In this document: one piece after another, positions 1 through 37,002 of the stretch
Layout of the letters: each line of letters begins with the position of its first letter
How positions within the stretch are numbered: position 1 is the stretch's first letter
NCBI GenBank assembly: GCA_003561515.1
Contig: PWWL01000330.1
Location: 1-37,002 of the forward strand
DNA length: 37,002 nt
Source of the DNA: Balneolaceae bacterium
GTDB lineage: Bacteria; Bacteroidota; Rhodothermia; Balneolales; Balneolaceae
Direction of reading: 5' to 3'
Position numbers and translations under genes: made by a program
The notes under the pieces: generated by a model
What the model was told of the DNA's origin: nothing
Seen by the model: only the letters and a program-made list of their open reading frames with translations
The model's database searches: none

Positions 1-1766
1 GAGGGCGTGTAAAGATAATCCCAGTTTTCGAGGTAGGGTATTACAACGGAGAAGTCGTAGCCGGCGGTTCGTAAAATGGGCAGTATTTCTTCTGTGATTT
101 CCCGGGCGTGCTCGGAAAAGGAGTCGTACTGAAGCCGCTGTACCTGATCGACGGTAAAGGCGCTTCCCGATTCGAGCATCTGACTGATTCTCATAATGCG
201 TGACGGCGGCGCCCAGAAGGAACCGATGTGGTGCCGGTAGCTGTCTGTATGCAGCTTGTTGTTTGCGTGGGCTACAAAACCGGAAGCCGGGTTTACGATC
301 CTTGGAAGCTGAAGGTATGGAATGTCATTAAACCAGCGGTACTCGGGATCGCTGCCGTCACGAAACAGTAAGGGATTGAAGTCTCTGGTGGGTATGCCCG
401 CCGCGCTGAAAATGGCGATGTTGTTTTCACGGTCGGCATAGGTGATGTTCATCGCAGGTGACTTAAACTCTTGAATAGCAGATTCAAACTCTTCGATCGA
501 GCCGGCACGGTTCATCCGGTATATCGCGTGGCCCTCATGACTGACCCTGTTTCCGGTCCATGCCATGGAGATGAGTTTCTCATGGTCGAATACCTCCGAT
601 CCAATCAGATCACTTACAATTGGCCCGTTGCTTGTTTTTCGAACTCTGTAAAGGATTTCATCCTGCCCTTTTACGCGAATCAATTCATCGCGGTAACGGA
701 AAGGTTCACTTTGTACCGGAGAGTTACCAGCATTGATAACGACAAGTCCAGAGTTATCAGGGTCGGTGGTTTCAATGAAAAAGTCGATCACATCAGCCAT
801 CATGTTGGTGATGGTCCATGCCAGATGATCGTTCTTGCCAAGAACCACAAAAGGTGTGCCGGGTATGGTGGCGCCGGTTATGCTGTGCGACGGTGCCGAC
901 AGGTGAACTTCAAACCAAAAGCCGGGCATGTTGAGGCCCATGTGAGGATCACCCGCCAGAATGGGATACCCCGATTCCGTCTTTTCACCACGCAGTGCCC
1001 AGGCATTGCTGCCCACCTGAACTCCCTCCATCGAAAGCAGTTTTCTTCTGCTGAATTCCGTATCGATGAGCGGAAGAAGTGATGAAGCGAGATTACGGCT
1101 CTGCGTGTCGGTCAGTGTTGTGGGATAGCGGTCATCATACACAGGAAACAGTTCCTGAAGGCGCTGCGGCTCCATGATTTCCCCAAGGAAACCGTACACC
1201 AGCTCGCTCCACCAGTGAATGTTCTGGTCCCAGGCCATCAGCCGTGTAAGTGCGATGGAGTGCGTAACGGTCCACTCAATCGGCTCCACATCGAGCAGCG
1301 AAAATTCGATAGGCAGATTCCTGCGATTGTTACGGACATAGGTGTTCACTCCATCGGCATAGCTCTGGAGTGCCGCTATAAGTACAGGATCTGACTCACG
1401 CTCAATATTCTGTGCCGTATTCCAGAAGCCGATGGTTCTTTGAAATTTGTCGATTTCAACCAGTTCTTCACCGAAAAACTCGGCAAAGCGGCCTTCGGCT
1501 GAAAGCTGGGTAAGTGTCATCTGCCAGAGCCGCTCCTGAGCGTGGATGTAACCCATGGTGTAATAAAGGTCGGCGTCGTTCTGTGCGTGTACATACGGAA
1601 CTCCGAACGCATCCCAATGCACGTCAACCGGTTGGCTGAGGCCCTCAAGATTCAGTGTGGCAGAATAATTGGGCAGCGGTTTGTAGAAGGTCCAGTAAAT
1701 TCCGATGATCACTACACCGGCAAGCAGGAGAAAGAGGAACAGTGAAATTCTGAGAAAGAGCCTCAT
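1..1766 (-). CDS. Penicillin acylase family protein (N-terminal part, runs off the window)
   Basis: Reading the minus strand from an ATG at 1766 gives an open frame of about 588 residues that leaves the window at base 1, so the C-terminal part is missing. The protein starts with a hydrophobic signal or anchor segment (about residues 4-26). It then shows the Ntn-hydrolase pattern of penicillin acylases: an alpha-chain region with YTMGYIHAQERLWQM, then QVGSNAWAL, where Ser253 would be the N-terminal nucleophile of the beta chain after self-cleavage, followed by AGDPHMGLNMPGFWFEVHL. Members hydrolyse amide bonds, for example beta-lactam side chains or acyl-homoserine lactones, in the periplasm. 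The true substrate cannot be read from sequence. It is divergent from the dehydrogenase at 1887, with 120 bp between the two starts. Family call is confident, specificity unknown. Confidence 0.9.
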   Translation of the reverse strand, partial: MRLFLRISLFLFLLLAGVVIIGIYWTFYKPLPNYSATLNLEGLSQPVDVHWDAFGVPYVHAQNDADLYYTMGYIHAQERLWQMTLTQLSAEGRFAEFFGEELVEIDKFQRTIGFWNTAQNIERESDPVLIAALQSYADGVNTYVRNNRRNLPIEFSLLDVEPIEWTVTHSIALTRLMAWDQNIHWWSELVYGFLGEIMEPQRLQELFPVYDDRYPTTLTDTQSRNLASSLLPLIDTEFSRRKLLSMEGVQVGSNAWALRGEKTESGYPILAGDPHMGLNMPGFWFEVHLSAPSHSITGATIPGTPFVVLGKNDHLAWTITNMMADVIDFFIETTDPDNSGLVVINAGNSPVQSEPFRYRDELIRVKGQDEILYRVRKTSNGPIVSDLIGSEVFDHEKLISMAWTGNRVSHEGHAIYRMNRAGSIEEFESAIQEFKSPAMNITYADRENNIAIFSAAGIPTRDFNPLLFRDGSDPEYRWFNDIPYLQLPRIVNPASGFVAHANNKLHTDSYRHHIGSFWAPPSRIMRISQMLESGSAFTVDQVQRLQYDSFSEHAREITEEILPILRTAGYDFSVVIPYLENWDYLYTP

Positions 1767-1886
1767 GTTTTCTGGCGGAAGAAATCGAAATAAGTGGCAG
1801 TTACAATTGAATGTTCCCGCCAAAATACATACTCTCAAAGCCGAATGAAACGAAGATTGAATAAATCAATGTAAAGGAGCTTACCA

Positions 1887-2741
1887 ATGAGTGAAATTAA
1901 GAAAGTGGCCGTGATAGGCGGTGGAACCATGGGCAACGGAATTGTACATGTGTTTGCCCTTAACGGATACGATGTGAAGCTGGTTGAAACCAAACAGGAA
2001 TTTGCCGATCGTGCGCTCAATACCATCGATAAAAACCTGAGCCGGATGGTGAGCAAGGAGAAGATCAGCGAAGGGGAGAAGGCGGCTGCGATCGACCGCA
2101 TCCAGCCGCACCTGAATATTCCCGGTGCCGTGATGGAATCCGATCTGATTGTAGAAGCCGTTCCCGAAAATTTTGAGCTGAAAAAGAAGATCTTTACCGA
2201 GGTTGACGAGCACGCTCCCGAACACGCCATTCTGGCCAGTAACACCTCATCTATCTCCATCACAAAACTGGCGGCTGTTACGAAGAGGCCGGGCAAATTT
2301 ATCGGGATGCACTTTTTCAATCCCGTGCCGGTAATGAAGCTTGTTGAGGTGATAAACGGCCTTGAGACAGAGAAATCTGTGACCGATGCCATCATGGAAA
2401 CCTCAAAGAAGCTGGGCAAAGTGCCCGTGCCGGCCAACGATTTCCCTGGGTTTGTATCGAACCGTGTGTTGATGCCGATGATCAACGAGGCGATTTTCTG
2501 CGTGCATGAAGGTGTAGCCGAACCGGTGCACGTGGATGAGGTGATGAAACTGGGTATGGCCCACCCGATGGGACCACTGCGCCTGGCCGACTTCATCGGC
2601 CTCGATGTCTGTCTCGATATCCTGAATGTACTTTACGACGGATTCAAGGATCCCAAATACCGCCCGTGTCCGCTCCTCGTGAAGATGGTTGACGCCGGCA
2701 AACTTGGCGACAAAACCGGTGAGGGATTTTTTACTTATTAG
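1887..2741 (+). CDS. 3-hydroxybutyryl-CoA dehydrogenase (3-hydroxyacyl-CoA dehydrogenase family)
   Basis: This 284-residue protein has the usual length of the short, single-function 3-hydroxyacyl-CoA dehydrogenases (Hbd/PaaH type). It catalyses NAD(P)-dependent interconversion of 3-hydroxyacyl-CoA and acetoacyl-CoA in the cytoplasm. The N-terminal Rossmann loop is GGGTMGNG (residues 11-18), and Glu34 at the end of strand 2 fits NAD preference. SNTSS (118-122) and the family signature HFFNPVPVMKLVE follow, giving the catalytic pair His142 and Glu154. The C-terminal helical domain contains the usual PMGPLRLADFIGLD. A good ribosome site AAAGGAG (1873-1879) lies 7 bp before the ATG and fixes the start. 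The stop is TAG, which matters for judging the internal TAG at 18603. Confidence 0.94.
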   Translation: MSEIKKVAVIGGGTMGNGIVHVFALNGYDVKLVETKQEFADRALNTIDKNLSRMVSKEKISEGEKAAAIDRIQPHLNIPGAVMESDLIVEAVPENFELKKKIFTEVDEHAPEHAILASNTSSISITKLAAVTKRPGKFIGMHFFNPVPVMKLVEVINGLETEKSVTDAIMETSKKLGKVPVPANDFPGFVSNRVLMPMINEAIFCVHEGVAEPVHVDEVMKLGMAHPMGPLRLADFIGLDVCLDILNVLYDGFKDPKYRPCPLLVKMVDAGKLGDKTGEGFFTY

Positions 2742-2796
2742 TCTTGAGTCTTGAGTCTTGAGTCTTGAGTCGTGAGTCGTGAGTCGTGAGTCTTGA
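2741..2796. repeat. Heptanucleotide tandem repeat, 8 copies
   Basis: Eight uninterrupted 7-bp units start at the last base of the dehydrogenase stop codon. The order is four GTCTTGA, three GTCGTGA, one GTCTTGA. The variants occur in blocks, as expected from unit duplication by slippage rather than independent mutation. The array lies in the 145-bp gap before the threonine aldolase gene. Similar short heptad repeats are known from cyanobacterial and other genomes. Function unknown. Confidence 0.95.
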
Positions 2797-2852
2797 GATA
2801 GCCCTGGAAGGATAGTGCTGAACTCTTAACGTATTCATGGCCCATTACCATA

Positions 2853-2880
2853 AATCAACAATCAACAATCAACAATCACC
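2853..2880. repeat. Second heptanucleotide tandem repeat, 4 copies, abutting a start codon
   Basis: Three AATCAAC units are followed by one AATCACC unit, ending 6 bp before the ATG at 2887. The array therefore occupies the place where the ribosome-binding site of the threonine aldolase gene should be, and no Shine-Dalgarno-like sequence is seen there. Copy-number change would alter leader length or promoter spacing but not the reading frame. It has a different unit from the array at 2741 in the same gap. Confidence 0.9.
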
Positions 2881-2886
2881 AATTGA

Positions 2887-3906
2887 ATGATCGACCTTCG
2901 CAGTGATACCGTAACACGTCCCACGCCCGGCATGCTTAAGGCCATGGCCGAAGCGGAGGTGGGGGATGACGTTTTTTCGGAAGATCCCACGGTAAATGCT
3001 TTTGAAAAAAAGATGGCGGCGATGTTCGGGATGGAGGCCGGGCTGTTTGTGCCGAGCGGCACCATGAGCAATCAGCTTTGTGTGGCGGTGCTCACAAGGC
3101 CGGGTGATGAGGTGATCATTGATGAACTGGGCCATATTTTCAACTACGAATCGGGAGCTGCGGCACATTTGTCATCGGTGCAGCTTCGTCCGTTGAAGGG
3201 TAATCGCGGCAAGCTGTCGCGGGAACTGGCGGCATCGGCTATTCGCCCGGCCAACGACTGGGATCCTCACACCCGCGTCATAGCCGTTGAAAATACAACC
3301 AACAAGGGCGGCGGCGCCTGCTACAGCAAAGAGGAGCTGATTGAGCTGAGCAACCTGGCCGATGAGCACGGCATTTTCCTGCATCTCGACGGTGCACGCA
3401 TCTGGAACGCCATCGCTGAAACGGGGATGGAGCCGGAATTTTTTGGATCGGTTGCCGACACCATGTCCATCTGCTTCAGCAAGGGGCTGGGAGCACCTGT
3501 GGGATCGATGATGCTGGCCTCAGGGGAAAACATCAAAAAAGCCCGGCGCCTGCGCAAGATGTGGGGCGGGGGTATGCGCCAGGTGGGCTTGCTTGCCGCG
3601 GCTGCCGATTATGCGGTGGAGAAGCACCTGCCGCTGCTCAAGGAAGATCACCGGCGCGCAAGAGAGCTCGCCGAAGCGCTCTCCGAACATCCTGCTTTCA
3701 CGATCGATCTTTCCACGGTTGAAACCAACATTGTGCTGTTCGATGTAAACAGCGGAACGGCGGAAGAGGTGCTCAAATCCTTTGCTGCTTCAGGTGTGGG
3801 AATGATTCCCTTTGGTCCGAAAACCATCCGGGCTACCTTCCACTTCCAGGCGGTGGATGTGGACCTGGAGAAGGTGATTGAGGTGGTTAGGGGATATGGT
3901 AAGTGA
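2887..3906 (+). CDS. ltaE: Low-specificity L-threonine aldolase
   Basis: This PLP-dependent aldolase (fold type I, beta-eliminating lyase family) cleaves L-threonine or L-allo-threonine to glycine and acetaldehyde in the cytoplasm. The N-terminus MIDLRSDTVTRPTPGM and the segment VGDDVFSEDPTVNAFE are hallmarks of the family. VPSGTMSNQ (55-63) forms part of the cofactor pocket, LHLDGARIWNA (166-175) provides the Asp that contacts the pyridine nitrogen, and ICFSKGLGAPVGS places the PLP-binding lysine at Lys199. The length of 339 residues is normal. The start is fixed by the conserved N-terminus although there is no Shine-Dalgarno site, because a heptad repeat occupies that stretch. Following on the same strand as the dehydrogenase, it may be co-transcribed with it. 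Confidence 0.94.
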   Translation: MIDLRSDTVTRPTPGMLKAMAEAEVGDDVFSEDPTVNAFEKKMAAMFGMEAGLFVPSGTMSNQLCVAVLTRPGDEVIIDELGHIFNYESGAAAHLSSVQLRPLKGNRGKLSRELAASAIRPANDWDPHTRVIAVENTTNKGGGACYSKEELIELSNLADEHGIFLHLDGARIWNAIAETGMEPEFFGSVADTMSICFSKGLGAPVGSMMLASGENIKKARRLRKMWGGGMRQVGLLAAAADYAVEKHLPLLKEDHRRARELAEALSEHPAFTIDLSTVETNIVLFDVNSGTAEEVLKSFAASGVGMIPFGPKTIRATFHFQAVDVDLEKVIEVVRGYGK

Positions 3907-4145
3907 TCGAAAATCCGCAATGTTTTTCTCTAAAAAACCACACAGCTTCGTAAATGCAGCTAATATTAATAAAGTAACATTGCAGGTTTAAATCGTTATT
4001 CAGAGTAGTGAATCATCTAACGGATTAATCGCAACTGGGCAGTTCCTGTCACCAAAGGAGAAGAACTGATTTTTGTCACGTTCAAATCTCACTAAGTTGT
4101 TAAAAAGTCCCAGTGGTTGGTCTTTTCACATAGCGGTAATTCAAT

Positions 4146-5270
4146 TCAATCCGGCAGTTCAAGCTCGAAAATGAACCCCCAGCCGATGGCATACATTCGG
4201 TCCGGGTCATCAGGGAAAAAGTCCAGATCCCGGATTGTCATGATCTGTTCGCCGGTATCCTCCCTGATGAGGCAGTAGGAGCGATGATGCGTGTAACTTC
4301 CGTCGGGCTGCGGCTTTAAATGGTGAAGCAGCCTGAAACTGGTGATCAGAATGTCTCCGTCATCTTTCAGGTAAATATGATTCAGTACGCCGGTTACACG
4401 AACACCTTCGTTGTCAAGGGGCGGATACGGGCGCAGACCCGGGTTTTCTGTTGTATCAAAATAAACAGCCTCAAGGGCAATGGTTATTTCGTGGCTAAAA
4501 TCGCGGTACAGAAACAGGTAGGGCAGGCCGGGGTATGCCGCCAGGATTTCATCTTTACTGTTTACAGAAATCAACAGGTTATTGTATGCACCCGGATGCA
4601 TGCCGGTGGGGACAATACGGGGCATTGCCTCAAAAATAACCGAATCGGGGTATTCTATTTGCCGGACGTGCAGCAGGTTGCCGTCCGGTTCTGAAGCATG
4701 AAATCCGGATGCATTGTTGTTTTGATGAACAAGATGCCGTTCGCTCATTCGAAATTTATTATTAAAATAATGAGCATCCGTGAAGCTAAAGGTATCTGTA
4801 AGAATAAAGCCCTCATCAAACACACTGATTCGTTTAAGGCCATCATCATAAATAAAAAGATGTGTTCCATTGCTCATCACGGCAATAGGCCGCTCGAACT
4901 CTCCGGGTCCGCGTCCGCTTCGGCCAATGGTTTGTACAGGAATTCCATCCCGGCCGGTGGCGGCTACATTCCCGGAAGCGAATTCAATTATAACCAGCCG
5001 ATCCTGAAATGTTTTGATCTGGATCGGGTTTGCCACATAAAGTGATTCGTTAACGAAAAGGCGTTCCTCGAAAATCTGTTCAGCAGGTATGATGATGGTA
5101 TCAATTTCTGCATGGTTCAGGTTAATCCAGACAATTGGTGCATCGGTGAGAAGGTTATTGAGGTTTTCCGATTCCGTGACCGGGGGAGGCTTTAGTTCAT
5201 CCGGCGCACATCCGCCCGATATGGTGAATGCCATGGCTATCAACAATGGATATGGAAAAGCAGATTTCAT
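4146..5270 (-). CDS. 6-bladed beta-propeller lipoprotein
   Basis: The 374-residue product begins with a lipoprotein signal peptide ending in the lipobox SGGC, with Cys20 as the lipidation site. Beyond it lie repeated short beta-sheet motifs, including VQTIGRSGRGPGEFERPIAV, which is typical of the Bacteroidota 6-bladed beta-propeller family (NHL-like blades). The protein should sit on a membrane facing the periplasm or exterior. The family's function is generally unknown. A weak AGGAT motif lies about 8 bp upstream of the ATG. It is divergent from the SUMF1-like gene at 5493 with about 220 bp between, so the two could share a regulatory region. No catalytic motif seen. Confidence 0.82.
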   Translation of the reverse strand: MKSAFPYPLLIAMAFTISGGCAPDELKPPPVTESENLNNLLTDAPIVWINLNHAEIDTIIIPAEQIFEERLFVNESLYVANPIQIKTFQDRLVIIEFASGNVAATGRDGIPVQTIGRSGRGPGEFERPIAVMSNGTHLFIYDDGLKRISVFDEGFILTDTFSFTDAHYFNNKFRMSERHLVHQNNNASGFHASEPDGNLLHVRQIEYPDSVIFEAMPRIVPTGMHPGAYNNLLISVNSKDEILAAYPGLPYLFLYRDFSHEITIALEAVYFDTTENPGLRPYPPLDNEGVRVTGVLNHIYLKDDGDILITSFRLLHHLKPQPDGSYTHHRSYCLIREDTGEQIMTIRDLDFFPDDPDRMYAIGWGFIFELELPD

Positions 5271-5492
5271 ATTGAAATCCTGTAAAGCGCAGGTAGTTGG
5301 TTTCAGAATGCTTCAACATACTAAAATTATCGGATTAAAAACCCGGGAATAATGTGATCAATATTCAGGCTATCCAAAAGCCTTTACCCAACAGGTATAA
5401 GTATGAAAACTCAACATCGAAATACCTGCAGCCAATATATTTCAGGGATACCCCTATATTTTTAAAGATCAAAATGGGGGATTATATTCGTA

Positions 5493-6596
5493 ATGAATAT
5501 CAATGATTTGTCAAATTCTTTTATTATGGATGTCCATGCTAAGTCATTTCCCGGCCTGCTTTTTCTAATCGTAACTCTTTTCACCGGGTTCGTACTTGCG
5601 GACGCAAAAATGCATCATGAAACCGATCCAATGCCTTTTGAGGTGTTTTCGCAAACAATAGAGGGAACCGATAAAACGATTGAGATGATCCCGGTTCCCG
5701 GAGGGCAATTCATCATGGGGTCAGACGAACACGGTGGCAGCCACGAGGTGGCGGTAGATCCGTTCTGGATCAGTACGTATGTGATTACCTGGGATCTGTT
5801 CAATGAGTTTGCAGATGCATCGCTCGAAGGATTGAGAAGGGATTTGTTTAAAACATTTTATGGCGTGGATATTGATGCAGATGCCATCTCTTCACCCACG
5901 CTGACCGATGAGGTGCTTGAGGTGTTGCGCGAGGCTGATATTCCCGCCGATGTTATTTCAACGCCGTCACCATCCTGGGGTGATTTAACGCGCGGTATGG
6001 GAACGGACGGTTACCCGGCCGTGAATGTTACCCACTATGCCGCATACATGTTTACGAAGTGGCTCACTGTTAAAACGGGAAATTTCTACCGGCTGCCCAC
6101 CGAAGCGGAGTGGGAGCTTGCCTGCCGCGGGGGCATTGATGGCGAAGGGCACTCCGGTAATGTAGACCAGTTCGCTTGGCACAGGGAAAACAGCGGACGT
6201 ACCTATCACCGGCCGGGCAGTAAACAACCCAATTCGCTGGGCATTCACGATATGCTGGGGAATGTGGCGGAGTGGACCTTCGACCAGTATCATGAAGATT
6301 ATTTTGAACGCCTGGATGGTGAACCGGCGGTGAATCCGTGGTTCAGGCCGGTTGAGCTGTATCCACGTGCAGTGCGCGGCGGCTCGTGGCTCGACGGTGC
6401 AGACCAGGCCAGTTGTTTCCAGCGAAGGGGATCGAGTCCAAACTGGAAGCGGGACGATCCGCAGCTGCCGAAAAGCCTTTGGTGGCATACAAATGCCTTT
6501 AACATCGGGTTCAGGGTGGTGAAGCCAATGAATCAGCCTGAATCGCCAGAGGATATGGAAGAATACTGGATTGAGGCGATCCAGGACTATAATTGA
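5493..6596 (+). CDS. SUMF1/FGE-fold protein, probably not a true formylglycine oxidase
   Basis: The C-terminal 300 residues carry the formylglycine-generating-enzyme/sulfatase-modifying-factor fold: PGGQFIMGSDEHGG, YRLPTEAEWELACRGG, LGNVAEWTFDQY, AVRGGSWLDG and the ending NIGFRVVKP. In real FGE enzymes GGS is followed closely by the first active-site cysteine and five residues later by the second. Here the first position is Asp (GGSWLD), and the only nearby Cys is in DQASCFQ, two residues out of register. I therefore infer a binding or structural role. An N-terminal hydrophobic stretch (about 20-36) is a signal peptide. The start at 5493 is uncertain, because an ATG at 5526 would place the signal peptide more normally. 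The Gfo/Idh/MocA gene follows after 330 bp. Confidence 0.85.
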   Translation: MNINDLSNSFIMDVHAKSFPGLLFLIVTLFTGFVLADAKMHHETDPMPFEVFSQTIEGTDKTIEMIPVPGGQFIMGSDEHGGSHEVAVDPFWISTYVITWDLFNEFADASLEGLRRDLFKTFYGVDIDADAISSPTLTDEVLEVLREADIPADVISTPSPSWGDLTRGMGTDGYPAVNVTHYAAYMFTKWLTVKTGNFYRLPTEAEWELACRGGIDGEGHSGNVDQFAWHRENSGRTYHRPGSKQPNSLGIHDMLGNVAEWTFDQYHEDYFERLDGEPAVNPWFRPVELYPRAVRGGSWLDGADQASCFQRRGSSPNWKRDDPQLPKSLWWHTNAFNIGFRVVKPMNQPESPEDMEEYWIEAIQDYN

Positions 6597-6625
6597 AATT
6601 GGTTTTATGTTGATTTGTGTGGAAT

Positions 6626-6816
6626 ACTCCCCCATATGAAGGGGGGAAGTGAGCGGAGCGAACAGGGGGGTGTCACCCCTACGGTTTCGTTTTACTCCCC
6701 GTTTTATGGGAGATTACATCCCCATAATAAAGGGGGGATGAAGCGGGTGTCGATACACGGTAATTGCACGTAAATGAAACACCCCTCTATATCTCCCCTT
6801 ATTAGGGGAGACTTTT
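6626..6816. repeat. Intergenic palindromic element made of C-run/G-run hairpins
   Basis: The 330-bp gap 6597-6926 holds no gene. It contains a series of short hairpins with C-run/G-run stems: CCCCC-ATATGAA-GGGGG near 6629, CATCCCC-ATAATAAA-GGGGGATG near 6718, and TCTCCCC-TTATTA-GGGGAGA at 6792-6811. GGGTGT and ACACCC blocks pair between them. This resembles dispersed non-coding palindromic repeats between genes of FCB bacteria. It is not the same sequence family as the elements at 9450 and 13016. No open frame inside encodes anything recognisable. Confidence 0.6.
6792..6816 (+). terminator. Possible rho-independent terminator at the end of the palindromic element
   Basis: A perfect 7-bp stem TCTCCCC/GGGGAGA with a 6-base loop TTATTA is followed by C and a run of five T. 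It could end transcription from the SUMF1-like gene before the Tat oxidoreductase gene at 6927. Confidence 0.5.
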
Positions 6817-6926
6817 TGTTGCTCGAATTGAGATTTACCAACCAAAATTAACACAGAACCTCACAGTCCAAAACAAGAACCCGGGAAATGGGCAGAACTT
6901 TAAAAACCAAATGATTGGAGACATAG

Positions 6927-8264
6927 ATGGAAAACAAGGATATTTTTAAAAAAGGAATCAGCCGGCGCGACTTTATGAAAAAGACGACACTTGCGGCAGG
7001 GGGCGGATTTATTTTAAGCTCGCTTCCCGTTGGCCAGAGCGCGTACGCCGCCGGAAATGATACCCTCAAAGTGGCCGTAATCGGCTGCGGCGGCAGGGGA
7101 ACGGGAGCTGCCAACCAGGCGCTGAATGCCGATCCCGGAGTAAAAATTGTAGCCCTGGCCGACCTCTTCAGGGATAGGCTCGATTCGTGTTACGACACGC
7201 TTGCTCAGCGTCACCTTGAAACCGGCCGCCTGGATGTACCCGAAGAGCATAAGTTTGTGGGCTTTGATGCGTACAAACACGCCATTCCACTTGCCGACGT
7301 TGTGATTTTAGCCGCTCCTCCCGGGTTCCGACCCGCTCACTTTGAGGAAGCCGTGAAAGCCGGTGTCCATATGTTCTGTGAAAAGCCCATTGCAACGGAT
7401 GCTCCCGGCGTGAGGAAGTTTTTGGATGCCGCCGAAATTGCAAGAGAGAAGAAATTGAATGTTGTGCTCGGCCTGCAACGCAGATATCAGACAAACTATC
7501 GTGAAGCTTTTAAACGAATCTCTGACAATGAGATTGGAAGAATCATCTCGGGGCAGGTGTACTGGAATGATGCCGGCGTTTGGGTGCGGCACCGCGAACC
7601 GTGGATGTCGGAAGTGGAGTACCAGGTTCACAACTGGTTCTATTTCACATGGCTGGCGGGAGACCTGCAGCTTGAGCAGAACATACACAACATTGATATT
7701 GCCAACTGGTATATCGGTGAGTACCCTGTAACCGCACAGGGAATGGGAGGGCGCGAAGTGCGAACCGGCAAGGAGTTTGGCCAGATTTTCGATCACCACT
7801 TTGTAGAGTATACCTATCCCAGCGGTGCAATTATCTCGGCTCAGTGCCGCCATCAGAGAAACACCTTTTCGCGGGTGGCTGAACACCTGCAGGGGTCACG
7901 CGGAACGGTTGTTCTTGACAGCAGCCACAACGCTGTTATCCGCGATTATAACGGCATCGTACGCTATGAACATGATGGCATGGATGATCCGAATCCGTAT
8001 CAGCAGGAGCACGATGAGCTGTTCGCCGCCATCCGCAAAGGTGAGGTGATCGACGATACAGATTACGGGGCGAAATCCACGATGACGGCCATCATGGGAA
8101 GAATGGCTACCTACTCAGGCAGAATGATCACCTGGGATGACGCCATCAATTCCAACGCCCAGCTCATGCCAGACTACGTTGGCCCGGATATGGAGCCTCC
8201 TGTGAAACCGGATGAGAACGGCTACTATCCCGTGCCTGTGCCGGGGGTATCCGAACCTCATTAA
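6927..8264 (+). CDS. Gfo/Idh/MocA family oxidoreductase with Tat signal peptide
   Basis: The 445-residue product begins with a twin-arginine signal (SRRDFMKK at 12-19, hydrophobic stretch to about 36, then an Ala-rich cleavage region), so it should be exported folded to the periplasm. The mature part has the dinucleotide-binding loop VAVIGCGGRGTG (49-60) and the family motif CEKP (Glu152, Lys153, Pro154), with Lys as the likely catalytic residue. The C-terminal half is the alpha/beta substrate domain. Members oxidise, reduce or hydrolyse sugars with tightly bound NAD(P). The substrate is unknown. A GGAG ribosome site lies just upstream of the start. A strong terminator follows at 8283. The neighbouring isomerase-like gene may act on the same sugar acids, which is inference from position only. 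Confidence 0.92.
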   Translation: MENKDIFKKGISRRDFMKKTTLAAGGGFILSSLPVGQSAYAAGNDTLKVAVIGCGGRGTGAANQALNADPGVKIVALADLFRDRLDSCYDTLAQRHLETGRLDVPEEHKFVGFDAYKHAIPLADVVILAAPPGFRPAHFEEAVKAGVHMFCEKPIATDAPGVRKFLDAAEIAREKKLNVVLGLQRRYQTNYREAFKRISDNEIGRIISGQVYWNDAGVWVRHREPWMSEVEYQVHNWFYFTWLAGDLQLEQNIHNIDIANWYIGEYPVTAQGMGGREVRTGKEFGQIFDHHFVEYTYPSGAIISAQCRHQRNTFSRVAEHLQGSRGTVVLDSSHNAVIRDYNGIVRYEHDGMDDPNPYQQEHDELFAAIRKGEVIDDTDYGAKSTMTAIMGRMATYSGRMITWDDAINSNAQLMPDYVGPDMEPPVKPDENGYYPVPVPGVSEPH

Positions 8265-8282
8265 GATCAGATCCCGTCATTG

Positions 8283-8324
8283 AGATCCGTGCAGAACAAA
8301 GGCTTCTGTGCGGATCTTTTTTTT
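8283..8324 (+). terminator. Strong rho-independent terminator
   Basis: A 14-bp stem (8283-8296 with 8304-8317, containing two G-U pairs) and 7-base loop are followed directly by eight T. It ends the oxidoreductase transcript. Because a frame-opening ATG at 8308 would lie inside this hairpin, it also argues that the next gene starts further down, at 8455. Confidence 0.92.
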
Positions 8325-8454
8325 GCCCTTTTTTCAGGGCAACAATCCGAAAAAGATCCCATCCATGGCGTGGCATTGTCAATCCGAAGACTTTATGCCG
8401 ATTTTTCGCTATATAAGGAGTCGTAATCGTAATGCCATAAAAACTTCTCTCCCT

Positions 8455-9396
8455 ATGGATCGAAAAAACTTCATAAAAAACAGTCTGTACGCCACCACGG
8501 CTTTTGCCACAGGAACCGGCCTGTCACAATTTGAACAAAGCACTTTGAAAGCGTCGGACCTGCTTCAAAAGCACGATTTCAAGCTAAAGTATGCTCCTCA
8601 TTTTGGGATGTTTCAAAACCATGCGGGAAGCAGCCTGATAGATCAGCTCAAGTATATGGCTGATCTCGGGTTTAAAGGGCTTGAGGATAACGGCATGAAA
8701 GGCCGCAGCACGGACATGCAGGAACAAATAGGGCGGCAGCTTCGTGATTCTGGAATGGAAATGGGAGTGTTTGTGGCACACACCATTTACTGGAGCGAAC
8801 CAAGCCTGAGCAGTGGCGACCGGGAAATGAGAGATCGTTTTCTGAATGAAATCCGTGAGTCTGTTGATGTAGCCCGGAGAGTGGGCGCAAAATGGATGAC
8901 GGTTGTACCCGGCCACGTTGATCTCCGCCTTGACAAGGACTACCAGGAGCTGAACGTGATCGATGCACTGAAACGGGCCGCTGAAATTCTGGAGCCTCAC
9001 AATTTAACCATGGTGATTGAGCCGCTGAACACGCTTCACAATCACCCCGGTATGATTCTCACCAAAACGTCGCAGGCGTACAGAATATGTAAACATGTTG
9101 GCAGCCCGGCATGCAAAATTCTGTACGACGCATATCACCAGGCTATTACCGAAGGGAATATGATTCCGAACATGGAGCGGGCCTGGGACCAAATCCCTTA
9201 TTTACAGGTGGGCGATCATCCCGGCCGCCGTGAGCCATACACCGGCGAGGTGAATTACAGGAACATTTTTAAGTTTGTGTATGAAAAGGGGTTTGACGGA
9301 ATTGTGGGAATGGAACACGGCAAATCGGGTGAAGGAAAAGAAGGCGAACTGAGATTGATAGAGGCCTACCTGAAAGCCGATGATTTTGAGGTTTGA
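8455..9396 (+). CDS. Hydroxypyruvate-isomerase-like sugar isomerase/epimerase (TIM barrel), exported
   Basis: I place the start at the ATG at 8455 (313 residues). The longer open frame from 8308 begins within a terminator hairpin, while the shorter one begins with a Tat-like signal (DRKNFIKN then a hydrophobic stretch). The rest is a xylose-isomerase-like TIM barrel related to hydroxypyruvate isomerase. Expected metal and substrate residues are visible: Glu189 in VIEPLN, Asp225 and His228 in LYDAYH, Gln251 in LQVGDHPGR, the loop REPYTGEVNY, and Glu287 in GMEHG. Such enzymes isomerise hydroxypyruvate/tartronate semialdehyde or keto-sugars. The substrate here is unknown. The Tat signal with a lysine in the second position is a weaker variant, so export is likely but not certain. 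Confidence 0.85.
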   Translation: MDRKNFIKNSLYATTAFATGTGLSQFEQSTLKASDLLQKHDFKLKYAPHFGMFQNHAGSSLIDQLKYMADLGFKGLEDNGMKGRSTDMQEQIGRQLRDSGMEMGVFVAHTIYWSEPSLSSGDREMRDRFLNEIRESVDVARRVGAKWMTVVPGHVDLRLDKDYQELNVIDALKRAAEILEPHNLTMVIEPLNTLHNHPGMILTKTSQAYRICKHVGSPACKILYDAYHQAITEGNMIPNMERAWDQIPYLQVGDHPGRREPYTGEVNYRNIFKFVYEKGFDGIVGMEHGKSGEGKEGELRLIEAYLKADDFEV

Positions 9397-9449
9397 ATTT
9401 AAGTAACGTGTATTCGAGATAAGATCCTTAAATTTGGCAATGAAAAAGT

Positions 9450-9569
9450 CCCCTCCTTTTCAAGGAGGGGATTTAGGGGTGGTTGAAAAAGGCCAATGAG
9501 CTAATTTCTCAACTTGAGTCTTGCTCAAAGAGTTGTAACCACCCCCGGCCCCTCCTTACGAAGGAGGGG
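9450..9569. repeat. Nested palindromic element, copy 1 (also a bidirectional terminator between convergent genes)
   Basis: Two perfect hairpins CCCCTCCTT-NNN-AAGGAGGGG (9450-9470 and 9549-9569) bracket a perfect 9-bp inverted arm, GGGGTGGTT at 9476-9484 and AACCACCCC at 9537-9545. The whole unit is therefore a palindrome of palindromes. Outward T-rich stretches occur on both sides (ACTTTTTC leftwards, CGCTTTTT rightwards). The element sits between the convergent isomerase and apbE genes and could terminate both. A second copy lies at 13016. No coding capacity, so it would need a transposase in trans if mobile. Confidence 0.85.
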
Positions 9570-9631
9570 AGACGCTTTTTCCAAAATTCTTATATCGAAC
9601 TCACTTTATTTATCACAATTTTCCATGATGG

Positions 9632-10666
9632 TTAATCCATAAAACGGCCAAAACCATCGGTCGACCATTCTTCAATCTCTCCATTCCTTGCCCGGAAGAA
9701 AATCACTTCGGTATTGTCAATTCCGTTGATCAGTTCCAGGCATTCGTCCGGCTGCATCAGCGTGCATGCGGAGGCTAGGGCATCGGCATACATACCGCTG
9801 TCTGAAATGACGGTTGCCTGGATTCGCTGGGCTGTCCCGAGCCCGGTTTTTGGATTGATAATGTGAGAATATCGCACGCCATCAATGACCACAAACTGAT
9901 ACATATCCCCGGATGTGGTAACCGTTTTATCGCGCAGTTTCAGCGATGCCATCGATCGTTCACCGTCGGTAATTCCCCTGGGCACGGCCACTGTCCAGCT
10001 TTCACGGCCGGCCGGCGGTGCCGATACCGTGATGTCTCCGCCTGCATCTACCAGCGCCGATTCAATGCCAAATTCCATGAGTCTTTCAATGGCTTTTTCC
10101 GCAGCATACCCTTTGGCAATCCCGCCCAGGTCGAGCTGCATGTTCTCTCGTCTCAAACGCACCGATGTGGTCTGCCCGTCAAATTCTATGTGCCGGTAAC
10201 CGACTCTATCGAGCAAACGCTTCAGTTGTTCATCATCCGGCAGTTCCGGTTCGCCCATCATCCGTATGTATCTCCACTCATGGGTTACGGGCCCCATGGT
10301 TACATCAAAAAGTCCGCCCGTGATCTCTGAAATTTGTACAGATATTTTCAGTACATCATACAGGTCGCCGCTGATGTTCATCCATTCGCCGGACCCCGAT
10401 TTTTCTGAAAGCCTGTTTACTTCACTTGTTGAGATATAGTCGCTCATGATCTGGTTGAGCTCCTCAATCCTTTCAAAAGCAGCCTCTGACGCGCGAAATG
10501 CCACGGTTTCATCCACCGTATAAAGGATTATGTTGATCTGCGTTCCCATGTGCCGGGAGTCGAAAGAGAAGCGCTGCAGCTCCTGGGCAGTGCTTGTCTG
10601 AACCACTGCCAACAGCAGGAATCCCGCCAGGATAACGCCCGGAATGCTGTATCGGAAGAGCTTCAT
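9632..10666 (-). CDS. apbE: FAD:protein FMN transferase (ApbE family)
   Basis: ApbE transfers FMN from FAD to a Thr or Ser of target flavoproteins such as Nqr/Rnf subunits outside the cytoplasmic membrane. I choose the ATG at 10666 (344 residues), which gives a clean signal peptide. An ATG ten codons upstream (10696) would put charged residues before it. Visible motifs: RHMGTQINI near the N-terminus, LDLGGIAKGYAAEKAIE (flavin binding), ALVDAGGDI, SHIINPKTG, and the metal-binding MYADALASACTLM. No target flavoprotein is encoded nearby, so the partner is elsewhere in the genome. Convergent with the isomerase gene across the palindromic element. Confidence 0.93.
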   Translation of the reverse strand: MKLFRYSIPGVILAGFLLLAVVQTSTAQELQRFSFDSRHMGTQINIILYTVDETVAFRASEAAFERIEELNQIMSDYISTSEVNRLSEKSGSGEWMNISGDLYDVLKISVQISEITGGLFDVTMGPVTHEWRYIRMMGEPELPDDEQLKRLLDRVGYRHIEFDGQTTSVRLRRENMQLDLGGIAKGYAAEKAIERLMEFGIESALVDAGGDITVSAPPAGRESWTVAVPRGITDGERSMASLKLRDKTVTTSGDMYQFVVIDGVRYSHIINPKTGLGTAQRIQATVISDSGMYADALASACTLMQPDECLELINGIDNTEVIFFRARNGEIEEWSTDGFGRFMD

Positions 10667-10829
10667 ACATTGAAAATAATCAAATCCGGGCACCATTTCT
10701 GAGGGCTGTTTTTTGGGGTGGGAGGGAATAAATCTTGATTTGAATCTTAATGGTAAATAAAGGTCTGCCGGCTAAGCGGCGTGGCTGCTTTTGCTATTAA
10801 CAGCAGCAATGATCTTGTTTAGGTTTCTT

Positions 10830-11105
10830 TCAATAATTCTGAACCTTTTCCAATAATTCAGGAACCCGGTTTTGCACGAAATCCCACATGGCAGCAATGT
10901 CAATAATATCATAACCGTGTGCCAGTATATTTCTGAAATCGATGATCTTTCGATATTCAGGGATCTTGTCAGCCAATTTACCCGGTTCCACTTTCTCCAA
11001 CCGGAATAAGGCTTCACCAATTATTTCGAATTCTCGTTCAATGGCCAGTTGTAATATTCGATCTTCTTGAAACTCTTCATAGGATTTTCCCTCAGTAAAT
11101 TCCAT
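10830..11105 (-). CDS. hepT: HepT-like (HEPN/DUF86) RNase toxin, N-terminally truncated
   Basis: The 91 residues match the HEPN-fold HepT family: FTEGKSYEEFQEDRILQLAIEREFEIIGEA and the signature Arg-X4-His-X-Tyr in FRNILAHGYD. In MntA/HepT systems this is an RNase toxin whose Tyr is AMPylated by the MNT partner. Family members are usually about 110-120 residues and start with another helix before FTEGKS. Here the open frame begins at MEFTEGKS, and a TAG lies three codons before this ATG, so roughly 20 residues are missing. The partner gene at 11152 is directly upstream with a 46-bp gap instead of the usual tight junction. This suggests a deletion or frame damage. It may be inactive. Confidence 0.75.
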   Translation of the reverse strand: MEFTEGKSYEEFQEDRILQLAIEREFEIIGEALFRLEKVEPGKLADKIPEYRKIIDFRNILAHGYDIIDIAAMWDFVQNRVPELLEKVQNY

Positions 11106-11151
11106 GATTTCCTAACAGGAGAGACTTATATCAAGCAATAACTTTCTGGCA

Positions 11152-11454
11152 CTATGCGGCATAAAGAAGTGTTTTAGACTTGTGCACTTCTTCTTCAAAA
11201 AGGTGATTTCGGAATTTTTTGAGATGAATTAAATCAACCGGTTTCTCGTAGATCTTTTCAAGCCTATCTTTTAATCCCATGAACTGGTCAAAAGCACCTT
11301 CAAAACCCGATCTGTTGAATACCACTAAAAAATCCAGGTCGCTTTGCTGAGACAGCTCCCCGGAAACTACAGAACCGAAAACATAGAGTTCCTTAACCTG
11401 AAAGTCTTTACAGGCCTGCTCAAGTTCTTTGGTTTTAAGATCTGATACCTTCAT
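11152..11454 (-). CDS. MNT-type nucleotidyltransferase antitoxin (MntA-like)
   Basis: The 100-residue minimal nucleotidyltransferase has the polymerase-beta-fold motif GSVVSGELSQQSDLDFLV, giving the two metal-binding Asp of S-D-L-D, and a third acidic position in VDLIHL. In the MntA/HepT toxin-antitoxin family this protein AMPylates and silences the HEPN toxin encoded just downstream. The gene precedes hepT on the minus strand. Catalytic residues look intact, unlike the shortened toxin. The family could also include free-standing transferases of unknown role, but the neighbour supports the antitoxin reading. Confidence 0.82.
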   Translation of the reverse strand: MKVSDLKTKELEQACKDFQVKELYVFGSVVSGELSQQSDLDFLVVFNRSGFEGAFDQFMGLKDRLEKIYEKPVDLIHLKKFRNHLFEEEVHKSKTLLYAA

Positions 11455-11811
11455 TGAATTACAATTCGTGCTGTTTAGGGAAATTTAAACAAAAGCAGCA
11501 GTTTTCTCTATTCAGGATTGCGTTTGGTGACAAACTGTGTATGCAGTATAACATGTATTTGTGGACAATCAATAAGCCATTGACCTTACCCGATAATAAT
11601 TCAAACCCACCACCAACACAAATAATATCAGATCTTTGACTGAATAGAGCTTTATCAACTAACTACCGACAAGGTAAGAAGATGTTTTTTGAGTTCAGTC
11701 TGGAACTTCCAGGCGTCACAATTGGCAAGGCAACTATTCTATAGTTGAAGAATAAGCTTTGTAAAGTGAATTGCGGGCAAAAGCATGTTTTGCCAAATCA
11801 ACAATAAATAA
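11455..11811. other. Intergenic region, no gene seen
   Basis: No convincing coding frame. A perfect hairpin GGCAAAA-GCATG-TTTTGCC lies at 11776-11794, just beyond the end of the hydrolase gene on the minus strand. It lacks a T-run, so it is only a weak terminator candidate. CTCTATTCAG (11506) recurs inverted as CTGAATAGAG (11640). One AATCAAC unit followed by degenerate heptads lies at 11796-11816, reminiscent of the array at 2853. Confidence 0.5.
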
Positions 11812-12945
11812 TCATCCATCATCCCTCACTCCAATCACCCGCAGCTCCTCGTCCAGGTCCACGGATGCCATGCCGATTCCGGTGGGGGTAAGCGATTCCT
11901 GTTCGGGATCAACGTACCTCAAATCACGGATGATGACCCGCCAGCCGTCATCGAGCCGGCGCACTTCGTAGTGGGGGAAGCGGATCCAGTTCATCAGCCC
12001 GCGGATATCGGGTGAGCCCAGTGCAGCCTCCACGATGCTGTCGGGTGGTTCGATGGCAATTGGATCCCCGATCAGCTCAAAGCTCTCAGGGTCTGTCCAG
12101 TTCACGACAAAGCGGTAGTAATGAGTGCCCGATGATGCGATGCCCGAACGTTGCAGTGGACGCGCCGGCAGGGGATTGGCCATGACATCCGTAACCTCCA
12201 CGCCCTCAGACGCAAGCTGTGCGCGGGCATGCGAAACGGTCATTCGTGACCCGGTGTACATAAATGCGGTGTAAAGTACAGCACTGCTAAGCAAGATAGC
12301 CGCGATGGGCTCTGCAGCTTGCCGGTATCGGCCCGACCACCGTAATATGGCGATCAAAGCAATTCCTATACCCCAAACAATCTTCGCTGCTGATGGTACA
12401 ATATCAGCTGTAGTGACCAGCGCCGTGAGGGCCGTGCCCAGCACAATCCATCCGGCCAGACTTTTCCACGATTCAGATCGCGCCAGCACCACCGCAGCGC
12501 CGGTCAGCAGCCAGAACCAGGGGTCGATGATAAAGAGGGTGTCGCCATAAAACCAGGTGTCGTTGAACGGCATCAGCAGCCGGACGCCGTAGGTGTTGAG
12601 CCAGTCGAGCAGGGGATGGCTCCATACACCGAGAAACGCGCAAGCAAGAAGCCAGCTTCGGTTCATTGGCGGACCCCGCCGCTCCTTCTTTCGTTTCTGC
12701 AGCAGACGGTCGATGCCGATCATCGCTCCGGCCAGCAATAAGGGCCAGATCATCAGCGCTAGAATGCCGTGGGTCCAGCCGCGCCGGAAGTAGAGGCCGA
12801 AATCATTGCTTACAAACATGGCTAAAGCATCCACATCGGGGATGTTGGCGCCGATCACAAGAGTTGCGGTTGCCAGGGCGGTTTTACGCTTCAGGCCGGC
12901 CTCAGCCATGGTGGCGCCGAACAGGGTATGTGCAATGGGGTCCAT
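11812..12945 (-). CDS. Membrane-bound metal-dependent hydrolase (YdjM/DUF457 family)
   Basis: The 377-residue protein begins MDPIAHTLFGA with a conserved early His. It goes on with NIPDVDAL, WTHGILAL and HPLLDWLNTYG, the His/Asp pattern of the LexA-regulated inner-membrane metal-dependent hydrolase family. About four to six transmembrane helices occupy the first 250 residues, followed by a soluble C-terminal domain of about 130 residues rich in beta strands. Substrate is not known for the family. It stands alone, with long non-coding flanks on both sides, and its regulation cannot be read. Confidence 0.85.
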   Translation of the reverse strand: MDPIAHTLFGATMAEAGLKRKTALATATLVIGANIPDVDALAMFVSNDFGLYFRRGWTHGILALMIWPLLLAGAMIGIDRLLQKRKKERRGPPMNRSWLLACAFLGVWSHPLLDWLNTYGVRLLMPFNDTWFYGDTLFIIDPWFWLLTGAAVVLARSESWKSLAGWIVLGTALTALVTTADIVPSAAKIVWGIGIALIAILRWSGRYRQAAEPIAAILLSSAVLYTAFMYTGSRMTVSHARAQLASEGVEVTDVMANPLPARPLQRSGIASSGTHYYRFVVNWTDPESFELIGDPIAIEPPDSIVEAALGSPDIRGLMNWIRFPHYEVRRLDDGWRVIIRDLRYVDPEQESLTPTGIGMASVDLDEELRVIGVRDDG

Positions 12946-13015
12946 CGATGCTGATTGCAGGTTATGGTTTTAAAAGCTGAGTTCGGTTTAAATGTAATTT
13001 TCGTCTAGCAAAGAA

Positions 13016-13138
13016 GTCCACTCCTCAAGAAGGAAGAAATAAAGGGGGTGGTTGGATACGGTTTAAAATCAACGGTAAAGCTAAATACTCTGAAAAAATT
13101 TTTGAACCACCCCTGACCCCTCCTTATAAAGGAGGGGA
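13016..13138. repeat. Nested palindromic element, copy 2
   Basis: Same plan as the element at 9450. The right hairpin CCCCTCCTT-ATA-AAGGAGGGG (13117-13137) and the 9-bp inverted arm GGGGTGGTT (13045-13053) with AACCACCCC (13105-13113) are identical in stem sequence to copy 1. The left hairpin is decayed (ACTCCTCAAGAAGGA). The internal spacer differs completely. Two copies with conserved stems and unrelated spacers indicate a dispersed repeat family. Confidence 0.82.
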
Positions 13139-13743
13139 GTCCTCCCAATTGTCATTTTATTAAATCGAACTAAGGATTAATTGCAGGTTTTCGAATGACG
13201 ATTACATCTTCAGGTCACTTATCGTCATGCCACCTAACGGTTTTTGATAACGAAGCGTTTAGCAAGGGTTTGAATTTTTTACCGTGAAATTTTTGCGATG
13301 AGATTAGGAATTGAAACCGAAATTTCTTCCTATGAGAATTATAGCAAATGATTGCCACGGAAGCACGGAATAGCACAAAAAACTCCTGTATTCTGCACTT
13401 TTTGATAGTGAAATTTTCTTGTATTAATAATTGATAGATTACGCCTCTGAAAATGAATGTTTAGAAGTCCCTAAACAATTTTAGCCCGTATTCTACCAAA
13501 GAAGGTCTGCTTTTCTAATGAGTTTTCTCGGCCTTGAATTCGCGGTTCGCAAGGCGGAGCGGTGCATTACGAATCCTAAGCCACGCAGGGTATAAATTGA
13601 CCACGAAATATTAGCCATTAAGGCGGGGCCTTGGATTCGTACCGCGCAGCCGAAGCGAACGTCTCGGGAATTCATCGCCTTGATTTTTTGGCACTTTTGC
13701 ATCAAGGCAAAAGTGCAAGAGATAAGTTATTAAAAAAAACAGC
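13139..13743. other. Non-coding region with hairpin and possible repeat remnants
   Basis: About 600 bp between the palindromic element and the end of the GH3 gene, with no recognisable gene. An open frame on the minus strand (13493-13705, 70 codons) has an unlikely composition and no family resemblance. A perfect 10-bp hairpin GCACTTTTGC-ATCAAG-GCAAAAGTGC lies at 13691-13716, about 28 bp beyond the GH3 stop codon. It may mark the 3' end of that transcript, although no T-run follows on the minus strand. Base 13497-13690 is richer in G+C than its AT-rich surroundings, as a relic of a repeat might be. Confidence 0.4.
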
Positions 13744-15999
13744 TTAGCCCTCGTAACAGAAATTCTCTTTTAGTCCGCCGGCCATGAGGCTGAACGTTCC
13801 CGGTTCAAGAATTGGCTTGCCATTCTCATCGGGGTAGGAGAGATGATCGGGGGTTATAGTGAAGCTCATCTTTGCGGACTTTCCGGGCTTAAGGCTTACC
13901 TGTTCAAAATGCTTCAGTTCCTTCACGGGCCTTGAAATCCGTCCCTTATGGGCAGAAATGAACCATAACACGGTTTCTGTGCCTTCCCGGCTGTCGGTGT
14001 TGGTAACCGTGATCTCTGCGGTTAAAGTACCTTTTTGCAAAAGTGTTTTGGTGCCGAGCCTGAACCGGGAATACCGGAATGTAGTATAGCTCAGGCCAAA
14101 TCCGAACGGATATGGGGTGTAGCTATCCTCTTTCTGAATAATCTGGTTGGCATTGTCAATGTCGAAATGGTAGATGCTGCTCTTCTTGTGGTTGTATGGG
14201 AGAAAATGGTTCGGGTGCACCGGGTACGAGAACGGAAGCCTCCCGGTTGGATTGAACCTGCCGCTGATGATACCCGCAATCGCTTCTGCCCCTTCAAAGC
14301 CCGGCAGGCCTGCAAAAAGCATGGCGTCCGAATCTTTAATCTGTTCAGTTACAATGAGCGGCCGGCCCGAAATCAGCACAAACACGAGCGGGGGCTGCGC
14401 TTTCGAAAGAAGCTTCAGCTCGCCGGCCTGACTCTCCGGCAGGCGTAAGTCGTTAATGTTGCCGGCAAACTCACAATAGGGCTCCTCGCCGCCGGCGTAA
14501 ATGAGCAGGTCGAAGTCATTCAGCATGGCAACGAATTCTTTTTGTTCGCTCTGTGAGCCGGAAAGGCCGGGAACATCATTACACCCAAAACAAGTGACTT
14601 CCGCACCGGGAAATTCGCTGCGGAGAGCGTCAAACAGCGTGGGCATCTGCTCCGGAAAACGGGATTCTTCGGCTCCCTGCCATGTCAGCGTCCAGCCGCC
14701 GCAAAAGTTACGTTTACTATTGGCGGAGATGCCGAATAACCCGATGCGTTTAGGTTTGGCAGCAGGAAGAACATCATCGTGGTTCTTTAGCAGAACCATA
14801 GAATCGCGGGCGGCCTCGAGGGCTTTCTTTCTGTTATCGGGGCTGCCTGCGTTTACGGGTGCAGTATCGGGCGGATAAGGATGCTCGAAAAGCCCCAGCT
14901 CAAACTTGATGCGGAGAACCCTTCTCACCGATTCATCGATTCGTTCTTCGGTAATCCTTCCTTCTTCGACCAGTTCCAGAAGAGACTCATTAAAATCGAG
15001 ATGGAGAGGGGTCATGCTAACATCGATGCCGGCCTCAACCGCAGCAAAGGTGGCCTCCTTGAAATTTTGGGCGGTATGGTGAAAATCTTCCAGCTTACCG
15101 ATGTCGTCCCAGTCGGTAATCAACACGCCTTCAAAACCCATGTCTTCGCGAAGAAGCCGGGTCATCAGGGTATAGGAAGCAACTACGGGGATACCACTGA
15201 TCTCACCGGCGTTGGTCATAATTGTCTTTAGTCCTGTATCAATCGCTTTCTGGAATGAAGGGCGATGAAATTCATGAATCTGCTGCATCGATAAATGCAC
15301 CGGAGTTCGATCGCGTCCGCTTCTTGGATCTGAGTAACCGATAAAGTGTTTAGCGGTGGCAGCCTGCCTGTGGGGCAGCGTTTCGCTGCAGTTCTGAAGT
15401 CCATCCACATTGGCAGCGCCCATTTCGGATGCAAGGTGTGGATCTTCGCCATAGGTTTCCCAGAAACGTGGCCAGAGAGGATTTACGCCAAGGTCGAGTA
15501 CGGGGGCAAATATCCAGTGGTGGCCAAGTTCGGCCGATTCAAGCGCCGTCACTTTTCCGGTATTGCGGGCATGCTCGGGATTGAAAGTGGCCCCGAGATT
15601 GATGTTGTGCGGAAAGACGGTGGCTCCCTCAAGGTAGCTGGCCCCATGGATATGGTCAATTCCATAGATGATCGGGATGCCCAGCCGGCTTTCTTCGACG
15701 GCAATTCGGGTCAGTTTGGTCATGAACCTGTGCCAGGTTCGGGCAGGAACGGCCTCCCCGTTCAGAAACGATCCAATATGGTGGTTCCTGATTAAGTCGC
15801 GAGCTTTTTTTAGGTCGAGCTCAATATCTTTTTGTTCGCCGGTTGTGTTGATGAGAGTAACATCAAGCTGCGTCATCTGACCAATTTTCTCACGGAGCGT
15901 CATGCGGCTCAGTAAGTCCTCGATACGTTTTCCAATCGGGTGGTCAGGATTCTTGTAATATGAGGGCCGGACTTGATTCTTTATCCGTATATCCGCCAT
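13744..15999 (-). CDS. Glycoside hydrolase family 3 beta-glucosidase, cytoplasmic
   Basis: The 751-residue protein has the three GH3 parts. An N-terminal TIM barrel contains IYGIDHIHGASY, KHFIGYSDPRSGRDR and the nucleophile motif LITDWDD with Asp296. An alpha/beta sandwich contains YAGGEEPYCEFAGNINDLRL with the likely acid/base Glu. A C-terminal fibronectin-III-like domain is also present. There is no signal peptide, so it should act in the cytoplasm, removing terminal glucose from imported beta-gluco-oligosaccharides. It starts 29 bp after the lacI-type regulator stop, almost certainly in one transcript. Linkage preference (beta-1,3 versus 1,4) is inferred from the locus, not visible in the protein. 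Confidence 0.93.
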   Translation of the reverse strand: MADIRIKNQVRPSYYKNPDHPIGKRIEDLLSRMTLREKIGQMTQLDVTLINTTGEQKDIELDLKKARDLIRNHHIGSFLNGEAVPARTWHRFMTKLTRIAVEESRLGIPIIYGIDHIHGASYLEGATVFPHNINLGATFNPEHARNTGKVTALESAELGHHWIFAPVLDLGVNPLWPRFWETYGEDPHLASEMGAANVDGLQNCSETLPHRQAATAKHFIGYSDPRSGRDRTPVHLSMQQIHEFHRPSFQKAIDTGLKTIMTNAGEISGIPVVASYTLMTRLLREDMGFEGVLITDWDDIGKLEDFHHTAQNFKEATFAAVEAGIDVSMTPLHLDFNESLLELVEEGRITEERIDESVRRVLRIKFELGLFEHPYPPDTAPVNAGSPDNRKKALEAARDSMVLLKNHDDVLPAAKPKRIGLFGISANSKRNFCGGWTLTWQGAEESRFPEQMPTLFDALRSEFPGAEVTCFGCNDVPGLSGSQSEQKEFVAMLNDFDLLIYAGGEEPYCEFAGNINDLRLPESQAGELKLLSKAQPPLVFVLISGRPLIVTEQIKDSDAMLFAGLPGFEGAEAIAGIISGRFNPTGRLPFSYPVHPNHFLPYNHKKSSIYHFDIDNANQIIQKEDSYTPYPFGFGLSYTTFRYSRFRLGTKTLLQKGTLTAEITVTNTDSREGTETVLWFISAHKGRISRPVKELKHFEQVSLKPGKSAKMSFTITPDHLSYPDENGKPILEPGTFSLMAGGLKENFCYEG

Positions 16000-16028
16000 G
16001 TGCGGGTCACATTTTCGTTCAGGTGGGT

Positions 16029-17072
16029 TTATGAGTAATACTTATTGTAGACATTGGCAAATTCTGTCGAGCTTTCTCTGATGCTGAGAGAAACCGGAAC
16101 AAGACTTGTGTAGCCGGTGTGTAAATTTTCAGTGCGTTTTTCCAGTCTGTTGAAAATCAGTTCAAGGGTCTTTTTGCCAAGCAGCTGGTAAGGTGTATGT
16201 ACGGATGTGATGGTAGGTGTGTATAGCTCGCAGGTTGGAAGGTCATCATAGCCAATCACTGCTACATCCTCTGGTATGTGTATACCGTCGCGTATGGCAC
16301 TATGCATAAATCCGAGAGTCTGTCCGTCATTACTGCAAAATATAGCTTCCGGTTTATCTGCCAGCGATTGAAATTCCTTATAAGCGTCTTTTCCTCTCTG
16401 AAAAGAGTAGTCACCGCTGAATTGCCAGGTAAGTTCCATGTTATCGGAGGCATTGATAAAGTCGATAAACCCGCTTTTTCTAAGCATGGCTTCCGACTGT
16501 TTAACGGGCCCCTGTATTATTCCAAGCTTGCTGAAACCTCGATCTTCAAAATGGCTGGCTGCAAGAAATCCGCCTCTGTAGTTATCGAAGGTCACGGTGT
16601 CCATAACCGGGTTTGCAATCGGAGCAATTGATACGAGCGGAAAGTCATCCGATACTATGTCAATCAGCTGTAAATAATCAGCGGCTTTAAATTCGGGAAG
16701 GAAAATTACGGCAGCATCGTAGAATTTTCTGTCCAGTTCGGAAATAATCTGGTTAACCGGCGTTGAGCTATGGCTGATACTAATGAGGCTCATTCTGGCT
16801 TTTGTATCGCGTGTCGACAGATCGAATCCCTCAAAAAGGGAAGCAAAAAATTCTCCGGTAAAGTGCCGGGTAATCATGGCTATGTTAATATTCTTACGCA
16901 GCTCAACCGGGGTATGAATATTCATGAGAGGGTAATTTAATCTGTGCGCGCTCTCAAAAATCTTCCTTTCATTCTCTTTACTGATTTTCCCGGTACGAGA
17001 AAGGGCCCTGGAAACGGTAGAGATCGACAATCCCGTATCTTCTGATATGTCTTTAAGTGTGACCTTTACCAT
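16029..17072 (-). CDS. LacI family transcriptional regulator of the glucan locus
   Basis: The 347-residue protein has an N-terminal LacI helix-turn-helix (VTLKDISEDTGLSISTVSRAL, residues 4-24), the hinge helix region ending AHRLNYP (48-54), and a periplasmic-binding-protein-like sensor domain with FDNYRGGFLAASH and the dimer/ligand region AVIGYDDLPTCELYTPTITSV. Such regulators usually bind CG-centred palindromes and release DNA on binding a sugar inducer. A matching palindrome lies 6 bp before its start codon, suggesting autoregulation. It is cotranscribed with GH3 and divergent from the glycosidase-barrel gene, so it probably controls both arms. Inducer unknown, likely a laminari-oligosaccharide or glucose. 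Confidence 0.93.
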   Translation of the reverse strand: MVKVTLKDISEDTGLSISTVSRALSRTGKISKENERKIFESAHRLNYPLMNIHTPVELRKNINIAMITRHFTGEFFASLFEGFDLSTRDTKARMSLISISHSSTPVNQIISELDRKFYDAAVIFLPEFKAADYLQLIDIVSDDFPLVSIAPIANPVMDTVTFDNYRGGFLAASHFEDRGFSKLGIIQGPVKQSEAMLRKSGFIDFINASDNMELTWQFSGDYSFQRGKDAYKEFQSLADKPEAIFCSNDGQTLGFMHSAIRDGIHIPEDVAVIGYDDLPTCELYTPTITSVHTPYQLLGKKTLELIFNRLEKRTENLHTGYTSLVPVSLSIRESSTEFANVYNKYYS

Positions 17073-17624
17073 GCTTACTTAATCGTTTAAGAACCCTACT
17101 TAAAAATGTAAAATATTTTCAACGAAACACTTACATGCATGCAAATTGTGGATCTCTTTTTAGGCTAATTTAATGCAAAAAATTTTCACATGCTTGAGAA
17201 AATTGTTTTTCACCAATTCATGCCAGCTCTGACTTCGAGAACGAATTGTCAAAACAATACGAAAAAACACGCTTTAGAGGAGGATTAAAAGGCTTTCTTT
17301 GGATAATGCCGTGAATGGGCAGTCAGTTTTGCGGGAAAGCGGTTGATAACGCCTTGGTGAAATAATTTCTGGTAGATAATTTCATGCAGAAAAAAAATCC
17401 CATAAATATGAAAAAAAGTTGCAGTTATATGAATGAATATTTAAAATTAAAGAAGCGGTTCCAGAAGGCCGCCTGCTACGTGCTGTATCGGGATTAGAGA
17501 AAGAGTCAGGGTAATGCACATTTGGCAGCGGGTATTCCTGCACACCGCAAATCGAAGGGATGAAGATCATTGTGATTTTAATCTCAACCAACCTTTATTT
17601 GATTTTAAAATAAACCCTGCCAGC
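17073..17624. promoter_or_regulatory. Divergent regulatory region between lacI and the glucan operon
   Basis: This AT-rich 552-bp stretch has no gene. Apart from the CG-centred palindrome at 17078 it contains TTACATGCATGCAA (17131-17144, 12 of 14 symmetric) and a 24-bp near-palindrome at 17181-17204 with arms AATTTTC and GAAAATT around CACATGCTTGA (20 of 24 symmetric). Both share the hexamer ACATGC. They are candidate activator or repressor sites for the rightward operon. A clear promoter could not be picked. The open frame starting at 17514 is read here as leader, because the signal peptide begins only at 17625. Confidence 0.45.
17078..17091. promoter_or_regulatory. Candidate LacI-family operator
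   Basis: CTTAATCGTTTAAG is a 14-bp near-palindrome (12 of 14 positions symmetric) with the central CG typical of LacI-family operators. It lies 6 bp upstream of the lacI-type start codon, overlapping its leader. Assigned by symmetry and position only. Confidence 0.5.
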
Positions 17625-18605
17625 ATGAAACTAAAGAAACTACTTTCTTGTCTCCTGAGCATCAGTTTACTTACAGCAATATCTGTAAATGCTCAATCGC
17701 AACAAATTGAGCTTCAGGAGAGCGAAGACGGATGGCGTCTTCTTGTTGACGACGAGCCGATGATAATAAATGGTATGAACTGGGATTATTTCCCGATTGG
17801 TACCAACTATATGTACAGTCTCTGGAATGAATCTCCTGAGTTTATACGCGAGGCGCTCGATTACGAGATGGGCCTGCTACAGAATATGGGCGTAAACGCG
17901 ATCCGGGTGTATACCGGGATTTCACGAGAATGGATTGAGTACATTTACGATAACTTCGGTATTTACACCATGCTCAATCACTCTTTTGGAAGGTACGGTG
18001 TCGATCTCGATGGTGTGTGGATGGCCAATACGGAATATTCAGATCCAAGGGTTCAGGAACTTCTGTTACGAGAAGTAAATGAATTGGTAGAGGAATTCGA
18101 TGGCACAAGAGGTTTGCTGCTCTACCTGCTTGGAAACGAGAATAATTACGGCCTCTTTTGGGGCGGCGCCGAGACCGAAGACATTCCTGTAGTAGACAGG
18201 CAGTCAACAATACGGGCGCGTTCCATGTATGAGCTTTTCAATGAAGCCGCCGTGTCGATGAAAAACATCAGCGACGATATTCCGATTGCAATATGTAATG
18301 GTGACTTATTGTTTATGGATTTAGTTGTAGAGCTGGCACCCGACATAGACATTTTCGGCATTAACGTTTACAGGGGAGAAACATTTACCGATCTCTTCGA
18401 CAGGGTTGCAAACGAGTATGGCAAACCAGTATTGCTTACAGAGTTTGGTTCTGATGCTTTTAATGCACGAACCAATCAGGAAGATCAGCGTATGCAGGCA
18501 CACTACAAGCGTTTGAACTGGAAAGACATTTATTCTCACGCTGCCGGTTTGGGTCGTGCGCAAAATTCTATTGGAGGTTTTACCTTCCAGTTCAGCGATG
18601 GATAG
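17625..18605 (+). CDS. Clan GH-A glycosidase domain, 5' part of a glycosidase-beta-barrel fusion cut by an internal TAG
   Basis: The start at 17625 gives a clean signal peptide (residues 1-23, ending VNA-Q). Residues 30-326 form a TIM-barrel glycosidase related to GH2/GH5/GH72-type clan GH-A enzymes: NGMNWDYFPIG, NAIRVYTGI, LNHSFGRYG, the acid/base motif LLGNENN with Glu172, INVYRG, and the nucleophile motif LLTEFGSDAF with Glu273. The frame stops at TAG (18603-18605) right after FQFSDG, but the sequence goes on in the same frame as WKYGQTVDLDV, the natural continuation of this fold. A TGG codon there would read FQFSDGWWKYGQ, so a single G-to-A change is the simplest explanation. Beta-1,3-glucan is the likely substrate from context. 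The exact GH family is not certain. Confidence 0.8.
   Translation: MKLKKLLSCLLSISLLTAISVNAQSQQIELQESEDGWRLLVDDEPMIINGMNWDYFPIGTNYMYSLWNESPEFIREALDYEMGLLQNMGVNAIRVYTGISREWIEYIYDNFGIYTMLNHSFGRYGVDLDGVWMANTEYSDPRVQELLLREVNELVEEFDGTRGLLLYLLGNENNYGLFWGGAETEDIPVVDRQSTIRARSMYELFNEAAVSMKNISDDIPIAICNGDLLFMDLVVELAPDIDIFGINVYRGETFTDLFDRVANEYGKPVLLTEFGSDAFNARTNQEDQRMQAHYKRLNWKDIYSHAAGLGRAQNSIGGFTFQFSDG
18603..18605 (+). other. In-frame TAG interrupting the glycosidase-barrel fusion
   Basis: This is the only stop in a frame that is otherwise open from 17625 to 20768, 1048 codons. TAG serves as the ordinary stop for the dehydrogenase (2739), the MNT gene and the third GH17 gene (31266) in this window, so a genome-wide reassignment is unlikely. 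Confidence 0.9.
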
Positions 18606-20768
18606 TGGAAATATGGACAGACCGTTGATCTGGACGTTCACAATACCGAGGCCTCCTGGGCGAACGCCGGTTATCAGTGGGATTATGTTGAAGGCGAAAA
18701 TAATATGAATGAAGAGTGGTTTGGAATTACCGCTAAAGGGCCAACCACGCTGGATGGGTTCTACGAATTATTCCCGCGAGCTGCTTATTACGTGATTAAG
18801 GAAGCGCACGAATTCAATCCCTATGCACCGGGAACAAACTTGTCTGATCTTGAGCGTCATTTCGACGGCATTTCTATCACCGGCGCAATGTTACAGGCCA
18901 GGGGCGATAAGGCAGCTCTTCAAACTGAACGCCTGAGCAGAATCAGGCTAAGCAGGCTCACTACCGAGTTCACAACATTCAGCACAGGCGGAAGCAAGTT
19001 AACCACTCCGGATGAGAATGACCCAAACGTACGGCAGTTTCCCAACAAGCAGGGATTTGATCACATGCAGTCTATTTACGTTGGCGTAGAAGCGGAGCCT
19101 TCGGCGAATGTAAGAGCCAATGTAGAGTTCAATATTCTCGGCAACGTAGCCCAAAATCCGATAGATGAAATATTCTATGAGAACAGGGGAAGGCCGGTAG
19201 AAGTAATGGGTGTATTCGGGGAGGAAACGATAGCATCTAACAATCGTATACAGCTTTACAGGGCCAGCTATGAATGGAATACACGCTGGTTCAATCTTGA
19301 AGGATTCTATCGTACAGGTCACTACCATTGGGCTTATGAGGGCGATTTTTTCAATCTTTATCCGGAAGCTAACTATGGTCCTCAGATAGACATTTACAAC
19401 GGTGTCGCACCCTTTGGATTCGAAGCCGAATTCAAGCGTGAGCTATCCGGTTTGAAAATGGCCTTTGGCCCAGAGTTGTGGTGGGGTGCCAATCCGGCTG
19501 TATTGCTTAAATACACGAGAAATATCGGCAACACAACCTTTACCGGTGTGTATCACGAGGATCTTGAAAGACAGGCCGAAACAATATCTTCTTTTGCAGT
19601 TCCACAGCCACAAACCAGGCGCGTAACACTTCATGCCAACAGGGAGTTTGGTAACTTCGAAATCGATTTGGGTGGTATTTGGGGCGGTCGTCCACTGGTA
19701 GGCCGTGAGTTTCAGATTTATCGCGAGTATGCCGACGGCGACTTCGATATTTTTGTTGACGAAATCAAGCCGGAAGATAACTGGGGAGGTAAGATCAAGC
19801 TTTCCTACATGGGCGGTAACTTTAACTGGTATGCACAATCTGCTCTTATGGGGCTTGTTGCATCAGGCGGAGCCGACCAGACAATTACATTTACCGGCTG
19901 GCGTCTGAAAGACAGCGGCAGCGGCAACCAATTTCATGTTCTTTCCGGATTTACGGTTCAGATGGGTCAATTCCAATTTGCGCCCAACTTCCTTTACCAG
20001 GAGCCAATTGAAGGCCCGATCCCGTCAGGTGTGGATGCGCCAGGAAGGCCACGTAACATTTTAGATGATCCGTTTGTGGTAAGAGGCAACCGTGAGACGA
20101 TAGCAGGTGAGCTTTTAATTACTTACGATCCAACGCCCGAAACATGGATGTATGCCTGGGACAGCGACAGAATTGAGGATGCCGCCTTTGCATTGAGTGC
20201 CGGATTCGTGTACCGTCATCACCCAACCACTCAGGATGCTGCGGTAGGTATTTTACCTGACGGAAGAAGCGCATTTCCTTTTGACGGTGCTCCTCCCGCA
20301 CGGGATCTTTGGGAAGTGCATGCGAGAGTTGTGTCGAAGCCAACAAGTAATTTTGGTATTATAGCCAATATTTATGGTGGCGAAGCCGAGGCCAACGGCA
20401 GCGATGACAGGCTCATAAACAGGTACGGTTCCGAAATTCGAATGGTTTACAACAATCTCATGCTCAATTCTTTCGTGAGAGTAAACGATTGGGGAGCATA
20501 CGATTATCACCGTGATTTCAACCTGACATTTCCTTTTCAGTTGATGGCCGATTTCTCGATGACATTAGGCTCACCCGATTGGATGATGGAACCAAGAACC
20601 CGTATTGGAGTGCGGGGCACGTACCGTACACTTAATGAATTTTCGCCGCGATTTGCTCCTGCAGCAGCGTTGGATGTAAATGGTGAAATTCTGCCCGACC
20701 CTGACCTCTCCGGTTTTAGCAACGGAAGCGAGTGGGAGTTCAGAACCTACATCCAGATTAATATTTAA
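18606..20768 (+). CDS. Outer-membrane beta-barrel domain, 3' part of the glycosidase-barrel fusion
   Basis: This is read in the same frame directly after the TAG. The first internal ATG is at 18705, so a gene caller would start there, giving 687 residues without any signal peptide. Residues just after the stop finish the glycosidase domain (through LFPRAAYYVIKEAHEFNPY). From about DGISITGAMLQARGDKA onward the protein is a long series of amphipathic beta strands with many aromatic residues and short turns, such as NIEFNILGN-like, FNLEGFYRTGHYHW, KIKLSYMGGNFNWYAQ and EIRMVYNNLMLNSFVRV. It ends in a strand EWEFRTYIQINI, as porin-like barrels do. I infer a substrate channel or enzyme anchor. Without readthrough this half would lack an export signal. 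It ends 23 bp before the next gene. Confidence 0.72.
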   Translation, partial: WKYGQTVDLDVHNTEASWANAGYQWDYVEGENNMNEEWFGITAKGPTTLDGFYELFPRAAYYVIKEAHEFNPYAPGTNLSDLERHFDGISITGAMLQARGDKAALQTERLSRIRLSRLTTEFTTFSTGGSKLTTPDENDPNVRQFPNKQGFDHMQSIYVGVEAEPSANVRANVEFNILGNVAQNPIDEIFYENRGRPVEVMGVFGEETIASNNRIQLYRASYEWNTRWFNLEGFYRTGHYHWAYEGDFFNLYPEANYGPQIDIYNGVAPFGFEAEFKRELSGLKMAFGPELWWGANPAVLLKYTRNIGNTTFTGVYHEDLERQAETISSFAVPQPQTRRVTLHANREFGNFEIDLGGIWGGRPLVGREFQIYREYADGDFDIFVDEIKPEDNWGGKIKLSYMGGNFNWYAQSALMGLVASGGADQTITFTGWRLKDSGSGNQFHVLSGFTVQMGQFQFAPNFLYQEPIEGPIPSGVDAPGRPRNILDDPFVVRGNRETIAGELLITYDPTPETWMYAWDSDRIEDAAFALSAGFVYRHHPTTQDAAVGILPDGRSAFPFDGAPPARDLWEVHARVVSKPTSNFGIIANIYGGEAEANGSDDRLINRYGSEIRMVYNNLMLNSFVRVNDWGAYDYHRDFNLTFPFQLMADFSMTLGSPDWMMEPRTRIGVRGTYRTLNEFSPRFAPAAALDVNGEILPDPDLSGFSNGSEWEFRTYIQINI

Positions 20769-20791
20769 CGATTTAAATTACGGCAAGTAAC

Positions 20792-22192
20792 ATGAACGAA
20801 AATATCTTAAATAACACCAAACGTACGATACTGGCAAGCGTGTTGCTCATGTTCATTGCAGCAGGTTGTGAACGCTCAGTAGATGGATTGTCGGAACCGG
20901 ACTTTCCCGCAAACCCAGAGGTATTCATTGATGGTTTCAGCCCCGGGCTCAATTATCTTCCTTACGAAGATTCAAGAGCGGATGCTTTCACCGTTGATAA
21001 CCAAACATTCTTTGGCATCAGAGGTGCTTCAATGCGGTTTGATGTGCCTAATTTTGGAGATCCGGGGGGTGCTTTTGCAGGTGCCATATTCAGGGATGAA
21101 AATGGTGGAAGAAACCTTACATCATTTAATGCCCTTACATTTTATGCCAAGGCATCAAATGCAGCTACATTAGGAAATATCGGATTTGGACAGGACTTTC
21201 TCGGGAATCAGTACGAAGTTTCTATCGATGGATTGAGACTGACGACCAACTGGAGGAAATATGTTATTCCTGTGCCCGATCCATCTTTCCTTACCGCGCA
21301 TCAAGGGCTGCTATGGTATGCCGCCGGTCCTGAGGACGGAGATGGTTTTACCTTTTGGTTGGACGAAGTGCAGTACGAAAGTCTCGAATTGGCTCAGCCA
21401 CGGCCATCAATTATGGGCGGCGAGCAAAGCCCACAAACTATTTTTGTTGGTGCTAGCACCGCTGTAACAGGTCTTTCGTATACGGCAAATCTGCCTGACG
21501 GCCGGGATGTAACCGTAAATGCCGCTCCTGCATATTTCACATTTAATTCATCAAATACTAGTGTTGCCACGGTAGATGAAAATGGGCGTGTGTCAGTAGT
21601 TGGACAGGGTACAGCTCAAATCACGGCTTCTGTTGGTGGGGTTAACGCAAGCGGTGCATTGCTAATTAATTCACTTGGAGCTTTCCAGCCCGCACCAACT
21701 CCAACGGATGATCCTGCCGATGTAATTTCTATCTTCAGTGATGCTTACGAAAACGCTCCTGTAGATTTTTACAATGGCTTTTACGCACCGTTCCAAACCA
21801 CTACATCCAATGACTTTGAAATAAACGGAAATAATATTTTGGGTTATGAAAACTTCAACTTTGTTGGAATTGAGTTTAATCAAAATGTACCAACCATTGA
21901 TGGCAGTGAGATGACTCACCTGCGAATGGACGTTTTCTTCCCTGATGATATACCGCCAAATTCAGCGCTGGGCATTAGGATAGTGAACGATCTCGGGGGT
22001 AACGAGACATCGGTACGCACGGTAATCTCGCCACAGAATGGTCTGGTTTCGGGTGAGTGGATCAGTGTTGATTTCGATATCACAGGATTAGCAGACAGGT
22101 CACAACTCGGCCAAATCATACTGGATTCAGATTCCGGACCGGGACTGCAGGGATCCACTCTGTACGTTGATAATATTTACTTACGCAGATAA
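20792..22192 (+). CDS. Surface lipoprotein with carbohydrate-binding-like domains and a Big_2 domain
   Basis: The signal peptide ends in the lipobox IAAGC (Cys26). The 466-residue protein then has an N-terminal beta-sandwich (about 45-205, ending DGFTFWLDEVQYE, a common closing strand of galactose-binding-type carbohydrate modules). A bacterial Ig-like Big_2 domain follows (about 210-293, with TVDENGRVSVVGQGTAQITAS). The C-terminal module runs from about 310 to 466, starting SIFSDAYENAPVDFYNGFYA and ending STLYVDNIYLRR, like the binding modules attached to GH16 laminarinases. No catalytic motif is seen. It most likely captures glucan on the cell surface, taking the place of SusD/SGBP proteins. 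It lies in one operon with the fusion gene and is followed by a strong terminator. Confidence 0.8.
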   Translation: MNENILNNTKRTILASVLLMFIAAGCERSVDGLSEPDFPANPEVFIDGFSPGLNYLPYEDSRADAFTVDNQTFFGIRGASMRFDVPNFGDPGGAFAGAIFRDENGGRNLTSFNALTFYAKASNAATLGNIGFGQDFLGNQYEVSIDGLRLTTNWRKYVIPVPDPSFLTAHQGLLWYAAGPEDGDGFTFWLDEVQYESLELAQPRPSIMGGEQSPQTIFVGASTAVTGLSYTANLPDGRDVTVNAAPAYFTFNSSNTSVATVDENGRVSVVGQGTAQITASVGGVNASGALLINSLGAFQPAPTPTDDPADVISIFSDAYENAPVDFYNGFYAPFQTTTSNDFEINGNNILGYENFNFVGIEFNQNVPTIDGSEMTHLRMDVFFPDDIPPNSALGIRIVNDLGGNETSVRTVISPQNGLVSGEWISVDFDITGLADRSQLGQIILDSDSGPGLQGSTLYVDNIYLRR

Positions 22193-22199
22193 GATAAAA

Positions 22200-22234
22200 A
22201 CCGATCCTCATTTCAATAATGGGGGTCGGTTTTC
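22200..22234 (+). terminator. Rho-independent terminator (possible attenuator within the locus)
   Basis: A 13-bp stem (22200-22212 with 22218-22230, two G-U pairs) and 5-base loop are flanked by an A-run upstream and TTTT downstream. It lies 8 bp after the lipoprotein gene and 32 bp before the GH16 gene, so the downstream genes need readthrough or their own promoter. Confidence 0.85.
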
Positions 22235-22266
22235 ACTATATTGTTTCCAAAAATAGATTTTCCTAA

Positions 22267-23103
22267 ATGAGAGTTGCTCTAATCATTCCACTATTGTTTG
22301 GTGTCATAACATTTATTTCGTCGGGTTGTGCTACAAACAATGAACCAGAAGCAGTCAGTGAATTCAGCGAGCTCATATGGCAGGATGAATTTGACACAGA
22401 TGGACCTGTAGACCCTGATCGCTGGACATTTGATTTAGGCACTGGTGAAGCAATCGGCTTGCCGGGGTGGGGCAACAATGAACTGCAATATTACACCGAC
22501 AGGCCCGAAAATGTACGTGTGGAAGATGGAATGCTTCACATTACGGCGAGGCAGGAGACGATTGAGAACTCTTCTTACACATCGGCAAGAATACTGACAA
22601 GAGGGTTGTTTGAAACTACCTTTGGGCGGTTTGAGGCCAGTATTAAGCTGCCTTTCGGCCAGGGGATATGGCCGGCATTTTGGCTTCTTGGTGACGATTC
22701 GGGAGGAACGGTGATATGGCCGCAGATTGGTGAAATCGATATTATGGAATATCGGGGGCAAGAACCGCGGGTAATTCATGGAAGTGTACATGGGCCGGGT
22801 TATTCAGCCGGCGCTGCAATTACGGCAAGATATACACTGCCGCAGGGTAGATTTGATACTGACTTCTACATCTTCGCGATAGAGTGGAAGCCCAATTCCA
22901 TAAAGTTTTTTGTAAATGATATCATGTACAATGAGATCACCCCGGACGATGTGACCGGAGAATGGGTTTTCAACGATAATACTTTTCACATCATTTTGAA
23001 CGTAGCGGTTGGAGGAACGTTTGTTGGTCCGGTATCGCCGCAAACACCATTTCCACAAACCATGCAAGTGGAATATGTACGGGTTTACGGCTGGGATGGC
23101 TGA
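22267..23103 (+). CDS. GH16 endo-beta-1,3-glucanase (laminarinase) lipoprotein
   Basis: This 278-residue protein has a lipoprotein signal with lipobox ISSGC (Cys21) and a single GH16 catalytic domain. LIWQDEFDTDGPVDPDRWTFD starts the beta-jelly roll, and WGNNELQYYT and FGRFEASIKLPFGQGIWPAFWLL line the cleft. The catalytic motif GEIDIMEY gives nucleophile Glu156, helper Asp158 and acid/base Glu161. The extra Met in E-I-D-I-M-E is the laminarinase-type spacing, as opposed to the E-I-D-I-E of lichenases. It probably cuts laminarin at the surface into oligosaccharides. There is no attached binding module. That job may fall to the lipoprotein at 20792. Confidence 0.95.
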   Translation: MRVALIIPLLFGVITFISSGCATNNEPEAVSEFSELIWQDEFDTDGPVDPDRWTFDLGTGEAIGLPGWGNNELQYYTDRPENVRVEDGMLHITARQETIENSSYTSARILTRGLFETTFGRFEASIKLPFGQGIWPAFWLLGDDSGGTVIWPQIGEIDIMEYRGQEPRVIHGSVHGPGYSAGAAITARYTLPQGRFDTDFYIFAIEWKPNSIKFFVNDIMYNEITPDDVTGEWVFNDNTFHIILNVAVGGTFVGPVSPQTPFPQTMQVEYVRVYGWDG

Positions 23104-23161
23104 GCACCATAGACCTTTCTTTTTATAGTTCTAAAACATATTAATTAAAGTACTAACTAGC

Positions 23162-23392
23162 GTGTCAATTAGCTTCGAAAGTGTTAATAACGAGTCCTGG
23201 TTTAAAATTTCAGACCATGATAAGCTTCGTCCTTTTTTCATGAGCATTGTCAGTGATTCTAATCACTGGCTGTTCATCTCAAGTAATGGGGGCCTCAGTG
23301 CGGGGCGAAAAAATCCTGAGTATGCGCTCTTTCCCTACTACACAGACGATAAACTCACAGAGCTTGCCCACACACCGGCAGCAAAACAGTGA
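23162..23392 (+). CDS. 5' fragment of the beta-1,3-glucan phosphorylase gene (frameshifted)
   Basis: This 76-codon frame starts at GTG 23162 and has no ribosome site. It encodes the N-terminal segment of the phosphorylase: SISFESVNNESWFKISDH, MSIVSDSNHWLFISSNGGLSAGRKNPEYALFPYYTDDK. It ends at TGA 23390 after AAKQ, while the remaining protein continues in the -1 frame from 23389. Adding one A to the run GCAAAACAG would give AAKTVIHVKVDGK and join the two frames into a protein of about 1139 residues. No in-frame ATG exists upstream (a stop lies at 23132), so GTG is the only plausible start. Confidence 0.75.
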   Translation: MSISFESVNNESWFKISDHDKLRPFFMSIVSDSNHWLFISSNGGLSAGRKNPEYALFPYYTDDKLTELAHTPAAKQ

Positions 23393-26300
23393 TTCACGTA
23401 AAGGTTGATGGAAAAGATCACGTCTGGGAGCCATTCAGTGAGTTCTTTGCCGGCCAATATCAAACTACGCGGAATCTTTACAAAAACCGGCTGGGCAACA
23501 AAATCATGTTTGAAGAGATTAATCATGATCTCGGGCTCACCTATCGCTACCAGTGGAATTCCAGCAATCTGTATGGTTTTGTTAGAAAGTCTGAGCTTAT
23601 GAATCACTCGGGCAGCGAACTTCGGATTTCGATATTAGACGGGATCCAAAACATATTGCCTTACGGGGTTGAGCCAGATATGCAGACACAGACAAGTAAC
23701 CTGGTGGATGCATATAAGAAAAATGAGCTTGTACCGGAATCAGGACTTGGAATCTATGCACTTAGCGCAATCATCGTAGACAAAGCGGAACCAAGCGAGG
23801 CGCTGAAAGCCAATGTAGCATGGTCGCTGGGTCTCGATAACCCTGACTATCTGATATCCTCACAGCAGATTGAAAAATTCAGGAAAAAAGAGCCTATCGA
23901 GCAGAAGGATGTCGTAAAAGGAGAGAAGGGAGCCTATTTTTTGCAGGCGGATTTCAATCTCTCCACAGATAGCAATAAATCATGGAAAATTATTGCGAAC
24001 GTCAATCAGAACCATCCTCAAATCATAGAGCTCACGCACAGTATCAAAACTGACAACGATCTTGAGGCAAAAATTGAAGAAGACATTGAAAACGGTTCTG
24101 AAAAGCTTAGGGAGTTAATTGCCGGCGCCGATGGCATGCGTTTAACTTCAGATCCGCTCAAGGATGCACGCCATTTATCTAATGTGCTGTTCAACATTAT
24201 GCGCGGCGGTATCTTTGATAACAACTACCAAATTGAGAAGCACGACCTGTCATCCTATCTGGAAAATGCCAACAAGGAGGTGTATACCCGAAATCGCGAG
24301 TTCATAGACGCGCTGGATGAGGTTTTCGATCGACATGAACTGATCTCGAAACTTGAGGACAGCAGCTACCACGATCTGGTGAGGCTTTGCACAGAGTATC
24401 TTCCGCTGAAGTTCAGCCGAAGGCATGGTGACCCGAGCCGGCCATGGAATTATTTCACCATCAATACCCAGAGCGAAATTGACGGTTCTAAAATTCTCGA
24501 CTACGAAGGAAACTGGAGAGATCTGTTCCAAAATTGGGAAGCTTTGGCGCACTCATATCCCGGTTTTATAGACGGCATGATTTTTAAGTTTCTGAACACC
24601 TCTACTTTTGATGGATACAATCCATACCGCGTAACCAAGGGTGGATTTGATTGGGAAACGATTGAACCTGATAACCCATGGTCTTACATCGGGTACTGGG
24701 GTGACCATCAAATCATTTATCTGTTAAAGCTCCTCGAGTTTTATCAAATGCACGATCCGAACGCGATTGTGGATCTTTTTGGGAAAGATCTTTTTGTTTA
24801 CGCGAATGTACCCTATCGAATAAAACCTTACGAGGCTATCGCAACCGATCCAAAGAATACGATCGATTTCGATGAAGAAAGTGATCGTGCCATCCGGAAT
24901 CGCGTAGCCCAAAAAGGGGCAGACGGTGCCTTGCTCGAGAATCAGCAAGGAACAATACACAGGGTGAACTTCCTTGAAAAAATTCTTGCCACCACGCTTG
25001 CAAAAATTTCAAATTTCATTCCGGAGGCGGGAATTTGGATGAACACGCAGCGTCCCGAATGGAATGATGCGAATAACGCATTGGTGGGCAACGGTGTGTC
25101 TATGGTTACTCTCTATTATCTCCGAAGATTCCTGAAATTTTTTGAGGGGCTGCTTGAGGGTACTGACGCAGATGAAGCTATGATCTCCGAAGAGCTTCAT
25201 GAACTATTTACCGACTTGCAGGAGAGTATGGCTAGTCATAAAAATCTGCTTGAGGGCAGCTTTAGCGATGAAGACCGAAAGCGGATCACCGACTTATTAG
25301 GCCAGGCAGGCAGCAAGTACAGAATACAGGTCTACGATCACGGTTTCAGCGGAAAGAAAACCGTGCTGAAACTGGACGAATTTTCAGCTTTTATCGAAAC
25401 AGCACTGGCGTTCATGGAGCAGTCGATTGAGGCCAACAGGAGGGACGACGGACTCTACCACTCATACAACATTATGAGCATGGAGGAGGACGGCATTACG
25501 GTCTCTTACTTAAGCGAAATGCTTGAGGGACAGGTGGCGATACTCAGTTCAGGATATCTTGACACGGATGAGGCAGTGAGCGTGCTTGATGCTTTGCGAA
25601 ACAGCTCTCTGTACAGGGAAGATCAGAACAGCTATATCCTTTATCCGAACAAAGAGCTGCCTCGATTTCTTGATAAAAATCATATTTCAAAAGAGTCTGT
25701 CCAAAAGTCGGCGCTGCTTAAAAAGCTTGCTGATGATGGAAACAGACAGATAATCGCAGAAGATCTTCACGGTGAGTATCACTTTAACGGTAACTTCAGA
25801 AATGCGGGAGATGTTAAAGCAGCTCTTGCAAAGCTGAAGGGAAGCAGATATGAGGATCTTGCAGAACAGGATGGAAAGAATGTCTTGAAGATTTTTGAAC
25901 AGGTCTTTAATCATAAGGCTTTCACAGGCAGATCAGGCACCTTTTTTGCGTATGAAGGACTTGGTTCCATCTACTGGCACATGGTTTCCAAGCTATATCT
26001 GGCAGCTGCAGAAGTTACCTATGAAGCGATGAACAGTAGTGATGCCTCAGAAGAAGCTCGCAGGGAATTGCTTAACCACTTTTATGAAATAGGTGATGGT
26101 ATTGGAATCCACAAATCACCGGAGGTTCATGGAGCATTTCCCACAGACGCATACTCACACACTCCGGCTCATCGCGGCGCCCAGCAGCCGGGCATGACCG
26201 GGCAGGTGAAGGAGGACATCCTCGCATCACTGTACGAACTTGGAGTGATCGTCGAAAACGGTGTGCTTGTGTTCAATCCCGTAATGCTGCGAAAATCCAG

Positions 26301-26580
26301 TTTTCGGGATCAAAAAGGTAGCCTTGCTTTTATCCGGCACGATCTAAATAAAGACGTGCTCAGTATATCTTCCGGTACCTTGTGTTTTTCATACTGCCAG
26401 CTGCCTGTTATATACAGTATCGGCCGTGATGAAAAACTGGAGATCACACATAAAGATGGAAATATAACAACAGAAAACACCCTTCGGCTTGATGGGGTCA
26501 TGAGTTCTTCGGTTTTTCGAAGAACAGGGGAAATTGAAATGATCAGAGTAACCCTTCAGGAAGACAGGTTAATAACATAA
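23389..26580 (+). CDS. GH149-like beta-1,3-oligoglucan phosphorylase (GH94-related), main part
   Basis: These 1063 residues, with the 76-residue part in front, give a protein of about 1139 residues without signal peptide, the size of GH149 and GH161 phosphorylases and larger than GH94 enzymes. The region IPEAGIWMNTQRPEWNDANNALVGNG matches the catalytic-loop pattern of this clan, with Asp560 of this part as the likely acid. A second conserved area is HGAFPTDAYSHTPAHRGAQQPGMTGQVKED, a probable phosphate/substrate loop. The enzyme would split beta-1,3-gluco-oligosaccharides with phosphate to glucose-1-phosphate in the cytoplasm. The family is assigned from size, motif and locus, with GH161 as the main alternative. 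The GTG at 23389 is a frame opening, not a believable start. It lies 11 bp before the GH17 lipoprotein gene. Confidence 0.8.
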   Translation: MIHVKVDGKDHVWEPFSEFFAGQYQTTRNLYKNRLGNKIMFEEINHDLGLTYRYQWNSSNLYGFVRKSELMNHSGSELRISILDGIQNILPYGVEPDMQTQTSNLVDAYKKNELVPESGLGIYALSAIIVDKAEPSEALKANVAWSLGLDNPDYLISSQQIEKFRKKEPIEQKDVVKGEKGAYFLQADFNLSTDSNKSWKIIANVNQNHPQIIELTHSIKTDNDLEAKIEEDIENGSEKLRELIAGADGMRLTSDPLKDARHLSNVLFNIMRGGIFDNNYQIEKHDLSSYLENANKEVYTRNREFIDALDEVFDRHELISKLEDSSYHDLVRLCTEYLPLKFSRRHGDPSRPWNYFTINTQSEIDGSKILDYEGNWRDLFQNWEALAHSYPGFIDGMIFKFLNTSTFDGYNPYRVTKGGFDWETIEPDNPWSYIGYWGDHQIIYLLKLLEFYQMHDPNAIVDLFGKDLFVYANVPYRIKPYEAIATDPKNTIDFDEESDRAIRNRVAQKGADGALLENQQGTIHRVNFLEKILATTLAKISNFIPEAGIWMNTQRPEWNDANNALVGNGVSMVTLYYLRRFLKFFEGLLEGTDADEAMISEELHELFTDLQESMASHKNLLEGSFSDEDRKRITDLLGQAGSKYRIQVYDHGFSGKKTVLKLDEFSAFIETALAFMEQSIEANRRDDGLYHSYNIMSMEEDGITVSYLSEMLEGQVAILSSGYLDTDEAVSVLDALRNSSLYREDQNSYILYPNKELPRFLDKNHISKESVQKSALLKKLADDGNRQIIAEDLHGEYHFNGNFRNAGDVKAALAKLKGSRYEDLAEQDGKNVLKIFEQVFNHKAFTGRSGTFFAYEGLGSIYWHMVSKLYLAAAEVTYEAMNSSDASEEARRELLNHFYEIGDGIGIHKSPEVHGAFPTDAYSHTPAHRGAQQPGMTGQVKEDILASLYELGVIVENGVLVFNPVMLRKSSFRDQKGSLAFIRHDLNKDVLSISSGTLCFSYCQLPVIYSIGRDEKLEITHKDGNITTENTLRLDGVMSSSVFRRTGEIEMIRVTLQEDRLIT

Positions 26581-26591
26581 ACCAGATTGTC

Positions 26592-27893
26592 ATGAAAAAA
26601 ACAACCGCATTCTTAATTCCGGTAATTATTTTAAGTATGACCATGTTCTCATCATGTGCCGAGCAGCCTGCTCACGACTTTTCTTCTATCAGCATCACTG
26701 CTGAGGAGATACTGGGTGATCCGAATTATCAGGCAATTTCATTTGGAGCCTACAGGGAAACCACCCGTGATATTCAGCCAACCATTCCGCAGATAAAAGA
26801 GGATCTGATGATTCTGCATGCGATGGGAATCAGACTGCTGCGAACCTACAACGTACACTACGATGAAGCTGAAAACCTTCTGAAGGCAATAAGGGAGATC
26901 AGGGAAGACGATCCAGACTTTGAGATGTATGTGATGCTGGGAGTGTGGATTGATGCGAAGAATGCATGGACCGATGAACCGGAGCGAATCCGCGACCAGG
27001 ACGACCCTCGAAACGAAGTTGAGGTTGCACGCGGTGTAGAACTGGCTCAGCAGTACCCTGATATTGTAAAGATAATTGCTGTGGGAAACGAAGCCATGGT
27101 GCACTGGGCAGAGGAGTATTGGGTTGAACCAGCCATTATACTGAATTGGGTTAATCATCTGCAGGATCTGAAAGCGGCCGGTGAACTTCCCGAGACACTT
27201 TGGATTACCTCATCCGATGATTTCTCTTCTTGGGGCGGCGGTGGTGAAGAATATCACAAGCCGGAGCTGGATGAGCTTATCAGGGCAGTAGACTTTATTT
27301 CGATGCACACATATCCCATGCACAATACGCATTACAACCCCGACTTTTGGGGAGTTCCTGAGGATGAATATCACCTGAGCGATTTGGAGAAAATCCACTC
27401 TGCAATGGACAGATCGCTGGAATTTGCCGTAAATCAATTTAATGCGGTTGTAGAGTATATGCGAAGTATTGGAGAAGACAAGCCGGTTCACATCGGAGAA
27501 ACGGGTTGGGCTACGGTTTCGAATGAGTATTATGGGCCGGATGGTGCCCGGGCGACCGACGAATACAAGTCGGGTATGTACTATCAGATGATTCGTGATT
27601 GGTCGGATGAAAACGGAGTGACCGTCTTTTATTTTGAGGCGTTTGATGAACCATGGAAAGATGCACAAAATCCGTTGGGTTCTGAAAATCATTTTGGCTT
27701 GATTAACCTTCAGGCACAGGCCAAATATCCGATCTGGGACTTGGTGGATGAGGGGATTTTTGAAGGTTTGACGCGCGATGGACAGCCAATCACCAAAACG
27801 TACAATGGAGACAAAGATGCACTGATGGAAGATGTACTTGTACCTCCTACAAATGCCGAAATTCAGGAGCGATTGCGAAGAGAAGCACAATAA
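26592..27893 (+). CDS. GH17 beta-1,3-glucanase or glucanosyltransferase, lipoprotein
   Basis: The signal peptide ends in the lipobox FSSC (Cys22), so this 433-residue enzyme is membrane-anchored outside the cytoplasm. The GH17 TIM barrel shows IRLLRTYNVH, the acid/base motif AVGNEAMVHW with Glu167, DFISMHTYPMHN, and the nucleophile motif HIGETGWAT with Glu303, then FYFEAFDEPWKD. Family members hydrolyse or transglycosylate beta-1,3-glucan. A C-terminal tail of about 40 residues follows the barrel. It is followed after 15 bp by a GPH symporter, so the product is likely handed to uptake. Hydrolase versus transglycosylase cannot be decided from sequence. Confidence 0.93.
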   Translation: MKKTTAFLIPVIILSMTMFSSCAEQPAHDFSSISITAEEILGDPNYQAISFGAYRETTRDIQPTIPQIKEDLMILHAMGIRLLRTYNVHYDEAENLLKAIREIREDDPDFEMYVMLGVWIDAKNAWTDEPERIRDQDDPRNEVEVARGVELAQQYPDIVKIIAVGNEAMVHWAEEYWVEPAIILNWVNHLQDLKAAGELPETLWITSSDDFSSWGGGGEEYHKPELDELIRAVDFISMHTYPMHNTHYNPDFWGVPEDEYHLSDLEKIHSAMDRSLEFAVNQFNAVVEYMRSIGEDKPVHIGETGWATVSNEYYGPDGARATDEYKSGMYYQMIRDWSDENGVTVFYFEAFDEPWKDAQNPLGSENHFGLINLQAQAKYPIWDLVDEGIFEGLTRDGQPITKTYNGDKDALMEDVLVPPTNAEIQERLRREAQ

Positions 27894-27908
27894 ACTAATT
27901 AAAACCAT

Positions 27909-29339
27909 ATGTCTGCCCAAACAACATCACCCCGGGGGAAGGTACCTTTTTCACAAAAGGCAGCATTCGGCTCCGGTCACCTCGTACTGAACCTACTGCC
28001 TGGTGCACTAGGTGTATTTATGTTTTTTTTGCTCACGGCCTTTGGTATGGATCCCTTTCTTGCGGGTTTGTTGGGAGGACTGCCAAGATTATTCGATGCC
28101 GTATCTGATCCCATAATGGGATTTATTTCAGATAATACAAATTCCCGGTGGGGACGCCGGCGACCATACATATTTGTTGGCGCTATATTATCGGGAATCT
28201 TTTTTATTCTGTTATGGCAGCTCGATGAGACCAATAGCGTAACCTACAATTTCTGGTATTTCCTGATCATGTCTTTGGTTTTCCTGGTGGGTAACACCAT
28301 GTTTGCAACTCCATTGATTGGGCTTGGTTATGAAATGACGGAAGATTATAAAGAGCGCACAAAGCTCATGGCTTTTTCTCAGACCATAGGCCAGATTGCC
28401 TGGATGATTGTTCCTTGGTTTTGGGTACTTGTTGCTAACCCAAATCTGTTTGAAAGCCAGGCCGTAGGTGTGCGGCAGCTATCAATAATAGTAGGGGTAA
28501 TCTGTTTGCTGCTTGGATTGCTGCCGGCAATTTTCTGTAAGGGGATAGACAGTTCCAAAATAGAGAACAGGAAAGAACTTTCGTTCGGAACCATATTTTC
28601 AAATCTGAAATCTCTCCTTGAGGGAATGGTACTTATTGCCAAGAATAAACCCTTTGCCAGGTTATGTGGCGCTACGTTTCTTGTATTCAACGGGTTTCAG
28701 ATGGTAGCCTCTTTCAGCTACTTTATTATCGTTTTTTACATGTTCAATGGCGATTACGGGCTGGCGGGAAATTGGCCTGCATGGTTTTCTACCATAACTG
28801 CCGTAACTACTGCTTTTCTTGTTATTCCAATTGTATCCAAAATCGCTGATGTCTTTGGTAAAAAAAATGCATTCATTATTTCCACTGCCATTTCAATTGT
28901 CGGGTACATTCTAAAGTGGTGGGGATTCAGTCCCGAAAATCCATGGCTGATGTTTATGCCTATCCCATTCATGGCATTTGGCCTTGGTGGGTTGTTCACA
29001 CTTATGCTGAGTATGACGGCAGACGTTTGCGACCTCGATGAACTCGAAAATGGGATGCCTAGAAAAGAAGGTACGTTTGGTGCCATATATTGGTGGATGG
29101 TGAAAGTTGGTCAAGCGATTGCACTTGTACTTGGCGGAGCTGTACTTAGTCTTGTGGGCTTTGATCAAAATGCGGCCACTCAATCAGTATCTACCCTCAC
29201 GAACCTCCGTTTGGCAGATATTGTAATCCCGGCTCTTACCGCCGGTTTGGCTATTTGGGTAATGTGGGGTTACGATCTTACCGAAGAAAAAGCCGAAGAA
29301 ATACAAAAAGAACTTTTCAAAAGAAGGGGACAACTATAA
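27909..29339 (+). CDS. GPH-family sugar:cation symporter, copy 1
   Basis: This 476-residue, roughly 12-helix inner-membrane protein belongs to the glycoside-pentoside-hexuronide (MelB-like) symporter family. Diagnostic segments are the N-terminal AAFGSGHLVLNLLPG, the cation-site helix LPRLFDAVSDPIMGFISDNTNSRWGRRRPYI with its conserved Asp residues, and the mid-protein GYEMTEDYKERTKLM. It probably imports laminari-oligosaccharides with Na+ or H+. It sits between the GH17 lipoprotein and two cytoplasmic GH17 enzymes. A gapless paralogue of equal length lies at 32406. Confidence 0.92.
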   Translation: MSAQTTSPRGKVPFSQKAAFGSGHLVLNLLPGALGVFMFFLLTAFGMDPFLAGLLGGLPRLFDAVSDPIMGFISDNTNSRWGRRRPYIFVGAILSGIFFILLWQLDETNSVTYNFWYFLIMSLVFLVGNTMFATPLIGLGYEMTEDYKERTKLMAFSQTIGQIAWMIVPWFWVLVANPNLFESQAVGVRQLSIIVGVICLLLGLLPAIFCKGIDSSKIENRKELSFGTIFSNLKSLLEGMVLIAKNKPFARLCGATFLVFNGFQMVASFSYFIIVFYMFNGDYGLAGNWPAWFSTITAVTTAFLVIPIVSKIADVFGKKNAFIISTAISIVGYILKWWGFSPENPWLMFMPIPFMAFGLGGLFTLMLSMTADVCDLDELENGMPRKEGTFGAIYWWMVKVGQAIALVLGGAVLSLVGFDQNAATQSVSTLTNLRLADIVIPALTAGLAIWVMWGYDLTEEKAEEIQKELFKRRGQL

Positions 29340-29365
29340 AGTTTCTCCTTAAACCGTATCTTAAG

Positions 29366-29383
29366 CTTCAGTAACAACTGAAG
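29366..29383 (+). other. Perfect hairpin between symporter and GH17 genes
   Basis: CTTCAGT-AACA-ACTGAAG forms a perfect 7-bp stem with a 4-base loop in the 71-bp gap. No T-run follows, so mRNA stabilisation or processing is more likely than termination. Confidence 0.35.
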
Positions 29384-29410
29384 GAATCTGGATAAAATTA
29401 ATTAATTAAA

Positions 29411-30322
29411 ATGTCATTTAGGTCAGAAAAATTTTTACGCTACAAGGGCACGCAGGTGCCTGAACAATTACGCATGTTGAAAGACATGTCAGAATCCGAA
29501 CTCGAAAAATTTTTACTTAAAATATTGAATGACGGGGTTCACGGATTTTGCTTCAGCCTTTACGAAGAGGGACAACAACCGGGCGATCTAATCACTGAGG
29601 AACAGATTAGAAGACGAATTAACATTCTGAAACCTCATACCGACTGGATACGGTCTTTTTCCTGTACAGAAGGCAATGAGATGATTCCAAGAATTGCGAA
29701 AGAAGCAGGAATGAAAACCCTTGTGGGTGCATGGCTTGGAAGAGAAGTTGATAAAAATAAAGAGGAGATCGACGGACTGGTTCAGCTCGCATCGGAAGGT
29801 TTGGTTGACATTGCCGCCGTAGGCAACGAAGTACTTTATCGCAATGACTTGAATGAGTCAGAACTGCTCGATTGCATCCGCGATGTACGATCGAGACTTG
29901 ATGAAGAGATACCCGTTGGTTACGTGGATGCTTACTATGAGTTCGTGCAGAGGCCGGCAATTTCGGATGCATGCGATATCATTCTTTGTAATTGTTATCC
30001 TTACTGGGAAGGTACACCCATTGAATACTCATTCGACCACATGCGGCACATGTACCAGCTTGCGATCGATGCCGGGAAAGGAAAACCGGTTGCAATAACT
30101 GAGACGGGTTGGCCAAGCCAGGGTGAAGGCTTAGGCGGAGCTGACCCCTCGCGAATCAACGCCATGAAGTATTTTATACAAACGCATCTCTGGGCGCTTG
30201 CGAACGATATTCAAACGTTCTATTTCTCCTCATTCGATGAGGACTGGAAGGTAAGTACCGAAGGTGATGTGGGCGCTTTTTGGGGAGTTTGGGACAGTAA
30301 AGGAAAACTCAAATTTGCCTGA
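29411..30322 (+). CDS. GH17-type enzyme without signal peptide (cytoplasmic), copy B
   Basis: The 303-residue protein starts directly with the catalytic domain. Motifs: WIRSFSCTEGN, the acid/base motif AVGNEVLYR with Glu140, ILCNCYPYWEG, the nucleophile motif AITETGWPSQGEG with Glu231, and FYFSSFDEDWKV near the end. Lack of any export signal places it in the cytoplasm, unusual for GH17, where it could trim or rearrange imported beta-1,3-oligosaccharides for the phosphorylase. It is the most divergent of the three GH17 proteins here. The next GH17 gene starts 4 bp after its stop, implying translational coupling. Confidence 0.88.
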   Translation: MSFRSEKFLRYKGTQVPEQLRMLKDMSESELEKFLLKILNDGVHGFCFSLYEEGQQPGDLITEEQIRRRINILKPHTDWIRSFSCTEGNEMIPRIAKEAGMKTLVGAWLGREVDKNKEEIDGLVQLASEGLVDIAAVGNEVLYRNDLNESELLDCIRDVRSRLDEEIPVGYVDAYYEFVQRPAISDACDIILCNCYPYWEGTPIEYSFDHMRHMYQLAIDAGKGKPVAITETGWPSQGEGLGGADPSRINAMKYFIQTHLWALANDIQTFYFSSFDEDWKVSTEGDVGAFWGVWDSKGKLKFA

Positions 30323-30326
30323 AGGG

Positions 30327-31268
30327 ATGAATACATTTAGCAGTCTGGGAATTGAGGAGGGGCGTGGTATATGCTACTCCGGATTCAGGCATGGCCAGTA
30401 TCCGGGAGGTGCAGCTCCTACATATGAAGAGGTGAAGGAAGATCTTTTAATTCTTCAATCAAAATGGAAATATCTGCGTCTTTATGATTGTGACCGGCAT
30501 GCGTTAACGGTACTCGATGTTATACGCAAAGAGAAGATGGATTTTAAGGTAATGCTGGGCATTTTTATTGAGGCTGAACAGAACAACCCAAACTGCCCAT
30601 GGGGCGGAGGAGTATTTCCGGACAAGCAGCTGGAAGCCAATCGTGAATTGAACGAGGGTAAAATCAGGAAACTGATAGAGCAGGCAAACAAGTATACCGA
30701 CATTGTTTTCTCGCTTTCTGTTGGTAATGAAGCTTGCGTCGGATGGACTGATCACTATGTACCGCCCGAAAGGGTATTAATGTATGCAGCGCAAGTAAAA
30801 GCGGAAGCGAGCCAACCGGTTACTTTCTGTGAAAACTATGAACCGTGGCACCACAGTCTGGAAAGTCTGGCAAATGAGCTGGATTTTATATCGATACATA
30901 CATATCCGGTTTGGGAGTACAAATCTATAAATGAAGCTCTCGACTACACCAGGGCCAATTATTATCCGGTGGCTGAAAAATATCCCAATAAACCAGTTGT
31001 TATTACAGAAGCAGGATGGACTACCAAGTCGAATGGTCGTGGCATAGATCCGGTGAACGTGAATGAAATTTTTCAAAAAATTTATTTTGAAAAACTGATG
31101 GCATGGGCCGATAGAGAAGGGATACTGACGTTTTTCTTTGAGGCTTTTGATGAACCATGGAAAGGTTCACCGGAAGCACTTGAGCCGGAAAAGCATTGGG
31201 GTCTTTATAAGGTTGATCGTACTCCAAAGCTCGTTATGCGCTCTTACCAAAGAGGGATGATGATGTAG
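30327..31268 (+). CDS. GH17-type enzyme without signal peptide (cytoplasmic), copy C
   Basis: I start at the ATG at 30327 (313 residues), which has a GAAGGG ribosome site and follows the previous stop by 4 bp. An ATG at 30264 would overlap the preceding gene by about 60 bp and add a non-homologous stretch. The GH17 motifs are YLRLYDCDRH, SLSVGNEACVGW with acid/base Glu135, DFISIHTYPVWE, VVITEAGWTTK with nucleophile Glu228, and FFFEAFDEPWKG. It is closer to the lipoprotein GH17 at 26592 than to its neighbour at 29411, as if derived from it by loss of the signal. No export signal. The stop is TAG. Confidence 0.9.
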   Translation: MNTFSSLGIEEGRGICYSGFRHGQYPGGAAPTYEEVKEDLLILQSKWKYLRLYDCDRHALTVLDVIRKEKMDFKVMLGIFIEAEQNNPNCPWGGGVFPDKQLEANRELNEGKIRKLIEQANKYTDIVFSLSVGNEACVGWTDHYVPPERVLMYAAQVKAEASQPVTFCENYEPWHHSLESLANELDFISIHTYPVWEYKSINEALDYTRANYYPVAEKYPNKPVVITEAGWTTKSNGRGIDPVNVNEIFQKIYFEKLMAWADREGILTFFFEAFDEPWKGSPEALEPEKHWGLYKVDRTPKLVMRSYQRGMMM

Positions 31269-31433
31269 TCAAAAAGATAAAATGAGTTCAGATTAAAAAT
31301 TTAGCTAAGAAACACTACGAAATCTTCAGGGTTTCCTTACGAATGGGATAACCAATATTCCATAGATTTCTAATGCTGAACTCGGCTTATCATAATTAAC
31401 AAAAGTCAACTTGCAACACTAAAGCAGGATTGT

Positions 31434-32063
31434 ATGAGTCTCGAAATCATTTTTCTAATCACAGGTGCTATTCTCGTTTTACTGTCCATTTGGGCAGGGA
31501 TAAAGATGAAATTGGGTTCAACCGGCATCTTTTTGCTCATCTCATTAGGCATCATTGGTATTGGATTGGTAAGCTATGGAGGATTTACCTACGGCCTGCT
31601 CAATCAAATGGGACACATGGAACAGGTGCAAACTGCTTCAAAGCTTGAAGTGGAATATCCCGTTCAGAGGGTTCAGGTAATCTCACCGATCGAGGGTGAC
31701 CAGGTACCGTGCAGATTGTTGACTATGGGAGTTTATCCGGAGGGCCACGAAAAAGATATCTGGGTGCTGTTATTGCCTACAGATGACATGTACTATCCGC
31801 AATCAGATCATACCAATACTTCATACAAACGAAATGGTGAATGGCAGGTAATTACTCGCTTTGGCGGCTCTCAGGATGAGCTGTACGATCTGATAGTATT
31901 TGAAGCTGATGAAGCTGCCTCACTATTTTTCACAGCTACGATTGAAGAATGGCAGCAGAATCAGTTTTATCCTGGACTTACTGAAGAAGAAATTCCTGAT
32001 ACAGCCGTCGAAGTTGACCGCATCACAATAAGCCTTGCAGAAAATTGCAGAGGAGTATTCTGA
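31434..32063 (+). CDS. Two-TM membrane protein with Ig-like extracytoplasmic domain, unknown function
   Basis: I do not recognise this 209-residue protein. Two hydrophobic segments (about 2-20 and 30-52) are joined by a short basic loop GIKMKLGS. A soluble domain of about 140 residues starts VQVISPIEGDQVPC and contains the segment DIWVLLLPTDDMYYPQSDH and later NGEWQVITRFGG. That pattern resembles Ig-like domains of surface proteins whose members have a WV-x-YYPQ core. The domain probably faces the periplasm. Gaps of 165 bp before and 342 bp after set it apart from the tight operon, so it may have its own promoter. Its place between GH17 and symporter genes hints at a role in the same process, which is inference only. 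Confidence 0.7.
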   Translation: MSLEIIFLITGAILVLLSIWAGIKMKLGSTGIFLLISLGIIGIGLVSYGGFTYGLLNQMGHMEQVQTASKLEVEYPVQRVQVISPIEGDQVPCRLLTMGVYPEGHEKDIWVLLLPTDDMYYPQSDHTNTSYKRNGEWQVITRFGGSQDELYDLIVFEADEAASLFFTATIEEWQQNQFYPGLTEEEIPDTAVEVDRITISLAENCRGVF

Positions 32064-32405
32064 TAATTAAGATTTGATAGATTGGCACCCCTTATAAATA
32101 ATTTTAATACATACAAGAATACATTTCTTGTGTTAAGCATCATTTATTTACTAAGGAAGAACTTTCTTGCACCTCAGAGGCAAATTATCGAGTTGAGGGG
32201 CTGTTTTACGTACATGTTGTTGTAGGTTAGAGATATAAACGCTGATAAAAAATTAATCCCACATTCGTATTGGGCAGAATCCCGATGGTCCTTGACAGTG
32301 TGGTGACTATTTGAGCGTTTATTTACTCCGGATATTCATTTATTGAGCTTAAGTTCTTTTAGGAGCTTTCTTCACAGTCTCAATTGATCTCTACATAAAA
32401 CCATT
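32064..32405. other. Intergenic region upstream of the second symporter
   Basis: The 342-bp AT-rich stretch has no gene. A perfect 7-bp hairpin ACAAGAA-TACAT-TTCTTGT lies at 32113-32131, about 50 bp after the preceding stop, without a T-run. No convincing operator like the one near lacI was found. The length suggests a separate promoter for the symporter gene. Confidence 0.4.
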
Positions 32406-33836
32406 ATGTCAGCCAAAGTTACTCCGGAAAAAGACAGAGTACCATTTCTTCAAAAAGCAGCATTCGGATCGGGGCACCTGGTAAATAACCTGATGCCGGG
32501 AGCATTAGGCGTTTTTTCATTTTTTCTCCTTACAGCTTTTGGTATCGATCCGTTTCTGGCTGGGCTTCTGGGTGGTTTGCCAAGGCTGTTTGATGCCATT
32601 ACCGATCCCATAATGGGGTACATCTCAGATAACACAAAATCGAGGTTTGGACGTCGTAAACCGTACATTTTTGTCGGTGCCATACTGAGCGGTGGATTAT
32701 TTATAGTTCTCTGGCAGCTCGATCCGGATGCATCACAGGCATATAATTTCTGGTACTTTCTCCTCTTCTCTTTGATTTATCTGATCGGCAATACCATTTT
32801 TGCCACTCCGCTAATTGGCCTCGGTTACGAAATGACCTTCGACTACAAAGAGAGGACCAGGCTTATGGGCTTTTCTCAGGTTATTGGACAGATTGCGTGG
32901 ATGATAGTCCCTTGGTTTTGGGCACTGATTGCCAATCCTGATCTGTTTGAAACGCAGGCCGAAGGTGTTCATAAGCTGGCAGTAATTGTAGGCGGTGCAT
33001 GTATGGTACTCGGGGTATTGCCCGCACTCTTCTGTAAAGAGATAGACCAGGCGAACCTGACAGACAGGTCTGAGCTATCGCTCAAGTCAATTGCAGAGAA
33101 CTTCAAGGATCTTATTTCGAAAATGGTTGAAGTGTTTAAAAATCAACCTTTCGTAAAGTTGTGTGTTGCCACGTTCCTCGTTTTTAACGGTTTTCAGATG
33201 GTGGCTTCATTCAGCTATTTCATCATCGTATTCTACATGTTTAATGGAGATTATGGAGCTGCAGGAACATGGCCGGCATGGTTCTCGACTGTGAGCGCAT
33301 TTGCAACGGCATTTCTCATTATCCCCGTAATTACATGGATTTCAAATCGATGGGGCAAGCGCAACGCATTTATCATATCTACCATTTTATCAATAATAGG
33401 CTACATTCTGAAATGGTGGGGTTTCAATCCAGCCAATCCTTGGCTCATGTTCATGCCGATTCCGCTCATGGTGTTCGGAATCGGTGGGCTTTTCACGTTA
33501 ATGATGAGTATGACTGCCGACGTTTGCGATCTTGATGAACTGGAAAATGGCATGCCCCGAAAAGAAGGAACGTTTGGTGCCATTTACTGGTGGATGGTGA
33601 AACTGGGGCAGGGAATTGCACTTGTACTTGGCGGACTTGTGCTAAGTCTTGTTGGCTTTGATCAGAACGCAACTGTTCAAACTACCCAGACCCTCATTAA
33701 TCTGAGACTTGCCGATATTTTAGTTCCGGCTTCAACTGCTGCACTTGCCATATGGGTTATGTGGGGATATGATCTAACAGAAGAAAAAGCTGAAGAAATC
33801 AAAGAAGAGCTTATTCGCCGCAGGGGTGAATTATAA
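32406..33836 (+). CDS. GPH-family sugar:cation symporter, copy 2
   Basis: It has 476 residues, the same length as the symporter at 27909 and alignable without gaps. Long blocks are identical, for example FLVFNGFQMVASFSYFIIVF, MTADVCDLDELENG and LAIWVMWGYDLTEEKAEEI. It carries the same cation-site helix (LPRLFDAITDPIMGYISDN) and 12-helix plan. The differences cluster in the region after LFETQA, in the central cytoplasmic loop (about 210-240) and in one helix near residue 310. It is a duplicate that has diverged, perhaps toward another oligosaccharide length or linkage. It is convergent with the sugar porter at 33898. Confidence 0.92.
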   Translation: MSAKVTPEKDRVPFLQKAAFGSGHLVNNLMPGALGVFSFFLLTAFGIDPFLAGLLGGLPRLFDAITDPIMGYISDNTKSRFGRRKPYIFVGAILSGGLFIVLWQLDPDASQAYNFWYFLLFSLIYLIGNTIFATPLIGLGYEMTFDYKERTRLMGFSQVIGQIAWMIVPWFWALIANPDLFETQAEGVHKLAVIVGGACMVLGVLPALFCKEIDQANLTDRSELSLKSIAENFKDLISKMVEVFKNQPFVKLCVATFLVFNGFQMVASFSYFIIVFYMFNGDYGAAGTWPAWFSTVSAFATAFLIIPVITWISNRWGKRNAFIISTILSIIGYILKWWGFNPANPWLMFMPIPLMVFGIGGLFTLMMSMTADVCDLDELENGMPRKEGTFGAIYWWMVKLGQGIALVLGGLVLSLVGFDQNATVQTTQTLINLRLADILVPASTAALAIWVMWGYDLTEEKAEEIKEELIRRRGEL

Positions 33837-33850
33837 CCTGTATTTATTCA

Positions 33851-33864
33851 TCGGTTCTAACCGA
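33851..33864. terminator. Small hairpin between convergent genes
   Basis: TCGGT-TCTA-ACCGA is a 5-bp stem in the 61-bp gap between the second symporter and the sugar porter. No T-run, so a weak bidirectional terminator candidate. Confidence 0.25.
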
Positions 33865-33897
33865 AAGGTTTCTATTGAGTGAAAATCTTACGCAATG

Positions 33898-35466
33898 TTA
33901 GTTACTTCGTACAAGCTCTTCTTCCAGTTCTTCAAGAGACTTGTTCTTCGTTTCGGGTACCATCTTCAAAACGAAAATGAGCCCGGCGGCTGCGAACAAG
34001 CCATAGATTAAAAATGTAATGCTGTTGCCCAGGTTGGCAAGCTCCCAGGGAAACACCAGCTGGACAAGGAAGCTGACGGCCGAATTGATAAATCCTGCCA
34101 GGGAGATGGCAAGGCCTTTTACCCTAAGAGGAAATAGCTCTGAAAACATTACCCACATTACCGGCCCGATGGATATGGCAAAGGATGCCACAAAACCTAA
34201 TATAGCAAATAGAATCAGGTTTGGATTAATGTCGATTGCAGCCGTGATGAGTGCAGATTCATGCTCGATGGCGGCTTCTTCACCAAGCGATTCAGTAAGG
34301 ACCCTCCTGAACATGACGTCGTTTGGATAGGTTATACCCTGCATATTTGCGGTTAGCAACTCCTTATCCACCGGAATTTCAAGCTGCTGGATGCTTTCTT
34401 CATCCAACTGATAGGTCGCTGAATGAAATCCATAAGAGAGCAAAAGCATCGTAACCGCGATGCCGGCCATGCCAAAAATAAGCAGCGGTTTTCGTCCCAG
34501 CTTGTCGATGAAGAGAATGGCCAGTATGGTGAATACAAGATTAGTCAAACCCACCAGAATAGCTTGCATAAAGGATGCATCGGTGCCAATGCCCGACTGT
34601 TCAAAAATCATCGGTGCATAAAAGAAAACGGCGTTTATGCCAGTTATCTGCTGCAGTACGGCAAGTGTAACGCCAATGATGAGTACCAGCCTCAGCGATG
34701 GATGAAAAACTTCCTTGATTGATACTTTCTCTTTATTCTTATCCGCTTCAAGGCTTTGGAGTACATCCTGTATCTGGGATTCAGCCTTTTCTTCACCTGC
34801 GATAAATGTCATGGTTTTCCTGGCTTCGGCAAGCTGGCCAACCATGATTTGCCAACGGGGACTTTTTGGTACAAAATAGAGGCCGAGAAAGTAGGCGATA
34901 GCAGGGAGTGTTTCAATTCCCAGCATCCATCTCCACTGATGCTCATTTATTAGCAGACTTTGCACCCAAGAGGCATCCGACTGAGCCCATCTAAGAATGA
35001 GGTAGTTTGTAAAAAAGGCGACCGAAATACCTATTACAATATTAAGCTGGTTAAAGCTAACAAGCCGGCCTCGCATTTTAGGTGGAGAAATTTCCGCAAT
35101 ATACATTGGCGCAATAATGAGGGAAGCACCCACACCCAGGCCGCCGATCATCCTGAAGATAACAAGCAAGGCAAACGTAGGTGCCAATGCTGAACCAATG
35201 GCTGAAACCGCAAAGAGAATGGCCGCTGCTTTCAATATGGTTCTGCGACCGAAACGATCGCTCAATGGTCCGGAGACGAGCATGGCCAGAGTGGCAGTGA
35301 GGGTAAGTGAGCCAACCGCCCATCCAAGCTGAAGTTTAGACAGGCCGAACTCAGGCTCAATAAACCCGACAACTCCGGAAATTACGGAGGCATCGAAACC
35401 CATTAAAAAACCTCCCAGCGCAACAATCAATGCTACCCGGGTTACAAACATTTGTTTGCTGCTCAT
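33898..35466 (-). CDS. MFS sugar porter (XylE/GLUT-like) monosaccharide transporter
   Basis: This 522-residue, 12-helix inner-membrane transporter belongs to the sugar porter family. Landmarks: GFLMGFDASVISG in helix 1, GPLSDRFGRR after helix 2, APMYIAEISPPKMRGR after helix 4, VPKSPRW in the central loop, LAVLQQITGINAVFFYAP in helix 7, DKLGRKPLL, and the closing VPETKNKSLEE. An extracytoplasmic loop of about 60 residues between helices 9 and 10 is longer than in short porters. It probably takes up glucose released from glucan outside, with H+. It faces the glucan operon convergently and has an unusual direct repeat in its upstream region (35497-35573). Confidence 0.93.
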   Translation of the reverse strand: MSSKQMFVTRVALIVALGGFLMGFDASVISGVVGFIEPEFGLSKLQLGWAVGSLTLTATLAMLVSGPLSDRFGRRTILKAAAILFAVSAIGSALAPTFALLVIFRMIGGLGVGASLIIAPMYIAEISPPKMRGRLVSFNQLNIVIGISVAFFTNYLILRWAQSDASWVQSLLINEHQWRWMLGIETLPAIAYFLGLYFVPKSPRWQIMVGQLAEARKTMTFIAGEEKAESQIQDVLQSLEADKNKEKVSIKEVFHPSLRLVLIIGVTLAVLQQITGINAVFFYAPMIFEQSGIGTDASFMQAILVGLTNLVFTILAILFIDKLGRKPLLIFGMAGIAVTMLLLSYGFHSATYQLDEESIQQLEIPVDKELLTANMQGITYPNDVMFRRVLTESLGEEAAIEHESALITAAIDINPNLILFAILGFVASFAISIGPVMWVMFSELFPLRVKGLAISLAGFINSAVSFLVQLVFPWELANLGNSITFLIYGLFAAAGLIFVLKMVPETKNKSLEELEEELVRSN

Positions 35467-35496
35467 GTTAGCTCAATTGAAAGTGAGATAGGTAGT

Positions 35497-35573
35497 CCCC
35501 AAAAAATCGATGTCATAGAACTACGTCACGTTAACATATACGCAGGTTGAATAAAACCCCAAAAAAGCGATGT
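35497..35573. promoter_or_regulatory. 17-bp direct repeat, exactly 60 bp apart, upstream of the sugar porter
   Basis: CCCCAAAAAATCGATGT at 35497-35513 and CCCCAAAAAAGCGATGT at 35557-35573 differ in one base. The nearer copy ends about 30 bp before the transporter start codon (minus strand). The repeat in a gap between argJ and the porter, in phase to about six helix turns, looks like a pair of binding sites for a regulator of the transporter. No regulator identified. Confidence 0.5.
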
Positions 35574-35744
35574 ACAATCTACATGCAGGAAGCCGGTATT
35601 TGCAAAGCTGCAACATTCATGTTTCCCGCTATTATAGTACTGTAAAAGCCTCGCAGATGCAATCTAAAGTGGTACTTTTATGAACTTTGTGATTTGAAAC
35701 TCGACGTTTTTCCACTTGCTCATCGCGAGATAGTTTCAGGAGTT

Positions 35745-36956
35745 CTACGTGGTATATTCAGCATTAATTCTGACATACTCGTATGAGAAGTCGGAACCCC
35801 AGCCTACAGCCTCTTCATCACCCTGATTCAGGTCAATCACAATGATGATGGTGGATGATTTCATCACTTTCTCGAGCTTTTTTCGGACGCCGTCAACCGG
35901 CTGTGCTTTTTCGAGAACCGGGTAGAGCTTGTTCATTTCGGTGCCCAGGAAGAGATCCAGATTGTCGGGGTTAAAATCGACCCCGGCACGGCCGGCTGCT
36001 GCAATAATACGGCCCCAATTGGGATCGGAACCGAATATAGCGGTTTTCACCAGGTTGGAATTGGAAACGGTTCGTACAATCTGTCGCGCATCGATTTCCG
36101 ATTTAGCGCCTTTCACCCGGTACTCAATCAGTTTGGTTGAGCCCTCGCCATCCGATACAATCAGCTTGGCGAGGTGTGCGCATAGCTTTGTGAGATGCGA
36201 GAGGAAAAGATCGTAGTTGGCGTCTTTCTTTTTGATCTCCCTGTTTCCGGCTTTGCCGTTGCTCATTATGGCAACCATATCGTTGGTGGAGGGGTCGCCG
36301 TCAACCGTGATCATGTTAAAGGATTTATCCACTGCGTCTCTCAGGGCTTCATTCAGTAGTTTTGAGCTGATGGCCAGATCACACACGATAAATCCGAGCA
36401 TGGTTCCCATGTTGGGATGAATCATCCCGGAACCCTTGGCAATGCCGCCCATATTGATCTCGATGCCGTCGATCGTAAACGAGGTAAACCCTTCCTTTGC
36501 AAATGTGTCTGTGGTGAGGATAGCGTTGGCTGCCAGCGATCCGGCTATCTCCCGGTTCGAGAGTTTCTTCACGCTTTCGCGGATTCCCGCCAGAACTTTC
36601 TCAGTTGGGAATGGCTCGCCTATAATGCCGGTAGAGGAGACGATCACCGATTCTTTTGGAATTTTCAGCTCTTTGGCGGTGGTGTCGGCCATGGCTTTAG
36701 CACCTTCCCACCCCTGCTTGCCGGTACAGGCGTTGGCATTGCCCGAGTTTATCACAAAGGCCTGCGCTGTACCGTCTTTAATATGCTTTCGGCTCAGCTT
36801 AATCGGTTCGGCGCATACCACGTTGCGGGTAAACACAGCCGCTGCAGAGGCTGGCACCTCCGAGTAGATCAGGGCCAGGTCGCGCCGTTTTGATTTGATT
36901 CCCATGTGGGCTCCCCAACATGTGAAGCCGCGGACGTGAGTGATGTTTTTAAGCAT
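35745..36956 (-). CDS. argJ: Glutamate N-acetyltransferase / amino-acid acetyltransferase ArgJ
   Basis: ArgJ moves the acetyl group from N-acetylornithine to glutamate (and in some species uses acetyl-CoA) in arginine synthesis, in the cytoplasm. The 403-residue protein has VINSGNANACTGKQG (69-82), the motif VSSTGIIGEP (107-115), ILTTDT and GGIAKGSGMIHPNMGTMLGF, which carries the self-cleavage site. Thr185 is the expected N-terminal nucleophile of the beta chain. The residue before it is Gly, where Ala is usual. The C-terminus contains DPNWGRIIAAAGRAGVDF. The gene stands alone here, without other arg genes. No Shine-Dalgarno site, so the start rests on the usual family N-terminus. Confidence 0.94.
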   Translation of the reverse strand: MLKNITHVRGFTCWGAHMGIKSKRRDLALIYSEVPASAAAVFTRNVVCAEPIKLSRKHIKDGTAQAFVINSGNANACTGKQGWEGAKAMADTTAKELKIPKESVIVSSTGIIGEPFPTEKVLAGIRESVKKLSNREIAGSLAANAILTTDTFAKEGFTSFTIDGIEINMGGIAKGSGMIHPNMGTMLGFIVCDLAISSKLLNEALRDAVDKSFNMITVDGDPSTNDMVAIMSNGKAGNREIKKKDANYDLFLSHLTKLCAHLAKLIVSDGEGSTKLIEYRVKGAKSEIDARQIVRTVSNSNLVKTAIFGSDPNWGRIIAAAGRAGVDFNPDNLDLFLGTEMNKLYPVLEKAQPVDGVRKKLEKVMKSSTIIIVIDLNQGDEEAVGWGSDFSYEYVRINAEYTT

Positions 36957-37002
36957 TTAAATTTCGTGAATTTGAATGATTCGATAGTATGTTAAGCTCA
37001 AA

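Follow-up and report, generated by a model that had tools for sequence, protein, structure and literature searches.

Laminarin, the algal form of beta-1,3-glucan, holds a large part of the carbon that is fixed every year. In Bacteroidota, the SusC/SusD pair is treated as the diagnostic glycan importer and is used in surveys to predict substrates (PMC6298971). Laminarin PULs with SusC/SusD were described as variant 1/B and for Formosa, Polaribacter and Muricauda; they contain GH16, GH149, GH17, GH30 and MFS genes and further binding proteins (PMC6246565, PMC6298971, PMC13188888). In a Formosa laminarin locus, Unfried et al. found an MFS-GH17 fusion, and no such transporter-CAZyme fusion was known to them in other bacteria (PMC6246565). 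Kuhaudomlarp et al. reported some Bacteroidetes GH149 CAZyme clusters without susCD; the passages of this paper on GH149 clusters make no mention of a fusion or of an outer-membrane replacement (PMC5827456).

Here we analyzed a window of 37,002 nucleotides, meaning the whole stretch of DNA, from a Balneolaceae bacterium. According to translation and predicted structure, the product of positions 17625-20768 (+) has a signal peptide, followed by a TIM barrel of clan GH-A and, at the C-terminal end, an outer-membrane beta-barrel. To our knowledge, no glycosidase covalently joined to an outer-membrane pore is known; the fusion would be the first. A description of a glycosidase fused to an outer-membrane barrel was not found in the literature covered, which included few subscription papers or preprints.

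The gene set is largely shared with the laminarin PULs. These use SusC/SusD, whereas here the fusion and a lipoprotein (LIP) would fill the outer-membrane slot and no TonB plug is present. Like the Formosa protein (PMC6246565), the fusion joins a glycosidase to a sugar transporter, here a putative one, in a laminarin-type locus. However, the Formosa protein combines a GH17 with a helical transporter of the inner membrane, while a GH157/GH158-like enzyme and a predicted beta-barrel of the outer membrane are combined here.

The fusion gene and its operon

As the sequence-only reading had claimed, a single frame with one TAG encodes the signal peptide, the glycosidase and the beta-rich half. This 1047-aa frame aligns over its full length, across the TAG, with homologues of 59-80% identity from many taxa. 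The beta-rich stretch is present from about residue 437, but its length is about 610 residues and not 650 as first estimated. A lipobox was found in 0 of 93 full-length fusions (the window and 92 homologues). The features of the locus are as follows.

13744-15999 (-): GH3 beta-glucosidase, no signal peptide (Pfam; N-terminus)
16029-17072 (-): LacI-type regulator, divergent from the fusion (Pfam)
17625-17694 (+): type I signal peptide of the fusion, ending in SVNA before Q, no lipoprotein signal (sequence)
17706-18815 (+): clan GH-A TIM-barrel glycosidase, residues ~28-397, acid/base E172, nucleophile E273 (profile, structure, alignment)
18603-18605 (+): in-frame TAG, codon 327, inside the enzyme domain; Trp in every homologue
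18816-18938 (+): helical linker, residues ~398-438, final third of low confidence (AlphaFold)
18939-20765 (+): predicted 24-stranded outer-membrane beta-barrel, residues ~439-1047 (AlphaFold, Foldseek, VIA, dyad test, strand/loop alternation)
20792-22192 (+): LIP, lipoprotein (IAAGC, then ERSVDGL) with Big_2, candidate surface glycan-binding partner (Pfam, lipobox)
22267-23103 (+): GH16 endo-glucanase lipoprotein, lipobox SSGC (Pfam, E 8e-23)
23389-26580 (+): beta-1,3-glucan phosphorylase of family GH149, no signal peptide (NCBIfam NF058639, 1586 bits, cut-off 1150)
26592-27893 (+): GH17 with lipobox (Pfam GH17, below cut-off; N-terminus)
27909-29339 (+): GPH/MFS sugar symporter 1 (Pfam MFS_2)
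29411-30322 (+): GH17, no signal peptide (Pfam)
30264-31268 (+): GH17, no signal peptide (Pfam, below cut-off)
32406-33836 (+): GPH symporter 2 (NCBIfam TIGR00792, below cut-off)

The neighbourhood described in the sequence-only reading was recovered with Pfam and NCBIfam, which gave GH3, LacI, GH16, GH149, two GPH symporters, three GH17 and a sugar porter, with no SusC or SusD among the window genes. The usual operon order in homologues is fusion, LIP as a surface-type lipoprotein, GH16, GH149, GH17, GH30 and MFS. LIP is the next gene after the fusion in 78/78 homologue loci; its PDB matches are mostly of the Big_2 type. In loci with at least 8 kb downstream, GH16 was found in 64/64, GH17 in 52/64, GH149 in 48/64, MFS in 47/64 and GH30 in 43/64. 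Judged by gene content, the operon is a complete beta-1,3-glucan route from the outside to the cytoplasm.

The window start of GH149 is uncertain. Its frame is open from 23353 (23353-26580), upstream of the listed GTG, the NCBIfam alignment begins at model position 82, and open frames of homologues have about 1140-1160 aa. The operon also encodes a 209-aa protein (31434-32063) that has a hydrophobic stretch near its N-terminus and matches neither Pfam nor NCBIfam families.

Related genes may already have been seen under other names. In the Muricauda laminarin locus, a conserved 'GH2' lies upstream together with GH16 and GH149, and GH17, GH30 and MFS come next (PMC13188888); a 'GH0' was reported beside GH149 in North Sea laminarin loci (PMC10108472). 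Both may be the fusion or its solo form; a barrel was noted in neither report.

Enzyme and barrel domains

The catalytic motifs proposed earlier were found at residues 170-173 (GNEN) and 272-275 (TEFG), and both Glu, E172 and E273, are invariant in 105 aligned rows. The top profile match was the GH158 endo-beta-1,3-glucanase 6pal (E 2.5e-5), and GH158 was also ranked first by Foldseek on the full model. In VIA, GH157 (9g4n, Z 28.1) scores as well as GH158 (9oro, Z 27.2), and GH157, GH158 and GH2 enzymes all lie within two Z units (26-28). The clan GH-A fold and the two catalytic Glu of GH158 are both present. Pfam GH2_C matches occur in 21 of 22 members (best E 2.5e-10); in the window, Glyco_hydro_2_C reaches 18.2-18.5 bits against a cut-off of 21, and the window protein has no match to an N-terminal GH2 domain and no space for one before residue 28. 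We call the enzyme GH157/GH158-like, a predicted clan GH-A member with no family assigned, which would presumably act on beta-1,3-glucan.

BuGH158 (6pal, PMC7157763) and LaGH157 (9g4n) share with the fusion enzyme the clan GH-A fold and the occurrence in beta-glucan loci. In all of them the acid/base follows strand 4 (GNE) and the nucleophile strand 7. However, GH158 and GH157 carry an Ig-like domain where the fusion enzyme has the outer-membrane barrel, the identity is only 14-18%, and the fusion enzyme has no curated family match.

Since the Foldseek and VIA lists for the full model contained mainly TIM-barrel enzymes, the barrel was folded alone. This AlphaFold model, built with 103 sequences, reached a pLDDT of 84.4 and a pTM of 0.82, and it predicts the C-terminal domain to be a closed outer-membrane barrel, as the sequence-only reading had expected. 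The Foldseek matches displayed for it are outer-membrane barrels. In VIA, porins with 16-18 strands cover about the first 475 barrel residues, siderophore receptors extend as far as 552, and the ushers FimD and PapC, with 24 strands, are the only ones to span the domain in full, from about 5 to 617. With a Z of 14.8, AlgE ranks with the best structural matches, level with OprD-type uptake porins. The domain belongs to no family of Pfam or NCBIfam, and a sequence search with the barrel profile gave no credible PDB match. The OprD/Occ family, chitoporin, LamB and AlgE resemble it as barrels that lack a plug and carry their long loops on one side, but they have 16-18 strands, no enzyme domain and no detectable sequence relation to the fusion barrel.

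In the model, 24 strands were listed. Even strands are mostly followed by turns of 2-6 residues and odd strands mostly by loops of 13-36, which places both the N and the C end on the periplasmic side. A closed, 24-stranded barrel with both ends periplasmic is thus predicted. The alternate-residue hydrophobicity difference in the dyad test was 2.25, compared to 1.40 +/- 0.20 in shuffled sequences (maximum 2.03 of 2000). At prediction level, the domain is closed and even-stranded with a membrane-facing dyad pattern, as is characteristic of outer-membrane beta-barrels. Conservation is higher for inward-facing (0.81) than for outward-facing residues (0.65). The long loops 563-596 (0.93), 616-624, 743-768 and 956-968 (0.95) are almost invariant. 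In most outer-membrane proteins long loops vary, and their near-invariance here points to recognition of a conserved ligand.

TonB-dependent transporters consist of an N-terminal plug domain and a 22-strand barrel. The fusion has no Plug match, the TIM barrel stands in the place of the plug, and 24 strands are predicted. Weak matches of the barrel HMM were rejected as homologues; they are SusC-like receptors and an unrelated 1177-aa protein, aligned over 30-60 residues. A 30-residue strand motif of the barrel has weak matches in SusC-like receptors of same-class genomes (L195 6405-9389, L196 7254-10139, L197 7258-10143), with E values of about 1e-4 to 1e-3 in a small search set; this may be no more than a strand pattern that both share.

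Confidence is lower for the full-length model (pTM 0.61, part of the linker below pLDDT 50), so we infer the placement of the enzyme below the pore from strand parity. The sequence-only reading had suggested that the protein may cut glucan and pass the product inward. This order finds no support, because in the predicted topology the enzyme lies on the periplasmic side, where it would cut after passage and not before.

Distribution of the fusion and its relation to SusC/SusD

A scan of one genome per species gave at least 585 confirmed loci. The best 80 of these have 59-80% identity over both halves and belong to Balneolota, Bacteroidota, one Calditrichia and one KSB1 bacterium. When the TAG is translated as Trp, 38 of 59 relatives' genomes contain a match to the 1047-aa protein; among the matches listed there, about 15 span both halves in one unbroken frame. 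In a phylum sample of 395 genomes, the barrel was present in 34, and a complete barrel without the enzyme was not found. Complete fusions in this sample have open frames of about 1046-1084 aa, except for the TAG-split window copy and copies hit by contig ends or broken frames. A divergent fused relative (L193, genome G481, 526-3345) encodes 940 aa up to the contig end, with an enzyme 46% and a barrel 33% identical; the family therefore reaches further. As far as these comparisons tell, the two-domain protein is ancient and strongly conserved, and hundreds of Bacteroidota and related bacteria encode it.

Complete homologues are all fused, and the alternative that the two halves are normally separate genes was dismissed, since solo enzymes nest inside the fusions. 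These solo enzymes have about 440 aa, and well-supported branches of the enzyme-domain tree force at least 5 changes between fusion and solo form. Several solo genes retain a short barrel remnant beyond the stop. From the nesting and the remnants, the barrel was most likely lost repeatedly, also in the closest relatives of the window protein. Several solo enzymes carry lipoboxes.

SusC and SusD were searched with HMMs seeded, from few sequences, in SusD neighbourhoods of the window's genome and later widened. Two clusters first taken as SusD and SusC (c6 and c7) turned out to be GH30 and a LuxR-type sensor. A SusCD pair was detected in 1 of the 80 homologue loci (L099, which has both fusion and SusCD). 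In the 395-genome sample, GH149 was found in 70 genomes and the fusion in 33 of these 70. The HMMs detected no SusC or SusD in the fusion-bearing GH149 loci retrieved from this sample. A Pfam search of the 41 unassigned long proteins of these fusion loci showed neither the SusC nor the SusD family in two or more of the proteins, where a single member could escape; 60 proteins of the fusion-negative loci gave 5 matches to Plug and 3 to SusD. However, many GH149 loci without the fusion show no SusCD nearby either, so its absence alone is weak and not diagnostic. SusD is present elsewhere in the genome of the window, and another SusCD could thus import laminarin.

More informative are five fusion-negative loci in which SusC/SusD, or SusD alone, adjoins GH16 and GH149. 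L186 (3106-10558) and L187 (3521-10944) have the order SusC-SusD-GH16-solo enzyme-GH149, L203 has SusC-SusD-GH16-GH149, and SusD was noted alone in L230 and in the contig-cut L181, as was done where the upstream part was cut or unclear. The solo enzyme occurs in 4 of the 5. About 10 other loci, some on short contigs, lack barrel, LIP and GH16 together, while enzyme, GH149, GH17 and MFS remain. This swap of SusCD and barrel gives the strongest argument that the barrel takes over the job of SusCD and that the enzyme works with the inner pathway. It agrees with the proposal of an alternative to SusCD, which fills the place of the fusion in several relatives. Of the overall reading, a conserved fusion in SusCD-free beta-glucan operons stands, but not cutting outside followed by passage inward.

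Possible role of the fusion and state of the window copy

We consider it probable that the fusion serves a SusCD-free beta-1,3-glucan operon as its entry step at the outer membrane, with the glucanase at the periplasmic exit. Surface LIP and the GH16 lipoprotein would bind and shorten the glucan outside the cell. Oligosaccharides would then pass the plugless 24-stranded barrel, where conserved loops and wall would do the selecting, and the GH157/GH158-like glucanase at the periplasmic mouth would trim the emerging chains. A periplasmic GH17 and a GPH symporter would follow, and finally GH149, GH17 and GH3 in the cytoplasm. We infer transport and its coupling to the enzyme for a barrel that is itself predicted, as are its strand count and topology. 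More tentative, and rather to be doubted at present, is an enzyme-coupled importer in which hydrolysis at the periplasmic mouth would keep import in one direction with no energy from TonB, and which many Bacteroidota would use in place of SusCD.

The order of N-terminal passenger, helical linker and C-terminal barrel is also that of autotransporters. The enzyme could be threaded through the barrel to the surface by type V secretion, and the barrel would be no uptake channel. Classical autotransporters have 12 strands, however, against the 24 predicted here, and no autotransporter family was matched in Pfam. Pore wall and loops are highly conserved and the enzyme survives without the barrel, which makes this explanation unlikely. 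That solo enzymes are sometimes lipoproteins indicates that a tether alone can suffice, and the barrel might carry no substrate and serve only as the outer-membrane anchor of a periplasmic glucanase. Yet 600 residues are costly for an anchor, conservation sits in the inward residues and long loops, and SusCD takes the same slot when the barrel is absent; we regard such a tether as improbable. Export porins work alongside periplasmic hydrolases, and the rank of AlgE among the structural matches would likewise suit a protein that trims or secretes self-made beta-glucan, in the manner of the export porins AlgE, PgaA and BcsC. This is very hard to reconcile with operons containing a phosphorylase, glucosidases and symporters, and none of the window genes was recognised as a synthase.

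If an entry step through the fusion is true, a conserved SusCD-free beta-1,3-glucan route would escape SusCD-based surveys, and the fusion would be a possible undescribed uptake mode for algal and fungal glucans. It is open to direct testing in culturable Flavobacterium and Chryseobacterium.

The TAG of the window copy corresponds to a column with Trp in all 105 aligned rows (the window query itself being read as Trp), and recoding was ruled out. Downstream of the TAG, pN/pS amounts to 0.175 in the comparison with L003 and to 0.220-0.222 in those with L004 and L005, at or below the values between intact copies, with the close pair L004-L005 excepted. The Trp column and the constrained sequence after the TAG argue for a recent stop or an assembly error. 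The TAG may be a local nonsense change or an assembly error, in a copy recently broken or misassembled. It falls within the enzyme domain, and the nearest relatives in the tree have no barrel, three or four of them retaining a short barrel remnant past a stop. It is therefore quite possible that the window gene is a pseudogene heading toward barrel loss like these relatives, which is compatible with a glucan porin in the family as a whole. On the other hand, the pN/pS after the TAG is not raised over most intact pairs, LIP and GH16 are intact in the window, and an error of the draft assembly is equally likely. Both forms occur together in genome G002, as a complete fusion (L005) and as a solo enzyme whose stop is followed by a barrel remnant (L175).
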